Origin: Microbulbifer sp. YPW1
Lineage (GTDB): Bacteria; Pseudomonadota; Gammaproteobacteria; Pseudomonadales; Cellvibrionaceae
DNA: 64,000 nt
Assembly: GCF_013367775.1 (NCBI RefSeq)
Contig: NZ_CP055157.1
Coordinates: forward strand, 2,745,001-2,809,000
Reading direction: 5' to 3'
Part shown: positions 1 through 64,000 of the stretch, piece by piece
How positions within the stretch are numbered: the first letter of the stretch is position 1
How the letters are laid out: each line of letters starts with the position of its first letter
Notes under the pieces: generated by a model
The model's input: only the letters and a program-made list of their open reading frames with translations
Databases searched by the model: none
Told to the model about the DNA's origin: nothing
Position numbers and translations under genes: made by a program

Positions 1-790
1 GCGTTCGCAGAAGCTCGCTACCGTGTGTGAAGAAGCCAGTTGCCCGAACCTGGGGGAATGCTTCAGTGGTGGTACCGCCACCTTCATGATCATGGGTGAG
101 ATCTGTACCCGTCGCTGCCCCTTCTGCGATGTGGGCCACGGCAAGCCCAATCCGCTGGATCCGAATGAGCCTCAGCAACTGGCCGAAGCCATTGCGGCAA
201 TGAGTCTGCGCTACGTGGTCATCACCTCTGTGGACCGCGATGACCTGCGTGACGGCGGTGCCCAGCACTTCGCCGAGTGCATCAAGCAATCTCGTGAACT
301 GTCGCCCAATCTGCAGGTGGAAATCCTGACCCCGGACTTCCGCGGCCGTATGGACATCGCTCTGGATATTCTCGAGGCCGAAGCCCCGGATGTGTTCAAC
401 CACAACCTGGAAACCGTGCCGCGTCTGTACCGCGAATCCCGTCCTGGTGCCAACTACAAGTGGTCCCTGAAACTGCTGCAGGAATACAAAAAACGCCGTC
501 CGGATGTGCTGACGAAGTCCGGCCTGATGGTGGGCCTCGGTGAGACCAAGGAAGAAATTTTCGAGGTGCTGGACGATATGCGTGCGCACGATATCGACAT
601 GCTCACCATCGGTCAGTACCTGCAGCCGAGCAAGGAGCACCTGCCGGTGCAGCGCTATGTACACCCGGATGAGTTTGAAGAGTACCGCCGCTACGCCGAG
701 CAGATCGGCTTTACCCACGCGGCCTGTGGGCCGATGGTGCGCTCGTCTTACCACGCCGACAAGCAGGCGCACGGCGAAAAGGTCAGCTGA
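1..790 (+). CDS. lipA: Lipoyl synthase, 3' part (5' end outside window)
   Basis: Radical SAM enzyme that inserts two sulfur atoms into protein-bound octanoyl groups to make lipoyl cofactors of the 2-oxoacid dehydrogenases and the glycine cleavage system; cytosolic. The reading frame is open to the left edge (in frame from base 2) and reads RSQKLATV before [12 protein letters not shown], the three-cysteine motif of the auxiliary iron-sulfur cluster. The radical SAM motif CTRRCPFC follows about 30 residues later, and the C-terminal VRSSYHAD carries the arginine-serine pair typical of the family. The missing N-terminus should be short. A weak hairpin follows the stop. Function is certain from motif identity. 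Confidence 0.97.
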
Positions 791-807
791 TAATCTGGTT
801 TGACTTT

Positions 808-840
808 GCGGCTCGGTAAACTTCGGCCGGGCCGCTTTCT
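808..840 (+). terminator. Possible terminator after lipA
   Basis: GCGGCTCGG (808-816) can pair with CCGGGCCGC (827-835), with one U-G wobble, and is followed by TTTCT. The U-tract is short, so this is only a moderate candidate. Confidence 0.4.
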
Positions 841-1192
841 CCCTCCCCGCTTTACGTCCCCTATCATTTACTTCCCGATTGGCCCTATTCCCGGGTATCA
901 GTGCCCTTGGTGTGATTCCTCACCGACTTTCCTCTGGCTGTTTTCTTCAATTCTGCAGCCGTATAACAGCAAAACTCCCTTTGCAGTGTGCATATTTCTC
1001 ATGTGACGAGTGCGTCTCATTTTTTGCATCTGAATTCACATCTTTTTTTCTTTCTGCATTTCCAACGCCGCAATTTTGAAAATTTGGCTCGAAAGTCATC
1101 TTTTTGTGGGTCTGTTTTGAATTTCAGGCACGTTGCAACTACACCGGTGTCGCGCGTGGCGCTACCCAAAGTCATCATATTTTCTGATTGTC
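841..1192. other. AT-rich intergenic region, no convincing gene
   Basis: About 350 bases that are clearly more AT-rich than the flanking genes. Short open frames here have no recognisable protein features. The stretch probably contains the promoter of the TolB-like gene, but I cannot point to clear -35/-10 elements. Confidence 0.4.
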
Positions 1193-2419
1193 ATGGAGAT
1201 GGGGTTGGAATATTTCATCAGTTTTCATCGTCAGTGCCGGTATTATTTTTACCGAATGATTGTGTGCGCTGTATTTTTTTCTATGACTCTTTCCGCGTTC
1301 GCACAGGAAGTTGTATTCAGTGCGAAGGTGATGGGGCCGGTATCGAATATTTATTCATATTCTGCCGATGCGATTGGTGGTAGTGGCGCAAATATAAAAC
1401 TGAAAAAAATTACCGAGAATATTCGTTGGCGGGATATCGATGCCGATATTTCGTCGCAGGGCTTGGTGGTATTTTCCTCCAATCGTGATGGTGATGAAAA
1501 TATCGATATTTCCAAAAACGATGAAGCGTTTGACCTCTATTTATATAGGGGGAACCAGGGTTCTTTGACGCCGCTCACCAGAACACCTGAAAACGAAATC
1601 TCCCCCAAATTTAGTCCGGACGGACATCGCGTGGCATTTATACGCGCGCGCAAAAATCTGGTGGTGCTGGCACTTGGGTCGGGGGAAACGCGTGTGCAGC
1701 TAGAAGTTGAGGAGATTCTGGATTTTGACTGGTCTCCGGATGGGAAGAGTCTCGCCATCGCAGCGCGCGATTCCAGCGGCGGAAAGATTCTGCTTGCGGA
1801 ATGTGCCCTAGATTGTGTGCAACAGACTGCATCCATCAGTGAGTTGGCAAGTTTTCTGCGGCAGTCGAGTGCGCACGACGCATCTAATGGGCACCGTCGT
1901 TGTAAAGCCTGCGGTAGCGTGGTGGCGCTGGCATGGTCGCCCACGGGTGATCGCTTGGCCTTTGTGTTTCATCCGGATACGCCGGCAGCCCGCAGTCTCT
2001 GGGTAATGGAAATGACGGAAGAACCGGCATTGGGTAGCGCAACGGATCCGTTGCAATTATCTGCGCAAGCACATCAGGTACAGGGTGCGCCCAGCTGGTC
2101 CCGGGATGGACAATCCTTGTTGTATTCGGCACTGATGGATTACCGGTTTCACTACGACGAATCCCGGCATCGCAAAGTCTACGAAGGCAACCTGCAGATA
2201 TTTATGGCGCGTCTCGATGGGCAGCGCACGGAATTGACCGATAAGCAGGTAGCCGCGCACGCACCGGTTTTTCTGGATGGCGACCGCTTTGCTTACCTGC
2301 AGGCGGAAAACTTGAGTGCGCGCGAATATGCCCTGGTAGTGCGTGACCTTGCGGGTGCTGGCGAACAGCGGGTATTCGATGGCGTTGCCCGTAATTCGGG
2401 ATTGGCGGTGCGTCCGTGA
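1193..2419 (+). CDS. TolB-like beta-propeller protein (PD40/WD40-like repeats), probably exported
   Basis: The protein contains repeated TolB-type blades: FSPDGHRVAF, WSPDGKSLAI, WSPTGDRLAF and WSRDGQSLLY. An earlier segment, FSSNRDGDENID, also looks like a PD40 strand pair. A hydrophobic stretch ending in SAFAQ looks like a signal peptide. I chose an ATG at 1193 because it leaves basic residues before the hydrophobic core. The ATG at 1256 (MIVCAVFF) and upstream starts are possible, and no Shine-Dalgarno decides. A CxxC (RRCKACG) sits mid-protein, unusual for a propeller. The next gene overlaps its stop by four bases, so the two are translationally coupled. Substrate or partner is unknown; such propellers commonly mediate protein contacts in the periplasm. 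Confidence 0.7.
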   Translation: MEMGLEYFISFHRQCRYYFYRMIVCAVFFSMTLSAFAQEVVFSAKVMGPVSNIYSYSADAIGGSGANIKLKKITENIRWRDIDADISSQGLVVFSSNRDGDENIDISKNDEAFDLYLYRGNQGSLTPLTRTPENEISPKFSPDGHRVAFIRARKNLVVLALGSGETRVQLEVEEILDFDWSPDGKSLAIAARDSSGGKILLAECALDCVQQTASISELASFLRQSSAHDASNGHRRCKACGSVVALAWSPTGDRLAFVFHPDTPAARSLWVMEMTEEPALGSATDPLQLSAQAHQVQGAPSWSRDGQSLLYSALMDYRFHYDESRHRKVYEGNLQIFMARLDGQRTELTDKQVAAHAPVFLDGDRFAYLQAENLSAREYALVVRDLAGAGEQRVFDGVARNSGLAVRP

Positions 2420-3147
2420 AAATTCAGAGTTTTCCCCCCGATCATTTTTTCCGGCGTATTGCTGCAGTGGACTGGGTCACATTCGTGTCTCTGCTGGTTC
2501 TCTGCGGCGCGATGGTGATTCTGGTGGATGCGTGGACGTTCGGTGATTCGTCTGACAGCACGCTTTCCTCACAATTTTCCAGTGAACCGGATAACGCCAT
2601 GGTTTCTGCGCGGCAAGCTACGCCGGCCGTAGCCGCGGACAGTATTACGCAGCGGGAAACTGCGGATCATCGACGAGAGGTTGCCGATACAGATACGTAC
2701 GCGATCACAGCGGTGGACTTGCTCGGTGTCTCCGTCCAGTTGCGCGAACTGCGTGAAGGGGACGATCAAGCCGGAGAGGGAAGTCTTCGCAATATCGAAT
2801 TCTTTATCCGCGATGGCATTGTTCCGCGCAGATTGTTTTCCGATGGGGCGCAGGTCATTACCCGTTACTGGCCGCTCTATCACAACAACGTGGGATACGG
2901 AGCGACCACTGTAAGAATACTTTTTCAATATGTTGCGAGTGACAGTAATGTCGATGGAAAGTTGGATCGCGAGGACCGCCAGAGTCTCGCCATGAGTCTT
3001 CCGGATGGCAGTCACTTCCGTGTGCTCGATCGCGATGCCGGAGAGATTGTGGATATGACCTATTTCTCTGATCGCAGCGAACTGCAGGTGCATTTTTTTA
3101 CGCAAGGAACCGAGGAGCAGCGGATGTACTCGCTGGCTACGGATTAG
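2416..3147 (+). CDS. Hypothetical single-pass membrane protein with an EF-hand-like loop
   Basis: GTG start overlapping the stop of the propeller gene (GTGA). Residues 18-40 form one hydrophobic segment (WVTFVSLLVLCGAMVILV), followed by a Ser/Thr/Ala-rich stretch and then a folded-looking domain of about 150 residues. That domain contains DSNVDGKLDRED, which fits a calcium-binding EF-hand or dockerin-type loop (D-x-N-x-D-G-x-L-x-x-x-D). I do not recognise the family. With one N-terminal membrane segment the rest should face the periplasm, alongside the upstream propeller, which suggests the two proteins act together. No transcription terminator is obvious after it. Confidence 0.65.
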   Translation: MKIQSFPPDHFFRRIAAVDWVTFVSLLVLCGAMVILVDAWTFGDSSDSTLSSQFSSEPDNAMVSARQATPAVAADSITQRETADHRREVADTDTYAITAVDLLGVSVQLRELREGDDQAGEGSLRNIEFFIRDGIVPRRLFSDGAQVITRYWPLYHNNVGYGATTVRILFQYVASDSNVDGKLDREDRQSLAMSLPDGSHFRVLDRDAGEIVDMTYFSDRSELQVHFFTQGTEEQRMYSLATD

Positions 3148-3262
3148 AGTCAGTTACTCACACAGGATGGAATTTGTGGTGCAGCAGTGCGGTCAGGCGG
3201 TGTCCGTTGCACAGGAATGAGGTAGGGCAGGAAGCCGGGTAAGAGCCGGGCCCGTATTGCGC

Positions 3263-3285
3263 CGTCACTGCTTTGCAGTAACGGT
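3263..3285. promoter_or_regulatory. Hairpin in the leader region of the GH5 gene
   Basis: CCGTCACTGC (3263-3272) and GCAGTAACGG (3276-3285) form a stem with one mismatch and a TTT loop, about 55 bases before the GH5 start. There is no U-tract, so it is not a standard terminator. A role in leader structure or as a protein-binding site is a guess. Confidence 0.3.
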
Positions 3286-3339
3286 CCGGATTCTTACCAG
3301 ACAAAAACCGAAATACTCGATAGCGATTGGAGAGAAGAG

Positions 3340-5364
3340 ATGGAAGTAAAAAAAATACAAAGGCGGGCCATGTACAAGGCTTTCGCCAAAGCCGGCCTGG
3401 TGATGTGGCTGGGGACCTCGTCCGCTGCACTGCTGGCGGCACAGGCGGAAATGAACATCGTCAACGATTGGGGCGACGGCTTTCAGGGGGAAATCGTAGT
3501 CATCAATGATGGCAGCGAGCCGCTAACCGACTGGTCCGTATCTTTCAATATGGATGTGGATATTAACAACCTGTGGAACGGGATCATCGAGTCCCAAAGC
3601 GCCAGCCAGTATGTGGTGGCTGCTGCGGATTACAATGGCACCATTGCCCCGGGCGCGCAGGTGAGCGTCGGATTTGTCGCCTATCCTGGCGGGCTGGCGC
3701 CGGCGGCAGTCACTGTGATCGGTGACGACGGTGGTTCCTCTTCCGGCGGCGGTTCATCCAGTTCTTCTAGCTCCTCCAGTTCTTCCAGCTCGTCTAGCTC
3801 CTCGAGCTCGTCCAGTTCTTCCGGCGGTAGTTCGTCGAGCTCTTCCAGCTCATCCGGCGGTTCCTCAAGTTCTTCCAGTTCATCCGGCGGTTCCTCAAGC
3901 TCTTCCAGTTCCTCTGGTAGTTCTTCCGGTTCTTCCGGCGGCAGCTCTTCCGGTTCTGGCCGATTCCGTGTAGACGATTCGGGCAATATCACCAAAAACG
4001 GTGAAGTCATCCCGATGAACTGCGGTTCCTGGTTTGGTCTCGAGGGGCGTCATGAGCCCTCCAGCGATGCGACCAACCCGAGTGGTGCGCCGATGGAGCT
4101 CTATGTGGGCAATACCTTCTGGGCGAATGGCGGTTCCGGTACCGGCCGTACCCTCCAGCAGACCATGAGCGAGATTACTGCCATGGGCGTGAATGTCGTG
4201 CGTTTCCCGATAGCACCGCAAACGCTGGATCCGAATGATCCGCAGGGTAGCGGCAGCGTGTTGAAAAACCACGAGTCGGTACTGGTACCCAGCGCCCGCC
4301 AGGCAATGGAAGAGTTCATCATTGCTGCGGATGCCAACAACATCGAAGTGATGCTGGATGTCCACTCCTGTTCCAACTATGTCGGCTGGCGTGCCGGCCG
4401 TCTGGATGCGCGCCCGCCCTATGTGGATCGCGATCGCGAGATGTATGACTACCCGCGCGAGGACACTTCCTGTGCGGCGACCGGCAACCCGGATTCTGTT
4501 ACCCGCGTGCAGGAATACAACCGCGATATCTGGCTCGACAACCTGCGCGAGCTGGCCGGGCTGGAGGAAGCGCTGGGTGTGGACAATATCATCGGTATCG
4601 ATATCTACAATGAGCCCTGGGACTACACCTGGGAGGAGTGGAAGAGCCTCACCGAGGATGCGTTCGCCGCAATTGATGAAGTGAACCCGAATACCCTGCT
4701 GTTCGTGCAGGGCATTTCATCCACTGCCGGTAATCAGGACGGTACCCCGGACACTATTACCCAGGTGCCCCACGGCGATGAGCAGACAAACCCGAACTGG
4801 GGTGAAAACCTGTTCGAAGCCGGTAGCAACCCGCCGAATATTCCCAAAGACCGCCTGGTATGGTCTCCACACACTTACGGTCCTTCCGTGTTTGTACAGA
4901 AAGGGTTTATGGATGTGGAATCGCAGCCGGAGTGTGAAGGCCTGGAAGGTGATGCTGCGGGCGATGCCGATTGTAATATCGTGATCGATCCGGTGTCCCT
5001 GCGTCAGGGCTGGGACGAGCACTTTGGTTACCTGCGAGAAATGGGCTATGCGGTAGTTGTTGGTGAGTTCGGCGGCAATATGGATTGGCCTGCCAAAGCT
5101 ACGCTGCGCGACCAGGCCCGCTGGGATCATATCCAGCCGGGTGTCGTGGATATCCAGTGGCAGGAGGAATTTGTCGATTATATGGTCGAGAAAAATATCC
5201 AGGGCTGCTACTGGTCTATCAACCCGGAATCCGGGGATACCGGTGGCTGGTACGGTCATGCCTACGACCCGCAGAGCAATACCGCGGGCTGGGGTGAATG
5301 GCTCGAATTCGACCAGCGCAAGACCAACCTGCTAAATCGCCTGTGGAGCAACTCACCCGAGTAA
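3340..5364 (+). CDS. Secreted GH5 endoglucanase with N-terminal CBM2 and polyserine linker
   Basis: Predicted cellulase (endo-beta-1,4-glucanase) acting outside the cell. Order: signal peptide (about 1-36, ending LLAAQAE), CBM2 cellulose-binding module (about 37-130, with surface tryptophans in NDWGDGF, LTDWSVSF and NNLWNG), polyserine linker (about 133-206), GH5 catalytic domain (207-674). The acid/base is E425 in IYNEPW and the nucleophile E576 in VVVGEFGG. The CBM2 lacks the usual disulfide cysteines. The start at 3340 has GGAG seven bases upstream; a second ATG at 3370 would also leave a signal peptide. The next gene is a GH6 enzyme with a closely similar CBM2 and linker, so the pair probably acts together on cellulose. 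A strong terminator follows. Confidence 0.93.
   Translation: MEVKKIQRRAMYKAFAKAGLVMWLGTSSAALLAAQAEMNIVNDWGDGFQGEIVVINDGSEPLTDWSVSFNMDVDINNLWNGIIESQSASQYVVAAADYNGTIAPGAQVSVGFVAYPGGLAPAAVTVIGDDGGSSSGGGSSSSSSSSSSSSSSSSSSSSSSSGGSSSSSSSSSGGSSSSSSSSGGSSSSSSSSGSSSGSSGGSSSGSGRFRVDDSGNITKNGEVIPMNCGSWFGLEGRHEPSSDATNPSGAPMELYVGNTFWANGGSGTGRTLQQTMSEITAMGVNVVRFPIAPQTLDPNDPQGSGSVLKNHESVLVPSARQAMEEFIIAADANNIEVMLDVHSCSNYVGWRAGRLDARPPYVDRDREMYDYPREDTSCAATGNPDSVTRVQEYNRDIWLDNLRELAGLEEALGVDNIIGIDIYNEPWDYTWEEWKSLTEDAFAAIDEVNPNTLLFVQGISSTAGNQDGTPDTITQVPHGDEQTNPNWGENLFEAGSNPPNIPKDRLVWSPHTYGPSVFVQKGFMDVESQPECEGLEGDAAGDADCNIVIDPVSLRQGWDEHFGYLREMGYAVVVGEFGGNMDWPAKATLRDQARWDHIQPGVVDIQWQEEFVDYMVEKNIQGCYWSINPESGDTGGWYGHAYDPQSNTAGWGEWLEFDQRKTNLLNRLWSNSPE
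3736..3957 (+). repeat. Polyserine linker-coding repeat (GH5 gene)
   Basis: About 74 codons of almost pure serine with interspersed Gly-Gly, written with mixed TCN and AGY codons in short tandem units. It codes the flexible linker between CBM2 and the GH5 domain. Such linkers are a hallmark of Saccharophagus, Cellvibrio, Teredinibacter and Microbulbifer plant- and algal-polysaccharide enzymes. Confidence 0.9.
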
Positions 5365-5377
5365 CCTGGCGGACTTA

Positions 5378-5412
5378 AAAAGCCGGTGCCGCGATGGCAC
5401 CGGCTTTTCTTC
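5378..5412 (+). terminator. Intrinsic terminator after the GH5 gene
   Basis: AAAAGCCGGTGCC (5378-5390) pairs perfectly with GGCACCGGCTTTT (5396-5408) around a five-base loop, and the T-run follows. It separates the GH5 and GH6 transcripts, so the GH6 gene may have its own promoter or depend on readthrough. Confidence 0.9.
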
Positions 5413-5455
5413 CCACCACAAACCTTTAATGGCAAAAAATAATTGGATAGCGATC

Positions 5456-7309
5456 ATGAAACAGATACCGAACAGGTTGCTGTTGGTGTGCTCCTGTGCG
5501 CTCGCATTAATGCTGAGTGCTGTGCAGGCGTTCGCGGCGCAGGCAACCATGAAAATAACCAACGACTGGGGTGATGGTTTCCAGGGGGAAATCACTGTAG
5601 TCAATGACGGCACTACGCCCCTGACAAACTGGACGCTCAGTTTTGATATGCCAGTGGAGATTGGCAATATCTGGAACGGCGTCGTCGCTTCCCGGGAGGG
5701 CGCCAGCTATGTTGTTGCCTCCGCGGGATATAACGACAGTATTCCCGCTGGAGGCCAGGTGAGCCTGGGCTTTATTGCCTTCCCCGGCGGTCTCGCGCCG
5801 GTGGCGGTAACGGTGGATGGTGACGGCGGCGGCAGTGGCTCCTCCGGTGGCAGCTCATCCAGCAGCTCCAGCTCTTCCTCCAGTTCCTCGTCAAGTTCCT
5901 CTTCGAGTTCATCGTCCAGCTCCTCTTCCTCGTCCTCTTCGTCGAGCTCTTCTTCCAGTTCGTCCTCGTCGAGTTCGTCATCCAGTGGTAGCTCCAGCAG
6001 TTCCGGTTCCTCCGGTGGCAGTACTTCCAGCAGCTCTGGCAGTTCTGGTAGCAGCAGTGGTTCCGGTGTGCGTCACGACAATCCGTTCGCCGCTTCCAGC
6101 AACTGGTATGTGAACCCGGATTGGGCGGAAAATGCTCTTAATGAGCCCGGCGGTGCCGCCATTGCCGATTTCAGCTCTGCGGTATGGATGGATCGCATCG
6201 GCGCGCTCACTGAGGGCCGCGGCCTCAAAGGCCATCTGGACGCAGCGCTGGCCCAGGGCGCTGACCTGTTTATGGTGGTGGTGTATAACCTGCCGAACCG
6301 GGACTGCGCGGCTCTCGCCTCCAATGGTGAGCTGCTGATCGCCGAAAACGGTTTCGAGCGCTACCAGACCGAGTACATCGACCCATTGGTGGCGATCCTG
6401 GCAGACCCGGCCTATGCGGACCTGAACATCGTCACCATCATCGAGGTGGATTCCCTGCCGAACCTGATCTCCAATCTCAGCGTGCCGGACTGCCAGGAAG
6501 CCAATGGCCCCGGCGGTTACCGCGACGGTATCCGCTACGCCCTGAACAAACTGGCGCAGCTGGACAATGTCTACTCCTACGTGGATATCGCCCACTCCGG
6601 GTGGCTGGGCTGGAGCAGCAACTTCGGCCCCGCAGTGACCCTGATCGGTGAGGTGGTGGAAAGTACCGACGCGGGCTGGGGCAGTATCGCCGGATTCGTC
6701 ACCAACACCTCCAACTACACCCCGGTGGAGGAGCCCTACCTGCCGGATCCCACCCTGACCGTGGGTGGGCAGCCGGTGCGCTCTGCGGACTTCTACGAGT
6801 GGAATGACTACCTGGAAGAGCTCTCTTTTGCCCAGGACTGGCGCGATGCCATGATCAGCCGCGGCGCGCCGCAGACCCTCGGTATGCTGATCGATACCGG
6901 TCGCAATGGCTGGGGCGGTCCGGACAGGCCCAGCGGGCCGTCCACCAGTACGGACCTCAACACCTATGTGAATGAGAGCCGTATCGACCGCCGGGAAAAC
7001 CGCGGCAACTGGTGTAACCAGCCCGGTGGTGTGGGCTTCCGTCCACAGGCGACTCCGGCGCCGGGTATCGACGCCTATGTCTGGGTGAAACCCCAGGGGG
7101 AGTCCGATGGTGTGAGTGACCCCAATTTCACCCCGGACCCCAATGACCCGGCCAAGCAGCACGACCCCATGTGTGACCCCAATGCCCCGAACCGTTACGA
7201 CAGTTCCGTCGGTACCGGTGCCATGGACAACGCGCCGCACGCGGGCCGCTGGTTCCCGGAAGCCTTCCAGGTTCTGGTAGAAAACGCCTATCCGCCCCTG
7301 GAAGAGTGA
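5456..7309 (+). CDS. Secreted GH6 cellulase (cellobiohydrolase type) with CBM2 and polyserine linker
   Basis: Hydrolyses cellulose, probably releasing cellobiose from non-reducing ends as GH6 cellobiohydrolases do. Order: signal peptide MKQIPNRLLLVCSCALALML...AFA (1-27), CBM2 (about 28-122, very similar to that of the upstream GH5 enzyme), polyserine linker (about 127-202), GH6 domain (203-617). GH6 hallmarks are VVYNLPNRDCAA, with probable proton-donor D283, TIIEVDSLPNL, LIDTGRNGWGGP and YVWVKPQGESDG. I chose the ATG at 5456 over the in-frame ATG at 5429 because it gives a standard signal peptide; the upstream one adds nine residues and has no ribosome site. A terminator follows. Confidence 0.92.
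   Translation: MKQIPNRLLLVCSCALALMLSAVQAFAAQATMKITNDWGDGFQGEITVVNDGTTPLTNWTLSFDMPVEIGNIWNGVVASREGASYVVASAGYNDSIPAGGQVSLGFIAFPGGLAPVAVTVDGDGGGSGSSGGSSSSSSSSSSSSSSSSSSSSSSSSSSSSSSSSSSSSSSSSSSSSSGSSSSSGSSGGSTSSSSGSSGSSSGSGVRHDNPFAASSNWYVNPDWAENALNEPGGAAIADFSSAVWMDRIGALTEGRGLKGHLDAALAQGADLFMVVVYNLPNRDCAALASNGELLIAENGFERYQTEYIDPLVAILADPAYADLNIVTIIEVDSLPNLISNLSVPDCQEANGPGGYRDGIRYALNKLAQLDNVYSYVDIAHSGWLGWSSNFGPAVTLIGEVVESTDAGWGSIAGFVTNTSNYTPVEEPYLPDPTLTVGGQPVRSADFYEWNDYLEELSFAQDWRDAMISRGAPQTLGMLIDTGRNGWGGPDRPSGPSTSTDLNTYVNESRIDRRENRGNWCNQPGGVGFRPQATPAPGIDAYVWVKPQGESDGVSDPNFTPDPNDPAKQHDPMCDPNAPNRYDSSVGTGAMDNAPHAGRWFPEAFQVLVENAYPPLEE
5836..6063 (+). repeat. Polyserine linker-coding repeat (GH6 gene)
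   Basis: About 76 codons, nearly all serine, then Gly-Ser-rich, built from tandem AGC/TCC/TCG/TCT units. It is longer and purer in serine than the GH5 linker. The low-complexity DNA could expand or contract by slippage. Confidence 0.9.
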
Positions 7310-7351
7310 TTACACGCTAACCCTGCCGCCGCTATTTCCGGCGGCGGATCG

Positions 7352-7385
7352 AACGGCTGCCGGGATCACTGGTGGCCGTTTTTTG
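7352..7385 (+). terminator. Intrinsic terminator after the GH6 gene
   Basis: AACGGC (7352-7357) pairs with GCCGTT (7375-7380), with further imperfect pairing inside, followed by a T-run to 7384. A second GC-rich hairpin (CCGCCGC/GGCGGCGG, about 7325-7346) lies just before it. Confidence 0.7.
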
Positions 7386-7669
7386 TTCGTGCCCTCCCAC
7401 TTCCCACCGCCTGTAAAAGTGGGACTCGCCTGCACAAAGTGGCAACAGTCGGGGCCCTGGCGCCGTGATACTGTTTGCCGCTGTGCTGAAAATTCCCAAG
7501 GCCCAAGCAGCGGCGTGAGTCGTGTAAGGCGGGGAGTGGTTAATGCTGTCTGGCGCGTCTTAGTAACTGGAACATGGGACATGCCCCGAATGGTGCGTCC
7601 GGGTGCTCCGGTGACCAGGCATTCAGACAATGGTGATGCAGGGACAATAACTATCATAAGAGGTGAACT
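7386..7669. other. Intergenic region before the MFS transporter
   Basis: No gene seen. It should contain the transporter promoter. The only clear element is the ribosome site AAGAGGTG just upstream of the ATG at 7670. Confidence 0.4.
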
Positions 7670-8941
7670 ATGGCCGGGATCCAGGCTCCAGTGACCAATA
7701 TAAATACCGATGCGGGTTCTTCCGATAACGCTGTCGGTGGCAATTTCCGCTTTGCGCTGACCGCACTGACCGTGCTGTTTTTCATGTGGGGCTTTCTTAC
7801 CTGCCTCAACGATATTCTGATTCCCCATCTGAAAGCGGTTTTCAACCTGAGCTATACCCAGGCCATGTTGATCCAGTTCTGCTTTTTTGGCGCCTACGCC
7901 ACGGTGTCATTACCGGCGGGTGCGCTGGTAAAACGCATCGGCTACCAGAAGGGCATAGTGGGTGGCCTGTCTGTAGCGGCGCTGGGGTGCGTGCTGTTCT
8001 ATCCGGCGGCAGAAAGCCACTCCTACCCCTTATTCCTGGGGGCGCTTTTTGTACTGGCCTCTGGGATTACGCTGCTACAGGTCTCTGCCAATCCTTACGT
8101 GACGGCCCTGGGTGATCCGGCCACGGCATCCAGCCGCCTGACCCTTACCCAGGCATTCAATTCCCTCGGCACTACCATTGCGCCTTTCTTTGGTGGTGTC
8201 CTGATCCTTTCTGCGGCCACGGTGGGCGCGGATGCCCTGAGCGCCGACGCAGAGGCGGATGCAGTGAAGGTTCCCTACCTGATGCTGGCCGGTGTACTGG
8301 CGGCACTGGCTGTGGTGTTCAGCCGCTTGAAACTGCCACAGATCGAAATGCATGAGCACAGTGCGGTGGCCGCTGAGGGAGAGTCCGTATGGTCTCACCG
8401 CCACCTGGTACTGGGCGCGGTCGGTATCTTTGTATATGTGGGCGCAGAGGTGTCCATCGGCAGCTTCCTGGTGAACTTCCTCGGCCTCGACAGTGTGGCG
8501 GCGATGGAAGAGGCCAAGGCGGCGCACTACATCGCTTATTACTGGGGCGGTGCCATGGTGGGGCGGTTTATCGGTGCTGCGGTCATGCGCACAATTTCTC
8601 CGGGGCTGGTACTGGCCTTCAATGCCGTGGCAGCCATTCTGCTGGTGTTTGCGGCGATTCTCGGTGCCGGTGCCCTGGCCATGTGGGCCATTCTGCTGGT
8701 GGGATTGTTCAACTCGATCATGTTCCCGACCATCTTCAGCCTCGCGCTGCAGGGACTGGGTAAGCAGGCGGGGCAGGCATCCGGAGTGCTGTGTCTGGCC
8801 ATTGTCGGCGGCGCCATTGTGCCGTTGATTCAGGGCGTTGTCGCGGATACTGCGGGCCTGCAGATCTCTTTCCTGGTGCCGGTGGTATGTTATGTGTACA
8901 TCGCCTACTACGGTCTCAAGGGATCAAAAGTGGCCGACTGA
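7670..8941 (+). CDS. Sugar MFS transporter, FucP/GluP family
   Basis: Inner-membrane proton-coupled sugar importer with about 12 hydrophobic segments over 423 residues. The N-terminal half has the FucP/GluP-type sequence [19 protein letters not shown] and the conserved [14 protein letters not shown]. The C-terminal half has [20 protein letters not shown] and [17 protein letters not shown]. Characterised relatives carry glucose, galactose, fucose or N-acetylglucosamine. Directly after two cellulase genes, glucose is the likely substrate (inference). AAGAGGTG before the ATG supports the start. It is probably a single-gene unit, bounded by terminators on both sides. Confidence 0.9.
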
Positions 8942-9006
8942 GCACAGCGTGCAGTTAAAAGCTGAAGTGAGACGCTGAAGCTAGAAAGTGAAGCTAGTAG
9001 AAATGC

Positions 9007-9044
9007 AAAAAGGGAGGGAAGCTTCGGCTTCCCTCCCTTTTTTT
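9007..9044. terminator. Bidirectional terminator with UUCG loop
   Basis: A perfect 16-bp stem, AAAAAGGGAGGGAAGC (9007-9022) with GCTTCCCTCCCTTTTT (9027-9042), closes on a stable TTCG tetraloop. It can serve the MFS gene from the left and the DUF1540 gene from the right. Confidence 0.95.
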
Positions 9045-9064
9045 ATTTGCGAACGCAGTCTGGT

Positions 9065-9355
9065 TTAGTGGGCGTAGGTCAGGCAGTTGACCGAGTCGCC
9101 ACTGTAGCCAAGCTCGATCTGGTCGGCGCTGCATTCGAAATCCTGATTGTGATTACAGCCGGTGACCTTGCAGGCCCCGACCCCGGCAACACGCTCACGT
9201 TTGGTGTGCTCGTGGTTGCTGAAAAAGGTATCGCAATCCGGATCCTCGCCATCGCCAATGGTGATCGCGCGGGCGTGACAGGCGGAATCGGTATTGTAGG
9301 CGCACTCGGTGGCGGCACAGCGGCTCACTTCTGGCATGTCAGTAGCTATGATCAT
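9065..9355 (-). CDS. DUF1540 domain protein with two cysteine-rich repeats
   Basis: A 96-residue protein with two copies of the DUF1540 pattern: SRCAATECAYNTDSACHA...ITIG and GACKVTGCNHNQDFECSA...IELG. Each copy has three closely spaced cysteines, and a further cysteine follows each (PDCDTFF, VNCLTYAH). The cysteine and histidine spacing suggests metal binding. The family is uncharacterised. It reads away from the catalase gene, so the two share the region 9356-9604 and perhaps its regulation. Confidence 0.85.
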   Translation of the reverse strand: MIIATDMPEVSRCAATECAYNTDSACHARAITIGDGEDPDCDTFFSNHEHTKRERVAGVGACKVTGCNHNQDFECSADQIELGYSGDSVNCLTYAH

Positions 9356-9492
9356 GGCGCAATTCTCTTTTGATTATCATCGAAGGATCAAACTCCCGCA
9401 TTGAGCCTAGTAGAGGGGCCTGTTGTGTCAAATAAGTGGCGTCTAGATAGTCATATGTCAATGAAGCCGGTTTGGCGGAATAATCATCACTC

Positions 9493-9506
9493 TTGATCTG
9501 GATCAA
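9493..9506. promoter_or_regulatory. FNR/ANR-type box upstream of catalase
   Basis: TTGAT-CTGG-ATCAA is a perfect match to the FNR/ANR consensus TTGAT-N4-ATCAA. Its centre is about 105 bases before the catalase ATG and about 145 bases before the DUF1540 start. Oxygen-responsive control of one or both genes is inferred from the match. Confidence 0.65.
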
Positions 9507-9604
9507 TCGTCACTTTCTGCGGGGGAGAAGAATCGCGGCTCGCTCTGACTCGCTGCCAAGTTTTGTTACTGATACTGGCGGGTCTATGGAAAGAGGTATC
9601 CGCC

Positions 9605-11047
9605 ATGAGCAGCACCAAACTGACCACTTCCGCCGGCGCGCCGATTGCCGACGACAACAACAGTATTTCTGCTGGTGAGAGGGGGCCGCTGACATTCGAT
9701 AATTTCCGGATGTTTGAGAAACTGGCGCACTTCAACCGCGAGCGGATTCCCGAACGTGTGGTGCACGCGCGTGGTACCGGTGCCTACGGCACCTTCCGCC
9801 TGAGTAAAGACCTCAGCAACTGGACCATTGCCGACTTCCTGCAGCAAGCGGGGACGGACACCGAAGTTTTCGTGCGCTTTTCTACGGTGGGTGGTGGTCA
9901 GGACTCCAGCGACTATGCGCGGGATCCCCGCGGCTTCGCCATCAAGTTCTATACCAGGGAGGGTAACTTCGATCTGGTGGGCAATAACACACCCGTGTTC
10001 TTCCTGAATGATCCATCCAAGTTCCCGGATTTTATTCACTCGCAGAAGAAGAACCCGCGCACCAATGTGCCGGACCCGGTGGCGAGCTTTGAATACTGGG
10101 CGAATCATCCGCAATCACTGCACCAGATGACCATCCTGATGTCCGACCGCGGGATTCCCCTCAGTTATCGGCATATGCATGGGTTTGGTTCGCACACATT
10201 CAGTTTCTGGAACAAAGAGGGTGAGCGCTTCTGGGTGAAGTGGCACCTGAAAACCCAGCAGGGGATCAAAAATGTGCGCAGCGAGGATGCGGTACATTAC
10301 CCGGCCTTCGGTGCCCAGCAGGATCTGGTGGAATCCATCGATGCTGGTGATTATCCAAAATGGAAAGTGCAACTGCAGTTACTCTCCGAGGAGCAGGCAA
10401 GAAACCTGTCGGTAAACCCGTTCGACCTCACCAAGGTGTGGCCGCACGATGAAGCGCCGCTGGTGGATATCGGGATGCTGGAGTTGAGCCGCAATGTGGA
10501 AAACTATTTTGCCGAGACGGAGCAGGCCGCGTTTGCCCCCAGCAATCTGGTGCCGGGTATCGGCGGATCTCCGGATAAGATGCTGCAGGCGAGACTGTTT
10601 GCCTATCAGGATGCACACCGCTATCGCGTGGGTGCCAACGTGAACAGTATTCTGGTAAACGCGCCCAAGTGTCCGGTGAACCACTACCAGCGCGACGGTG
10701 CCTTTGCCGTCAATCAGGGCAGTGAGGTGCCCTTTTTCCCCAACGACCGTGTCAATCAGGGCGCACCGGTACCCGTGCCGTCCGTAGCCGAGCCACCCAT
10801 GCCCCTTGAACGGGATGCCTGGGTGAAACCTCACAGCCAGGACAAACAGGATTATTACTCCCAGGCCGGAGCCCTGTTCCGTCTGATGCGTGACGACCAG
10901 AAGCAACAGCTTGTGGATAACATTGCCGTCGGTTTGTGTCAGGCCAGCGCGTCGATCCAGCAACGCATGCTGGTGCAGTTTGGCAAGGCGGATGCCCGGT
11001 ACGCGGAGATGGTAAAAGCGGCTCTGGATTCTGCACTGGAATCTTGA
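9605..11047 (+). CDS. Monofunctional haem catalase (small-subunit clade)
   Basis: Breaks down hydrogen peroxide to water and oxygen; probably a cytosolic tetramer. 480 residues, the small-subunit size. Distal histidine H54 (RVVHARGTGAYG) and asparagine N127 (DLVGNNTPVFF) are present, as is the proximal haem-tyrosine motif RLFAYQDAHRYRVG. SLHQMTILMSDRGIP and HGFGSHTFSFWN are also typical. I start at 9605 (MSSTKLTT), which has GAGG eight bases upstream; an in-frame ATG at 9563 lacks one. An FNR/ANR-type box lies upstream. Confidence 0.95.
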   Translation: MSSTKLTTSAGAPIADDNNSISAGERGPLTFDNFRMFEKLAHFNRERIPERVVHARGTGAYGTFRLSKDLSNWTIADFLQQAGTDTEVFVRFSTVGGGQDSSDYARDPRGFAIKFYTREGNFDLVGNNTPVFFLNDPSKFPDFIHSQKKNPRTNVPDPVASFEYWANHPQSLHQMTILMSDRGIPLSYRHMHGFGSHTFSFWNKEGERFWVKWHLKTQQGIKNVRSEDAVHYPAFGAQQDLVESIDAGDYPKWKVQLQLLSEEQARNLSVNPFDLTKVWPHDEAPLVDIGMLELSRNVENYFAETEQAAFAPSNLVPGIGGSPDKMLQARLFAYQDAHRYRVGANVNSILVNAPKCPVNHYQRDGAFAVNQGSEVPFFPNDRVNQGAPVPVPSVAEPPMPLERDAWVKPHSQDKQDYYSQAGALFRLMRDDQKQQLVDNIAVGLCQASASIQQRMLVQFGKADARYAEMVKAALDSALES

Positions 11048-11237
11048 GCCTGGGGACAACCTTGCATTGCCTGATTGATTTCTGGCTCTCAGCGAGAGCG
11101 GCAAGGTAACCCGTCGCTCATTTTCGTTTCTGCATCCATTCACCAACAATCGCTCGACTATTCGCTAATTGCCCTACGGCTTCTCCTTCAGGTATACAGG
11201 GAATTGAATTGTCCCGTCCTGCTGCTGCGAGAAGACC

Positions 11238-14200
11238 ATGATCGGCAAGCCACTGTTGCTATTTTTTGCCCTGTTATACGTGGCACTGCTGTTTGTGGTG
11301 GCGTGGCGGGCAGACCAGCGTAAGCAGTGGATCCAACGTTTCCGCCCGATCATTTATGGGCTCACCCTGGCCGTATATTGCAGCTCGTGGACATTCTTTG
11401 GTGCCGTTGGGCAGGCGGTCAGTGACACCTGGAGTTACCTGCCTATATACCTTGGCCCCATCCTGTTATTCGTGTTTGCGGGCGGTTTCCTGCGCAAGCT
11501 GATGCAGGTCGGGGAGCGTCAGAAAGTTACCTCTATCGCTGACTTTATCGGGTCGCGCTATGGCAAGAGCCGCGGGCTGTCGGCGCTGGTGACACTGCTG
11601 GCTATTGTCGGCAGCCTGCCCTATATCGCCCTGCAGTTGCGTGCGGTGACCATGGGCTGGCAGGCCATCGGCGGCAGCGGCGAGGGCGATACCTTCGTCA
11701 ACCTGGATACCGCGCTGGCCACCGCGCTGCTGATGGGGCTGTTTGCGATCCTGTTTGGCACGCGACACCTGGAAGGGCGCGAGCGCAACCTGGGGGTAGT
11801 GGTGGCGATTGCGATGGAATCCCTGGTGAAACTACTGGCGTTCGCCGCGGTGGCGGTGTTCGCGCTTTGGCTGCTGGTATCCGGTGGCAGCGGTATGGAG
11901 TTACCCCGTAGCGAGTGGACCCTGGATTTCCAGGGACTGGTTCCGGACGTCAATTTTGTCACCCAGACCCTGCTGGCGATGGCGGCGATCATCTGCCTGC
12001 CGCGGCAATTCCATATGGCCGTGGTGGAATACCGCAACCCGGACGACCTGCATACCGCGCGCTGGCTGTTACCCGCTTACCTCATACTGTTCTCTGTCCT
12101 GATTCTGCCGATTGCACTGGTCGGGCAACCGCTGGTGGCGGCCGGGCTCAGTGATCCCGACACCCTGGTATTGACCCTGCCGCTGCAGGGCGGCGAGAAC
12201 GCACTGACCATGCTGGCTTATATCGGTGGTTTTTCCGCCGCGACCGGGATGGTGATCGTCGCCGCGGTAACCCTGGCGGTGATGGTTTCCAATGAGCTGG
12301 TGGCACCGGTATGGCTCTACCTGAGCCGGTATACCCGGTTGACCGCAGTCTCGCTGGGCAGGCACCTGCGGCTGATCCGCCGCGTGAGTATCCTGCTGTT
12401 GATGCTGTTGAGCTGGGGGATGCACCGGGCCATAACCGGGATGGAGGCACTTGCGTCCATTGGCCTGTTGTCGTTTGCTGCGGCGGCGCAACTGGCGCCG
12501 GCTTTAATTGCTGCGCTCTACTGGCCCAGGGCCCACAGGCGCGGTATCTGGGCGGGGCTGATTGCGGGGTACGGGCTGTGGTTGTACAGCCTGGTGTTAC
12601 CGGCAACTTTCCCCGATGCACTTTTGTTGCAGCAGGGAGCCTTCGGGCTGGACTGGTTGCGACCGCAGCAGCTGTTCGGGCTTTCCGGCCTGGACTCCCT
12701 CAGCCACGGGGTTTTCTGGAGCCTGCTGTTCAATGTGGTTTTGCTGATCGGGGTATCGTTTTTCTGCCGCCAGAGCGCGGGGGATATTCGCCAGGCCATA
12801 GCTTTCGTCATCCCGGAGCACAGTGACGAACCGGTGCCGGATATGGTGCCCACCAGTATCCGTATGGGACAGCTGCACAGCCTGCTGCAGCCGTTTGTGG
12901 GGCGCGACCGGCTGGAGGAAATCTGGAACGGGTTCGAGCAGCGCAGCCAGCAGCGCCTGTTGCCCGACGACGCTGCACCGCGTTTTGTGATTGGCGAGGC
13001 GGAACGCACCCTGGCGGGGATCGTCGGTTCCGCGGCGGCGCACCAGGTGATGGGACTGCTGCACAGTAACCGGCCGCTGAAGCTTGAGGATATTGCGCGG
13101 TTGGTGGACAGCACCTCGGAGCGCTTGCGTTTCAGTCAGGAACTGCTGCAGACCACCGTGGAAACCATCAGCCAGGGTATCAGCGTGGTGGATGCCGAGC
13201 TGCGCCTGGTGGCCTGGAACCGCCAGTACCTGGAGCTGTTCAATTATCCCGAGCGACTGCTGTACATCGGTTGTCCGGTGGCGAATCTCTACCGGCACAA
13301 TGCCGAGCGCGGCCTGTACGGAGACAGTGACGATCCGCAGGTTCTGGAAGCGCACGTGCAGCGGCGACTGGATCTGTTGCGCCACGGCAGCGCGCACCGG
13401 TTCGAGCGACGGCTACCCTCCGGCGCGATCGTTGAGGTGCGCGGTACACCCATGCCCGGCGGTGGCTTTGTCACCACGTTTACCGATATCAGCGAGTACC
13501 GCGCGGCGGTGGACGCACTGGAGGAAAACCGGCGCAGCCTGGAAGACCGTGTGCAGCAGCGCACTGCGGAATTATCAGATAGCAACCGGGCGCTTCAGCA
13601 GGAAAACCGTCGTCGCGCCGAGGCGGAAGTGAAAATCCGCGAACTGCACGCGGCCAAGACCCGGTTTCTCGCCCACACCAGCCACGATCTGCTGCAACCA
13701 ATTAATGCCGCGCGCTTGTTTATCGCCTCCCTGCAGCAAAAAGCCGCGGCCGGCAGCTGGCGCGAGATGGGGGACGACATTCACTATATCGACAGTGCGC
13801 TCACTTCCGCCGAACAATTAATTGGCGCTCTGCGGGAAATCAGTCGACTGGACGCGGGCAGCCTGACCCCCAAACGCGCCAGCTTTCCTTTGCGTGAGTT
13901 GCTGGACGGACTCAACGCGGAATTCTCAGCGCTGGCCAGCGAGCGCGGACTCTCCCTGCGCTATGTACCCACCGATGCCTGGGTCTATTCAGACCGCCAC
14001 CTGTTGCGGCGGATTTTGCAAAACTTTCTCAGCAATGCGCTGCACTACACCGCCCGTGGACGGGTGTTGCTGGGAGTGCGTCGGCGCACTGACACCACGA
14101 TTGAAGGGGAAGCCTGCAAGGTGCTGGAAATCCAGGTATGGGACACCGGGCCGGGCATCGCTGCTGACGCTCGCGAGCAGATTTTCGATGAGTTTGTGCG

Positions 14201-14783
14201 TCTCGGCAGCAGTGAGCGCAGTGCCGATAAAGGATTGGGGCTCGGTCTGGCGATTGCGCGTCGCAGCGCGGACCTGCTGGGGCACCGTCTGGGCCTGGAA
14301 TCTATCCCCGGGCGCGGTTCCATGTTCAGTATCCGTGTGCCCGTGGGTGAGGTACAGGCTGCGCGAATTGAGAAACCCAGTGCTGGCGGTACCGCGAGCC
14401 TGGCGTCGGCGGCGGTGTTGTGTATCGACAACGAGCGACAGATTCTGCGCGGTATGGAAAGCCTGCTGACGGGCTGGGGGTGTCGTGTGGTCACCGCGGT
14501 GTCGCTGGATGAGGCGCTGGCGCGCTGGCAGTTTTCCACACCGCCGGAAGTTGTGATTGTTGACTATCACCTGGACCACAAGGCGACCGGGATCGATGCG
14601 CTGGAGGCGCTGTGTGCGCACTGGCAGTTGGCACTGCCGGGCATACTGATCAGCGCGGATACCTCGGAAGCGGTGCGCAACAGTGCTTCAGAGCGGGGCT
14701 ATTTTTACCTGGCCAAACCGGTGAAACCGGCAGCGCTGCGCAACCTGATACGGCGACTGGTGCGCAGCGGACAGGTCAATTGA
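11238..14783 (+). CDS. crbS: CrbS-type hybrid sensor kinase with SLC5 (sodium/solute symporter) sensor domain
   Basis: Inner-membrane hybrid histidine kinase of 1181 residues. Residues 1 to about 520 form an SLC5/PutP-like domain with about 13 membrane segments. Then come a PAS domain (about 635-750), a coiled coil (about 755-805), HisKA with H816 in HTSHDLLQP, HATPase (N-box LQNFLSNALHY; G boxes DTGPGI and GLGLGLAIA), and a C-terminal receiver (about 1060-1175) with phospho-acceptor D1109 in IVDYHLD. The known family of this architecture, CrbS, works with the LuxR-type regulator CrbR to switch on acetyl-CoA synthetase for acetate use. Here crbR is encoded convergently with an 8-bp overlap and acs is next, which strongly supports the assignment. 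Confidence 0.9.
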   Translation: MIGKPLLLFFALLYVALLFVVAWRADQRKQWIQRFRPIIYGLTLAVYCSSWTFFGAVGQAVSDTWSYLPIYLGPILLFVFAGGFLRKLMQVGERQKVTSIADFIGSRYGKSRGLSALVTLLAIVGSLPYIALQLRAVTMGWQAIGGSGEGDTFVNLDTALATALLMGLFAILFGTRHLEGRERNLGVVVAIAMESLVKLLAFAAVAVFALWLLVSGGSGMELPRSEWTLDFQGLVPDVNFVTQTLLAMAAIICLPRQFHMAVVEYRNPDDLHTARWLLPAYLILFSVLILPIALVGQPLVAAGLSDPDTLVLTLPLQGGENALTMLAYIGGFSAATGMVIVAAVTLAVMVSNELVAPVWLYLSRYTRLTAVSLGRHLRLIRRVSILLLMLLSWGMHRAITGMEALASIGLLSFAAAAQLAPALIAALYWPRAHRRGIWAGLIAGYGLWLYSLVLPATFPDALLLQQGAFGLDWLRPQQLFGLSGLDSLSHGVFWSLLFNVVLLIGVSFFCRQSAGDIRQAIAFVIPEHSDEPVPDMVPTSIRMGQLHSLLQPFVGRDRLEEIWNGFEQRSQQRLLPDDAAPRFVIGEAERTLAGIVGSAAAHQVMGLLHSNRPLKLEDIARLVDSTSERLRFSQELLQTTVETISQGISVVDAELRLVAWNRQYLELFNYPERLLYIGCPVANLYRHNAERGLYGDSDDPQVLEAHVQRRLDLLRHGSAHRFERRLPSGAIVEVRGTPMPGGGFVTTFTDISEYRAAVDALEENRRSLEDRVQQRTAELSDSNRALQQENRRRAEAEVKIRELHAAKTRFLAHTSHDLLQPINAARLFIASLQQKAAAGSWREMGDDIHYIDSALTSAEQLIGALREISRLDAGSLTPKRASFPLRELLDGLNAEFSALASERGLSLRYVPTDAWVYSDRHLLRRILQNFLSNALHYTARGRVLLGVRRRTDTTIEGEACKVLEIQVWDTGPGIAADAREQIFDEFVRLGSSERSADKGLGLGLAIARRSADLLGHRLGLESIPGRGSMFSIRVPVGEVQAARIEKPSAGGTASLASAAVLCIDNERQILRGMESLLTGWGCRVVTAVSLDEALARWQFSTPPEVVIVDYHLDHKATGIDALEALCAHWQLALPGILISADTSEAVRNSASERGYFYLAKPVKPAALRNLIRRLVRSGQVN

Positions 14784-15498
14784 CCGGTTTGGATTCCGGC
14801 CGCTGCGGCGGCGCAAACTGTCCTGGAGGCTCCACATCCAGACTGCCGAGGGCCAACACTGCCTGGGTGCGGGAATTGACGTTCAGCTTGCGAAACAGGG
14901 CGGTGAGGTGCGCCTTGACGGTCGCCTCGGTGACCTGCATTTCGTAGGCGATCTGTTTGTTCAGCAAGCCTTCCGCGAGCATGGTAGCCACGCGGAACTG
15001 CTGTGGGGTGAGGGTGGCGATAACATCTACCACTTCCGCATCATCGCCGCTGGTATGGCCGGCCTCATAGCGCTCTGCCACTGTCGGTGGCAGCCAGATT
15101 TCGCCCTCGAGACTCTGCTGCAGTGCATCGGCGATCTGTTCTACCGGGGCCGATTTGGGCAGGAAACCACAGGCGCCGTAGTCGATAGCACGGCACATGA
15201 TTTCCGGCTTTTCATTGGCGGATACCACCATCACCGGCAGCTGTGGATACTGGCCATTGAGGAAAATCAGCCCGCTGAAACCGTGGGCACCGGGCATGTG
15301 CAGGTCGAGCAATAACAGGTCGCAGTCCGGGTGTTCGGCCACACACTGCTGCAGGCTCTGCATGTCGCAGGCCTCGAAGATGGTGGCGCCGGGAAAGTGC
15401 TGCTGGATGGACTGCCGCAGGGCGCCGCGGAACAGCGGATGATCGTCGGCAATGATGAACTGCCGTGCAGCCTGTCCGCTACTGGTGTGAGAATTCAT
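14776..15498 (-). CDS. crbR: CrbR-type LuxR-family response regulator
   Basis: Two-component transcription factor of 240 residues. The receiver domain (about 12-130) has the acidic pair ADDH, phospho-acceptor D65 in LLLLDLHMPG and lysine in FLPKSAP. The LuxR/FixJ helix-turn-helix (about 163-220) contains LTPQQFRVATMLAEG and NKQIAYEMQVTEATVKAHL. A proline-rich tail follows. It is encoded tail to tail with the hybrid kinase and upstream of acs on the same strand, the CrbS/CrbR arrangement. Predicted role: activate acs and probably the divergent porin-symporter genes in response to acetate. The start has GAAGGGA upstream. Confidence 0.9.
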   Translation of the reverse strand: MNSHTSSGQAARQFIIADDHPLFRGALRQSIQQHFPGATIFEACDMQSLQQCVAEHPDCDLLLLDLHMPGAHGFSGLIFLNGQYPQLPVMVVSANEKPEIMCRAIDYGACGFLPKSAPVEQIADALQQSLEGEIWLPPTVAERYEAGHTSGDDAEVVDVIATLTPQQFRVATMLAEGLLNKQIAYEMQVTEATVKAHLTALFRKLNVNSRTQAVLALGSLDVEPPGQFAPPQRPESKPVN

Positions 15499-15744
15499 CG
15501 CTATACATCCCTTCTTTCGTGGGACCTTTCCCGGTTACCTGGATCCAGTCTAATCGAATCAGTTTACTGGGAAAGTCGCCGCGCTTCCTGTCGAGATTTT
15601 TTATTGATACCGGGGTACATCCTGTTTCGCCGGTTGGGATTATTATTTTTATGGGTTGCTCTGTGCTGGATGCGCTGGAAAAGACGTGCTGAAAGGTTCT
15701 GCGGGTCGGGAACGTTTGCACGTTGCCCAACCCGCGCTTGGCTA

Positions 15745-17703
15745 TCAGGCCAGTGTCGCCGCCGCGCGATTGGCTACCAGGTCTTCCACCACACCCGGGT
15801 CGGCCAGGGTGGAAGTGTCTCCCAGCTGGTCACACTCATCGGCGGCCACCTTGCGCAGGATTCGACGCATGATCTTGCCGGAGCGGGTCTTCGGCAGGCC
15901 CGGCGCCCACTGGATGACATCCGGTGTGGCGATGGGGCCAATCTCGCTGCGCAGCCAGTTGCGCAGTGTGGTATGCATGGCTTCGCTGGGCTCGATACCG
16001 CTGTTGAGGGTGACGTAGACGTAGATTCCCTGGCCCTTGATGTCGTGTGGATAACCCACCACCGCGGCTTCGGCGACGGCCTCGTGGGCCACCAGCGCGC
16101 TCTCCAGCTCAGCGGTGCCCATGCGGTGACCGGATACGTTGAGTACATCGTCAACCCGCCCGGTGATCCAGTAGTAGCCGTCTTCGTCGCGACGTGCACC
16201 GTCGCCGGTGAAGTACATGTTGTCGAAGGTGCTGAAGTAGGTGTCGACAAAGCGCTGGTGATCGCCGAACACGGTGCGCATCTGTCCCGGCCAGCTGCCC
16301 AGTAACACCAGGTTGCCCTCGGTGGCGCCTTCGAGAATATTGCCCTCATTGTCCACCAGCGCCGGTTGAACGCCGAAGAAGGGGCGGGTGGCGGAGCCGG
16401 GTTTCAGTGCCGTGGCACCGGGCAGCGGCGTGAGCATGGCGGCCCCGGTTTCCGTTTGCCACCAGGTATCCACAATCGGGCACTGGCCGCGCCCGAAGGT
16501 ACGGTGATACCACTTCCACGCCTCGGGGTTGATCGGCTCCCCCACGGTGCCCAGCAGACGCAGGCTTTTCAGGTCGGCACCTGCCACCGGCTTGTCGCCC
16601 TCGGCCATCAATGCGCGGATCGCAGTCGGGGCGATATACAGAATATTGATCTGGTGATCGTCGATGATCTGCGATACCCGGGTGACGTCGGGGTAGTGGG
16701 GCACGCCCTCGTACATCACGGTGGTAGCGCCGTTGGCCAGTGGGCCGTAAATGATATAGCTGTGGCCGGTGATCCAGCCAATGTCCGCTGCACACCAGTA
16801 ACGTTCGCCGCGGCGATAATCGAATACGTACTCGTGGGTGATGGAGGCATAGGTGATATAGCCACCGTTGGTGTGCAGGACGCCCTTGGGCTTACCGGTA
16901 GAGCCGGAGGTATAGAGGATAAACAGCGGATCTTCCGCATCCATCACTTCTGCGGGGCAGTCGTCACTCTGTGCCTCCACCAGTTCGGCGTAGTCGCGAT
17001 CAACCGCAGGGTTCCAGTCGGACGCATCGTCGGTGTAATTGACCACCACCACGTTTTCCACAGTGGTTTCTTCACACAGGGCCACTGCCCGGTCCACATT
17101 CTGTTTCAGCGGTACCGAGCGGCCGCCGCGACGGCCCGCGTTGGCGGTAATCAGGGTGCGGGATTTACCGTCGTCCATACGCCCGGCCAGGGCCTCCGGA
17201 GAAAACCCGGCGAATACCACCGAGTGCACGGCGCCGATCCGTGCGCAGGCGAGCATCGCCACCGCGGCCTCGGGGATCATCGGCATGTAGATGGTCACCA
17301 CATCGCCTTTCTGTACCCCGAGCCTTTTCAGGCCGTTGGCAAAACGGCATACATCCCGGTGCAGTTCGCGGTAGCTGATCTCGCGGGAAGTGCCAGGTTC
17401 ATCTCCCACCCACAGGATGGCGGTAGTGTCGCCGTGCTCCGCCAGATGGCGGTCGAGACAGTTGGCGGCCACGTTCAGTTTGCCATTGGCAAACCAGCGG
17501 ATGTGCAGGTCGTCTTTGGCGAAAGACACATCTTTTACCTGACTGAAAGGCTTGATCCAGTCGATGCGCTGTGCCTGCTCGCGCCAGAAACCGTCGTTAT
17601 CTTCAATGGAGCGATTGTAAAGCTCGAAATAGCGCGTTTCGTCCAACAGGGTATTGGCGGCGTAGGCGTTGGGTACGGGGTAGGTTTCACTTGTACTGGT
17701 CAC
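15745..17703 (-). CDS. acs: Acetyl-CoA synthetase
   Basis: Activates acetate to acetyl-CoA through acetyl-AMP in the cytosol. 652 residues, the normal length. Adenylate-forming motifs: [49 protein letters not shown] and the hinge [10 protein letters not shown]. The C-terminal [11 protein letters not shown] holds K610, the lysine acetylated in protein-lysine-acetylation control of Acs. The start is GTG at 17703 with AGAGGG upstream; no in-frame ATG lies nearby. It is transcribed away from the DcaP-like porin gene, with a perfect 13-bp inverted repeat in the shared region. Expected to be under CrbS/CrbR control. Confidence 0.97.
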
Positions 17704-17821
17704 GGACCGGCCCTCTTCATCGATGCTGTATTTATTGGTGTTTCGATTGTTGGGGGTATTTTGTCACCGCGCTTACAACAGCACGTATTAGACAAAAGTC
17801 GAAAGGCAGTGGCTGTGCGCG

Positions 17822-17838
17822 CCGGGTAATATTCCCGG
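17822..17838. promoter_or_regulatory. Second inverted repeat in the acs upstream region
   Basis: CCGGG-TAATATT-CCCGG is a 5-bp inverted repeat with a 7-base spacer, next to the larger 13-bp repeat. It could be part of the acs control region, or chance. Confidence 0.3.
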
Positions 17839-17845
17839 GCATAGA

Positions 17846-17880
17846 CATTGGTCTAAATAAACCCCGAATTTAGACCAATG
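17846..17880. promoter_or_regulatory. Perfect 13-bp inverted repeat between acs and the porin gene, candidate CrbR operator
   Basis: CATTGGTCTAAAT (17846-17858) is exactly mirrored by ATTTAGACCAATG (17868-17880), with a 9-base spacer. The centre is about 160 bases before acs and 100 bases before the porin gene. Arm size, spacing and location suit a dimeric regulator acting on both divergent units. There is no U-tract, so it is not a terminator. Binding by CrbR is inference. Confidence 0.6.
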
Positions 17881-17962
17881 GTTAATACCCCGAATATCCA
17901 TGACGTTGTTTGCTAGGACCTGTGTTATCCCCAAATGGCAAACAACGGCAAGGACAATAGTG

Positions 17963-19291
17963 ATGACGGTGAAAATAATAAAAAACCGCAAACTGGCCGG
18001 TGCGGTGGCACTGGCAGCGATGGTGAATACCCTGCCCACCCTGGCAGCGGAAACCGAAGCAGTGACCGCAGCCCAGTTGCAGCAGCGGATCGCAGAATTG
18101 CAGGCACAGGTGGATGCGCTCGCCGCGCGCCCGGTTGAAATTGAAAACCCGGAACCGGGCAAGTCCCCCACATTCGGCAACACCAATATCCAGATAGGCG
18201 GCTACGTCAAACTGGACAGTATCTTCAGTGATTATTCCGATGGCAGTGGTGCCACTGCGGCCATTGGTGAAGACTTTCTGGTGCCGTCCACCATCCCTGT
18301 TGGTGGTCTGGAAAGGGGCGAGAGCGGTGATGTGCACTACAACGCTCATGCGAAATCCACCCGGCTGTTTTTCAAGTCGTCCACCGAAATGGGCGCGGGC
18401 AGGGTGACTACCCATATCGAGATCGATGCCATGGCCGGTGCCCAGGGCGATGAGCGTATCAGTAACTCCTACGCCCAACGGCTGCGCCACGCCTATGTAG
18501 ACTGGAAAATCGATGGCGACCGTTCACTACTTGCCGGGCAGTCGTGGTCGACATTTTTCAATGTGGGCGCCCTGCCAGAGGGATTGGACTTTGTTGGCCC
18601 GGTAGGTACCATTTTTGAACGCCAGCCACAGATTCGCTATACCCAGGGCATTGGCAGTGGCAGCTTGCAGTTCGCTGCAGAGAATCCGGCTACCACCCTG
18701 TACAACGGGGCGGAAAACCCCTATGACGACAACAGCCGCCCGGACCTGATCCTGCGTTACAACAACAGTATCGGCGACCTCAATTACTCCGTTGCCTCCA
18801 TGAGTCGCGAGCTGGCCTATGAGGGTGCAGATGTCTCTGAATCGGAACAGGGTTACGCTATCAGCCTCTCCGGAAAATGGCAGCTGGGGCGCGACGACCT
18901 GCGTTTTATGTACAGTTACGGTAATGCCCTCGGCCGCTACCTGGGGCTGAACAGTTACCGCGCCGGTATCATCGATCCCGTCGACGGGGACATCGAGCTG
19001 ATCGATCAGCACGGTGGTTTTGTCGCTCTGCGTCACTTCTGGAGCGAACAGTGGCGCAGCAACCTGGTGCTCTCCGCCACCGAGGCGGATAACCCGGGGC
19101 TGGTTTCCGACACTACGCCGTCTTCCTATCAGAGCCTGCAATTGAATTTGATGTATTCACCGGTACCCAAGATGACCCTGGGTGGTGAGTATATTTTTGC
19201 CAGAAAGGAGGTTGAGAACGCCAGCGGGCTGCTGGTTGACGACGAGGGGGACATGCAGCGCATGCAACTGTCCGTGAAATATGTATTCTGA
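17963..19291 (+). CDS. DcaP-like trimeric outer-membrane porin
   Basis: 442 residues: signal peptide (to about 32, NTLPTLAA), a short coiled coil (AAQLQQRIAELQAQVDALAA) typical of DcaP-type porins, then a beta-barrel (IQIGGYVKLDSIF to the terminal SVKYVF, ending in phenylalanine). DcaP relatives carry carboxylated or small anionic compounds across the outer membrane. The start at 17963 has AAGGA eight bases upstream; the longer frame from 17900 gives a poor signal peptide. Placed divergently from acs and upstream of the YjcH/ActP-type genes, it is likely the outer-membrane entry point for acetate or other short organic acids (inference). Confidence 0.82.
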   Translation: MTVKIIKNRKLAGAVALAAMVNTLPTLAAETEAVTAAQLQQRIAELQAQVDALAARPVEIENPEPGKSPTFGNTNIQIGGYVKLDSIFSDYSDGSGATAAIGEDFLVPSTIPVGGLERGESGDVHYNAHAKSTRLFFKSSTEMGAGRVTTHIEIDAMAGAQGDERISNSYAQRLRHAYVDWKIDGDRSLLAGQSWSTFFNVGALPEGLDFVGPVGTIFERQPQIRYTQGIGSGSLQFAAENPATTLYNGAENPYDDNSRPDLILRYNNSIGDLNYSVASMSRELAYEGADVSESEQGYAISLSGKWQLGRDDLRFMYSYGNALGRYLGLNSYRAGIIDPVDGDIELIDQHGGFVALRHFWSEQWRSNLVLSATEADNPGLVSDTTPSSYQSLQLNLMYSPVPKMTLGGEYIFARKEVENASGLLVDDEGDMQRMQLSVKYVF

Positions 19292-19368
19292 ACTGGGATG
19301 TACTCCAGCGGTGCACCACAGATTCAACGTCAATCCGATAATTCCAGAATAATTGAGGAGAGAAAACG

Positions 19369-19704
19369 ATGAGTTTCAAGAATAAGCAGCTCGCCAGTGA
19401 TTACTGGCGAGAAAACCTGAAGTTGATGTTCACCCTGCTGGTGATCTGGTTTGTGGTGTCTTTCGGCTGCGGGATCTTGTTTGTCGAGGAGTTGAACCAG
19501 ATCCGCATGGGCGGTTTCAAACTCGGCTTCTGGTTTGCCCAGCAGGGCGCCATTTATGTGTTCCTGGCCCTGATTTTTGTCTACGTCTACAAAATGAATC
19601 AGCTGGATCACAAGTATGACGTTTACGAAGACGATGACGTGGCCGAGACTGCGGGTAAATCCGACGTTGCCGGCGAAGCGCAGCAGCTGCAGGGAGGTCA
19701 CTGA
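19369..19704 (+). CDS. DUF4212 (YjcH-like) small subunit of sodium/solute symporter
   Basis: 111-residue inner-membrane protein with two hydrophobic segments and the family signature: [39 protein letters not shown] and [11 protein letters not shown]. Members are encoded directly before ActP-like symporters and are thought to be an accessory subunit. The C-terminal tail is acidic and hydrophilic. GGAGAG precedes the ATG, and the symporter gene starts two bases after its stop, so the two are co-translated. Confidence 0.93.
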
Positions 19705-19706
19705 TC

Positions 19707-21407
19707 ATGGATGTGCAAACACTTACTTTTCTGATCGTCGGTGCGACTTTTCTGCTGTATATCGGCATCGCCATCTGGGCACGCGCCGGTTCCACCAATG
19801 ACTTCTACGTGGCCGGTGGCGGTGTACACCCGGTGGCCAATGGTATGGCCACTGCGGCCGACTGGATGTCCGCAGCCTCGTTTATTTCCATGGCCGGCCT
19901 GATTTCCTTTATGGGTTACGACGGTACCGTGTATCTGCTGGGCTGGACTGGCGGTTATGTGCTGCTGGCCCTGTGCCTCGCGCCTTACCTGCGCAAGTTT
20001 GGCAAGTTCACCGTGCCGGACTTTATCGGTGACCGCTACTATTCCCAGGCGGCGCGTACCGTTGCAGTGATCTGTGCGATCTTCGTGTGCTTCACCTATG
20101 TGGCAGGGCAGATGCGCGGTGTGGGTGTGGTGTTCTCCCGCTTCCTGGAAGTGGATATCGTCACCGGCGTGGTCATCGGTATGGGCGTGGTGTTTTTCTA
20201 CGCGGTGCTCGGTGGTATGAAAGGCATTACTTATACCCAGGTGGCTCAGTACTGCGTGCTGATTTTTGCCTACATGGTACCGGCGATATTTATCTCCATC
20301 ATGATGACCGGCCATGTGCTGCCGCAAACCGGTTTTGGTGGCATGCTGTCTGATGGTACCTACCTGCTGGATAAACTCGATGGGCTGTCGACCGAACTCG
20401 GGTTTGCGGAATATACCTCGGGCACAAAAAGTACCATCGATGTATTTTTTATTACCGCTGCGCTGATGGTGGGTACCGCGGGTCTGCCGCATGTGATCGT
20501 GCGCTTCTTCACCGTACCGAAAGTGCGCGACGCGCGTAAATCTGCGGGTTGGGCGCTGCTGTTTATTGCGCTGCTGTACACCACCGCACCGGCCATCGCC
20601 ACTTTTGCGCGGGTGAACATGATCGACACCATCAACGGCCCGGATGGCCAGGGTACCGCCCATGCGGAAGCCCCCAGCTGGATCAGCAACTGGGAAGAAA
20701 CCGGCCTGATTTCCTGGGAAGACAAAAATGCCGACGGCAAGATGTTCTACTCCGGTGACGAGCGCAATGAAATGTCCGTGGACCGCGACATCATGGTGCT
20801 GGCCAACCCGGAAATTGCCAACCTGCCTGCGTGGGTAATTGCGCTGGTGGCTGCCGGCGGTGTGGCTGCGGCACTGTCCACTTCGGCGGGCCTGCTGCTG
20901 GTGATTTCCACCTCGATATCCCACGATCTGTTGAAGCGCAACCTGATGCCACGTATTACCGAGAAGCAGGAGCTGTTGTATGCGCGATCTGCAGCGGCCG
21001 TGGCGATCTGTATTGCCGGTTATCTCGGGATCAATCCACCGGGCTTTGTGGCGCAGGTGGTCGCCTTTGCCTTCGGGCTCGCGGCGTCGTCCTTCTTCCC
21101 GGCGATCATCATGGGGATCTTCTCCAAGCGCATGAACAAGGAAGGGGCGATTGCAGGGATGCTGTCGGGTATCCTGTTTACCGCGGCTTATATCGTGTAC
21201 TTCAAGTTCATCAACCCGGCGGCCAATACCGCGGATAACTGGTTGTTTGGTATTTCGCCGGAAGGTATCGGTACCCTGGGTATGATCATCAACTTCGCAG
21301 TCGCCATCGCCGTGGCGAAAGTCACTCGCGAAGCGCCCAGTGAAGTGCAGGAAATGGTGGAGAGCATCCGCTTCCCGCAGGGCGCCGGCCAGGCCAGCGC
21401 ACACTGA
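19707..21407 (+). CDS. actP: ActP-like sodium:solute symporter (acetate or short organic acids)
   Basis: Inner-membrane SLC5-family cation symporter of 566 residues with about 13 membrane segments. Family features: [28 protein letters not shown] near the N-terminus, the conserved [19 protein letters not shown], and [14 protein letters not shown] hydrophilic stretch of about 80 residues (roughly 310-385, rich in Asp, Glu and Asn) sits between membrane segments, as in the VC_2705-type subfamily. Coupling to DUF4212 and nearness to acs and crbSR argue for acetate uptake; pyruvate or propionate are alternatives. A strong terminator follows. Confidence 0.9.
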
Positions 21408-21423
21408 AGGGACCTGTGTAAAT

Positions 21424-21463
21424 AAAAAAGGCCGCAGCCGGGTGACCGGTTGCGGCCTTTTTT
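21424..21463 (+). terminator. Intrinsic terminator after the symporter gene
   Basis: AAAAAAGGCCGCA (21424-21436) pairs with TGCGGCCTTTTTT (21451-21463), with an inner CCGG/CCGG pairing. Symmetric A/T tracts make it usable from both sides. Confidence 0.92.
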
Positions 21464-21539
21464 ATGTCCAGCAACTTTCTTACTCGGTAGCTGTTGTTAA
21501 CAGCAACATGGCTTTTAACGGCAGCGGTTGCTTTAGAGA

Positions 21540-22061
21540 TCAATCCTCTTGCGCTTGCCAGCCCATCAGTAAAATAGGTTTATCATCGCCGGGTAGCGTG
21601 ATGTCTCTCTCGTAGCGCAGGCCAAGCTTTTCCAGCAGGCGAATGGAGTCCTGGTTTTCCGGCGATACGATGGCGACGATACGTTCCAGACAGAGGATTT
21701 GTTTTCCCCAGTCCATCACCGCCGAAGCGGCCTCGAACGCGTAGCCGCAGCCGCGATAGGTGGGCAGGAAAGCGAAACCGATATCCACGTCGTCCAGCCC
21801 ATCGCGCCGGATCAATCCACACTGTCCTACCGGCGTACCGTCCTGCAGTTCTACCCGGTACATACCGAAGCCGTGGGTGCGGTACATGGCCCGGGGCCCT
21901 TGCTCGATATAGCTGCGGGCATTTTCCAGCGTGCGCACACCGCGGTCGCCGATGAACTGGTGAAAGCTCGGGTCGTTTACCAGTGCAAGGGTAAACGCTG
22001 CATCAGAGTCACTATCGGTCAGTTCGCGCAGTCTCAGGCGCGGTGTCTGGATCAGGTACAT
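21540..22061 (-). CDS. GNAT family N-acetyltransferase (RimJ/RimL type)
   Basis: 173-residue cytosolic acetyl-CoA-dependent acetyltransferase. The N-terminal LIQTPRLRLRELTDSDSDAAF and the acetyl-CoA loop LPTYRGCGYAFEAASAVMDW (with R/Q-x-x-G-x-G/A variant RGCGYA) are typical, followed by IVAIVSPENQDSIRLLEKLGL. The substrate is unknown; relatives modify ribosomal proteins or small amines. It is convergent with the symporter operon and downstream of an esterase gene separated by a terminator, so probably unrelated to both. Confidence 0.88.
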   Translation of the reverse strand: MYLIQTPRLRLRELTDSDSDAAFTLALVNDPSFHQFIGDRGVRTLENARSYIEQGPRAMYRTHGFGMYRVELQDGTPVGQCGLIRRDGLDDVDIGFAFLPTYRGCGYAFEAASAVMDWGKQILCLERIVAIVSPENQDSIRLLEKLGLRYERDITLPGDDKPILLMGWQAQED

Positions 22062-22125
22062 GAATTGCGTATTGGTTGAAACGAATGTGCCGAGTGTACA
22101 CCGTCAGCAGCGTCTCGGTGGCTGG

Positions 22126-22152
22126 AAACAAAAACGCCCACCGAAGTGGGCG
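22126..22152 (-). terminator. Intrinsic terminator after the autotransporter gene
   Basis: On the minus strand CGCCCAC, loop TTCG, GTGGGCG is followed by TTTTTGTTT. It lies between the stop of the esterase gene and the GNAT gene. Confidence 0.85.
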
Positions 22153-22189
22153 TGCAGTAGGGGTTGTCGCTAGCAGATTGCGGTGGCAA

Positions 22190-24562
22190 TCAGAAGCGAT
22201 AGGTCACGTTGAGTGAGCCGTGTTCGGAGCTCGGTCGTGAGGTGAGGTTGGCGCTTACCGCAATGGCATTCGCCGCCTGCCAGCGCAGACCCACCAGCGC
22301 ACCGGCGCCGTCTTCGAACAGGCCCATGTCCTTGCTGGCGTAGCTCGGCATGGCGTTCATGTTACCGGTCATGGATTTGACGCCCACTTCCAGGGAATCG
22401 TTTTCGGTTCCGGTAGTATCTTCATACCACAACTGTGCGTAGGCACTCACATTACCCCAGGCTTTGTCGGCAAAGGCACCGAGTCGCATGGTGGTGTAGC
22501 GGCGCTCCTGGCTGCCAAAGTTCATCCCGAACGGGTCCATCTGGCTGCCGTCGGCGCCGGTATAAGTAAATCCGTCCAATGCATCTTCGCTGTAGCCATC
22601 CACGTCCGCAGTGACCCTGGTCACGCCCGCAAAGGGCCCGTAGCGGGATTCGCCACCGGAGATATTGATACCTCCCGTCAGGTCCAGGGTGGTGTTTTCA
22701 CCGCTGGTCTGGCCTTCCAGGGTATCGCTGAACTGGTCTCCGAGCTGTAACTGTCGGCCAATACGATCGTATTCCACGTCGGTCACCGTCGCACTGGCGT
22801 CGACAAAGAACTCGTTGTAGTGGAAGCGGGTATAGATGCTGTAGTTGGTGGAGGTGGAATCCACATTGCTCTGGCTATTGTCGAGGGAAAGGTCTGATCG
22901 GCTTACCGCGAAACCCAGCTGCCAGTTATCGCGCAGTGCATATCCAGCACCGAGAAGGCTTCCAGTTGCATCGCCACTCGCTGCCTGGGCAAAACTGTTG
23001 TCGTAATCGCTGTTGCCGAAGACACCGCTGACAAATACCCCGGTTTCCGCGGTGCGGTAGCGAGTGCCGACAAATCCTTCCTCCAGGGCGGTTACATGGC
23101 TGCGGGATGCCTGCACGCCCATATCGGGGAGCTGGCCGGCAATCTGCGCGGCACTAACCACCGCCGTATAGTAATCGCCCAGCAACCGCTGTGCGGCCTG
23201 GGTGGGGTGTACCGCATCATTGAAAATCAACTGGTCGGCATCGGGCGCGGTGCCATTTTTTCCGTATACCGGGTGCTCGATACAGCTGCCGCCTTCGTAA
23301 CACAGGGTGCTCTGGTCAAACTCGCTGGAAAAGCCCAGCGCCGCGGCATTGTCGAGGGAGACCTTGAGAATGCCTTGCATATCCACCATCAGCACTCCGT
23401 CGATGTTTCCGGCATCGGACAGCAGGGTGTTGTTGAACAGGGTTACGGCACCGCTGGCCTGAGCGAGGGTGGTGTCTATCGCGGCTGCCAGCTGGGCGTC
23501 GGCCTCGTCCTGGGTCATGAGACCGGCGGCCACGGCGTTGGCGAGCTGCGCGGCTTCCGGGCTCGCGGCAACGGCCTGGCTGACGGCGGCGAACATGCCC
23601 GGGGTTTGACTGATATCCGGCACGTTGGCGACCAGGATGTAGTTGGCGCCGGCATCGGACAGCGCCTGCGCGCCATCGGCGAGCATATTGGCGGCGAGAC
23701 CGGACTGGGCGGCAAACTCTTGCGCAGTGATACCGCCGCTCAGGGTTGCGGTAAACCCGGCGAGCAGATCATTGCCGCCGCCGTTCACCCAGTAAAGCGC
23801 CTTGCCGTCAGCGCGGCCGCTGCTGGCTTCCAGGTAGCCGAGCCCCAGCGGATGGGGATTGCCGGTGATTCCGGAGTCGGCAACGATCATTGCGGGAGCG
23901 GCATCAATTTGTGCCTGCAGACCATCGGCCTGCGCATTGAGCTGTGCTGCGGTGGTGGGGTCACCGGCAGCTTCCGCCTGCGCGGCGGCGGCACGGAGTT
24001 CAGCCACTGCGGCGGGCCCTTGCAGTAACAGGCCCAGCAGGTTCAGATCGGCGTAAAGCCCGGTACTGGTGGTGCGGGTGGGGTCTGGTAACAGGGCGCT
24101 GGCAAAGTTGTGCGCGTTGGTGTCCAGGGTGAGCCCCTGTTCGTTCAGGTAATTCATATAGCCGCGGGTGCCGAGAATATTCAGCAGGACGTCCGCAGCG
24201 CGGTGGCCACCTACCGCCCAGCCTCCGCCCACGTTGGGAAGTGCCGCGCGCACTTGTGCCTGTGCCGAGGCGAGCATCTGGTCTTCCGGGAGTGAGGGAT
24301 CGACATCTGGCAGGCACAGGTACATGCCCGCGCAGGAAGGGGCTACCTGGCCGAGGCCCAGGTTCTGTGACATCAGGCTGATGGCCGCCTGCTTGTCTTC
24401 ACCGCTGGTGAATACGCCGGCATTGCCCACGTCGGTGAGGCTGTCGCCGAAGGCGATCACTTGAGAAAAAGGGGAGTCTTCCGCTGCCGCGGTGGCGTTT
24501 AGTCCGCATGTCAGGGAGGCGAGGGCAATGGCTGCCGCCAGGCTGCGCTTGGCGTTGGGCAT
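22190..24562 (-). CDS. EstA-type autotransporter GDSL esterase
   Basis: 790-residue outer-membrane lipase/esterase. A signal peptide (1-27) is followed by an SGNH/GDSL passenger: nucleophile S41 in FGDSLTDVG, the oxyanion block NGGGNDLL and the catalytic dyad DAVHPTQAAQ. The C-terminal part (about 520-790) is an autotransporter beta-barrel ending in VTYRF. The passenger has an alanine-rich insertion at about 160-240 (AAAQAEAAGDPTTAAQLNAQ) and another at about 330-380, so it is longer than the roughly 650 residues of EstA. AAGGAGA before the ATG supports the start. Likely role: hydrolysis of lipids or esters at the cell surface. Confidence 0.92.
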   Translation of the reverse strand: MPNAKRSLAAAIALASLTCGLNATAAAEDSPFSQVIAFGDSLTDVGNAGVFTSGEDKQAAISLMSQNLGLGQVAPSCAGMYLCLPDVDPSLPEDQMLASAQAQVRAALPNVGGGWAVGGHRAADVLLNILGTRGYMNYLNEQGLTLDTNAHNFASALLPDPTRTTSTGLYADLNLLGLLLQGPAAVAELRAAAAQAEAAGDPTTAAQLNAQADGLQAQIDAAPAMIVADSGITGNPHPLGLGYLEASSGRADGKALYWVNGGGNDLLAGFTATLSGGITAQEFAAQSGLAANMLADGAQALSDAGANYILVANVPDISQTPGMFAAVSQAVAASPEAAQLANAVAAGLMTQDEADAQLAAAIDTTLAQASGAVTLFNNTLLSDAGNIDGVLMVDMQGILKVSLDNAAALGFSSEFDQSTLCYEGGSCIEHPVYGKNGTAPDADQLIFNDAVHPTQAAQRLLGDYYTAVVSAAQIAGQLPDMGVQASRSHVTALEEGFVGTRYRTAETGVFVSGVFGNSDYDNSFAQAASGDATGSLLGAGYALRDNWQLGFAVSRSDLSLDNSQSNVDSTSTNYSIYTRFHYNEFFVDASATVTDVEYDRIGRQLQLGDQFSDTLEGQTSGENTTLDLTGGINISGGESRYGPFAGVTRVTADVDGYSEDALDGFTYTGADGSQMDPFGMNFGSQERRYTTMRLGAFADKAWGNVSAYAQLWYEDTTGTENDSLEVGVKSMTGNMNAMPSYASKDMGLFEDGAGALVGLRWQAANAIAVSANLTSRPSSEHGSLNVTYRF

Positions 24563-24666
24563 GTTTTTCTCCTTTCATCGCTGCGCACTGTGCTTTTGGC
24601 GGCCGTTAGCCACTTGTTATCGATGCTTATCTGGTGCGCGCGTCGTTATTGTTATGTCGCTAAAAG

Positions 24667-24681
24667 TCCCGGAATAACCGG
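24667..24681. promoter_or_regulatory. Small inverted repeat in the esterase upstream region
   Basis: CCCGG-AATAA-CCGGG, about 110 bases before the esterase start. There is no T-run. Possibly a protein-binding site or leader hairpin. Confidence 0.25.
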
Positions 24682-24802
24682 GATCTGTCCGATATTAACT
24701 GACGCAAATTGGAGAGTGAACGGAAAGTCGAAACTAATTGTGCCTAGCTGGTCACATTTTTTTAGGCGGGTATTTTTGAAACATTTACCCGGGAAATGGC
24801 GT

Positions 24803-24830
24803 CAATCTCCTCCAGAAAAGAAGGAGATTG
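24803..24830. other. Inverted repeat just after the first BCCT gene
   Basis: CAATCTCCT (24803-24811) and AGGAGATTG (24822-24830) form a perfect 9-bp stem 23 bases beyond the BCCT stop on the minus strand. It is terminator-like but has no T-run; it may stabilise the 3' end of the transcript. Confidence 0.4.
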
Positions 24831-24852
24831 TGCGGTGGTTGCGCCACTTGGC

Positions 24853-26841
24853 TTAGCGCAGGGAGTGCAGGAACTGCAGGTGCCGTTCGTACTGGGAGAG
24901 TATGTCAGTAAGCAGCTGATCGCTGGTCCAACCCATGACATCGTAATCCTGTCCGCCCTCACTGAGGTGCACTTCTGCACGGAAGTAGATGTCGGGGGAG
25001 CCGTCATCGCAGGTATCGTCCAGGACCGTATCCGGGTTGGATGCATTGGGCTTCAGATGGGCCTTGGGGTAGATGCTGTACAGGAAGTCCACCTCCTCAC
25101 CCTGGTAGACGGTGAGGTGGACCACCGCATTTTCCTCTCCGCTGACTTTCGCCACAAAACCGTTTTTCTGCATCTGCTCCGCAAACTTGCCCATGGCGGG
25201 CTCTGCGGTTTCGCGAATATATTCGTGCACTTCCTGTAGTGAGGGCAGTTGGACCAGGTTGCGCAGACGACGCTCCCATGACACCGGGTTGCGCGCGCTG
25301 ATCGGCGCAACCGGGGCGGACTGCGCATCGCGTTTGGCGGAGTCCATGCGCAGGGCCTTGATCAATCCGTAAATGGCCACCAGCAGAATGATGGAAAAGG
25401 GCAGGGCACTGGCGATGGCGGCGGTTTGCAGTGAAGCGAGACCGCCCGCCAGCAGCAGGGCAATCGCCACCACGCCGATAATGGCCGACCAGAAAATGCG
25501 TTGCCATATCGGGGTATCGTCGCGACCGTGGGACGATAGCATGTTCATTACCATCGCGCCGGAATCCGCAGATGTGATAAAGAATATCACCACCAATATG
25601 ATGGCGAGCCCGGAAAGTACCTGGGAAAACGGGAATTGCTCGAGAAACTGGAACAGGGCCAGGGACTGGTCTTTCTGAATGATATCCGCGAGGGATTGCA
25701 GGCCTTCATCCCTGATGAACCTGATCGCGGAGTTGCCGAATACGGTCAGCCAGACGATGGTAATCAGCGTGGGCATCAGCAGAGTGCCCACCGCAAACTC
25801 CCGAATCGTGCGCCCGCGGGAAATCCGCGCGATAAACAGCCCCACAAAAGGCGACCAGCTGAGACACCAGCCCCAGTAGAAAATCGTCCAGCCGCCGATC
25901 CAGTCGGTGGGCGCGTAGGCGTACAGGTTGAAGGTGCGATTGACCAGTACCGAGAGATAGCTTCCCACGTTTTGTACAAACGCCTGAAACAGAAATACGG
26001 TACTGCCCAGCACCAGAATAGTCAGGCAGAGTAGGGCCGCCAGGCCCATATTCAGTTGCGACAGCCGCTTGATGCCCGCATCCAACCCGACCACAACTGA
26101 AATGGTGGCCAGAGAGGTGGTCACCACAATCAGGATAACCTGGGTGATCTCCCCCACCGGGATGCCGAACAGGTGATTCAAACCGGCGTTCATTTGCAGC
26201 ACGCCGAACCCGAGCGTGGTGGCAACACCGCACACGGTACTGACGATCGCAAATACATCCACCGCATGGCCGATAGGACCGTGTATACGCTCACCGATCA
26301 TGGGATAAAGCGCGGAGCGCAGCGTCAGTGGCAGGTTATGCCGATAACTGAAATAGCCGAGGATAAGCGCCACGCCGGCAAAAATGGCCCACACGTGGAA
26401 ACCCCAGTGAAATATACTCAGGATCATTGCCTCGCGCGCGGCTTCCACTGTGCCCGGATCGGCGTCCGGCGGGTTCAGGTAGTGCATCACCGGTTCTGCA
26501 ACGCCGAAAAACAGCAGGCCGATACCGATGCCGGCAGAGAACAGCATTGCCAGCCAGGACCAGAAACCGTATTCGGGCTTTTCGTGCTCAGGTCCGAGCT
26601 TGATGTCGCCCAGCCGCGACATGCTGATCAGCACCACCGTAACCAGCAGGATGGCCACAATCAGTACGTAGTACCAGCCCATATAGGTGACGATGGTGTT
26701 CTGCATACTCTGGAAACGCGCGGTGGCATCTTCCGGAAACAGAACCGCGTAGGCCACCAGCAGCAGTAATACGCCGGTAGAGGTGTAGAACACCGGCGGA
26801 TCAAATCTCGCTTTGCCGTCGTTGGTTGTGCGCAGTTTCAT
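24853..26841 (-). CDS. BCCT transporter (choline/betaine type), downstream copy
   Basis: Inner-membrane betaine/choline/carnitine transporter of 662 residues with about 12 membrane segments and a long cytosolic C-terminal domain (about 510-662), as in BetT-type choline carriers. Family motifs: LFFGVAEPVMHYL, IFHWGFHVWAIF and GRTIREFAVGTLLMP. The BCCT signature reads GWTIFYWGWC instead of the usual ending W-x-W-W, so one tryptophan of the substrate-binding box is replaced by cysteine (codon TGT). The glycine stretch reads GIGIGL where the neighbour has GMGIGL. The upstream paralogue is 58 bases away on the same strand; the pair probably forms an operon from tandem duplication. Confidence 0.92.
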   Translation of the reverse strand: MKLRTTNDGKARFDPPVFYTSTGVLLLLVAYAVLFPEDATARFQSMQNTIVTYMGWYYVLIVAILLVTVVLISMSRLGDIKLGPEHEKPEYGFWSWLAMLFSAGIGIGLLFFGVAEPVMHYLNPPDADPGTVEAAREAMILSIFHWGFHVWAIFAGVALILGYFSYRHNLPLTLRSALYPMIGERIHGPIGHAVDVFAIVSTVCGVATTLGFGVLQMNAGLNHLFGIPVGEITQVILIVVTTSLATISVVVGLDAGIKRLSQLNMGLAALLCLTILVLGSTVFLFQAFVQNVGSYLSVLVNRTFNLYAYAPTDWIGGWTIFYWGWCLSWSPFVGLFIARISRGRTIREFAVGTLLMPTLITIVWLTVFGNSAIRFIRDEGLQSLADIIQKDQSLALFQFLEQFPFSQVLSGLAIILVVIFFITSADSGAMVMNMLSSHGRDDTPIWQRIFWSAIIGVVAIALLLAGGLASLQTAAIASALPFSIILLVAIYGLIKALRMDSAKRDAQSAPVAPISARNPVSWERRLRNLVQLPSLQEVHEYIRETAEPAMGKFAEQMQKNGFVAKVSGEENAVVHLTVYQGEEVDFLYSIYPKAHLKPNASNPDTVLDDTCDDGSPDIYFRAEVHLSEGGQDYDVMGWTSDQLLTDILSQYERHLQFLHSLR

Positions 26842-26899
26842 TGGGCTGGCCAGATCTGTGAATTTGGGTTTTTGTTGCTACGCCGTAAACATCTCAACC

Positions 26900-28885
26900 C
26901 TAGCGCAAGGTGTGCAGGAACTGCAGGTGTCGTTCATACTGCGACACCATGTCGGTCAGCAACTGCTCTGCAGTCCAGCCCATGACATCGTAATCCTGGC
27001 CACCTTCGAAGAGGTGCACATCGGCGCGGAAGTATTTATCGGGTGAACCGTCATCGAAGGTATCGTCCAGTTCCTGCTCCGGATTGCTGGCATCGGGTTT
27101 GATGGTGGCCTTCGGGTGGAGACCGTAGACAAAGCTGACCTCATCGCCCTGGAATACTTCAATCTGCACGAACTGGTTTTCGTGCTCCGTCACCTTGGCC
27201 TCATAACCATTCTTGCGCATTTCTGCGGCAAACTCTTCCAGTGCGGGTTTGCCGGTATTGCTAATGTACTCGCGCACCTCCTCTAGTGAGGGCAGTTGCA
27301 GGGCGTTTTTCAGGCGTCGTTGCCACACCACCGGGTTGCGCGCGCTGATCGGGGCAACGATGGCCGACTGGGTAATCCGCTTGACCGTTTCCGTGCGCAA
27401 AGCGGCTATCAGCCCGTACATGGCAACGAGCAGAATCGCAGAGAACGGCAGTGCACTGGTGATCACTGCGGTTTGCAGGGAGCCGAGGCCGCCGGCCAGC
27501 AGCAGGGCGATTGCGACCACACCGATCAGGAAACACCAGAAAATCCTCTGCCACAGGGGGGTGTCATCGCGCCCGTGGGAAGACAGCATATTGACCACCA
27601 GTGCGCCGGAATCTGCAGAGGTGACAAAAAACACCACAACCATGATCACCGCGACAAAAGAGAATAGCGCGGAGAACGGAAACTGCTCGAGGAACTGGAA
27701 CAGGGCCACCGACTGATCCTGGGCGACTATCTCTCCCAGCTGCGTGAGTCCTTCATTCAGGATCATATGAATGGCAGAGTTGCCGAAGAAAGTCATCCAC
27801 AGCATGGTGACCAGTGCCGGTACCATCATGGCACCGACCACGAATTCGCGGATGGTGCGCCCGCGGGAAATCCGCGCGATAAACAGCCCAACGAACGGTG
27901 ACCATGACATCCACCAGCCCCAGTACAGGATGGTCCAGCCACCCAGCCAGTCGGTGGGCTTGTAGGCAAACAGGTTGAAGGTCTTGTTCACGATTTCTGA
28001 CATGTAACTGCCAAAATTCTGCACGAATGCCTGCAGCAGATAAACGGTACTGCCGAGCAGCAGCACCATGATCAGCAGGATCGCTGCGAGCGTCATGTTG
28101 ATTTGCGAAAGTCGTTTGATCCCCGCGTCCAGGCCGAGTACTACCGAGATGGTGGCCAGAATGGTGGTGACAATAATGAGTACGACCTGAACACCCGGCC
28201 CTACGGGTAGACCGAACAGGTGATTCAGGCCGGAGTTGATTTGCAACACACCATATCCCAGGGTGGTTGCGACACCGCAGACGGTACCGACGATCGCAAA
28301 TACGTCGACGGCGTGACCGATAGGGCCGTAGATGCGCTCGCCGATCATCGGATAGAGCGCCGAGCGCAGGGTCAACGGCAGTTTGTGGCGGTAACTGAAA
28401 TAGGCAAGAATCAGGGCTACGATGGCGTAAATCGCCCAGGCGTGGAAACCCCAGTGGAAAAAAGTGAGCACCATGGCTTCACGGGCCGCCTCGACGGTGC
28501 CAGTTTCCCCCACCGGCGGTTGCAGATAGTGCATGACCGGTTCCGCGACACCGAAAAACAGCAGGCCGATACCCATGCCCGCAGAAAACAGCATTGCGAA
28601 CCACGACAGGTAATCGTAATCGGGCTCCGCGTGCTCCGGTCCCATCTTGATTTCGCCGAACTTGGAAAAGGCGATCATGATTGTGCCGATCAGGATGATC
28701 GCTACTACAAGAACGTAATACCAGCTCATGTGCACCACAACCCAGGATTGCAGCGCCTTGAAGGTGCTGGTTGCGTGGTCCGGCGCCAGCACCGCGTAGG
28801 CAACCATCAGCAACAGGGCGGCAGTCGCGGCGTAAAATACCGGTGGATTGAAGTGGGCCTGGTCTAGATTTTTGGATTTTTCCAT
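26900..28885 (-). CDS. BCCT transporter (choline/betaine type), upstream copy
   Basis: 661-residue paralogue of the following BCCT gene and highly similar to it along the full length, including the cytosolic tail ending QYERHLQFLHTLR (QYERHLQFLHSLR in the other). It keeps the canonical signature GWTILYWGWW and the GMGIGLLFFG stretch. The long C-terminus matches BetT-type choline importers. No bet oxidation genes or BetI-type regulator lie in the window, so it may serve osmoprotectant uptake or quaternary-amine scavenging. The region upstream, shared with arfB, should hold the promoter. Confidence 0.92.
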   Translation of the reverse strand: MEKSKNLDQAHFNPPVFYAATAALLLMVAYAVLAPDHATSTFKALQSWVVVHMSWYYVLVVAIILIGTIMIAFSKFGEIKMGPEHAEPDYDYLSWFAMLFSAGMGIGLLFFGVAEPVMHYLQPPVGETGTVEAAREAMVLTFFHWGFHAWAIYAIVALILAYFSYRHKLPLTLRSALYPMIGERIYGPIGHAVDVFAIVGTVCGVATTLGYGVLQINSGLNHLFGLPVGPGVQVVLIIVTTILATISVVLGLDAGIKRLSQINMTLAAILLIMVLLLGSTVYLLQAFVQNFGSYMSEIVNKTFNLFAYKPTDWLGGWTILYWGWWMSWSPFVGLFIARISRGRTIREFVVGAMMVPALVTMLWMTFFGNSAIHMILNEGLTQLGEIVAQDQSVALFQFLEQFPFSALFSFVAVIMVVVFFVTSADSGALVVNMLSSHGRDDTPLWQRIFWCFLIGVVAIALLLAGGLGSLQTAVITSALPFSAILLVAMYGLIAALRTETVKRITQSAIVAPISARNPVVWQRRLKNALQLPSLEEVREYISNTGKPALEEFAAEMRKNGYEAKVTEHENQFVQIEVFQGDEVSFVYGLHPKATIKPDASNPEQELDDTFDDGSPDKYFRADVHLFEGGQDYDVMGWTAEQLLTDMVSQYERHLQFLHTLR

Positions 28886-29030
28886 CCGCAGAGTTTCCCG
28901 GAGTTGCTAATCGTTCAGTCTATTTGCACAGTGTTCAGGCAAGGTGCGTCTGGGCGAATTTCACGCCGGACAATTTGAGCATAGCCGATGGATCGGGTTA
29001 GGCTTTGTACGAATAACCAGAGAGCTTTTC

Positions 29031-29447
29031 ATGTTGATTATTTCTAACCAGATCCAGTTGCCAGAGTCTGAGATTGAGCTCAGTGCCGTGCGTGCGCAGG
29101 GTGCGGGTGGCCAGAACGTCAATAAAGTATCCAGTGCGATCCACCTGCGCTTTGATATTGCGGCTTCCAGTCTGCCGCAAGAAATAAAGCAGCGTGTGCT
29201 AGCTTTGCGGGACCAGCGTATCACCGCTGACGGCGTTGTGGTGATCAAGGCCCAGCGCTTCCGCACCCAGGAAAAAAACCGGGACGATGCGCTGGCGCGG
29301 CTGCAGGCGTTGATCTCCAGTGTGCTTAAAACCCCGAAAAAACGTGTACCTACAAAACCCACACGCGGCTCCAAAGAGCGCCGGCTGAAGCATAAGACCC
29401 GTCGCGGGCAGATCAAATCCATGCGGGGCAAGGTTTCCGACCACTGA
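29031..29447 (+). CDS. arfB: Alternative ribosome-rescue factor ArfB (YaeJ)
   Basis: Codon-independent peptidyl-tRNA hydrolase that frees ribosomes stalled without a stop codon. The release-factor motif GAGGQNVNKVSSAIHLRF is present with GGQ at 26-28. The basic C-terminal tail (TPKKRVPTKPTRGSKERRLKHKTRRGQIK), which enters the empty mRNA channel, is intact. I start at 29031 (MLIISNQIQLP), which matches the family N-terminus and gives 138 residues. A longer frame from 28944 is open, but its extra 29 residues do not resemble the family. The next gene follows 35 bases later. Confidence 0.95.
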   Translation: MLIISNQIQLPESEIELSAVRAQGAGGQNVNKVSSAIHLRFDIAASSLPQEIKQRVLALRDQRITADGVVVIKAQRFRTQEKNRDDALARLQALISSVLKTPKKRVPTKPTRGSKERRLKHKTRRGQIKSMRGKVSDH

Positions 29448-29482
29448 GCCCGCGAACCGAAAATTAAGATAGGGGAATTTCC

Positions 29483-30535
29483 ATGTCCACCCGATACCCG
29501 GCACAAGCGCTGAAACAGTTTGCCAGTGATATCTTCGTCAACGCCGGCCTCGCCCGCGAACGTGCAGACGTGATGGCGGAAACCTTTCTGCAAGCCGACC
29601 TGATGGGCTTTACCACCCATGGCCTCAACCGTGTAGCCAGCAATCTCAGCTGGTTGCGAAATGGCGCCTCGAGAATAAGTGGAGAGCCGCACCTACTTGC
29701 AGATCGCGGAAACATTTTTAATTGGGATGCAGAATTTCTTCCCGGTCCCTGGGTAATTAGTAGAGCAATTGACGAGGCGCTGTCACGTGTTGAAGAACAC
29801 GGCGTGGTTACCGCAACCGTCAGGCGAAGCCAGCACATCGCCTGTCTTGCAGCCTATCTGCCAAAAATCATCGAAAAAAATTGTGTGGCAATCCTTACCT
29901 GTTCCACACCTGCGGAACACACTGTGTCGCCGCAGGGTAGCAAGACGCCGCTATTCTCTGCCAATCCCATAGCGTTCTGCGCTCCGGCGACGGACTATCC
30001 GCTGCTGTTTGATATCAGTATGTCGGTTACCGCCGGTGGCTACGTAGCGCGCGCGGCGCGTGAAGGAAAAAAACTTTCGCAACCGTATTTGAAAGACTCC
30101 GATGGACATTTATCCGATGATCCTGCGGCATTTGCACAGGGTGGCAGTATTCTGCCGGTGGGTGGTGCCGATCATGGCTACAAGGGCGCAGCATTGTCGG
30201 CAATGTTTGAAATTCTATCTATGGGACTATCTGGATACGGTCGTGCAGATGAAGTTGACGAGGACGATGAAGCCAACTCGGTTTTTCTGCAGGTTATCGA
30301 TCCGAGAGCATTTGGCGCGGAAAATGCATTTTTAAGGCAGACAGCAGCGTTACTGCAGTTGTGGGAGTCCTGCGAAAGCGACGGCAATGAGCCGGTGCGT
30401 GTTCCTGGCAAGCGCGCTTGGGGATTGCGGCAGTCACAACTGGCGGAGGGCGTACAGCTGTACCCCTCCATTGTAGAGGACCTGCACAAGCTCGCCGATG
30501 AGACCGGTATCGCCATGCCAGAGCCGATTGCCTGA
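29483..30535 (+). CDS. LDH2 family NAD(P)-dependent oxidoreductase (malate/L-lactate/ureidoglycolate dehydrogenase type)
   Basis: 350-residue cytosolic dehydrogenase of the family that includes malate/L-sulfolactate dehydrogenase, ureidoglycolate dehydrogenase and piperideine-2-carboxylate reductase. Features: GFTTHGLNR with probable catalytic H46, PQGSKTPLFSANPIAFCAPA, DISMSVTAGGYV and the glycine-rich GGADHGYKGAALS. AGGGGAA precedes the ATG. An amidase and an aminotransferase follow on the same strand, pointing to catabolism of an amide or amino-acid derivative through a 2-oxo or 2-hydroxy acid. The exact substrate cannot be read from the sequence. Confidence 0.85.
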   Translation: MSTRYPAQALKQFASDIFVNAGLARERADVMAETFLQADLMGFTTHGLNRVASNLSWLRNGASRISGEPHLLADRGNIFNWDAEFLPGPWVISRAIDEALSRVEEHGVVTATVRRSQHIACLAAYLPKIIEKNCVAILTCSTPAEHTVSPQGSKTPLFSANPIAFCAPATDYPLLFDISMSVTAGGYVARAAREGKKLSQPYLKDSDGHLSDDPAAFAQGGSILPVGGADHGYKGAALSAMFEILSMGLSGYGRADEVDEDDEANSVFLQVIDPRAFGAENAFLRQTAALLQLWESCESDGNEPVRVPGKRAWGLRQSQLAEGVQLYPSIVEDLHKLADETGIAMPEPIA

Positions 30536-30658
30536 TGTCTTGATAATCGGGGCGTACTGTTCAACCCGTATTTTATGGGAAAAGCGCGATAAGGCGCGAA
30601 ATAGGTCTAGGATAGGGGGAAAGCACAGCTATCTAAAAAAATAGGGAGAAAAGCGATC

Positions 30659-32113
30659 GTGAATGACTTCGTTCGTATGACTGCGCTAGAGCTTTTACAA
30701 GGTTATCGGGACAAGGAGTTTTCTCCTGTCGAAGCGACGCAGAGTATGCTGGAGCAGATTCAACGCTGTAACCCGGCTGTCAACGCGTATAACCTGGTCG
30801 ACGAAGAAACCACGCTCGCATATGCGCGGGAATCCGAGCAACGTTACCAGTCTGGAGAAATCCGCGGGGCGCTGGACGGAGTTCCCGTTGCCATCAAGGA
30901 TGTATTCCTCACTCCCCAGTGGCCCACCATCAAAGGGTCAAGGACCATCGATCCTAAAACCACCCTCGGCAAGGAAGCGCCGAGCGTGGCGGCGCTCAAT
31001 CGCAACGGCGCAGTGCCCCTGGGTAAAACCACGACACCGGAGTTTGGCTGGAAGGGGGTTACCGACAACCCTGTCGATGGTGTTACCCGCAATCCCTGGG
31101 ATCCCTCCAAAACCGCCGGTGGCTCCAGTGGTGGCAGCGCCGCCGCAGTGCCTCTCGGGATGGGGCCGCTCGCGCTCGGTACCGATGCCGGTGGCTCAAT
31201 CCGTATTCCCGCCGGGTTCAGCGGACTGGTGGGCCTGAAGCCCAGTTTTGGCGAAGTGCCACACTGGCCCGCGAGCCCATTCGGTACCCTGGCCCATGCC
31301 GGCCCAATGACCTGGACCGTGGCCGACTGTGCATTGCTGATGAATGTACTCACAGAGCCGGATTGCCGCGATACCAATGCCATTCCACGCCGCAATATCG
31401 ATTACCTCGCAGAAATCCAGGGCGAGCCGGAGCAGTTGCTCAAGGGCGTAAAGATCGCTTTCAGCGCAACTCTGGGCTATGTGCAGGTAGATCGCGAAGT
31501 GGAAGAAACCGTGCGCAAGGCGGCACAGCTGATGCAGTCCCTCGGCGCCGAGGTGACGGAGGTTGCACCGGGCTTCGACGACCCGCTCGCTGCATTTGGC
31601 CATCTTTTCTATGGTGGCGCCGCCAATGCCTTGCGCAATATCGGCAAAAAGCAGCGCATGCTGATGGACTCCCAACTGGTGGCGGTGTCGGAGAAGGCCG
31701 CGCGTCTTTCCATGCTGGATTATCTGGAGGCAGTCAACGAGCGTATGGCCCTGTGTGAGCGGATGGCCATGTTCCATAAAAAATATGATCTGCTACTGAC
31801 GCCCACCTTGCCGATTACTGCGTTCGAGGCCGGGCGCGAGGTACCCCAGGACTGGCCGAGTACCCGCTGGCCTTCCTGGACGCCGTACACTTATCCGTTC
31901 AACCTTACCGGTCAGCCGGGTATTTCTGTTCCCTGTGGTTTTTCTTCCGGGGGCTTGCCCATTGGCCTGCAACTGGTCGCGGCGCGCTACAACGATGTGG
32001 CGGTGCTGCGTGCAGCCCAGGCCTACCAGCTCGCTGCCCCCCTGACCGACAAACGCCCGCAGCTGTTCTATGCGAATTCGCCAGAGAATGCCGCGGAGGA
32101 CAGCGAAGCATGA
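30659..32113 (+). CDS. Amidase-signature family amidase
   Basis: 484-residue hydrolase of the amidase-signature family. The Ser-cisSer-Lys triad is visible: K80 (GVPVAIKDVF), cis-S156 (TAGGSSGGSAAA) and nucleophile S180 (TDAGGSIRIPAG). FNLTGQPGISVPCG near the C-terminus is also typical. The start is GTG at 30659 with GGGAGAAAA upstream; ATG at 30677 would be six residues shorter. The stop overlaps the aminotransferase ATG (ATGA), so the two are translationally coupled. Substrate unknown; the GatA role is unlikely because no GatB or GatC is nearby. Confidence 0.92.
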   Translation: MNDFVRMTALELLQGYRDKEFSPVEATQSMLEQIQRCNPAVNAYNLVDEETTLAYARESEQRYQSGEIRGALDGVPVAIKDVFLTPQWPTIKGSRTIDPKTTLGKEAPSVAALNRNGAVPLGKTTTPEFGWKGVTDNPVDGVTRNPWDPSKTAGGSSGGSAAAVPLGMGPLALGTDAGGSIRIPAGFSGLVGLKPSFGEVPHWPASPFGTLAHAGPMTWTVADCALLMNVLTEPDCRDTNAIPRRNIDYLAEIQGEPEQLLKGVKIAFSATLGYVQVDREVEETVRKAAQLMQSLGAEVTEVAPGFDDPLAAFGHLFYGGAANALRNIGKKQRMLMDSQLVAVSEKAARLSMLDYLEAVNERMALCERMAMFHKKYDLLLTPTLPITAFEAGREVPQDWPSTRWPSWTPYTYPFNLTGQPGISVPCGFSSGGLPIGLQLVAARYNDVAVLRAAQAYQLAAPLTDKRPQLFYANSPENAAEDSEA

Positions 32114-33309
32114 GCAGACTGGATTTTGACTTTTACGAATCGGAAGATCCGGTCTGGAATCCGGCGCTGTTGACCATTCCGGTGCCGGGGATTCGCAAGA
32201 TGGTGAACCTCGCGGCGACCATGAACGATGTGATTCATCTTTCCATTGGCCAGCCCGACGCGCCGACACCGCCACACGTGGTGAATGCGGCGGTGGATGC
32301 CCTGCACGCGGGGCAGACCGGCTACACCATGGATGCGGGGCTGCCGGAATTACTCGATGCGCTGGCGGAGTATTACAGTGAGCGCTCCAGCCGCTATATC
32401 TCACCGGAAAATATCCTGATTACCACCGGGGCCACCGAGGCTATTTATCTGGCACTTACCGCAGTGTCCGCCCCCGGGCGGGAATTTATCGTGCCGGATC
32501 CCTCGTTCATGTTGTACGCACCGCTGATCCGCATGAATGGCGGTGAGGTGAAATATATCCCCACCCGGGCGGAGAACAATCACCAGCTGGATCCCCAGGA
32601 GGTGATCGACGCGATCGATAGCAATACCCACGCGATCATTCTCAATTCTCCCAGTAATCCCACCGGTACGGTGTATCCGCGGGAAACGGTGGAGACGATC
32701 GTCCAGGAGGCCGCGTACCGGGGTATCTATGTGATCAGCGACGAGGTGTACGATCACCTGATTTACGATGACCGGGACTACGCCAGTGTGTTGTCGTGTT
32801 GCTCCGATCTCGACCATGTAATGGTGATGAGCAGTTTCTCGAAAACCTTCAGTATGGCGGGTATGCGTATTGGCTGGTTGATTGCCAGTCAGGGCGCCAT
32901 TCGCAAACTGCGGCGCTACCACATGTTCACCACCACCGTGGCCAACACTCCCTGCCAGTGGGCGGGCGTTGCCGCGTTAAAGGGCGATCGCAGCTTTGTT
33001 ACCGACGTGGTCGCTACCTACAAGAAGCGACGCAACCGTTTGGTAGAGCTGGTAGACCAGACACCATTTCTGGAAGGGTATGTGCCCGACGGGGCCTTCT
33101 ACATGTTTCCCGCCCTGCCAGAGGGCGTCAACGGCAATAACGTGGCCCTGCGCCTGTTGCGGGAAACCGGTGTCTGTACCATCGCCGGGGATACCTTCGG
33201 TGAAAGCAGTCGCAACGCATTGCGCTTCAGCTATGCCACGTCCATTGAGAACATCGAACGCGCCTTTGAGCGGATTATTCCCTGGATGGAAAAGCAGGAC
33301 TTCGGCTGA
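32110..33309 (+). CDS. Class I/II PLP-dependent aminotransferase
   Basis: 399-residue fold-type I aminotransferase. GYTMDAGLPELLDALAEYY, the cofactor region TTGATEAIYLAL, LNSPSNPTGTVY, ISDEVYDHLIYD and the PLP lysine K245 in SSFSKTFSMAGMRIGW identify it. It resembles the aspartate/broad-specificity group. It overlaps the amidase by four bases, so an amide released upstream may be transaminated next, and the LDH2-type enzyme could reduce the resulting 2-oxo acid. This pathway order is inference from gene order. Confidence 0.92.
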   Translation: MSRLDFDFYESEDPVWNPALLTIPVPGIRKMVNLAATMNDVIHLSIGQPDAPTPPHVVNAAVDALHAGQTGYTMDAGLPELLDALAEYYSERSSRYISPENILITTGATEAIYLALTAVSAPGREFIVPDPSFMLYAPLIRMNGGEVKYIPTRAENNHQLDPQEVIDAIDSNTHAIILNSPSNPTGTVYPRETVETIVQEAAYRGIYVISDEVYDHLIYDDRDYASVLSCCSDLDHVMVMSSFSKTFSMAGMRIGWLIASQGAIRKLRRYHMFTTTVANTPCQWAGVAALKGDRSFVTDVVATYKKRRNRLVELVDQTPFLEGYVPDGAFYMFPALPEGVNGNNVALRLLRETGVCTIAGDTFGESSRNALRFSYATSIENIERAFERIIPWMEKQDFG

Positions 33310-33656
33310 GGAGACTGCGCTCAGGCGTTGAAGTTTCACATCGGTTATTCGCCAAACCCCTGAGCCGGTGGGCGTGACCTCGCCCCACCGCTCTATCTTG
33401 GGATGGTTGTCTAGAATCCCCCCATTTCCCCAAATGCTTATCCCCTGATTAGAGGGTAGGTAAGGCGTGTTTTTGTTTTCTTTTGGCGCTCAATTCATTC
33501 TGTGCACCATTTATTGATGCGTACCATAATTTGCCCTACTCTGGTGCGGCTTAGAGTATGAAAACAATAATGAAAATTGGGTCACGATAGTTTGCGTGAC
33601 GCGACCAAAATCGATCTATCGGTCCCGATTTCATAAAAATAATAGGACGGATAACT
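33310..33656. other. Intergenic region before the TonB receptor, with an inverted repeat
   Basis: No gene seen. CGGTGGG (33366-33372) and CCCACCG (33384-33390) form a hairpin that may end the upstream operon, though no U-tract follows. GTCACG-N8-CGTGAC (33581-33600) lies about 60 bases before the receptor start and may be an operator. GGACGGA upstream of the ATG is a plausible ribosome site. Confidence 0.45.
33581..33600. promoter_or_regulatory. Inverted repeat upstream of TonB receptor
   Basis: GTCACG-ATAGTTTG-CGTGAC is a perfect 6-bp inverted repeat with an 8-base spacer, 57 bases before the receptor ATG. Spacing fits a dimeric repressor or activator; which one is unknown. Confidence 0.4.
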
Positions 33657-36260
33657 ATGCGAGAATTCAGAATCAAGGCGCTGACCCTGGCGGTAGCGGC
33701 AGCTACCGCATTGCCGGCATCACTGGCGTTTTCCCAGCAGCAAGCCGAACCGGCACCTGCGGCGGATCAGGGCGTGATGGAAGAAGTCATCACCACCGGT
33801 ACCCGTAAGGAGGGCGTCGCGCCTACCGAGACCCTGTCGCCGGTGGATGTGCTCGGCGGCGACAAGTTTTCCGATCAGGGCAGTTTTGATCTCACTGAAT
33901 CCCTGGCCAAGGTAGCGCCCTCGTTTAATACCCAGCGTTTCCCCATCGCTGACGGCACCGCATTTATCCGTCCCGTGACCCTGCGCAACCTGTCGCCGGA
34001 CCAGACCCTGGTACTCGTCAATGGCACCCGTCGCCACCGCTCCGCTCTGGTCAACCTGCAGCTGGCGCCTTTGGGCACTACTAACCAGGGCGCCCAGGCG
34101 GTAGATTTTGCCGCGCTGCCGTCCATGGCCATCGAGCGGGTTGAAGTGCTGCGCGACGGAGCCTCGGCCCAGTATGGCTCTGATGCCATTGCCGGTGTGG
34201 TTAACGTGATCCTGAAAGATGATGCGGAAGGCTTCGCCCTGTCTGCGCAGACCGGTGAGTACTTCGATGGCGACGGCGCCCGCACATCACTGGCTGCCAA
34301 CGGCGGTTTTGCACTGGGCGATCAGGGTTTCCTGAATGCCACCATTGAACACTCGTCAGCGGATAAAACCTGGCGCGGTGGTGCGCGCCCGGACGCAGAG
34401 TTTGTCGGTAGTATTGTGGGTGAAGACAAGGTGCCACTGGATGGACTTGGCCAGCGCTGGGGCGACCCGGAAGTGGAGGCGCTCAAGCTCTTCGTGAACA
34501 CCGGGTATGAACTGAACGACACCACCGAGCTGTACGGCAACCTGGGTTACTCCAAGAACGAAACCATTTCCGATTTCTTCTATCGCGGTCCGGTGCTGAA
34601 TCCCTCTGAGAAGTTTACTGCCCGTGACACCCTGCAGGCAGATGCGGATGGAGACTTTATTCCGGACGACGCGCCCCAGTCCCTGGTGGACGATATTATC
34701 GCCCAGGGGCTGAACCCCGCCGATTATCTGGTAGCAGATAGTGGCAGCGACAGTGGCTTCGTACTGCGAAACCCGATCTATACGCAATTCCCCGGTGGTT
34801 ATAACCCGGCGTTCGGTGCGGACATCACCGATTTCTCGGCGGTGGTCGGCGCTCGCGGTGAGTGGGCCAATGGCATTAGCTGGGACCTGCGCGCGCGCAG
34901 TGCCGAGAACGAAGTTTCCTACGTGCTGGAAAACTCCATCAACCCGAGCCTGGGGATCAACTCACCGCTGACGTTCAAGCCGGGCACGCTTACCCAGTCC
35001 GAAACCAGTGTCAATGCGGATTTTGTTAAGCCGATCGATGTTGCGGCTTTCGCTACACCGCTCAACCTGGCGTTCGGTATGGAATGGCGGGATGAAACCT
35101 ACAAAATCGGTGCCGGTGATGAAGCCTCCATCGCTGTGGGACCGACCGCTTCTGAATTCGGCGTCGGTTCCGATGGTTTCCAGGGGTTCCCGGTGGAAGC
35201 GGCTGGTGAGTACAGCAGTGTAAGCTCGGCAGCCTACGTAGACCTGGAGGCAGACGTTACCGACAAGCTGCTGCTGGGCGCGGCATTGCGCTTTGAAAAC
35301 TTCGAAGAGTTTGGTTCCACTTTCGACTGGAAGCTTTCCGCGCGCTACGACTTCACCGAGAACTTTGCCCTGCGCGGTACCGCCAATACCGGCTTCCGTG
35401 CGCCGACACCGGGGCAGGTGAATACCCTCAACGTAACTACCACTTCGGACTCCGATGGCAACCTGATTCCCAACGGGACCTATCCGGTAAATCATCCGGT
35501 GGCCTTGGCACTGGGTGCCAAGGAACTGACCCCGGAAGAGTCCACCAGCTTTACCCTGGGTGCGGTGTGGAGTCCGCTGGATAACACCAGCGTGACCATC
35601 GATTACTACAACATCGAAATCGAGGACCGTCTTGCACTGCGCAACAACACCATCGGTGCTGCGCAAGTTGCATTACTGGAAAATGCCGGAGTGACCAATG
35701 CCGCATTGCTGGAAAACAGCAACGCCAACTACTTCGTCAACGCGTTTGATTCCGATGTGTCGGGTATCGATCTGGCGGTGACCAGCGACTTTGATCTCGC
35801 CGGTGGCTTGCTGGTGGTTGACCTGCGCCACAATCACAACAAGCAGGATGTGACCAAAGTTGCGCCTGATACCATCAACGCATCGCGTGTATTTGACCTG
35901 GAAAACCAGGTGCCCAGTGATCGCACGACCCTGACTTTCGACTACGACTCCGGTGACCTGTTCAACGGCTACCTGCGTTTCAACCGCTACAGCGGCTGGG
36001 AAAGCACCTTCGGCCTGTTTGGCCCGGGCGATGCTTCCGACGCATCCTCTTATGGCGGTGATATTCTGGTCGACATCGAAACCACGATCACTCTCAAGGA
36101 GAACTACAAGCTCTCCCTCGGTGGTGAAAATATTTTCGATGTTCGTCCGGATGACGAAGCAGACCCGACGTTGCAGTTCCTCGGTGTGCGCCAGTCTCTG
36201 ACGTCACCGTTTGGTTTCAATGGTGGCTTCTGGTACCTGAGAGCCAGCGCCGAATTCTGA
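33657..36260 (+). CDS. TonB-dependent outer-membrane receptor
   Basis: 867-residue outer-membrane receptor with a signal peptide (1-25, SLAFSQQ), plug domain (about 40-180: MEEVITTGTRK, LRNLSPDQTLVLVNGTRRHRS, IERVEVLRDGASAQYGSDAIAGVVNVIL) and a 22-strand barrel ending in RASAEF. TonB and ExbBD use the proton gradient to drive uptake through it. The substrate is not evident. The LDH2-amidase-aminotransferase genes upstream are separated by 347 bases, so a link is possible but unproven. It is a single-gene unit closed by a terminator. Confidence 0.93.
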   Translation: MREFRIKALTLAVAAATALPASLAFSQQQAEPAPAADQGVMEEVITTGTRKEGVAPTETLSPVDVLGGDKFSDQGSFDLTESLAKVAPSFNTQRFPIADGTAFIRPVTLRNLSPDQTLVLVNGTRRHRSALVNLQLAPLGTTNQGAQAVDFAALPSMAIERVEVLRDGASAQYGSDAIAGVVNVILKDDAEGFALSAQTGEYFDGDGARTSLAANGGFALGDQGFLNATIEHSSADKTWRGGARPDAEFVGSIVGEDKVPLDGLGQRWGDPEVEALKLFVNTGYELNDTTELYGNLGYSKNETISDFFYRGPVLNPSEKFTARDTLQADADGDFIPDDAPQSLVDDIIAQGLNPADYLVADSGSDSGFVLRNPIYTQFPGGYNPAFGADITDFSAVVGARGEWANGISWDLRARSAENEVSYVLENSINPSLGINSPLTFKPGTLTQSETSVNADFVKPIDVAAFATPLNLAFGMEWRDETYKIGAGDEASIAVGPTASEFGVGSDGFQGFPVEAAGEYSSVSSAAYVDLEADVTDKLLLGAALRFENFEEFGSTFDWKLSARYDFTENFALRGTANTGFRAPTPGQVNTLNVTTTSDSDGNLIPNGTYPVNHPVALALGAKELTPEESTSFTLGAVWSPLDNTSVTIDYYNIEIEDRLALRNNTIGAAQVALLENAGVTNAALLENSNANYFVNAFDSDVSGIDLAVTSDFDLAGGLLVVDLRHNHNKQDVTKVAPDTINASRVFDLENQVPSDRTTLTFDYDSGDLFNGYLRFNRYSGWESTFGLFGPGDASDASSYGGDILVDIETTITLKENYKLSLGGENIFDVRPDDEADPTLQFLGVRQSLTSPFGFNGGFWYLRASAEF

Positions 36261-36274
36261 TTCGCGCTGTTTGC

Positions 36275-36305
36275 AAAAAAGGCCCCCTCTGTGGGGCCTT
36301 TTTTA
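36275..36305. terminator. Bidirectional terminator between TonB receptor and dnaE2
   Basis: AAAAAAGGCCCC (36275-36286) pairs with GGGGCCTTTTTT (36293-36304) around a six-base loop. It serves the receptor gene and, from the other side, dnaE2. Confidence 0.92.
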
Positions 36306-36318
36306 TTGCCCGCTTGCC

Positions 36319-39300
36319 TCAGTGGAAACTTCGCACATGCTGAATTTCCTTGTTGGTGAGACTGTCGAGTTTTTTCCCAATCAGATGGATAACCGCATAT
36401 TTCTGTTGCTGCGCGTCCCGGCTGATCTGCAGGTTGCCCTCGATCAATAGAATTTTCCCACGCAGAATCTCTGCGCGATAGCGCTCCTGAACCTGTTTCC
36501 ACAGCACCACATTGATCACCCCGGTTTCATCCTCCAGTGTCAAAAACAATACACCGGCGGCACTGCCTGGACGCTGGCGACAGGTAACCAGGCCGAGCAC
36601 CTTGATTCTGTCGCCATCTCTCAGTCCTTCAAGGTCGCAGGCGCGGGTGAGGTTGGTAAAGCGACGCTGCTTGCGCAGCAGCATGATCGGGTGCTCCCGC
36701 AGGGTCAGACCGGTACTTTGATAGTCGCTGTAAATATTGTCTTCCTGGCTGGTTTCTGGCTGATGCTGTGCCGGTGTGGCGTGTTCCAGCTGACTGTTCA
36801 ATGCCTGCCAGGTGCTTTGAAAACGGTTTTCCACAATGCTGTAAAAACAATTGGCGTGGGCCAGGATCGCACTCTGCTGGGAGGGAATATCAACCCGCTG
36901 GGCGAACTCCTCCAGGGATTGAAAGTTGCCCTGTACCCTTTCCGTTTCTATCGCGTCCACGGATTCCTCGGCGAGTCCTTTTATCAGACGCATTCCCAGG
37001 CGGATCGCGGGGCTAGCCGCAGGATGGGATTGCCCGTTGCCATCTTTATTCGCTGCTAGAGCCAGGCTGTGGTGCCAGCCGCTGTGGTTCACATCCAGTG
37101 GCAATATTTTCACGTTATGGCGCTGGGCGTCGTACACCAGCTGCGCCGGTGCATAAAACCCCATGGGCTGGCTGTTCAGCAGACCGCAGTAAAAAGCGGC
37201 CGGATGGTGGTACTTGATCCAGGCAGAAAAATACGCGAGCAGGGCAAAGCTGGCAGAGTGGGACTCCGGAAAACCGTAGGAGCCGAAACCCTTCATCTGT
37301 TCGAACAGCTGCTCTGCCAGATTGTGCGGGTAACCGTTTTGCAGCATGCCGTTAACCAGTTTTTCCTTAAACTGCAGCAGGTTGCCGTTTTTTCCCCAAC
37401 TGGCCATGGCGCGGCGCAGGGCGTCGGCCTGGCCGCCGCTGAATCCTGCCGCCACCATGGAGAGTTTGATCACCTGTTCCTGGAATATGGGCACGCCCAG
37501 TGTGCGCTCCAGTACCGGACGCAGGTTTTCATGGGGGTAGCTCACCGGTTCCTGTTTCTGCTTTCTGCGCAGGTAGGGGTGCACCATGCCTCCCTGGATC
37601 GGACCGGGGCGGACGATGGCGATTTCGATCACCAGTTCATAAAAGGTGCTCGGCTGCAGTCGCGGCAGCATGCTCATCTGCGCCCGGGACTCGATCTGGA
37701 AGACACCAACGGTGTCTGCCTTGCACATCATTCCATAGACGCGCGGGTCCTCCGTGGGGATGTCGCGCAATTGCATCCGCTGTCCGTACAGGGCCATGTA
37801 GGTCAGGGATTTACGCAGCGCGGTGAGCATGCCGAGGGCGAGAATGTCGACCTTCATCAGTTTCAGGTCTTCGATATCTTCCTTGTCCCACTGCACGATG
37901 GTGCGCTCATCCATCGCCGCATTCTCGATGGGCACCAGTTGGCTCAGGGGTTGCTCGGTAATCACGAAGCCGCCTACATGCTGTGACAGGTGCCGTGGGA
38001 AGCCGTAGATCTGTTCGAGCAGGGTGGGAAGCATTCTGCCCGCGGTGCCATCCGCAGGAATACCGGCCCTTTGCATCTGCTGCGGGAAGTCCTCCAGGGT
38101 ATCCCACCAGGCGCGCCCGCCCTGGAGGCGTTCGATGGTTGCCGCCCCCAGGCCAAGCGCCTTGCCGATATCCCGCAAGGCACTCTTGAACCGGTAGGTG
38201 ATTTTTGTTGCCGCGAGCCCGGCCCGTTCCCGGCCGTATTTCCGGTAAATGTATTGAATGATTTCCTCGCGTCGCTCGTGTTCAAAATCGACATCGATAT
38301 CCGGCGGCTCGTTGCGTTCGCGGGAGATAAACCGCTCGAACAGCAGGCCGATTTTGTGCGGGTCGATCTCGGTAATAAACAGGCAATAACACACCACGGA
38401 GTTGGCCGCCGAGCCGCGTCCCTGATAGAGGATATGCTGGTCGCGAGCGTGCTGCACGATATCGTAAATCGTCAGGAAATAGTGCTCGTATTTGAGTTCG
38501 GCAATCAACGCCAGTTCGGTTTCGATCTGCTGGCGGATGTGTGCCTGCGGCCCTTCGGGCCAGCGTTTTGCGCTGCCGGTTTCGACCAGCTCGCGTAGAT
38601 ATTCACTGGCGCCCTTGCCCGCGGCGAGGACCTCTGAGGGATACTGGTATTGCAGTTCCCTGAGACTGAAAGTGCATTCGCTACTGATCTTCAGTGTGTT
38701 TTGTATGGCCTCCTGTGGATAGAGCGCGGCAATTTCTGGCAGGGTGCGCAGATAGCGCTCCGCATTCTGTTGCAGGCGATAGCCGAGCTGTTCCAGCGTG
38801 CAGTTATGGAAGTTGGCATTGAGCACATCCTGGAGCGGTTTGCGGCTCCGGTTGTGCATCAGCACCGCATTGGTGGCCACGATGGGTAATTGCTGGGACT
38901 CGGCAAATGCGAGCAAGCGCTGTAGTTGCCGGTTTTCCCCGGGTAACAGCTGGTGGTTGAGGGCGATGTACAGGCGCTTGCCGAAATGCTGTTTCAGCGC
39001 GGCGGGTATTTCCAGCGTGGCATCTCCCGGAAGCCACAGGCAGAGAGCGTGCCTGCAGAAGCGGACAATATCCTGAAGGAAGGTCTGGTACTGGCCTTTT
39101 TCGGCGCGCAGGCGCGAGGTGGAAATCAGCTGGCAGATTTCACTGTAGGCCGTTTTGTCGGGGGCGAGTAAAACCAGCTCCTGTCGATCCTGCGGCAGGC
39201 GGAACAAACTGCCGCAGATCAGCTGCAGGCGGCTGCCCGTGGCCCTGAGTTTTTCCAGCTCTGCATAGGCGCGCACCACGCCGGCCATGGAGCACTCGTC

Positions 39301-39417
39301 GGTGATGGCGATGGCACTGTAGCCGAGTTGATCAGCGGTACTGACCAGTTCCTGCGGGTGGGAAGCGCCCTGGAGAAACGAGAAATTACTCTGGCAGAAA
39401 AGTTCTGCGTACTGCAT
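36319..39417 (-). CDS. dnaE2: Error-prone DNA polymerase DnaE2 (ImuC)
   Basis: 1032-residue alpha-type C-family polymerase, the translesion polymerase of the ImuA-ImuB-DnaE2 mutasome. Features: N-terminal PHP domain (YAELFCQSNFSFLQGASHP), polymerase palm with catalytic aspartates D373, D375 and D377 (PPDIDVDF), GRGSAANSVVCYCL, FPESHSASFALLAY, and a C-terminal OB fold (RIKVLGLVTCRQRPGSAAG). It is shorter than DnaE1, as DnaE2 normally is. It is last of three co-directional genes, 48 bases after imuB, and no clear ribosome site precedes its ATG. Confidence 0.96.
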   Translation of the reverse strand: MQYAELFCQSNFSFLQGASHPQELVSTADQLGYSAIAITDECSMAGVVRAYAELEKLRATGSRLQLICGSLFRLPQDRQELVLLAPDKTAYSEICQLISTSRLRAEKGQYQTFLQDIVRFCRHALCLWLPGDATLEIPAALKQHFGKRLYIALNHQLLPGENRQLQRLLAFAESQQLPIVATNAVLMHNRSRKPLQDVLNANFHNCTLEQLGYRLQQNAERYLRTLPEIAALYPQEAIQNTLKISSECTFSLRELQYQYPSEVLAAGKGASEYLRELVETGSAKRWPEGPQAHIRQQIETELALIAELKYEHYFLTIYDIVQHARDQHILYQGRGSAANSVVCYCLFITEIDPHKIGLLFERFISRERNEPPDIDVDFEHERREEIIQYIYRKYGRERAGLAATKITYRFKSALRDIGKALGLGAATIERLQGGRAWWDTLEDFPQQMQRAGIPADGTAGRMLPTLLEQIYGFPRHLSQHVGGFVITEQPLSQLVPIENAAMDERTIVQWDKEDIEDLKLMKVDILALGMLTALRKSLTYMALYGQRMQLRDIPTEDPRVYGMMCKADTVGVFQIESRAQMSMLPRLQPSTFYELVIEIAIVRPGPIQGGMVHPYLRRKQKQEPVSYPHENLRPVLERTLGVPIFQEQVIKLSMVAAGFSGGQADALRRAMASWGKNGNLLQFKEKLVNGMLQNGYPHNLAEQLFEQMKGFGSYGFPESHSASFALLAYFSAWIKYHHPAAFYCGLLNSQPMGFYAPAQLVYDAQRHNVKILPLDVNHSGWHHSLALAANKDGNGQSHPAASPAIRLGMRLIKGLAEESVDAIETERVQGNFQSLEEFAQRVDIPSQQSAILAHANCFYSIVENRFQSTWQALNSQLEHATPAQHQPETSQEDNIYSDYQSTGLTLREHPIMLLRKQRRFTNLTRACDLEGLRDGDRIKVLGLVTCRQRPGSAAGVLFLTLEDETGVINVVLWKQVQERYRAEILRGKILLIEGNLQISRDAQQQKYAVIHLIGKKLDSLTNKEIQHVRSFH

Positions 39418-39465
39418 GCAAAGTGTTGTGGCTGTGGGGTATTGGTACGGTATTTATCGGGGCGA

Positions 39466-40986
39466 TCAGGAGTACACGCCGTGCAGGAACCAGTCCTCCG
39501 AAGTCAGGTCCTGATAGACCCAGTACAGGCTGCCCTGATCGCTGCGGGCGATGTAGTAGTCGCGGGCGTGACGGCGGTGTTGCCACCAGTAACCGTCGAT
39601 GCGTTCGGGCCCCTGTAGCAATTGCAGCTCGCCGTCGTAAAACAGTTTGTGATTGCGCTGTTGCACCCTGTCTGGCCGGGGGAGCAGCCAGCTGGGGCGG
39701 GGGGCATTGATCGGGTTCAGCTGATGGCCTCGGGGTCTGCTCTGCAGGCTGAGGCTGTCCGCGCTGCTCCAGGCCTGCTCCGGCAGGTAGCTTTCCTGCA
39801 GGGTCACCCCGGACAGCGCCTGGTGCCCGAGCCGGGCCTTGAGCTTGTCGATCAGTTGATAGCTGTCGTGTGGGTTGCTGCCTTCGTCAAAGAAATCTTC
39901 GCGCAGGCTCTGGGCCTCCAGTGAGCGCAGCTGCTGGCATTTGAGTGCCAGGGCCTGAACCGGCTCCCGCAGCTCCACGCGCTCCAGTTGCAGCTTGGTG
40001 AGGGCGATCAGCCGCTGTGGATCGAGTTGCGGGCGTGAGATTTCCACATTGACCTCCTGGCTGCCCCGGCTGCCGTAATCGAGAACCCAGCGCAGTTGCT
40101 GGCTGTAGAGCTGGCGGCGCTGGAGTTGCCGGCAGAGTTCCCGTACCAGGCGCCCGGCGGGGAACAGCAGTTGCTCGCTGTTATCCAGCGGGCTGGAAAA
40201 AAAGAGTTCGCTGTGAAATTCCGGCGGTGGCTGGTAGCTGGGTACCGGGTCCGGACGGGTGCCATTGAGTCGGGCGAGGTAATCGATAAAGCCACGGCCG
40301 AAGCGATTGCCCACCTCCGACAGCGGGATAGCGAGCAGCTGACTGACGCGCTTGATGCCACTGGCATAGAGCTTGGCAATGGCCTTGTTGTTGCAATCGA
40401 GCAGTTTGCTGGGGGCAAAACTTATCCACTGACGCCATTGCTGCGGTGTGGCGGCGGCCCGGGCCTCTGCCAGCCACTGGCGGTGTTCCGGCAGCTGGCT
40501 GAGCAGGTGCGCGGCGCTGGGGCTGTGGCCCAGTCCCATGACATGCTGGATCCGCATCTTGTGCAGTTCCTTGCGCAATTGTTGCAACAGGGGCGCCAGG
40601 CCTCCGCTGGCCTTGAGGCTGCCACTCAACTCCAGAAACAGGCAGGCGGTATCGTCGCCCGGTGTTGCCTGCGCATGGCCGTTTTTGTCGGAAACACCGC
40701 CGCGGGGGGAAACCACCGGGGTAAAGCTGTAGCCCCACTGGGCCAGCTGCTGCAACAGCTGGGATTCCCGCTCCCGGTCGCGCTCCAGTAACTCCAGGGC
40801 CGGGCAGTAGGCGCAGGCGGTGGGAATGGTGAGGCCCGCGCAGACATTGTGGGTGCGGGCGGCAGCATTGGCAGCCTGGATCAGGTTGCCCTGGGAAACG
40901 GCAACCGGGGTCTGGTCTCCGGCCCGGTGGGCACGGGTTAGCGCTTCCAGGGGGAGCTGTGGGAACTGGATGCAGAGCCAGAGCAT
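39466..40986 (-). CDS. imuB: ImuB, Y-family polymerase-like mutasome protein
   Basis: 506-residue protein with the Y-family (DinB/UmuC-like) fold that acts as the adaptor between DnaE2, ImuA and the beta clamp. The N-terminal MLWLCIQFPQLPLEAL and VMGLGHSPSAAHLLSQL match ImuB. The acidic catalytic residues of true Y polymerases are not recognisable in the N-terminal block, as expected for this non-catalytic branch. GGAGG is placed eight bases before the ATG. It sits between imuA and dnaE2 in the usual cassette order. Confidence 0.94.
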   Translation of the reverse strand: MLWLCIQFPQLPLEALTRAHRAGDQTPVAVSQGNLIQAANAAARTHNVCAGLTIPTACAYCPALELLERDRERESQLLQQLAQWGYSFTPVVSPRGGVSDKNGHAQATPGDDTACLFLELSGSLKASGGLAPLLQQLRKELHKMRIQHVMGLGHSPSAAHLLSQLPEHRQWLAEARAAATPQQWRQWISFAPSKLLDCNNKAIAKLYASGIKRVSQLLAIPLSEVGNRFGRGFIDYLARLNGTRPDPVPSYQPPPEFHSELFFSSPLDNSEQLLFPAGRLVRELCRQLQRRQLYSQQLRWVLDYGSRGSQEVNVEISRPQLDPQRLIALTKLQLERVELREPVQALALKCQQLRSLEAQSLREDFFDEGSNPHDSYQLIDKLKARLGHQALSGVTLQESYLPEQAWSSADSLSLQSRPRGHQLNPINAPRPSWLLPRPDRVQQRNHKLFYDGELQLLQGPERIDGYWWQHRRHARDYYIARSDQGSLYWVYQDLTSEDWFLHGVYS

Positions 40987-41030
40987 GGGAAAACCTCCTC
41001 TCCGTTACAGAAACCGGATGGGTGTCTGAA

Positions 41031-41738
41031 TCAGTGCAGTGGCTGGTCGCGGCGGACCAGATCCGGGCTGCGGGCCAGGTGCAGCCGCTGGCCGGATTTA
41101 CCGTTGAGCTGCTTCAGCAGGTGCAGCACCAGCTGTTCCCCGTCGCTCTGCAGTTTCAGCCTGAGAGTGGCGGGTGAGGGGGTGTCGGCACTGGAGCCGG
41201 GGCGGAAGTGGAAGTGCAGGCAGTCGCCATCGCGGGCGGCAACCTGCAGGCGGCGCAGGTCCTTGTCTGCCGGGGATTCCTTGCCCTGCCAGTTCACCAG
41301 GACACCGCAGGCACCAGATTGCAGCGACTGTTCCGCCGCCCACAATTGATCGCGCTGACCTCTGGGGTGGAGGATAAGCAGTTTCTCCAGCTGGATACCG
41401 GCCTGCACCAGTGCCGGTGCGTAGGGAACATGCGGCGGGTTGATCAATATCACCATCCGCCCCTGCTGGGTCAGTTGTGCGAGAGTGGGGAGTATCAGCG
41501 ACATCTCACCGATACCGGCTTTATCCACCAGCAGCTCGGTGGTGGCGGCACGGGGCCAGCCGTGGTTGGCGAGCAGGGCATCCAGGCCGCGGTAGCCACT
41601 GGCAATACCCGTACGGGGCTGTCGCTGGCGATTGGCCAGCTGCCATATATCCGGGCGTGTCAGCAGCTGTCGCAGGGGCTGATTGTCGGCCTGGTCACTT
41701 AACTGCTTGTTTTGCATGAAGTTTTCGGCGCTGTTCAC
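41031..41738 (-). CDS. imuA: ImuA-like (SulA/RecA-related) mutasome protein
   Basis: 235-residue protein with the ImuA features RGLDALLANHGWPRAATTELLVDKAGIGEMSLILP (RecA-like core, Walker A degenerate), RMVILINPPHVPYAPAL, and EQSLQSGACGVLVNW. It is first gene of the SOS mutagenesis cassette imuA-imuB-dnaE2. The start is GTG at 41738 with GGAG about 11 bases upstream; an ATG seven codons later is an alternative. Two LexA-like boxes lie 40-77 bases upstream. Required with ImuB for DnaE2-dependent damage tolerance in characterised systems. Confidence 0.9.
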   Translation of the reverse strand: MNSAENFMQNKQLSDQADNQPLRQLLTRPDIWQLANRQRQPRTGIASGYRGLDALLANHGWPRAATTELLVDKAGIGEMSLILPTLAQLTQQGRMVILINPPHVPYAPALVQAGIQLEKLLILHPRGQRDQLWAAEQSLQSGACGVLVNWQGKESPADKDLRRLQVAARDGDCLHFHFRPGSSADTPSPATLRLKLQSDGEQLVLHLLKQLNGKSGQRLHLARSPDLVRRDQPLH

Positions 41739-41777
41739 GATTGGCTTGCTCCACTCGGGCTGTCTGGCTGTGTTTGA

Positions 41778-41793
41778 CTGGTTATCTATACAG
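41778..41793. promoter_or_regulatory. LexA-like SOS box 1 (imuA upstream)
   Basis: Minus strand reads CTGT-ATAGATAA-CCAG; the gammaproteobacterial LexA consensus is CTGT-N8-ACAG. One of eight conserved positions differs. It lies 40 bases before the imuA start. Confidence 0.75.
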
Positions 41794-41799
41794 TATCTA

Positions 41800-41815
41800 C
41801 TGGCAATTTATACAG
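41800..41815. promoter_or_regulatory. LexA-like SOS box 2 (imuA upstream)
   Basis: Minus strand reads CTGT-ATAAATTG-CCAG, with the same single deviation as box 1. The two boxes are 22 bp apart start to start, about two helical turns, so two LexA dimers could sit on the same face of the DNA. Confidence 0.78.
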
Positions 41816-41936
41816 TAGTTGTTTGGGGGCAGCAAGAGGGACAGCAGTGTTACTGGCACTTTTTTGAACAGGGCAAACCGGCTATGATTCGGCCTCTTTT
41901 TTATGACCAGTCATTTACAGCAATCGAGGGGGCAGG

Positions 41937-42506
41937 GTGAGCATCAAATCCGATAAGTGGATTCGCCGTATGGCAGAGAACGAGGGCATGATCGAGCCCT
42001 TCGAGCCGGGCCAGGTCCGTCACGGTACCTCCGGTGATCGCCTGATCTCCTACGGTACTTCCAGCTACGGTTACGACGTGCGCTGTGCCAACGAATTCAA
42101 GATCTTCACCAATGTGCACTCCGCCACCGTGGACCCCAAGGCGTTTGACGAAGACAGCTTTGTGGATGTGCAGGGCGACTACTGCGTAATCCCGCCCAAC
42201 TCTTTTGCCCTGGCGCGCACTGTTGAGTACTTCCGCATCCCGCGTTCGGTACTGACCATCTGTCTGGGCAAGTCCACCTATGCCCGCTGTGGCATCATCG
42301 TCAACGTGACGCCGCTGGAGCCGGAATGGGAAGGCCACGTAACCCTGGAATTCTCCAATACCACCAACCTGCCAGCCAAGATCTACGCTAATGAAGGTGT
42401 GGCGCAGATGCTGTTCTTCGAGTCTGATGAGATCTGCGACGTGTCCTACAAGGATCGCGGCGGCAAATACCAGGGCCAGCGCGGCGTGACACTGCCCAAG
42501 ACCTGA
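41937..42506 (+). CDS. dcd: dCTP deaminase
   Basis: Converts dCTP to dUTP, the main route to dTTP precursors in gammaproteobacteria; cytosolic trimer. 189 residues with [49 protein letters not shown] (containing the catalytic glutamate and nucleotide-binding residues) and [16 protein letters not shown]. The start is GTG at 41937 with GAGGGG upstream. It is divergent from the SOS cassette, with the LexA-like boxes about 120-160 bases upstream, so damage-responsive effects on dcd are conceivable but not shown. Confidence 0.97.
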
Positions 42507-42532
42507 TCGTTCTATTCTGAAATTTTTTTGCC

Positions 42533-43729
42533 ATGACTGATTTTCCCGCCCAGACCGATGTGCTGATCATCGGTGCCGGTGCCGCCGGCCTGATGTGTGC
42601 GGCGGTGGCGGGCAAGCGTGGCCGCAGCGTGCTGGTGCTGGACCACGCCAACAAGGTCGGCAAAAAAATCCTGATGTCCGGCGGCGGCCGCTGCAATTTC
42701 ACCAACCTGTACACGGCGCCGGACAACTTCTACGGCGAAAACCCGCACTTCTGTAAGTCCGCCCTGGCCCGCTACACCCAGTGGGACTTCATTGCGTTGG
42801 TGGAAAAGCACGGAATTCCCTACCACGAGAAAACCCTCGGCCAGCTGTTCTGCGATAACAAGTCCCGCGACATTGTCGACCTGCTGCTGGCAGAGTGTCG
42901 CGAAGCCAGAGCGCAGATTCGTACCCGCTGTGAAATCCAGCGTATCGAACCGCTCGAGCCAAAAGGTTTTGAGGTACATACCTCGCTTGGAAAAGTGATG
43001 TGTGAATCCCTGGTGATCGCGACCGGCGGCCTGTCGATTCCCACCATGGGGGCGACCGGGTTTGGCTATGAGGTTGCCCGTCAGTTTGGTCACAACATCA
43101 TTCCCACCCGCGCGGCGCTGGTTCCCTTTACCCTGAACAAGCGCGCACTGGCGCGCCAGCAGGAGTTGCCGGGGACCTCTCTGGCCGTCAATGTCAGCTG
43201 CGATCAGGGACATTTTCACGAGCACATGCTGTTTACCCACAAGGGACTGAGTGGCCCTGCGGTATTGCAGATTTCCAGCCACTGGCGCGAGGGGAAAGCG
43301 GTAGAGTTCGATCTGGCCCCGGGACTGGATCTGGCCCAATGGCTGGGGGAGCAGCGCGGTAAAAAACCGGAAAGCTATCTGCACACGGTACTGGCAGAGC
43401 TCTGGAGTAAAAAACTGGTGCAGTTTTTCCTGCAGCAGAATGATATCCCGAGCAAGCCATTCAAGCAGTATAGCGAGAGTGAAATTAGCGCGCTCGGCGA
43501 GCAGCTGCAGGCATGGCGACTGATTCCAGAGGGCACTGAAGGTTACCGCACCGCGGAGGTGACCCTGGGTGGAGTGGATACCAACGAGGTTTCCTCCCGC
43601 ACTATGGAGAGCCAGAAACAGGCAGGACTGTACTTTATTGGTGAAGTACTGGATGTGACCGGCTGGCTCGGCGGCTTCAACTTTCAGTGGGCCTGGGCAT
43701 CAGCTCATGCTGCTGGTGGTGAGGCTTAA
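42533..43729 (+). CDS. FAD-dependent oxidoreductase of the HI0933/BaiN family
   Basis: 398-residue flavoprotein. An N-terminal dinucleotide fold (DVLIIGAGAAGLMCA, GxGxxG) is followed by the family-specific GKKILMSGGGRCNFTN, then IATGGLSIPTMGATGFGYEVARQFGH, HKGLSGPAVLQISS, and the C-terminal TLGGVDTNEVSSRTMES and DVTGWLGGFNFQWAWASA. The family's role is poorly defined; BaiN acts on bile-acid intermediates in gut clostridia, which is irrelevant here. It begins 26 bases after dcd, so the two are likely co-transcribed. No good ribosome site is visible before the ATG. Confidence 0.9.
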   Translation: MTDFPAQTDVLIIGAGAAGLMCAAVAGKRGRSVLVLDHANKVGKKILMSGGGRCNFTNLYTAPDNFYGENPHFCKSALARYTQWDFIALVEKHGIPYHEKTLGQLFCDNKSRDIVDLLLAECREARAQIRTRCEIQRIEPLEPKGFEVHTSLGKVMCESLVIATGGLSIPTMGATGFGYEVARQFGHNIIPTRAALVPFTLNKRALARQQELPGTSLAVNVSCDQGHFHEHMLFTHKGLSGPAVLQISSHWREGKAVEFDLAPGLDLAQWLGEQRGKKPESYLHTVLAELWSKKLVQFFLQQNDIPSKPFKQYSESEISALGEQLQAWRLIPEGTEGYRTAEVTLGGVDTNEVSSRTMESQKQAGLYFIGEVLDVTGWLGGFNFQWAWASAHAAGGEA

Positions 43730-44118
43730 CGTCCCCCCCCTCCCAAGAAATATCTTCCTCATACCCTCCGCCAAGTGCTTTTTCTCGGACGCAAATTCCC
43801 TCGGTACGCTTTGTATAAAAAATGCCCGCCTGTAAATCGACGTTCGCAGACCATGCCAATGCATAAAAGCCTGTACTACTAAATGTGCCTGGTGCGCCCA
43901 CTAGCCGATCGGCATTATTGTTAACAATTTACTGTTGACACTGAAGGCGCGGAGTTGCAGGATGGCTCCAGTAGCCATGTGACTGTGCCTATAGCATTTA
44001 CATGACTGCGTGGACGGTTCAAGTCAATAACGAATAAAGGCTCGGAACTCGGTCGCCTATCATCGATGGGTAGGCGTGTGGTTCGAGCGTCGAGCCTCCA
44101 GATGGAGAGAGAGCATCC
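43730..44118. other. Regulatory region before TonB receptor 1
   Basis: No gene seen. It contains the palindrome and promoter described at 43917-43963, a GCCTATC...GATGG leader element (44055-44069) also present before receptor 2, and the ribosome site GGAGAGAGAG before the ATG. Confidence 0.55.
43917..43963 (+). promoter_or_regulatory. Palindromic operator plus promoter, TonB receptor 1 operon
   Basis: ATTGTTAACAAT (43917-43928) is a perfect 12-bp palindrome. Seven bases after its TTGTTAACAA core comes TTGACA (43935-43940), a perfect -35 hexamer. CAGGAT 17 bases further is a poor -10, as expected for a regulated promoter. The same palindrome and spacing occur before receptor 2 at 53035. Confidence 0.65.
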
Positions 44119-46899
44119 ATGCCTATTAATAGCAAGCGCTTTACCCTGAGCGCCTTGTCCGCCGCTGTGATTTCCGCAGCTTCTGTTGGCGTTTATGCCC
44201 AGGAAGCAGGTAGCAGCACGCTGGAAGAAATCACGGTGACCGGCATCCGCCAGTCGCTGACAAATGCAATGGACATCAAGCGCGATTCCGCCGGTGTTGT
44301 GGACGCGATTTCTGCCGAAGATATCGGCAAGTTTCCCGATACCAATTTGGCGGAATCCCTGCAGCGCATTACCGGTGTATCCATTGACCGCAGCAATAAC
44401 GAAGGTAATAAGGTTACCGTGCGCGGCTTTGGCCCCAACTTTAACCTGGTGACCTTGAATGGTCGCCAGATGCCAAACTCCTCCGCGCTGCAGTCCGAGG
44501 GTATTACCCGTAGCTTCAAGTTCGCTGAAATTTCCGCGGAAAGTGTAAGCGGTGTTGAGGTGTACAAAACCGGTAAAGCCGATGTGTATTCCGGGGGTAT
44601 TGGTTCCACCATCAACATCAAGACTGCACGTCCATTCGATCACGACGGCTTTGTTGCCAGCGCGAGTGTGAAGGGCGTGATGGATACCAGCGTTGAGAAG
44701 GGCGATACCGTAACCCCAGAAATCGCCAGTATGGTGAGCAGCACTTTCTTCGATGGTAAATTCGGTGTACTGGTCGCGGTGTCTCACGCAGAGCGTGACA
44801 GCCGCAGCGAGTCAGTAAACACCCAAGCCTGGGTTCCGAACTACGGTGTAGCGGATACCTCAGCCATCGATCGCTCAAAAAACCCGGAAGGTACCTACTG
44901 GGCGCCTTGGACTTTTGACGTGGACGCTTCTGACCATCAGCGCGAGCGCCAGAATGGACAGCTGGTATTGCAATTCGCGCCTGTGGATAACGTGACTGCA
45001 ACGCTGGACTATACCGCTTCCCGCTATGATGAGCAGGTCTCCATGAACCGCACCAGCGTGTGGTTTGACACCTCTGCTGGTGTTACTGACAGCAACGGTA
45101 CTGTCATCAATCCCAGCGTACAAAATGATGAGCTGAATTTTTGGGCCTGGAATTACCAGTTTGTTACTGAAAACGATTCCGTGGGCCTGAATGTAGAGTG
45201 GGCTGCAACCGACTCTCTGAGCTTCGGCTTGGATGTACACGACTCGACTTCCCACTCTCAGCCAGGTGGTATTCCCGCAGAAACCATTGCCAATACCAGG
45301 AACCCGGGCAAGTTGGTGAATGTTGAAGCGGACTTTTCTAGCGGCAGTGGCCTGCCCGGAATCAGCTTTGACGATTCCGCTCTCGCAGGTGGTGCTTTTG
45401 CTCCGGAAAATATTGTTTCCGATCTATTCCAGGAGCGTGGTCTCGAAATCGAGAACAGCATCCAGCAAATTCAGCTTGATGGAACCTGGGAAAACCTGGA
45501 TGACGGTGCACTTAAAACCATCAAGTTCGGTATCGCCAGTACCGATTATCGGGTAGATGCCTATGACAGTCAGTCTTTCGCATTCGTAGATCTGGGCGAT
45601 CTGGCATCTTTGGGAATCGACTTCGAACAGCGAGGCGATTTCGGCGATCAGATGGGAAGTAACAGTGGCTTGTTCCCGCTACTGGCTGATTACGAAGCGT
45701 CCGACTTTATCGATGCAGTGAAGGCGAGTGGTCAGTACTTCCAGGCTACCCCGACCTTTGACAAGGTTACTGAAGAGACGCTGGCTGCCTTCGTCACTGC
45801 GGACTTTGAAACCGAGTTCAATGGCTATCCAGTTCGGCTGAACGCGGGCGTGCGTTTTGAGGATACCGAAGTGACCGGTACTTCCATTCAAAACGGCATC
45901 CTCGGATTGAGCTTCTGGCACGACGAGGAGCTGCGTGAAATCAATGACGATACGCCCAGTGCCGATACACTTGACGGGGATTACACGCGCTTCCTACCGA
46001 ACCTGGATGCGAGCATCAGTCTGACCGAAGAACTGGTGGCGCGTGCATCTTTCAGTCGTACCCTGAGTCGCGCCGATATCTCTGCGATGTTCCCGTCTAC
46101 TTCTCTGGATGTGTCCCGTCCGGGTGGTCCGTTCAACGCCTCCCAGGGTAATCCGGGTTTGTTGCCGATTACCTCTGATAACTTTGACCTGTCGGTGGAG
46201 TACTACTACGCAGAGGGCAGCTACGCATCTGTAGGTTACTTCAAGAAATACGTTGAGAACTTCATCGGTGCGACCACCGAAGAGCGTGTGATCTACGACG
46301 TAAATGGCAACCCGATCACCGACCCGAGTATCAACCCGCGTCCGGGATGCCCGGATTCTACCGGTAGTAACCCGGCGTGTTTCGGTAATGCCAATGACCC
46401 GGTTATAACCTGGAATGTGGGTACTCCCGGTAACCAGGAGAATGCGGAAGTCTACGGTTGGGAATTTGCCGTTCAGCACATGTTTGGGGAGACCGGGTTT
46501 GGTGCAATCTTCAATGCGACGTTGGTAGATGGCGACGTAGAATACGATGTCTACAGCAGTGACAATGTCTTTGCGCTGACGGGTATGAGTGACTCTGCGA
46601 ACCTGATTGGCTTCTATGAGAAAGATGCCTTCCAAGCTCGCCTCGCCTACAACTGGCGTGATGACTTTCTGCTGGCAACCCGCCAATCGCAGATTGGTGG
46701 ACAGCCGGTGTTCAATGAGGCCTATGGTCAGTGGGACTTGAACGCGAGTTATGATGTGACCGAGGATGTGTCAGTATTTGTTGAAGGCCTTAACCTCACC
46801 GAAGAAACCATCCGTCGCCACGGGCGCTTCTCCAACCAGTTGGTAAGCGCACAGCAGTACGGTGCACGTTATAACATTGGTGTTCGCGCTCGCTTCTAA
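44119..46899 (+). CDS. TonB-dependent receptor 1 (halogenase-associated, glycan-type)
   Basis: 926-residue outer-membrane receptor. Signal peptide ending SVGVYAQ (about 1-29), plug (about 35-190: LEEITVTGIRQSL, IGKFPDTNLAESLQRITGVSIDR, VTVRGFGPNFNLVTLNGR) and barrel ending in NIGVRARF. This plug type is common in marine gammaproteobacterial receptors linked to carbohydrate use. GGAGAGAGAG precedes the ATG. A strong hairpin 30 bases after the stop separates it from the halogenase gene, which then follows with SapC. The promoter carries the TTGTTAACAA palindrome shared with receptor 2. Substrate unknown. Confidence 0.93.
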   Translation: MPINSKRFTLSALSAAVISAASVGVYAQEAGSSTLEEITVTGIRQSLTNAMDIKRDSAGVVDAISAEDIGKFPDTNLAESLQRITGVSIDRSNNEGNKVTVRGFGPNFNLVTLNGRQMPNSSALQSEGITRSFKFAEISAESVSGVEVYKTGKADVYSGGIGSTINIKTARPFDHDGFVASASVKGVMDTSVEKGDTVTPEIASMVSSTFFDGKFGVLVAVSHAERDSRSESVNTQAWVPNYGVADTSAIDRSKNPEGTYWAPWTFDVDASDHQRERQNGQLVLQFAPVDNVTATLDYTASRYDEQVSMNRTSVWFDTSAGVTDSNGTVINPSVQNDELNFWAWNYQFVTENDSVGLNVEWAATDSLSFGLDVHDSTSHSQPGGIPAETIANTRNPGKLVNVEADFSSGSGLPGISFDDSALAGGAFAPENIVSDLFQERGLEIENSIQQIQLDGTWENLDDGALKTIKFGIASTDYRVDAYDSQSFAFVDLGDLASLGIDFEQRGDFGDQMGSNSGLFPLLADYEASDFIDAVKASGQYFQATPTFDKVTEETLAAFVTADFETEFNGYPVRLNAGVRFEDTEVTGTSIQNGILGLSFWHDEELREINDDTPSADTLDGDYTRFLPNLDASISLTEELVARASFSRTLSRADISAMFPSTSLDVSRPGGPFNASQGNPGLLPITSDNFDLSVEYYYAEGSYASVGYFKKYVENFIGATTEERVIYDVNGNPITDPSINPRPGCPDSTGSNPACFGNANDPVITWNVGTPGNQENAEVYGWEFAVQHMFGETGFGAIFNATLVDGDVEYDVYSSDNVFALTGMSDSANLIGFYEKDAFQARLAYNWRDDFLLATRQSQIGGQPVFNEAYGQWDLNASYDVTEDVSVFVEGLNLTEETIRRHGRFSNQLVSAQQYGARYNIGVRARF

Positions 46900-46929
46900 T
46901 GCGGGGCAGAGTTGCCTAGTAGTGCCAGG

Positions 46930-46963
46930 GAAGGCTGCCACATTTGTGGCAGCCTTCTTTGTT
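46930..46963 (+). terminator. Hairpin terminator/attenuator between receptor 1 and halogenase 1
   Basis: GAAGGCTGCCACA (46930-46942) and TGTGGCAGCCTTC (46945-46957) pair perfectly over 13 bp, followed by TTTGTTTG. The halogenase starts 40 bases later with no clear promoter of its own, so partial readthrough is likely. Confidence 0.8.
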
Positions 46964-46997
46964 TGCGTAACCTTAAAAATATAAGAGAAGGTCCGAT

Positions 46998-48551
46998 ATG
47001 TCTGATCCAATAAGATCTGTCGTGATTCTTGGTGGCGGCACTGCGGGGTGGATTACCGCCGGTACCCTGGCTGCACGCTTCAAAAAAGACCACGCGCAAC
47101 CGGTCTCTGTGACACTGGTCGAATCTCCCAGTGTCCCCACCATCGGCGTTGGTGAAGGCACTTGGCCTACCATGCGGAGTACCCTGAAGAAGATGGGAGT
47201 CAGGGAAACTGACTTTATCCGGGAGTGTAATGTCGGCTTTAAACAGGGTGCCAAGTTTGCGCGCTGGACCACGGGTGCTGAAGACGATTTTTACTACCAT
47301 CCACTGGTGCTGCCAGAGGGGTTCCAGTCTCATAATCTCGCCCCATATTGGCTTGCTGGTGGCAGGCAGAGCTCCTTTTCCAGCGCCGTATGTCCTCAGG
47401 AATCTTTGTGCGAGCATAACCTTGCTCCCAAGCTGATAGGTACGCCGGAATATTCTGCGGTAGCCAACTATGCCTACCATCTGGATGCAGGTAAGTTTTC
47501 CGGTTTCCTGCAAAGGCACTGTACCGAATACCTGGGAGTGCACCATATTCTCGCGGATGTTACCGGTATCGTTGAGTCAGAAAATGGAGATATCGCCAAG
47601 CTGCAAACCGATACCGCGGGCGATATCACTGGCGACCTGTTTATCGATTGCAGTGGCTTCCGATCGCGTATCTTGGGCGATCATTATCAGATACCTTTCC
47701 GATCCTGTAAGGACGTCCTTTTTATAGACTCAGCACTGGCAGTACAGGTGCCATATGCCAGTGAAGATAGCCCCATTGCCACACATACCATATCTACCGC
47801 ACAGACGGCTGGTTGGGTGTGGGATATTGGCTTGCAGAACCGTCGTGGGGTAGGGCACGTATTTTCTTCTGCGCACACCGATGAAAGTGGCGCTTTCCGT
47901 GAACTTGCTGCTTACCTGAAGCTGAGCGAGTCCGAACTCGATAAGCTCGGGGTACGCAAGATCCCTATTGAGCCAGGACATCGAGAAAAGTTCTGGCACC
48001 GTAACTGCGTGGCTATTGGCTTGTCCGCAGGTTTTCTTGAACCACTAGAAGCCTCTGCGCTGGTACTCGTGGAAATCTCCGCGAACATGATTGCGGAGCA
48101 GTTTCCCGCAAGTCGTGCGGCGATGGATGTGATAGCGCGTCGTTTCAACGAGACTTTTCGCTACCGTTGGGATCGAATTATCGACTTCCTCAAGCTGCAT
48201 TATGTTCTGACCAAACGTACCGATAGCGAGTTCTGGATCGATAACTGTGACCCCGCTACCGTTCCCGAAAGTCTTAAGGAACTACTGACATTGTGGCGAT
48301 ACCAGCCTCCATGGCACGAGGACTTTGATCGAGCGGTGGAAGTTTTCCCTGCGGCAAGTTATCAATATGTCCTGTACGGTATGGGGTTTGATACAAGCGC
48401 AAGTGCATTCGGTTTGTCCTCGTCGCATCATGAACAGGCTCAGCAGCTGTTGCGGCAAAAGCAGAATGCCACACAACAGATGCTGGCGGGCCTCGAGAAA
48501 CACCGGAATTTGATCAACAAGATTTGCCAGTACGGTCTACAGAGAGTTTGA
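46998..48551 (+). CDS. Flavin-dependent halogenase family protein 1 (tryptophan halogenase fold)
   Basis: 517-residue cytosolic FADH2-dependent enzyme of the tryptophan-halogenase family. GGGTAGW (12-18) binds flavin, GVGEGTWPT follows, and the catalytic lysine equivalent is K82 (NVGFKQGAKFARW). The glutamate of GLSAGFLEPLEASAL is E351. The diagnostic WxWxIP motif is altered to WVWDIG (273-278), and the residues after the glutamate (ASA) differ from the STG chloride site of PrnA as I recall it. Chlorination or bromination is therefore uncertain. AGAAGG precedes the ATG. It lies downstream of a TonB receptor and upstream of SapC. No flavin reductase gene is in the window. Confidence 0.85.
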   Translation: MSDPIRSVVILGGGTAGWITAGTLAARFKKDHAQPVSVTLVESPSVPTIGVGEGTWPTMRSTLKKMGVRETDFIRECNVGFKQGAKFARWTTGAEDDFYYHPLVLPEGFQSHNLAPYWLAGGRQSSFSSAVCPQESLCEHNLAPKLIGTPEYSAVANYAYHLDAGKFSGFLQRHCTEYLGVHHILADVTGIVESENGDIAKLQTDTAGDITGDLFIDCSGFRSRILGDHYQIPFRSCKDVLFIDSALAVQVPYASEDSPIATHTISTAQTAGWVWDIGLQNRRGVGHVFSSAHTDESGAFRELAAYLKLSESELDKLGVRKIPIEPGHREKFWHRNCVAIGLSAGFLEPLEASALVLVEISANMIAEQFPASRAAMDVIARRFNETFRYRWDRIIDFLKLHYVLTKRTDSEFWIDNCDPATVPESLKELLTLWRYQPPWHEDFDRAVEVFPAASYQYVLYGMGFDTSASAFGLSSSHHEQAQQLLRQKQNATQQMLAGLEKHRNLINKICQYGLQRV

Positions 48552-48564
48552 GTGAGAGAAATGT

Positions 48565-49290
48565 ATGAGTAACACCGTCGCTTTGAATAACGAAAGTCAC
48601 CGCAATTTAAAAGTCATTACCCGGCGCGGTGCGGAATATGGTGAAGGCACTCACCTCGTGCCCGTGGTGGCCAATGAGCTGCGCAACCTGATGCTCGAAT
48701 ATCCTGTATGTATTACCAAAGATCCGAACACAGGACAGTTTTCCTTGTGTGCCTTGCTGGGGTTCGAGCCCGGAGAGAACCTTTATCTACAAGGTGACAG
48801 CTGGGATGCCCAGTATATTCCCATGCATATTCGCCGACAGCCCTTCATGGTCGGATACCGCAACCCGGAGGCTGCTGTCGGCGAAGAACGGGGCGCGGTC
48901 ATCACTCTGGATCTGGATAGCAAGCGTGTGACTGAAGAGGGTGCTGACGGTGAGCGCCTGTTCGACGATCAGGGCAACAATACACCGTTTATGCAGCAAG
49001 TCAGTGATCTGCTGGGCCAGTTAATGGTTGGTATGGAGTCCACTACCGCATTCCTCTCCGCTCTGGCGGATAACGACCTGATTGAGCCCGCACATATCAA
49101 CGTACAGTTTGCCAGTGGTGAGCATAAACGTTATGAAGGGCTGTATACCGTGAATGAGGATAAACTGCAGAAGCTCGATGCGGACAAGCTGGTGTATATG
49201 CATCAACATGGGTATTTGCAGGCTGCCTACTGGCTGGGGGCATCCATGGGGCAGATACGAAAGCTGATTCAGAAGAAAAATCAGAAGTAA
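48565..49290 (+). CDS. SapC family protein
   Basis: 241-residue protein of the SapC family (named from an S-layer-associated gene in Campylobacter; function in proteobacteria unclear). Recognisable parts are HLVPVVANELRNLMLEYPVCITKDPNTGQF, LLGFEPGENLYL, YIPMHIRRQPFMVGY, and the C-terminal GLYTVNEDKLQKLDADKLVYMHQHGYLQAAYWLGASMGQI. No signal peptide is seen. It starts 13 bases after the halogenase stop and is the last gene of the receptor 1 module. In related bacteria SapC genes commonly accompany TonB receptor-halogenase pairs, so a role in that uptake system is inferred. Confidence 0.88.
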   Translation: MSNTVALNNESHRNLKVITRRGAEYGEGTHLVPVVANELRNLMLEYPVCITKDPNTGQFSLCALLGFEPGENLYLQGDSWDAQYIPMHIRRQPFMVGYRNPEAAVGEERGAVITLDLDSKRVTEEGADGERLFDDQGNNTPFMQQVSDLLGQLMVGMESTTAFLSALADNDLIEPAHINVQFASGEHKRYEGLYTVNEDKLQKLDADKLVYMHQHGYLQAAYWLGASMGQIRKLIQKKNQK

Positions 49291-49291
49291 T

Positions 49292-49319
49292 AAAAAGCGC
49301 GGCTATGGCCGCGCTTTTT
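49292..49319. terminator. Bidirectional terminator between sapC and phoD-like genes
   Basis: AAAAAGCGCGGC (49292-49303) pairs with GCCGCGCTTTTT (49308-49319) around a TATG loop. The two convergent genes end 1 and 7 bases away. Confidence 0.93.
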
Positions 49320-49325
49320 ATTGGA

Positions 49326-51722
49326 TCAACTTTGTTGCAGTGATTCGATGGGGTGCACCTGAGGCCAGCCCGTAAATTGCCGATCGCGCTGCGGGTCGGC
49401 GTCCCAGGGCCAGCATTCTAAACGGTAGTGCCCCGCTGCGTGATCCACTACAGCGATTCCGTATCCCTCGCTTTTAAGTTCGCGGTCGGAGACAAACTTG
49501 CCCCAGCTGGTATTGTCATCACTGAAGTCTGCATGGGTGATTTTGGGGTTGGCCGTGGCCAGAACCCGCATATTGTTGCCAAAGGGGTCGGTGAAATTGC
49601 CGGTATTGGGGTCGTCCCCATATTGGTTTTCCAGCTTCCCAAAACCCTCAAACCAACGTTGCCAGAAGGCGGCAGAGGCCGGTCCCGAGAAAAACAGTGC
49701 TCCGCTGGCTTGCTCCTGATCCACCGGGAAGTCACCGCTGTACTGGCGCGCCACAAGGCCCAGGTGCTGGTCGCCTGCGAGTACCAGTGCTTTGGCATCC
49801 TCTACCAATTTCACTGCTCGGGTACGACCGTCAGGCGGATAACAATTGGCGTCGTAGTCGATCAGGCCATTACCTTCCTCGTCGGTTTGCGGCGAGCCCC
49901 AGATGGAGGCGGTAAGGCAAATCTTCGGTAACCCCGGGTCCATCTCTGCCCAGTCCCGCAGGAACTGCTCCTGCCGGCGCCCCAGCAGTTCTCCTTTCAC
50001 CGTCAACCGGTTTGCCTCGTAATCTGGTGCTGACTTGAATTTGCGGTCCTCTACCATCGCAAAGCTGGTGCCGCCGTATACGAAATGCGCATAGGTGACG
50101 GGTATACCGTGTTGGATGGGCGTGGGGTCGTATGCATCGGGGGTATGGCTACTCTGGATGCGGTACACCATTTTCACCAGGTCGATGTCGTGCTTGAATC
50201 CTCCGTCTTCTTCGCGGGGACCTCCGGTTGCATCACCTTTATTCCCCCAAAGGTTGCCCTGGAGAACATCGTGGTCATCCACGAGCACGATGGCTGGACG
50301 GTTGCGTACAGAGTCACGAAAAGTCCAGTACCACAGGTACCAGCGATACAGGGTATCCAGCTTGGCTTGTGGGGTATCCCGCCCATAACGTGTAGGAAAG
50401 GTTTCGTAGTACTGGTCGCCGGCAAATACGTACAGATCCGGCTGATGGCTGTCACAGTGCGTGACCAGTTTCGTGTGCGGGAAGAAAATATTGTCTTCGG
50501 TATAGCGGCCGAGAACGCGCTCTTCCGGGATGTGATTTTTGAACTCCGTTTCATCCAGGCTTTTCGCGGTGGGAATGATGCAGGAGTAGAGGGCGATCTT
50601 TAGTGGCGACTGATTGCCCGGGTCTCGGTGGATAGTCCCTTCATATAGCGATTGCCCGGTTCCCGGGTCTACGATCCGGTACTGGTGATCCCTCTGCGCA
50701 TCCCAGCCGACGATGCGAAACGCCGCTACATAACCATCTCCAATGGGAGCATCTGCACCGGTTACCCAGGTTTTGTTGTTTTCATTGCGATACTCCAGGC
50801 GTGCGGCAGGAAGCGCTGTGGTGTCGATCGGCATAAACTGGGCCGATAGCTTCAGGACGGGCTCTTCGGGTGCGCAGTTCAGGCTGTGCATGCAGCCCAT
50901 CACCTGTCCCAGTCCGTGTTCCGGATGAATGTCGATTTTCTCCCCGCCACTTTCCACCGCAGAGAACCACCAGCGCGCGCCATCTTCATCGCTATTTGGT
51001 GACGAAACCAGCGAGATACCACCTCGCAGTATCTCGGCCGGTACGTCGTTATAGACCGCAAAGCCAAACTCCTTTCCGCTGTTTATGTCACTGGCGATCA
51101 GGCGTACATCAAAGCGCCCTTTGTCGATCGGGTCGATATGGCAGTCCAGTTGTATTTCTCTGTCACCAATCTGGTCAATACCTACGCTGCCTTCACGCTC
51201 GATCTTGGTGAAAGCGAGTGTATTCTCTGGGCTGGAAAAGTCCCTGAAGCTCAGCTCGCCCTCGGTGTTCAGTAGTGCCATAAACCCGCCATTTTGGCCA
51301 CTGGAGCGCTGTGCGAGTGCGGCGCCGCGGTACTCGAGCTTTCCTGCGCCGACACCCAGCAGGAATCCACAGAAACCTGTGCTACCGGGAGTGAGGAGCC
51401 CCACGCGTGCCCGGATACGCGCTGGTTTATGCGCGTTATTGAGTGTCCGTGTGAGCAGCGCTGCGGTACGCACTTCAAAACTCTTACCACCCTGTAAGCA
51501 CTCAAGACGTCCTTGGTTGCTCTGCCAGTCCTGGAGCCGGTTACCCCAGAAGGCGGGACCCAGCCAGTGCTGTGGCTTGCCCTTAGAAATTGCCTCAACC
51601 GGTGCGGTATCCACGAGCTTGGGGCGAGCGGCGGCCATCGCCGATGCGAGGGAGGGGCTGAGTGCCCCACCCAGTAGTCCTGCTGCGCCCGTACCGGCTT
51701 TCAGAAAGTTGCGTCTTTTCAT
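49326..51722 (-). CDS. PhoD-like phosphatase/phosphodiesterase with N-terminal beta-sandwich region, Tat-exported
   Basis: 798-residue periplasmic metallophosphoesterase. A Tat signal is clear (MKRRNFLKAGTGAAGLLGG...ASAMA). Residues about 50-270 are beta-rich and resemble a LamG/concanavalin-type sandwich. The PhoD catalytic region follows (about 370-740): FAGDQYYETFPTRYG, VLVDDHDVLQGNLWG, KICLTASIWGSPQTD and VLAGDQHLGLVARQ supply metal ligands. PhoD enzymes release phosphate from mono- or diesters. The extra N-terminal region could bind a polymer substrate. It lies 68 bases after the sugar-kinase gene on the same strand. AGG nine bases before the ATG supports the start. Confidence 0.86.
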   Translation of the reverse strand: MKRRNFLKAGTGAAGLLGGALSPSLASAMAAARPKLVDTAPVEAISKGKPQHWLGPAFWGNRLQDWQSNQGRLECLQGGKSFEVRTAALLTRTLNNAHKPARIRARVGLLTPGSTGFCGFLLGVGAGKLEYRGAALAQRSSGQNGGFMALLNTEGELSFRDFSSPENTLAFTKIEREGSVGIDQIGDREIQLDCHIDPIDKGRFDVRLIASDINSGKEFGFAVYNDVPAEILRGGISLVSSPNSDEDGARWWFSAVESGGEKIDIHPEHGLGQVMGCMHSLNCAPEEPVLKLSAQFMPIDTTALPAARLEYRNENNKTWVTGADAPIGDGYVAAFRIVGWDAQRDHQYRIVDPGTGQSLYEGTIHRDPGNQSPLKIALYSCIIPTAKSLDETEFKNHIPEERVLGRYTEDNIFFPHTKLVTHCDSHQPDLYVFAGDQYYETFPTRYGRDTPQAKLDTLYRWYLWYWTFRDSVRNRPAIVLVDDHDVLQGNLWGNKGDATGGPREEDGGFKHDIDLVKMVYRIQSSHTPDAYDPTPIQHGIPVTYAHFVYGGTSFAMVEDRKFKSAPDYEANRLTVKGELLGRRQEQFLRDWAEMDPGLPKICLTASIWGSPQTDEEGNGLIDYDANCYPPDGRTRAVKLVEDAKALVLAGDQHLGLVARQYSGDFPVDQEQASGALFFSGPASAAFWQRWFEGFGKLENQYGDDPNTGNFTDPFGNNMRVLATANPKITHADFSDDNTSWGKFVSDRELKSEGYGIAVVDHAAGHYRLECWPWDADPQRDRQFTGWPQVHPIESLQQS

Positions 51723-51790
51723 TATTTTTACCTGCTGTATTGCAAATTCATCATCGACTGTATTGGGAGCCCGACATTGGCGAGGCAGTA

Positions 51791-52747
51791 TTACTCCTCC
51801 AGTAGGGCGGCAAATCGCCCTCTCTCTACCAGAGCCCCCCGGTGTTGGATGACCACGCCCGCCACTTTCGCGGCTCTGGCGATTGCCTCGCGGGGCCGTA
51901 GGCCCCGGCTGCGGAATGCGAGATAGCTACCATTGAACGAATCACCGGCGGCAGTCGTGTCGACTACCCGCTCGATTGGTGAGACGGGCTCGAGAAATCG
52001 TTCCTCTGGGCCGCGGTAATAGACGCCGTTGGGACCATCTTTGATGACAAGCTCTTCAATATTGAACTGCGCCAGTAGGTCGCAGGCCGCGGTAAAGTCC
52101 TTGACGCCGTAAAGTGCTGTCAGGTCCTCAATGCCAGGTAGAGCCAGGTCTGCACTCGTAAACGCTCGCGCATATTCGGCGCGGGTGTGGTCTGGGGTGG
52201 GCCATAGTTTGGGACGATAGTTGGGGTCAAATATTATCCGTGTGCCTTGGTCGCGCAGGTTGGAGACAAGCTCCCAGAATGCCGGTCGCGTTTCCGGCGC
52301 CAGCACGGCCAGTGAAATGCCACTAAAAAAAAACATATCCGGGCGAGGGGCCAGGCCACAGGGCGAATAGGCTCCATCGCAGGCCGATTGCGTGCCCTCT
52401 CGAAACAGCAGCATGACTTCCCGGGCGGCGGACTCGGATCGCCAGTAACTGAAGCTGCGCTCGCCGTTCTTGTCAGTTGTTACCGAATACAGACCCAGTT
52501 GCCGGGAGGGATGACGAAACACAAGGGATGTATCGATCCGCTCCTCTTCGAGAGCCTTTATAAGCCCCTCGCTGGCGCTATCGTGCCCCACCGCTGTCAT
52601 CAGCCTGACTCTGTCAGCTTGACTGGCTAGTCTCTTGAAGTACACGGCCACACTGTGGACGTCTCCTGCGAATGACTGGCGAAACAGTCCCGGTTCCTGC
52701 TGGCTCAGCTCAACCATGCTTTCGCCGAGAATCACCAGATCTGTCAT
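51791..52747 (-). CDS. kdgK: PfkB family sugar kinase, probable 2-dehydro-3-deoxygluconokinase
   Basis: 318-residue cytosolic ribokinase-fold kinase. ILGESMVELSQ near the start, FAGDVHSVAVYFKRL, DPNYRPKLW, and the catalytic loop VDTTAAGDSFNGSYLA with its aspartate base match KDG kinases. Product 2-keto-3-deoxy-6-phosphogluconate enters the Entner-Doudoroff pathway, the route for alginate, pectin and possibly anhydrogalactose breakdown. I start at 52747 (MTDLVILGESM), with AAGGTG upstream, not at the in-frame ATG 54 bases earlier. It is divergent from the receptor 2 operon and co-directional with the PhoD-like gene. Confidence 0.85.
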   Translation of the reverse strand: MTDLVILGESMVELSQQEPGLFRQSFAGDVHSVAVYFKRLASQADRVRLMTAVGHDSASEGLIKALEEERIDTSLVFRHPSRQLGLYSVTTDKNGERSFSYWRSESAAREVMLLFREGTQSACDGAYSPCGLAPRPDMFFFSGISLAVLAPETRPAFWELVSNLRDQGTRIIFDPNYRPKLWPTPDHTRAEYARAFTSADLALPGIEDLTALYGVKDFTAACDLLAQFNIEELVIKDGPNGVYYRGPEERFLEPVSPIERVVDTTAAGDSFNGSYLAFRSRGLRPREAIARAAKVAGVVIQHRGALVERGRFAALLEE

Positions 52748-53211
52748 GTCGGTCACCTTTCCATATTGCCCATTGTGGGGGATATGCGAGAATGCTGTCA
52801 CAAAAATCAGCTAAGACAGTTAGTGCTGCTTTGTCTTAGGTGCTCCACGGGAAGATAAAGTCCCGCCTTTACTACCCGTTGGTGACCTTGTAAATTGTCA
52901 ACAACCGGTCGTGAGACATTCTGCGGCCCACGTAGAAATTCATTAAAAAACAATAGATTGCGAGATCGCGGCTAAGACATCTACTGGTCGTGCGGCCGCT
53001 GCCCCATTCAGGTTCATTAAACAACGGATTCATTTTGTTAACAATAAACAGTTGACATAATTTCCCGGGTTGAAGGATCATTGGCCTATCGATGGAAGAA
53101 CCCCCAATAAATCAACAATCGGGATTCCTTCGAGTCTAGGGGCGGCGCCACTAGCGGTATCAGTGAATGCCGAATTGATAATAAAAATGCGATCCGATGG
53201 AGAGAGTGAGC
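52748..53211. other. Divergent regulatory region between kdgK and TonB receptor 2
   Basis: No gene seen in about 460 bases. It contains the palindrome and TTGACA element at 53035-53057, a GCCTATCGATGG leader element (53084-53095) matching the one before receptor 1, and the ribosome site GGAGAG before the receptor ATG. It probably also holds the kdgK promoter. Confidence 0.55.
53035..53078 (+). promoter_or_regulatory. Palindromic operator plus promoter, TonB receptor 2 operon
   Basis: TTGTTAACAA (53035-53044), seven bases, then TTGACA (53052-53057): the same core and spacing as before receptor 1. AAGGAT (53073-53078) is in the -10 region but with a short 15-base spacer. Surrounding sequence differs, so the conserved parts are likely functional. 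Confidence 0.65.
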
Positions 53212-56200
53212 ATGTCTACGTCCACTGTACGTAATCGCTTCCGTATGTCTGCACTGTCAGTTGCCGTGCTGTCCGTTTGTAGCGGCCACGCAATGGCACA
53301 GGAAGAAGAAAAACCAGACGAGAGCCAATACCAGGCGCTTGAAGAAATTCAGGTAACCGGTATTCGCGCCAGTATTGAAAAGTCCATTGATGACAAACGC
53401 TACGGCGGCAACATCAAGGACACCATCAATGCCGAAGACATCGGCAAGACCACTGACCAGAACATCGCTGAGGCCCTGTCCCGCGTGACCGGTGTTTCCA
53501 TGCAAACTGCTGATGGTGAAGGCTCCACCATCACCGTGCGTGGCGCCAACGCACAGCAGAACAACATCAGCCTGAATGGTGTGCAGCTGGGTTCTACCGG
53601 ATTCAGCCAGGCGGTAGATTTGTCTGCTTACTCGGCAGATATTCTTTCCAAGATCGAGGTAGTGAAAACCCCAAGTGCGGATCACGATGAGGGTTCGCTG
53701 GGTGCGAACATCAATCTGGTATCTGCCAAGCCGTTAGAAGTCACCGAAGGACTGAATATCAATGGGCAAGGGCGCTACAACGACCTCTCTGACAAAGAAG
53801 ATTACAAGGCTTCTGCAACCTATACCGGTAAATTCTTCGACGATACTTTCGGTGTCATCGTTACCGCATTTGATGAGACCAACTCTGTTCGTAAAGATCA
53901 GTTCTCTCAGGATCAATGGGTGTCGCGCACATCTTCGCGGGCTACAGATCAAAACGGTAACGTTGTTAATGATGTTTCCGGTCTGGTTCCGTATAACACT
54001 CGTATGCAACTGCATGAGAATGATCGCGATCGCCGGGGCGTCAACTTGGGCCTTCAGTGGCAAGCTACGGACGATACAGAAGTCAATGCAAACCTGAGCT
54101 GGAACAAACAGGATGTTGACTCCACTATGCACGAAGCTAAGGCACGTGCGGGCGACCTGTATACCTACCAAAATATGGTCGAGGGTGAAGACTATCTCTG
54201 GCTCGGGCAGCCGGCAACGTGGACCGACCCACAGGAAGAGTGGCATACCTACAATTCAGATACCCGTACGTTTACCAAGTATCTGAACCGTAACTCCGGC
54301 GGCGACCTTACTCAGCAGACCAACAAGTTCTCGAATGAAAACAAGATTGCATCTTTGGATGTGAGCCACGCATTTACCGATACGGTGACCGTCAATGCCG
54401 GGCTGAATTACTCTAAAGCCGAACAGATTCCAGAACAGTCACTTTATGTGAACCTGCAGAACTATCGCCGCGTGAATGCTTGGCTTGTTCGACAGGCTAC
54501 ACCGGAAGAGATCGAGCCCGTAGGCTACGATTGCAGCTCCGGCAAATGTAATATCGTAGCGGGTACAGGTCTGGTTGACTACGGCACGATACTGCATCCG
54601 GAACAGGGTGCGCTGTGGGATAACCTGGGTACCACCATGTTTAACCCGGATGACCTGAGTGCCCAGCACCTCGCCTTCTTGGCCCGTACTGTTCGCGCAG
54701 TCGAAGACACTCAGCAGGCCGCATACTTTGATGTGGATTGGGATGTGGATTTTGCCGGTGTGCATACCCTCGAATTTGGTGCCAAAGCCACGCGTCGTGA
54801 AAAGTATGTGGATAATCAGTCCGGAACCTTCAATTCCATTGGAGAAGGGGTGACGGTTGTTGATCCGGAAACCGGGCAGCCGTTTACCATTGTTGAAGGG
54901 ATTACCGATATTGATGGATCCTTTATCGCGGACGGCAGTTTCCCTGTCGATGATTTCATGCAATCACTCGGCTATGCCGACAGTAATGTGACCGATGGCT
55001 GGACTACTGTCTCCGCAGAAAAGGCATTCGAAGTCGCACTGAATAATCCAAATGCCGAATTCGTTCCGGACGATACTGAAACGCGTTCCGCTGATTTGGA
55101 CACCCAGGCGATCTACGTCAAGGCAGATTTTTCGTTCTTGGATGAGAAACTGTCCGGTGATGTAGGTTTACGCTACGTAAACACCACCGTTGATACCACA
55201 GGCTATTCCGGTGTGAATTTCCACAGCAGCACCGGTAACCTGGGCAAGGTACTGGATGTGTTTACGCTGCAAGAGCTGCGCAATTCCTCCAACCCTGCAT
55301 GTGCCCCGATCCTGGATTACGATCCACTGTTGGTTCCAGATGATCCCGCAACTCCCGACTTCAATGAAAGTAACTACGGCGACCCAGACAGCCAAAATGA
55401 GCTGCGTTGGTCTCGTGTGGACGGTTTGGGCTGGGATACCAAGGGCACGCTGGATAAGTCGGACGACACCCCGATTGCCAGCCAGGGCGCTTGCTACGAT
55501 ATGGCGGCAACGCAAGGAAACATGAATGAGTGGCTCCTGTGGCGCTATGCCGACGTGTCGACCGAATCCAACTATATCTACGGCGAGCGAGATGCAAATG
55601 GCAACCCTGTAACAGTCGAAGACCGCAGTCGCCGTTCGTTTGCTGTAGAAGGCGATCATGAATACAACGTTCTGCTCCCGAGTCTGAACCTTAACTACCT
55701 GTTCAATGATGAAATGATCGGTCGACTGGCGGTTTCCAAGACCATGTCCCGTCCGCAGATCGATTCACTGCGTCCGGGCTTCAAAGTGCGTGAGACGGTA
55801 TGGACTGACGAAAACGGCACTGGTAACGCGATCACCTTGTTCAACACCAAACTGGATCCTTTGGAGTCCAAAAACCTGGATCTCGCATTTGAGTGGTATT
55901 TCTCTGCAAACGCCATGGTTGCAGCAGGTTTGTTCTACAAGGACATGACCAACTTCGAAGAGTCTCAGACCATTGTTACCTATATGGATGACCTTCGCGG
56001 GTTGGGGCTGGACGAGGGCGAGGGGCCCTACAACACTGAGGATCTGATTAAACGTGCAGATAGCCTGGAAGGCTGTATGCCACGACGCATCGAAGGTACC
56101 CAGGAGTACACAGAAGAGTGGCTGTTTTCTGACGACCTGGCAGACCTGTGTGCCAAGTTTCAGACCACCACCATTACCAACGGTAAGGGTGCAAGTATCA

Positions 56201-56745
56201 AGGGTGCCGAATTCCAGTACACCCAGTCCTATGACATGCTACCCGGTGTCTTTGCCGGCCTGGGCACATCGTTGAACTACACCTACCAGGATAGTGCTTA
56301 TGATCAGGAAGTTTCCGCGGTTGATCCAAGCGTTGTATTACCTGAGCTGCCAGTTGCCTTTACGCCGGAGCATAGCTACAACGCAACGGTATTCTGGGAA
56401 ATGAATGGCCATCAATTGCGTTTGGCGTATCAGGGTACTTCTGATCAGCTGGCGCGACGCGTGTGGGATAACGGTTCATTGTGGCAGGAAGGGCGCGGTA
56501 CACTGGACTTCTCCGCGGCTTACCAGCTGACAGACAATATATCTTTGTCCTTTAATGCGGTGAACCTGACCGATGAGAAGGTGCGTAACTACTACACTAG
56601 CCGATTCATTCAGTTACCGGATGCAAATGGCAACCTCGTTGCCTTTGATGAAGGTAATCCGCTGGATGGTGGCTACAAAGGACGTACAGCTTCAGAATAC
56701 AAAACGGGTACCTTCTACCGCTTTGGTATTCAGGCGCGCTTCTAA
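53212..56745 (+). CDS. TonB-dependent receptor 2 (large, halogenase-associated)
   Basis: 1177-residue outer-membrane receptor. Signal peptide ending SGHAMAQ (about 1-30), plug (about 40-200: LEEIQVTGIRASIEKSID, IGKTTDQNIAEALSRVTGVSMQ, ITVRGANAQQNNISLNGVQLGS, LSKIEVVKTPSADHDEGSLGANINL) and a large barrel ending in RFGIQARF. The long extracellular loops implied by the size suit a bulky substrate such as an oligosaccharide. I start at 53212 rather than 53197, because the upstream ATG is part of the ribosome-site sequence GATGGAGAG. It heads an operon with halogenase 2, GDH subunit 3, GMC oxidoreductase and ThuA, interrupted by a terminator-like hairpin. Confidence 0.93.
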   Translation: MSTSTVRNRFRMSALSVAVLSVCSGHAMAQEEEKPDESQYQALEEIQVTGIRASIEKSIDDKRYGGNIKDTINAEDIGKTTDQNIAEALSRVTGVSMQTADGEGSTITVRGANAQQNNISLNGVQLGSTGFSQAVDLSAYSADILSKIEVVKTPSADHDEGSLGANINLVSAKPLEVTEGLNINGQGRYNDLSDKEDYKASATYTGKFFDDTFGVIVTAFDETNSVRKDQFSQDQWVSRTSSRATDQNGNVVNDVSGLVPYNTRMQLHENDRDRRGVNLGLQWQATDDTEVNANLSWNKQDVDSTMHEAKARAGDLYTYQNMVEGEDYLWLGQPATWTDPQEEWHTYNSDTRTFTKYLNRNSGGDLTQQTNKFSNENKIASLDVSHAFTDTVTVNAGLNYSKAEQIPEQSLYVNLQNYRRVNAWLVRQATPEEIEPVGYDCSSGKCNIVAGTGLVDYGTILHPEQGALWDNLGTTMFNPDDLSAQHLAFLARTVRAVEDTQQAAYFDVDWDVDFAGVHTLEFGAKATRREKYVDNQSGTFNSIGEGVTVVDPETGQPFTIVEGITDIDGSFIADGSFPVDDFMQSLGYADSNVTDGWTTVSAEKAFEVALNNPNAEFVPDDTETRSADLDTQAIYVKADFSFLDEKLSGDVGLRYVNTTVDTTGYSGVNFHSSTGNLGKVLDVFTLQELRNSSNPACAPILDYDPLLVPDDPATPDFNESNYGDPDSQNELRWSRVDGLGWDTKGTLDKSDDTPIASQGACYDMAATQGNMNEWLLWRYADVSTESNYIYGERDANGNPVTVEDRSRRSFAVEGDHEYNVLLPSLNLNYLFNDEMIGRLAVSKTMSRPQIDSLRPGFKVRETVWTDENGTGNAITLFNTKLDPLESKNLDLAFEWYFSANAMVAAGLFYKDMTNFEESQTIVTYMDDLRGLGLDEGEGPYNTEDLIKRADSLEGCMPRRIEGTQEYTEEWLFSDDLADLCAKFQTTTITNGKGASIKGAEFQYTQSYDMLPGVFAGLGTSLNYTYQDSAYDQEVSAVDPSVVLPELPVAFTPEHSYNATVFWEMNGHQLRLAYQGTSDQLARRVWDNGSLWQEGRGTLDFSAAYQLTDNISLSFNAVNLTDEKVRNYYTSRFIQLPDANGNLVAFDEGNPLDGGYKGRTASEYKTGTFYRFGIQARF

Positions 56746-56780
56746 TCTCTCTCGACGTTGTTAATTTGTCATCATGATTT

Positions 56781-56810
56781 GCCGCGCCTGGAAACAGGCG
56801 CGGCTTTTTT
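56781..56810 (+). terminator. Hairpin terminator/attenuator touching the halogenase 2 start
   Basis: GCCGCGCCTG (56781-56790) pairs perfectly with CAGGCGCGGC (56795-56804) around a GAAA tetraloop, followed by six T. The halogenase ATG is at 56813, two bases beyond the T-run, so the hairpin takes up the place of a ribosome-binding site. Confidence 0.88.
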
Positions 56811-56812
56811 CT

Positions 56813-58333
56813 ATGAAAAAAAAGAAACTTATTATCGTAGGCGGTGGTACCGCAGGGTGGATGGCCGCACTCATGCTGCAAAAATCTGTCGCCGATTTCT
56901 GGGATATTGAACTGATCGAATCCAGCAAGCGTGGAATTATTGGAGTAGGGGAAGGTTCCACACCGGCTCTGAAGAACTTCTTTGATGAAGTTGACATCCC
57001 GGAAGAGTCGTGGATGCCGAGCTGTCGTGCCACGTATAAGACGGGTATCACGTTTGATCAGTGGTCGGCAAAGGCCGGATTCGAAAGTTACTTTCACCCC
57101 TTCTACACGTATTTTGATCGGGATCATGCCAAAGCATTAGTGCATCACTCACTTTTACGTCGTGCGGGAAAGGATGCACATGCGCATCCGGATATGTTTT
57201 CATATAACCACTATCTCGCCAGGAAAAGACTGTCCCCGGTCCCTCCCTACCATTTCCCTTTTGATATTCAGTATGGCTATCACTTTGATGCAGGTCTGCT
57301 GGCGCAGTTTTTGAAGAAAACTGCCGTAGAGCGTGGCGTGAACCACACCGATACACTGATTACCGATGTTCAGCTGGGCGCCGATGGTCAAATCGCAGCG
57401 GTGATCGATGAACGTGGGGAGCGCTACTGCGCGGACTGGTTTATAGACTGCTCCGGGTTTGCGGCGCTCTTGATTGATGATGCGCTGGGTATTCCCTTTA
57501 AAAGCTATGCAGATTCCTTGTGGAACGATAGTGCAGTAACACTTGCTATGCCCGCCGAGGATGAACCTGCCTGTGAGACTGTTTCGACAGCACTAAAGCA
57601 CGGCTGGGCGTGGCGTATCCCCCTGCAAAGTCGGGTGGGATATGGCTATGTATATAGCAGTCGGTATACCTCAAAGGAAGATGCAGAGGCCGAACTGCGA
57701 GAACATGCGGCTGCTGGTGCCGATGCTGAGGTCCGCCACCTTTCGATGAATGTTGGTCGACGTGAGTCTCACTGGGTGAAAAACTGTGTGGCAGTTGGCC
57801 TCTCTCAGGGCTTTATAGAGCCGTTGGAAGCTACATCGCTGGCGTTGACACAGCAGACCATAAGCCGATTTATCCATGCGTTCAAAGACGGCAATACGGG
57901 TCAGGGTTTTGTGGATATTTTCAATCGTGCGGTAAACAGGAGCTATGACGACGTCCGAGATTACATTTCCGTACATTTTCTAACGAATAGTCGCACCGAT
58001 TCGACCTACTGGATTGATAATCGTGAGAACCCCGGGCCGGTGAGCAAAGAGTTGAGGGCGGTCTTCAATTGCTGGTTCGACAGTGGTGATCTTCCGGGGT
58101 TACTAAAGCACCTGAAAATTGACGGTGCGTATAGTAATCACTCCTGGCATTACATTCTCTGTGGTATGGGTGTATTTCCTGATGCAGTGGGCCTCAATCC
58201 TCTGGTAGAAGAAGATAGAGGAAATGTTGACCTTGAGCGAATATCTGATTTCTTCAATCGATGTGCCATCAATCATGAAAGCCATAAGGAAGCACTGGAA
58301 AAGCTAGCGATTGGATCTGCTGTCAGTAATTAG
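56813..58333 (+). CDS. Flavin-dependent halogenase family protein 2 (tryptophan halogenase fold)
   Basis: 506-residue cytosolic flavoenzyme. GGGTAGWMAA near the N-terminus binds FAD, GIIGVGEGSTP follows, the catalytic lysine equivalent is K76 (CRATYKTGITFDQW), WAWRIP (265-270) is the canonical halogenase motif, and E339 lies in GLSQGFIEPLEATSL. It is therefore a better candidate for true halogenation than halogenase 1. The ATG at 56813 gives the normal MKKKKLIIVGGG start; a longer frame from 56774 runs through the terminator hairpin. Lack of a normal ribosome site and the hairpin suggest low or conditional expression. The native substrate is unknown; an indole or another electron-rich ring is typical of relatives. 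Confidence 0.87.
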   Translation: MKKKKLIIVGGGTAGWMAALMLQKSVADFWDIELIESSKRGIIGVGEGSTPALKNFFDEVDIPEESWMPSCRATYKTGITFDQWSAKAGFESYFHPFYTYFDRDHAKALVHHSLLRRAGKDAHAHPDMFSYNHYLARKRLSPVPPYHFPFDIQYGYHFDAGLLAQFLKKTAVERGVNHTDTLITDVQLGADGQIAAVIDERGERYCADWFIDCSGFAALLIDDALGIPFKSYADSLWNDSAVTLAMPAEDEPACETVSTALKHGWAWRIPLQSRVGYGYVYSSRYTSKEDAEAELREHAAAGADAEVRHLSMNVGRRESHWVKNCVAVGLSQGFIEPLEATSLALTQQTISRFIHAFKDGNTGQGFVDIFNRAVNRSYDDVRDYISVHFLTNSRTDSTYWIDNRENPGPVSKELRAVFNCWFDSGDLPGLLKHLKIDGAYSNHSWHYILCGMGVFPDAVGLNPLVEEDRGNVDLERISDFFNRCAINHESHKEALEKLAIGSAVSN

Positions 58334-58387
58334 TCGTTTGCCTTTCTGTATTTCGAACTGACGAGAATGCAAATAGTGGAGGGGTTT

Positions 58388-58909
58388 GTGGATAGAAGAA
58401 AATTTCTTTCTGAAATGGCTGTCTTTATGGGTTGTAGTGTTCTGTCACTGGATCTGAAGGCGGTTGATGCTGCGCTGTCTTTTAGTGGTCCGGCTAGCTC
58501 CGAGTCGGGGTTTCATATGGGGCTGGTGTCTCGGGTAGCGGATATTATTATTCCTGAGACAGACACCCCATCTGCCAGTCAGGCGGGAGTTCCGGGCTAT
58601 ATCAACTTCTACTTGAGTGATTTTCTATCCAAGCATAAAGCGAGCGAATTCATTAGCGGGTTGTCGGCGACTTTCGCACAGGGTGAATTTCTGTCATTTG
58701 AAGCGGCGCAACAAGTGAGGGTCGTTCAGGCACTCGATGATGCACTAAATACGGAAGCTGAAAACCCGACATATAAGAAACTCAAAGAGCTCATCGTTAT
58801 CGGCTACTACACTTCCCGAGTAGGGGCGACACAGGCTCTGCGCTATGACCCAATTCCAGGCCCCTACAAAGAAATGAAACTTGCGGAAGTCGGTCGCACC
58901 TGGCTGTAA
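58388..58909 (+). CDS. Gluconate 2-dehydrogenase subunit 3 family protein, Tat-type signal
   Basis: About 173-residue small subunit that accompanies GMC-type dehydrogenases. The N-terminus reads DRRKFLSEMAVFMGCSVLSL, a twin-arginine signal; ADIIIPETDTPSASQAGVPGYIN is the family hallmark. I prefer GTG at 58388, which has GGAGG five bases upstream, over ATG at 58367, which has none. In known pairs this subunit carries the signal peptide and the FAD subunit, lacking one, is exported with it. That matches here, since the next gene product has no signal. The usual cytochrome c subunit is absent from the window. Confidence 0.87.
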   Translation: MDRRKFLSEMAVFMGCSVLSLDLKAVDAALSFSGPASSESGFHMGLVSRVADIIIPETDTPSASQAGVPGYINFYLSDFLSKHKASEFISGLSATFAQGEFLSFEAAQQVRVVQALDDALNTEAENPTYKKLKELIVIGYYTSRVGATQALRYDPIPGPYKEMKLAEVGRTWL

Positions 58910-58930
58910 GAAATTGGATGCGGAATCAAC

Positions 58931-60619
58931 ATGAATAATAACGAATTTGATGTGATTATTGTGGGCTCCGGTATGAGTGGCGGCTATGCCGCGAAGGAGT
59001 TCTGTGAGAAGGGCTATAACACGCTGGTGCTGGATAGGGGGGAGATGGTCAGGCACGGTCAATACAAGACCGAGGGCAAGGCTCCGTGGCAGATGCCGTT
59101 CCGGGGCGATGTGCCTGAAGAATTCAAAGCCGAACAACATATTCAGAAAGAGGTGTATATCTATAACGATTACACTCGGCACCACCTTATTAACGATAAA
59201 GATCATCCCTACGAGCAGAAGAAGCCCTTTATCTGGTATCGCAGTGCCACCGTCGGTGGCAAATCGCTGATCTGGGGTAGGCAAAGCTATCGCTGGAGTA
59301 AGCTGGATTTTCAGTCCAACAAGCTGGATGGTAACGGAATCGACTGGCCGGTGCGGTATGAGGATATCGCCCCCTGGTACGACCGGGTGGAGCCGTTTGT
59401 CGGCATTTCCGGCAGTTATGAAGGGCTGGATGTACTTCCGGATGGCAAGTTTCTTCCAGCTCTGCCACTCAATGTGGTAGAGCGGGATATGAAAAAGAAA
59501 ATCGAGCAGACCTTTCCTGATCGTCACTTTATACCCGCGCGGGTAGCGCATCTTACGCAGCCACAAAAACAACATCTGGAGTTGGGGAGAGTACAGTGCC
59601 AGGCGCGCAGTGAGTGCCCACGGGGCTGTTCGTTCGGTGCCTACTATTCATCCAACTCCGCTGCACTGCCGGCGGCAGAGCGCACCGGCAATCTGACGCT
59701 GGTGGCAGATGGCCAGGTGCAGGAGGTGCTCTACGACAAGGCCAGCGGCCGGGCCACCGGGGTAGCCTATGTGGATATGCGCAGTGGCGAACGAAAACAA
59801 GTCTTTGCAAGAACAGTTTTCATGTGCGCTTCTACACTCGCCTCGGTACAGATTCTGCTTAACTCTAAGTCAGAAACCTTTCCAGAAGGTATCGGTAACC
59901 GTTTTGATGTACTCGGTCGCTATATCATGGATCACTGCGGTGGTGGTGGTGCTTCCGGGATGGTGCCGGGGTATCTTGAGGATTACTACAAGGGGCGTCG
60001 TCCAGGTGGAGTGTATATTCCTCGGTTCCGTAATATCGGTAAAAAACACGGTAAGTTTGAGCGCGGCTATGGCTTCCAGTGTGGCGCAAGCCGTGCGGGA
60101 TGGCACTGGGCCAAGTCGGGGAAGGGCATTGGCAAAGCGTTCAAGGAGAAGGTGAGCCAGCCGGGCAACTGGTACTTCACCATGTGGGGTTTCGGCGAGA
60201 GCCTTCCCAGGTACGAAAATCGTGTGTACCTGCACCCGACAAAGAAAGACAAATGGGGCATGCCATTGCTGGTGACCGATGTTACCTATGGCGAAAATGA
60301 AAGTGCAATGGTCAAGGATATGAGTGAGACCGCTGCAGAAATGTTACAAGCGGCAGGGCTCAAGAACATCCGTCCGTTTGAGGGCGAAGCGCCACCTGGA
60401 GGGGCGATTCATGAAATGGGCGGAGCTTGTATGGGACTTGAGGTAGAGACTTCGTACCTGAACAAGTGGAATCAGTGTCACGATGTGAAGAACCTGTTTG
60501 TCACGGATGGTGCGGCTTTTGCTTCCGTATCCTGCGTGAACCCATCGATCACTTTTATGGCGTTTACGGCACGCGCTGTCGACTATGCGGACCAGCAGAT
60601 GAAGCGGGGGCTTATCTAA
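58931..60619 (+). CDS. GMC family FAD-dependent dehydrogenase, large subunit
   Basis: 562-residue flavoprotein oxidising a sugar or sugar acid, predicted periplasmic by co-export with subunit 3. FAD motif VIIVGSGMSGGYAAKEF (about 8-24), SATVGGKSLIWGRQSYRWS, ECPRGCSFGAYYSS, MDHCGGGGASG, and the C-terminal GGAIHEMGGACMG and SVSCVNPSITFMAFTARAVDYA identify the gluconate-2-dehydrogenase/glucoside-3-dehydrogenase branch of GMC enzymes. It has no signal peptide. It is followed 12 bases later by a ThuA gene. That combination suggests C3 oxidation of a glycoside to a 3-keto sugar, but gluconate or aldose oxidation remains possible. Confidence 0.9.
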   Translation: MNNNEFDVIIVGSGMSGGYAAKEFCEKGYNTLVLDRGEMVRHGQYKTEGKAPWQMPFRGDVPEEFKAEQHIQKEVYIYNDYTRHHLINDKDHPYEQKKPFIWYRSATVGGKSLIWGRQSYRWSKLDFQSNKLDGNGIDWPVRYEDIAPWYDRVEPFVGISGSYEGLDVLPDGKFLPALPLNVVERDMKKKIEQTFPDRHFIPARVAHLTQPQKQHLELGRVQCQARSECPRGCSFGAYYSSNSAALPAAERTGNLTLVADGQVQEVLYDKASGRATGVAYVDMRSGERKQVFARTVFMCASTLASVQILLNSKSETFPEGIGNRFDVLGRYIMDHCGGGGASGMVPGYLEDYYKGRRPGGVYIPRFRNIGKKHGKFERGYGFQCGASRAGWHWAKSGKGIGKAFKEKVSQPGNWYFTMWGFGESLPRYENRVYLHPTKKDKWGMPLLVTDVTYGENESAMVKDMSETAAEMLQAAGLKNIRPFEGEAPPGGAIHEMGGACMGLEVETSYLNKWNQCHDVKNLFVTDGAAFASVSCVNPSITFMAFTARAVDYADQQMKRGLI

Positions 60620-60631
60620 GGAGACTGCAAG

Positions 60632-61408
60632 ATGCGTAAATTGGGTATCATGAAATCGACGTTCTCACTGCTCGCGTTAATGACCCTGGCTGGGCCGATA
60701 TCCGCCAGTCAGTTTAAGGCGCTTGTCTTTACCAAAACTGAGGGCTGGCAGCACGACAGTATTCCGGCGGGCGTGTCGGCCGTAAACGCGCTGTCTAAAC
60801 TACATAACTTTGAGGTGGTGCATTCGAATACGGCAGATGTCTTCGAAGAGTCCAACCTGAGCCAATTCGATGTGGTCGTTTTTCTGTTGACCACCGGTGA
60901 TGTGCTGAATGAACAGCAGCAGGATGCGTTCCAGAAATTCATCCGGCAAGGTAAAGGCTATGTGGGGGTTCACTCTGCTGCCGATACTGAACACGATTGG
61001 TCTTGGTATCGCGGGCTGGTTGGCAGGACGTTTTTAATCCATCCCGAGATTCAGTCTGCGAAGGTGGATTTGCTCGAGAAAGGGTTCCCCGGCACCGAAA
61101 CTATGCCGTCACGATTTTTATGGACGGAAGAGTATTACGGATACAGCGCTGAGCACTGTGATCGCCTGAACTATATCCTATCGGTGGATGAAACAACCTA
61201 TAACGCGGAAGCGGATTGGGGCGAAGTAAAGTCTAGTGGCATGGGGGAATTTCATCCGCTGGCCTGGTATCAGCATTACGATGGTGGGCGAGCCTTTTAT
61301 ACGGGGCTTGGCCATATTGCGGCCTCTTATAGTGATGATATGTTTAAGTCACATCTATACGGAGGTATATACTGGGCCGCTACCGGTAAGGGCGTGGATA
61401 CCGAGTAA
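60632..61408 (+). CDS. ThuA domain protein, exported
   Basis: 258 residues with a signal peptide (1-26, AGPISAS) and a glutamine-amidotransferase-like ThuA fold: ALVFTKTEGWQHDSIPAG, VVFLLTTGDVLNEQQQDAF, GKGYVGVHSAADTEHDW, and FHPLAWYQHYDGGRAFYTGLGH. ThuA was named from trehalose use in rhizobia, where it works with an enzyme generating 3-ketotrehalose; ThuA-like proteins often lie beside sugar C3-dehydrogenases. AAGGAGA precedes the ATG. It is the last gene of the receptor 2 operon and probably acts in the periplasm on the product of the GMC enzyme. Confidence 0.88.
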   Translation: MRKLGIMKSTFSLLALMTLAGPISASQFKALVFTKTEGWQHDSIPAGVSAVNALSKLHNFEVVHSNTADVFEESNLSQFDVVVFLLTTGDVLNEQQQDAFQKFIRQGKGYVGVHSAADTEHDWSWYRGLVGRTFLIHPEIQSAKVDLLEKGFPGTETMPSRFLWTEEYYGYSAEHCDRLNYILSVDETTYNAEADWGEVKSSGMGEFHPLAWYQHYDGGRAFYTGLGHIAASYSDDMFKSHLYGGIYWAATGKGVDTE

Positions 61409-61463
61409 CCTATACTGGAATGCTCGGCTCACTGGGCTAGTCCTCTGAAATATTCTCTCATTG

Positions 61464-61497
61464 AAAAACCCCACCCTGTTCTCAGGGCGGGGTTTTT
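61464..61497. terminator. Bidirectional terminator after thuA-like gene
   Basis: AAAAACCCCACCCTG (61464-61478) pairs with CAGGGCGGGGTTTTT (61483-61497) with one mismatch around a TTCT loop. It also serves the convergent agarase gene. Confidence 0.9.
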
Positions 61498-61525
61498 CTT
61501 TTGGTGATTTAAAAGGCCAGGCTAC

Positions 61526-64000
61526 TTAATTGCGTACCGGTGTGCTGCTGTAGTCCTTGATCACCAGATTGGCGACGGTCAACTCGCCATTGTGGCGGAA
61601 ATCGACAGATATGGTGTTGTTGGTTTGTAGCTTGTCCACTGGTACTGGAATCTCCAGCGTAGTGAATACTCGCTCTGCACTGTTCTTCCTACGCCCCCGC
61701 CAGTCAATCGGCGTTGGTACCGCTTCGCCATTGACGGTAAGACTGTCTATGGAAAGGTTTCCTGCTGGTACATCGTCCTCTCCCGGGAATAGAGAGACCG
61801 TAAGGCGCAACTGCGCTTCCGCGTAACCAGCCGGTACATTCACATTATTGATATGCAAAGTTCTTGGCCCCCCGGTAATCGAGACCCGGTGCGGCAGGCT
61901 ACCGCCACTGACACTTTCCCCAAAGAACTTGCGTTCGTTCATCAATTGGTTGACCGCAATATTGTTGGTCATTGAGTACCGCAACACCACCGTGGCATTC
62001 GCCTCCAGGGTAAGGGAACTGGGCATAACCTTCTTATGCTGCCGGTCTAGCTCAACTTCTGTGTCGTGCGGATAGTGCAACTTCCGCATTTCCACATTCT
62101 GTAGCTGGGCATTGTTCATACCTGCCACATTCAGGTTAATGGTTGTATCGATGGTCTCCAGATTATTGATCACCACGAACAGGTCGGTGCCATCTACGTA
62201 GGATTGAACCTGTACATCAGGGTCGCTGGATACGGTATCTACGCGAGTGCCATCCACATCCGCCCACAGCTCGAAGAATCGGATATAGGAAGACCACTGC
62301 CAGTTACCCTGATTGAGCTGAGGCTCAATCAGCATTGCGTAGTGGTAGCGGGTGGTACAGTCGCGGACCTCTTTATAGCCACAGCCACCTGGCAGATAAC
62401 CCCACAGTGGCTTCGCGGGAGTAAACGGCATTGACTTGATGACGTAGTCTGGTCTGTCCAGTATCTGGAGCAACAGGCCATTAAACGACTTCAGGTTTTC
62501 GATATCGTAACGTTCCTGATGTGGCTGGTTGGTCCAGGCGCCCTGAACAGAGCCATACTCCGATAACACGATGGGTTTGCGATTGGCAAAGCCATTCTTG
62601 TGGACGTCATACCACTCCATCATGTCGAGCATCGCCGGCAGGTGTCCATTGCGGCGCAACGTAGCTTTGGTGTCGTCGGTCGCTCCCGGCCAGTCATAGG
62701 CGTGGACGGCATAGAAGTCCATGTTGTGGCCTGCTGCGTCCATGAAACCGCGCCACATTACATCCCATTGGTACCAGTTTTCATTGCGTGTATCGTCGAC
62801 GGTTGTGGTCAGTGCATTCTGGAAGAAGGCTTCCGCTTCCGCCTCGACAACTGGGTCTTCGGAGCTGATCCACTGGTCGTAGTGATTGTCAGAAACTCGC
62901 GATAGTCCGTCGCGTTTGTAGAAGTCATGCAGACCCCAGGTCATGCCGCCAATCATCGGGGCTTCGTTGCCGAGTTTTGAGCGGATCTCCTGTGCCACCA
63001 GATTATGGTATTCCCAGAGTGTTTCTTGGTTGGTAACCATAAAGGCCCCGGTTTTCATCAACATGTCTGGCTCGTTGATCACTTCCCAGTACTTCGGCAT
63101 TGGCTCGCCCACGTGTCCATTGCTGGTGTTGGCAAAGTAGTGCTGCATGTACTGGCCAACCCAGGTTGCCGATGTCTGAATATCCATGGGCTGCCAGTTG
63201 TGCCAGGTCTGCCCGTTAGGGTTCCAGCTTAGCGTTGGATAGGTCGGGTGAGGGTTGGTACCCGCAATCATTTCCATTTTGTCTGCAGGGAAACGTTGGT
63301 AGAAAGCATTGCTCTCGTGTGCCTCGCGGAGTTCCTGCCCGCGTGTCACCATGTAGTCCAGGTCTGGCCAGTTGGCCTTATTGGGGTCTTCCTTGGTGTC
63401 CTGGAACTTCCAGGTAGCGCTGCCATTGTCTCGGCCGCCAATCACATCCAGTGTATTCACGAGATAATTCAGTTTGTCGGCATGGCCGTTCCAGTCGTTC
63501 TCGTAAATGGTGGTGTGCGCGGTCATATGCCGTTTGCGGCCAAAGTCAGACACGCCGTTGACACTGTGTTTTATATTGGCGTTTACAGTGACGCTCGCGC
63601 TATGGGTGTTACCCACCTGTGACGCGGAACAGCCGGCTTCGTTTGCGAACTCGCTGGCAGGTGTGGAAGGACAGTTATCTGCACTGTTTGCAACACCATC
63701 GCTGTCGCTATCGGCGAAGCCTGTGCAGCCTGACGGGTCAACATTTTGTCCGAACGGTGTGTTTGCGCACTGGTCGACGCTGTTCAGCACTCCGTCAAAG
63801 TCATCGTCGTCGCCACCAGGGCTGGCACAGCCCACTGCATTCACGAATTCTCCGGGATTGGTCGCTGCGCACTGATCCAGGTTGTCGGTGATCCCGTCGT
63901 TATCGCTGTCCAGTTGGGATGGAGCACAACCGACGCTGTTCGCTGTTTCTGCTGGGTCGGTACTGGGGCACTGATCGTTGACATCCGGAACGCCATCGCC
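61526..64000 (-). CDS. GH86-type agarase/porphyranase with thrombospondin type 3 repeats (N-terminus outside window)
   Basis: Secreted endo-hydrolase of agar-type galactans. The frame is open to the right edge, so at least 825 residues are visible and the true start lies beyond. The visible N-terminal part (about 63580-64000) carries thrombospondin type 3 calcium repeats (DSDNDGITDNLDQC, DDFDGVLNSVDQC, DSDSDGVANSADNC). The catalytic domain has the acid/base glutamate in WEVINEPDM (codon 63071-63073) and the probable nucleophile in VLSEYGSVQG (codon 62558-62560). The C-terminal part is beta-sandwich. It resembles GH86 enzymes of Microbulbifer and Saccharophagus; beta-agarase is more likely than porphyranase, but sequence alone does not settle it. 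Confidence 0.85.
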   Translation of the reverse strand, partial: GDGVPDVNDQCPSTDPAETANSVGCAPSQLDSDNDGITDNLDQCAATNPGEFVNAVGCASPGGDDDDFDGVLNSVDQCANTPFGQNVDPSGCTGFADSDSDGVANSADNCPSTPASEFANEAGCSASQVGNTHSASVTVNANIKHSVNGVSDFGRKRHMTAHTTIYENDWNGHADKLNYLVNTLDVIGGRDNGSATWKFQDTKEDPNKANWPDLDYMVTRGQELREAHESNAFYQRFPADKMEMIAGTNPHPTYPTLSWNPNGQTWHNWQPMDIQTSATWVGQYMQHYFANTSNGHVGEPMPKYWEVINEPDMLMKTGAFMVTNQETLWEYHNLVAQEIRSKLGNEAPMIGGMTWGLHDFYKRDGLSRVSDNHYDQWISSEDPVVEAEAEAFFQNALTTTVDDTRNENWYQWDVMWRGFMDAAGHNMDFYAVHAYDWPGATDDTKATLRRNGHLPAMLDMMEWYDVHKNGFANRKPIVLSEYGSVQGAWTNQPHQERYDIENLKSFNGLLLQILDRPDYVIKSMPFTPAKPLWGYLPGGCGYKEVRDCTTRYHYAMLIEPQLNQGNWQWSSYIRFFELWADVDGTRVDTVSSDPDVQVQSYVDGTDLFVVINNLETIDTTINLNVAGMNNAQLQNVEMRKLHYPHDTEVELDRQHKKVMPSSLTLEANATVVLRYSMTNNIAVNQLMNERKFFGESVSGGSLPHRVSITGGPRTLHINNVNVPAGYAEAQLRLTVSLFPGEDDVPAGNLSIDSLTVNGEAVPTPIDWRGRRKNSAERVFTTLEIPVPVDKLQTNNTISVDFRHNGELTVANLVIKDYSSTPVRN
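63580..64000 (-). repeat. Thrombospondin type 3 calcium-binding repeats in the agarase gene
   Basis: At least four units of the form D-x-D-x-D-G-(V/I)-x-(D/N)-x-x-D-x-C, with a cysteine-containing linker of about 15 residues between units (for example ANSVGCAPSQL, VNAVGCASPGG). They are continuous with the window edge, so the array is longer. They act as a rigid calcium-dependent linker in secreted marine glycoside hydrolases. Confidence 0.85.

Follow-up and report, generated by a model that had tools for sequence, protein, structure and literature searches.

Two receptor operons and their shared operator

The window, i.e. the whole stretch of 64,000 nucleotides from Microbulbifer sp. YPW1 that was analysed, contains two genes for TonB-dependent receptors, each followed by a gene for a tryptophan-halogenase-like protein (Table 1). 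Translation of receptor 2 may begin at the second ATG of its ORF (53212). WxWxIP is the hallmark motif of flavin-dependent tryptophan halogenases; it is present as WAWRIP in all six Hal2 rows, while all 16 Hal1 orthologue rows read WxWDIG and do not match it.

Table 1. Features in and next to the window (window coordinates unless marked genome).
Feature	Position	Strand	Remarks
Operator O1, upstream of receptor 1	43918..43935	+	TTGTTAACAA + T + NN + third half-site ACTGT
Probable -35 box TTGACA, receptor 1 promoter	43935..43940	+	
Candidate -10 box CAGGAT, receptor 1	43958..43963	+	17 bases from TTGACA; weak, 3/6 letters
TonB-dependent receptor 1, 926 aa	44119..46899	+	PF07715, PF00593
Tryptophan-halogenase-like flavoprotein Hal1	46998..48551	+	WVWDIG replaces WxWxIP
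SapC-family protein	48565..49290	+	PF07277
PhoD-like phosphatase family protein	49326..51722	-	PF09423, 35.5 bits vs cut-off 27
PfkB-family sugar kinase	51791..52801	-	PF00294
Third operator of the window, TTGTTGACAATTTACAAG	52887..52904	-	86 bases upstream of PfkB-family gene
Operator O2, TTGTTAACAATAAACAGT, upstream of receptor 2	53035..53052	+	1 mismatch
Probable -35 box TTGACA, receptor 2 promoter	53052..53057	+	
Candidate -10 box GATCAT, receptor 2	53076..53081	+	18 bases from TTGACA
TonB-dependent receptor 2, 1182 aa (ORF)	53197..56745	+	
Tryptophan-halogenase-like Hal2	56774..58333	+	WAWRIP
Gluconate 2-dehydrogenase subunit 3 family	58367..58909	+	PF13618
GMC oxidoreductase	58931..60619	+	
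ThuA family protein	60632..61408	+	
Large CBM6 protein, C-terminal part	61526..64000	-	1362 aa total, continues beyond window end
Operator of the CBM6 protein, TTGTTAACAGTTGACAAT	genome 2810823-2810840		209 bases upstream of predicted start

The preliminary description had reported the same unit, TTGTTAACAA-N7-TTGACA, before both receptors, with identical spacing and different spacers. Both copies are exact and lie on the + strand (43918-43940 and 53035-53057), and the genome contains no other exact match. TTGTTAACAA is a 10-mer palindrome of the TTGT/ACAA type. The spacing is indeed identical, but the spacer is constrained and contains an additional half-site, ACTGT at O1 and ACAGT at O2. Its distance from the palindrome's ACAAT is seven bases, and 78 of the 99 sites fetched preserve this phase (at least four of five letters, better side); the sites are related and not independent. 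The full operator, TTGTNNACAAT-NN-ACAAT, is longer than the palindrome alone; O1 differs from this 18-letter consensus at two positions.

The unit had also been thought to define a regulon that could be searched for in the genome. In the genome of 4,578,595 bases, TTGTTAACAA occurs exactly six times, and all six copies lie within a 47.5-kb stretch (2788918-2836414), i.e. the motif is not randomly spread. With up to one mismatch, TTGTNNACAAT-NN-ACAAT gave nine matches genome-wide, all inside the agar locus described below; with up to two mismatches there were 26 compared with four for the reversed control pattern, sites with a third half-site on both sides being counted twice. The operator-bearing genes are non-homologous and comprise both receptors, PfkB, the CBM6 protein, agarases, two transporters and an aldolase; further units are the cycloisomerase operon, a kinase and the candidate regulator gene. 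The operator upstream of PfkB is kept in Microbulbifer relatives. The repeat is a genuine conserved operator. An enrichment of 73 versus 0.24 among 1024 palindromes is circular and not proof, as the regions were partly picked for holding sites.

A GCCTATC/GATGG leader had been described as common to both receptors. The strings are present (GCCTATCATCGATGG at 44055-44069, GCCTATCGATGG at 53084-53095), but as a shared regulatory element the leader was rejected for lack of conservation in orthologues. Among 11 receptor 1 leaders, ATCGATGG was found in two (the source genome and its sister G082) and GCCTATC in one; among 13 receptor 2 leaders, ATCGATGG was found in ten of the 11 from Microbulbifer and in neither of the two others, GCCTATC again in one. 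No Rfam family reached the gathering score in window positions 43800-53300.

Agar locus and candidate regulator

Judged by its closest solved relatives, the locus marked by the operators is an agar-utilisation locus encoding beta-agarases, a cycloisomerase and galactonate-type enzymes. Best relatives of the agarases were Agarase 3wz1 (409 bits), Beta-agarase 8h97 (544 bits) and B-agarase 4bq2 (891 bits). The enolase-superfamily protein was closest to 3,6-anhydro-L-galactonate cycloisomerase 5xd7 (515 bits; next other name, 312), and the aldehyde dehydrogenase of the cycloisomerase operon, which may be the 3,6-anhydro-L-galactose dehydrogenase of the pathway, to proteins named betaine-aldehyde dehydrogenase (772 bits) and, at 641 bits, aldehyde dehydrogenase A. 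The proposed regulon stands, but it is one of agarose catabolism and not of receptor-halogenase operons as such. A halogenation regulon was rejected because agarases and anhydro-galactose genes bear the same operators and Hal1 is without WxWxIP.

No candidate regulator had been recognised in the window. One exists outside, 32 kb to the right: a GntR/FCD (FadR-type) gene at genome 2841066-2841674, which probably encodes the regulator. Its product combines an N-terminal GntR winged helix (PF00392, 64 bits; cut-off 27) with an FCD domain (PF07729, 66.2 bits; cut-off 24.3) that is all-helical in the AlphaFold model (pLDDT 81.6, pTM 0.69). The best Foldseek matches of this model were GntR-family regulators (E 3e-7), with loose superposition (TM about 0.4-0.6). 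The helix-turn-helix segment RFGVSRGP is invariant across 25 orthologues. The metal site of the FCD pocket consists in this subfamily of one Asp and three His; the putative counterparts D134, H138 and H178 are invariant in eight orthologues, and the last His position is Asn200. All 20 NCBIfam matches of the protein stayed below the cut-off, the highest being phnR_burk with 101 of 271.5 bits. A MarR gene is also present (genome 2846280-2846771).

In operators of the FadR subfamily, TKGT and ACMA half-sites are the rule, with GT and AC separated by 2-3 nt (PMC4494728). The TTGT-TA-ACAA operator fits this rule, and the candidate regulator may accordingly be predicted to bind it. In 13 of 25 genomes the regulator gene is itself preceded by a site with up to one mismatch to the 10-mer; in G018, G046 and G122 no site was found there, even at two mismatches.

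Promoter architecture and co-occurrence

The palindrome was found conserved upstream of orthologous receptors, in keeping with the earlier view that it touches the -35 box and serves regulation. At receptor 1, TTGACA follows 10 of 11 exact sites (the exception, G127, has GTTTGT) and is present in all 11 rows with receptors of at least 55% identity, from which G127 is excluded. At receptor 2 it is present in 11 of 12 rows (TTGACT in the other) and after 12 of 14 exact sites, the remaining two, TTGACT and ATGGAG, both belonging to G105. From this conservation, TTGACA at +7 looks like, and probably is, a -35 box abutted by the operator. The -10 boxes of the receptor promoters are poor: the three commonest candidates in 11 receptor 1 rows were CAGGAT (five), GATGAT (four) and GAGGAT (one), and GATGAT (nine) and GATCAT (two) were found in 12 receptor 2 rows. 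Palindrome, N7 and TTGACA together are a property of the two receptor promoters, other targets having a different hexamer or register.

It is unlikely that the same regulator acts from this operator as an activator that, bound just upstream of -35, brings RNA polymerase to promoters whose -10 boxes are poor. Such a role would suit the receptor -10 boxes and the constant 7-bp distance from operator to -35 hexamer, which the promoters of receptor 1, receptor 2, the aldolase and some GH86 genes have in common. The -35 sequence of the sugar-porter promoter, TTAACA, however, lies within the operator and has TATGAT at 17 bp in all 14 rows above 55% identity; four distant rows (G018, G019, G020 and G028; 45-46% identity) do not share this arrangement and lack TATGAT. 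Further, FadR-type regulators are mostly repressors, and an operator register that varies by promoter, before -35 or on it, is as expected of a repressor. A promoter TTGAYG-16-TACAAT around the operator of the cycloisomerase operon was set aside, TACAAT being also the third half-site.

It is possible, though doubtful, that the operator, rather than being a plain FadR-type palindrome, is a graded series of ACA half-sites spaced in steps of 7 bp, generally three, occupied by overlapping or side-by-side FCD/GntR dimers. In the receptor and aldolase promoters a fourth half-site would coincide with the -35 hexamer, with the -35 box as last rung. If true, this would be a binding mode not met for the FadR subfamily in the excerpts of the literature compared.

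Among 144 genomes of the family, the 29 with a regulator orthologue contained on average 9.76 matches to the extended pattern (5-17) and the 115 without one 1.37 (maximum 6; p 2e-17 with genomes treated as independent). Of these 29 genomes, 25 had served to derive the pattern before it was counted in them; the four others gave 6 (G002), 5 (G008), 12 (G048) and 5 (G057) matches, those of G008 representing three places, all within 330 bases of the regulator gene. Within Microbulbifer, 11 genomes with the orthologue had 5-11 exact 10-mers each, compared with a mean of 2.09 for the reversed control, and 37 without it had a mean of 1.97 (control 3.84). By hand tally, 69 of the 79 sites in these 11 genomes lie on the same contig as the regulator gene and within 110 kb of it; in G090, taken as Microbulbifer sp. 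HZ11, all eight TTGTTAACAA sites lie within 105 kb. As a family-wide marker the exact 10-mer count was rejected, as it gave no separation outside Microbulbifer (means 12.3 with and 9.8 without the regulator, p 0.21). A scan of genome contigs for the regulator found nine loci, two of them 26-30% paralogues. Beyond the family, none of 368 evenly drawn other genomes of the class contained the regulator at E<=1e-45.

Genome-level co-occurrence alone does not tell the regulator from other agar genes. It tracks the whole agar gene set: an IclR-family gene of the locus (genome 2828309-2829100) is likewise confined to genomes with the regulator orthologue, with orthologues in 24 of the 144, all among the 29 with GntR orthologue and operators. 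We nevertheless consider it very unlikely that another binder, above all this IclR protein, occupies the operators while the GntR protein controls something else. At E<=1e-40, IclR was not found in five of the 29 genomes, and these contain 10 (G088), 12 (G091), 7 (G112), 11 (G006) and 5 (G008) operator matches. In the source genome its own gene and the adjoining CoA-transferase genes are without operator at up to two mismatches; the motif type suits FadR-type proteins, and the GntR gene has the upstream site mentioned above in 13 of the 25 genomes. A chance likeness of two AT-rich promoters, conceivable from the window alone (two matches at up to three mismatches versus 0.23 in shuffles, with three of 100 shuffles reaching two), is already refuted by the restriction of the operators at genome and family scale and by their conservation at orthologous receptors, and its probability is negligible.

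Proposed agarose-catabolism regulon

The operators with their confinement to the locus and their conservation, the gene content and the co-occurrence with the regulator, as computed here, make it likely that O1 and O2 belong to an agarose-catabolism regulon of about ten operators under a FadR-type repressor released by a sugar acid. In this model, for which binding, repression, inducer and the uptake role of the receptors are inferred, a dimer of the regulator (GntR winged helix-turn-helix plus FCD) would sit on the TTGT/ACAA palindrome of TTGTNNACAATNNACAAT, with a second contact probably on the extra ACAAT. When substrate is absent, the bound protein would cover or abut the -35 region and repress transcription. 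Upon agar breakdown an intracellular sugar acid, with 3,6-anhydro-L-galactonate and 2-keto-3-deoxy-galactonate as the likeliest candidates, would bind the FCD domain, and the regulator would leave the DNA. Receptors, agarases and inner-membrane transporters would then be switched on along with both pathway branches (anhydro-galactose and galactose), the receptor-'halogenase' operons being the uptake arm.

Known systems were compared on the basis of excerpts from the cited works. DgoR, the repressor of D-galactonate catabolism in Escherichia coli, is likewise a GntR/FadR-type sugar-acid regulator beside galactonate-type genes. Its operator is also an AT-rich TTGT...ACAA inverted repeat overlapping the promoter, with two close inverted repeats (PMC12288454), but has 3 nt between GT and AC (PMC4494728) compared with 2 nt in the consensus here, and the regulon here comprises the whole agar locus including receptors and agarases. 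GntR and UxuR, of the FadR subfamily with 2-nt spacing, have the domain make-up and the operator type TKGT-N2-ACMA in common with the system described here (PMC4494728); they differ in the target pathway, and the extra ACAAT half-site in 7-bp phase is a feature of the operators here. In the related marine bacteria Saccharophagus degradans (AlgR) and Microbulbifer sp. HZ11, a GntR-family gene lies beside polysaccharide catabolism genes, though for alginate rather than agar and with regulation proposed in the excerpts compared (PMC3124978, PMC11678492). CgrA of Zobellia galactanivorans exerts pathway-specific control over a red-algal galactan system, with anhydro-galactose dehydrogenase, cycloisomerase and TonB-dependent uptake, but is an AraC-family positive regulator for carrageenan (D-anhydro-galactose) (PMC5698469). 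The agarose locus of Bacteroides uniformis has a linked regulator which is a hybrid two-component sensor (HTCS) and not a cytoplasmic GntR protein (PMC5849685). DagR of Streptomyces coelicolor, a claimed repressor of agarolytic genes, is of the LacI family; according to the retraction notice (PMC9178413), the work behind the claim was withdrawn because its data were fabricated.

Among the matches listed from the open PMC library there was neither a GntR regulator for agarose or anhydro-galactose nor any regulator or operator for marine gammaproteobacterial agar breakdown. The regulon is apparently undescribed and its repressor apparently of an ordinary kind. Agar strongly induces its own breakdown in marine Gammaproteobacteria, the transcript of the Saccharophagus agarase Aga16B being up 280-fold (PMC2386152), and the culturable Microbulbifer sp. 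HZ11 degrades agar (PMC11678492). The outcome is a named candidate regulator, a precise operator, a list of targets and a hypothesis for the inducer. The receptor-'halogenase' operons would thereby shift from guesses about halogenated products to the uptake of algal galactan.

Operators and their distribution

The preliminary description had placed a palindrome, seven bases and TTGACA before two TonB receptor-halogenase operons. Both units (TTGTTAACAA-N7-TTGACA) were confirmed exactly as claimed and are the only exact copies in the genome; the runner-up has two mismatches and lies 32 kb to the right of operator O2. At up to three mismatches the unit gave 16 matches versus 11 for the control. 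Bare TTGTTAACAA was not scattered at random but occurs six times in 4,578,595 bases, always within one region. As judged from sequence, the operators are restricted to the agar locus.

Coordinates of features discussed in the text; window position 1 corresponds to genome position 2745001
Feature	Window	Genome	Strand
Exact unit before receptor 1	43918-43940		+
Exact unit before receptor 2	53035-53057		+
Operator O1, before receptor 1	43918-43935		+
Operator O2, before receptor 2	53035-53052		+
Runner-up unit (2 mismatches)		2829954-2829976
Span of the six TTGTTAACAA sites		2788918-2836414
Span of TTGTNNACAATNNACAAT at ≤1 mismatch		2797887-2841906
Double operator TTGTAGATAGTCTACAAT (2 mismatches)		2843894-2843912	both
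Palindrome pair L097 in relative G105		G105:C15:324493 and 324590
Hal1 gene	46998-48551
Hal2 gene	56774-58333
5' leader of receptor 2	53058-53197
Over-long gene		2815012-2816931
Cupin to IclR genes		2821894-2829100
GntR/FCD regulator gene		2841066-2841674
Genes left of agar locus	36319-41738		reverse

Twelve genomes were scanned for the palindrome, and all places were listed for the ten Microbulbifer relatives. Together with the own genome these hold 79 sites, 69 of them on the contig of the regulator gene and at most 110 kb away from it (own genome 6/6, G064 6/7, G065 5/5, G073 10/10, G082 5/7, G086 7/8, G088 4/5, G090 8/8, G091 5/5, G102 6/7, G105 7/11). Both misses in G082 lie on small contigs, immediately upstream of receptor 1 and receptor 2. 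On another contig of G105 two exact palindromes are 97 bases apart (L097); tblastn with own-genome proteins found no known locus gene near them.

Own-genome proteins served as tblastn queries against 60 stretches surrounding the regulator orthologue, taken from 10 additional Microbulbifer genomes and 14 others. The proposed conservation held, TTGTTAACAA being located upstream of receptor 1 and receptor 2 orthologues. It also precedes orthologues of the MFS genes, GH86, the divergent aldolase/sugar-porter pair and the cycloisomerase operon, and in some genomes the kinase/regulator pair; 12 sites in the searched regions (99 counted in the half-site analysis) had no target gene assigned. The flanks contain a third half-site, a second ACAAT in 7-bp phase with the one in the palindrome; on whichever side fits better, 78 of the 99 sites match it in at least four of five letters. 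Of 11 other phases put to the same test, nine gave 0-3 sites, +3 gave 15 and +7 gave 34, the last excess representing a fourth rung. The two central bases vary among distant orthologues (GA, CG, AA, AT), and TTGT, ACAAT and the second ACAAT are kept (cycloisomerase rows G046, G003, G006, G005). The third half-site would have a role in the operator.

The extended pattern, TTGTNNACAATNNACAAT, has nine places in the own genome at up to one mismatch, all nine in the locus. Two mismatches added 17 places, 13 elsewhere and four in the locus (O1, the reverse-strand reading of the site at 2810823, and both strands of TTGTAGATAGTCTACAAT). Locus sites fall in gene gaps although the locus is 89% coding, provided that the start of one over-long gene is moved to an apparent signal peptide at residue 55. 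The weaker double operator TTGTAGATAGTCTACAAT lies between SMP-30 and an ADH gene, and may add these two genes to the regulon.

The candidate regulator

Of the 143 other family genomes, 28 encode a close orthologue of the 202-aa GntR/FCD protein, at 60-97% identity; other matches, among those listed, are 24-35% identical. The extended pattern was counted at up to one mismatch in all 144 genomes, with the reversed pattern as control. Genomes with the orthologue (29) had on average 9.76 matches (range 5-17; control 0.86) versus 1.37 (maximum 6; control 1.02) in the 115 without it (p 2e-17, genomes treated as independent). Within Microbulbifer the numbers were 9-13 versus 0-4. Four genomes had at least five matches despite an absent orthologue (5, 5, 5 and 6; controls 5, 2, 4 and 4). 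Four orthologue genomes outside the pattern derivation had 6, 5, 12 and 5 matches; in G008 the matches come from three places, since two match on both strands. Outside Microbulbifer the exact 10-mer alone failed to separate genomes with and without the orthologue.

Such co-occurrence is true of the agar genes in general. The locus IclR gene was found in 24 of the 144 genomes, all among the 29, and not in five orthologue genomes that retain operators. The GntR protein was singled out because genomes lacking it gave no operator matches clearly above control, because the operator type is that of its subfamily (according to excerpts of PMC4494728), and because a site at up to one mismatch precedes its own gene in 13 of 25 genomes (12 have none at that level) and its HTH segment is invariant among the orthologues compared. 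Direct binding of the operators by this protein is predicted, and an inducer is presumed.

Promoters and proposed mode of control

Aligned promoters were scanned for the best common -35/-10 pair, rows below 55% protein identity being dropped; the null was lenient since it was made of unaligned random windows.

Candidate promoter elements in aligned rows
Promoter	-35	Spacing	-10
Receptor 1	TTGACA 11/11	17 bp	CAGGAT or GATGAT
Receptor 2	TTGACA 11/12	18 bp	GATGAT/GATCAT
Aldolase	TATACA 9/12	18 bp	TATACT 11/12
Sugar porter	TTAACA inside operator	17 bp	TATGAT 14/14
GH86	TTTACA 5/9

A dropped receptor 1 row (G127, 54% identity) has GTTTGT at +7, and a second G105 site before receptor 2 has ATGGAG. 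TATGAT is missing in four sugar-porter rows at 45-46% identity. The scan gave no convincing pair for the cycloisomerase, kinase, PfkB, MFS, CBM6-protein and regulator genes. On this evidence TTGACA is probably a -35 box, with the operator against or on it. The bound regulator, adjoining or covering the -35 box, would occlude RNA polymerase, which is the simplest mechanism because the register differs between promoters. Activation instead of repression at the receptor promoters appears improbable, and the regulator would act as a repressor.

The receptor 2 5' leader shows striking conservation within Microbulbifer and is possibly structured; no Rfam family reached the gathering score in it.

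Gene content and probable function of the agar locus

Sequence flanking the window was added, 20 kb on its left and 80 kb on its right; genes were called with a simple codon-bias script, and 40 proteins from window and flanks were scanned against Pfam. Rightwards, receptor 1, the halogenase-like Hal1 and SapC are followed by PhoD-like and PfkB genes on the reverse strand, then by receptor 2, Hal2, gluconate-2-dehydrogenase subunit 3, a GMC oxidoreductase and ThuA. Further genes encode a CBM6 protein (1362 aa) with a module resembling that of beta-agarase 1, a protein with porphyranase domains whose closest solved relative is a beta-agarase, two more CBM6 proteins (best relative of the one compared, Agarase 3wz1), and an MFS transporter with a beta-agarase of the 4bq2 type. 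Genes for a cupin, an ALDH, an enoyl-CoA-hydratase-like protein, two CoA-transferases and a solute-binding protein, with IclR, lie inside the locus without operators. The remainder comprises a 2-dehydro-3-deoxy-6-phosphogalactonate aldolase (above NCBIfam cut-off), a sugar porter, an SDR and a galactonate-dehydratase-like protein (below cut-off), near which another protein with an agarase CBM domain is encoded; an operon for 3,6-anhydro-L-galactonate cycloisomerase, zinc ADH, a KduD-like SDR (below cut-off) and an ALDH; and the GntR/FCD regulator, 2-keto-3-deoxy-galactonokinase and SMP-30. Left of the locus are reverse-strand genes which, from their N-termini, may be dnaE, imuB and imuA (mutagenesis cassette).

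The motif WxWxIP is characteristic of halogenases. At its place Hal2 has WAWRIP (6/6 rows) and Hal1 WxWDIG (16/16 rows); Hal1 may be a flavoprotein with another function, serving galactan uptake. Both receptors would act in uptake. From operon context, the ALDH beside the cycloisomerase is a putative anhydro-galactose dehydrogenase; such a dehydrogenase and the cycloisomerase yield KDGal, a De Ley-Doudoroff intermediate, according to PMC9706016. Given this route and its gene content, the locus looks like an agarose locus having both monosaccharide branches.

Searches of the open-access (PMC) literature revealed neither an operator nor a GntR-type regulator of agarose or anhydro-galactose genes; the regulators of comparable loci that they turned up are from other families or from alginate loci. 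Operators, their conservation, their target genes and a co-occurring regulator gene can here be read from the DNA itself. By its domains the regulator is an FCD/GntR family member, differing from DgoR in operator spacing, and it would work in the same way as FadR-type repressors that control sugar-acid genes, DgoR among them.
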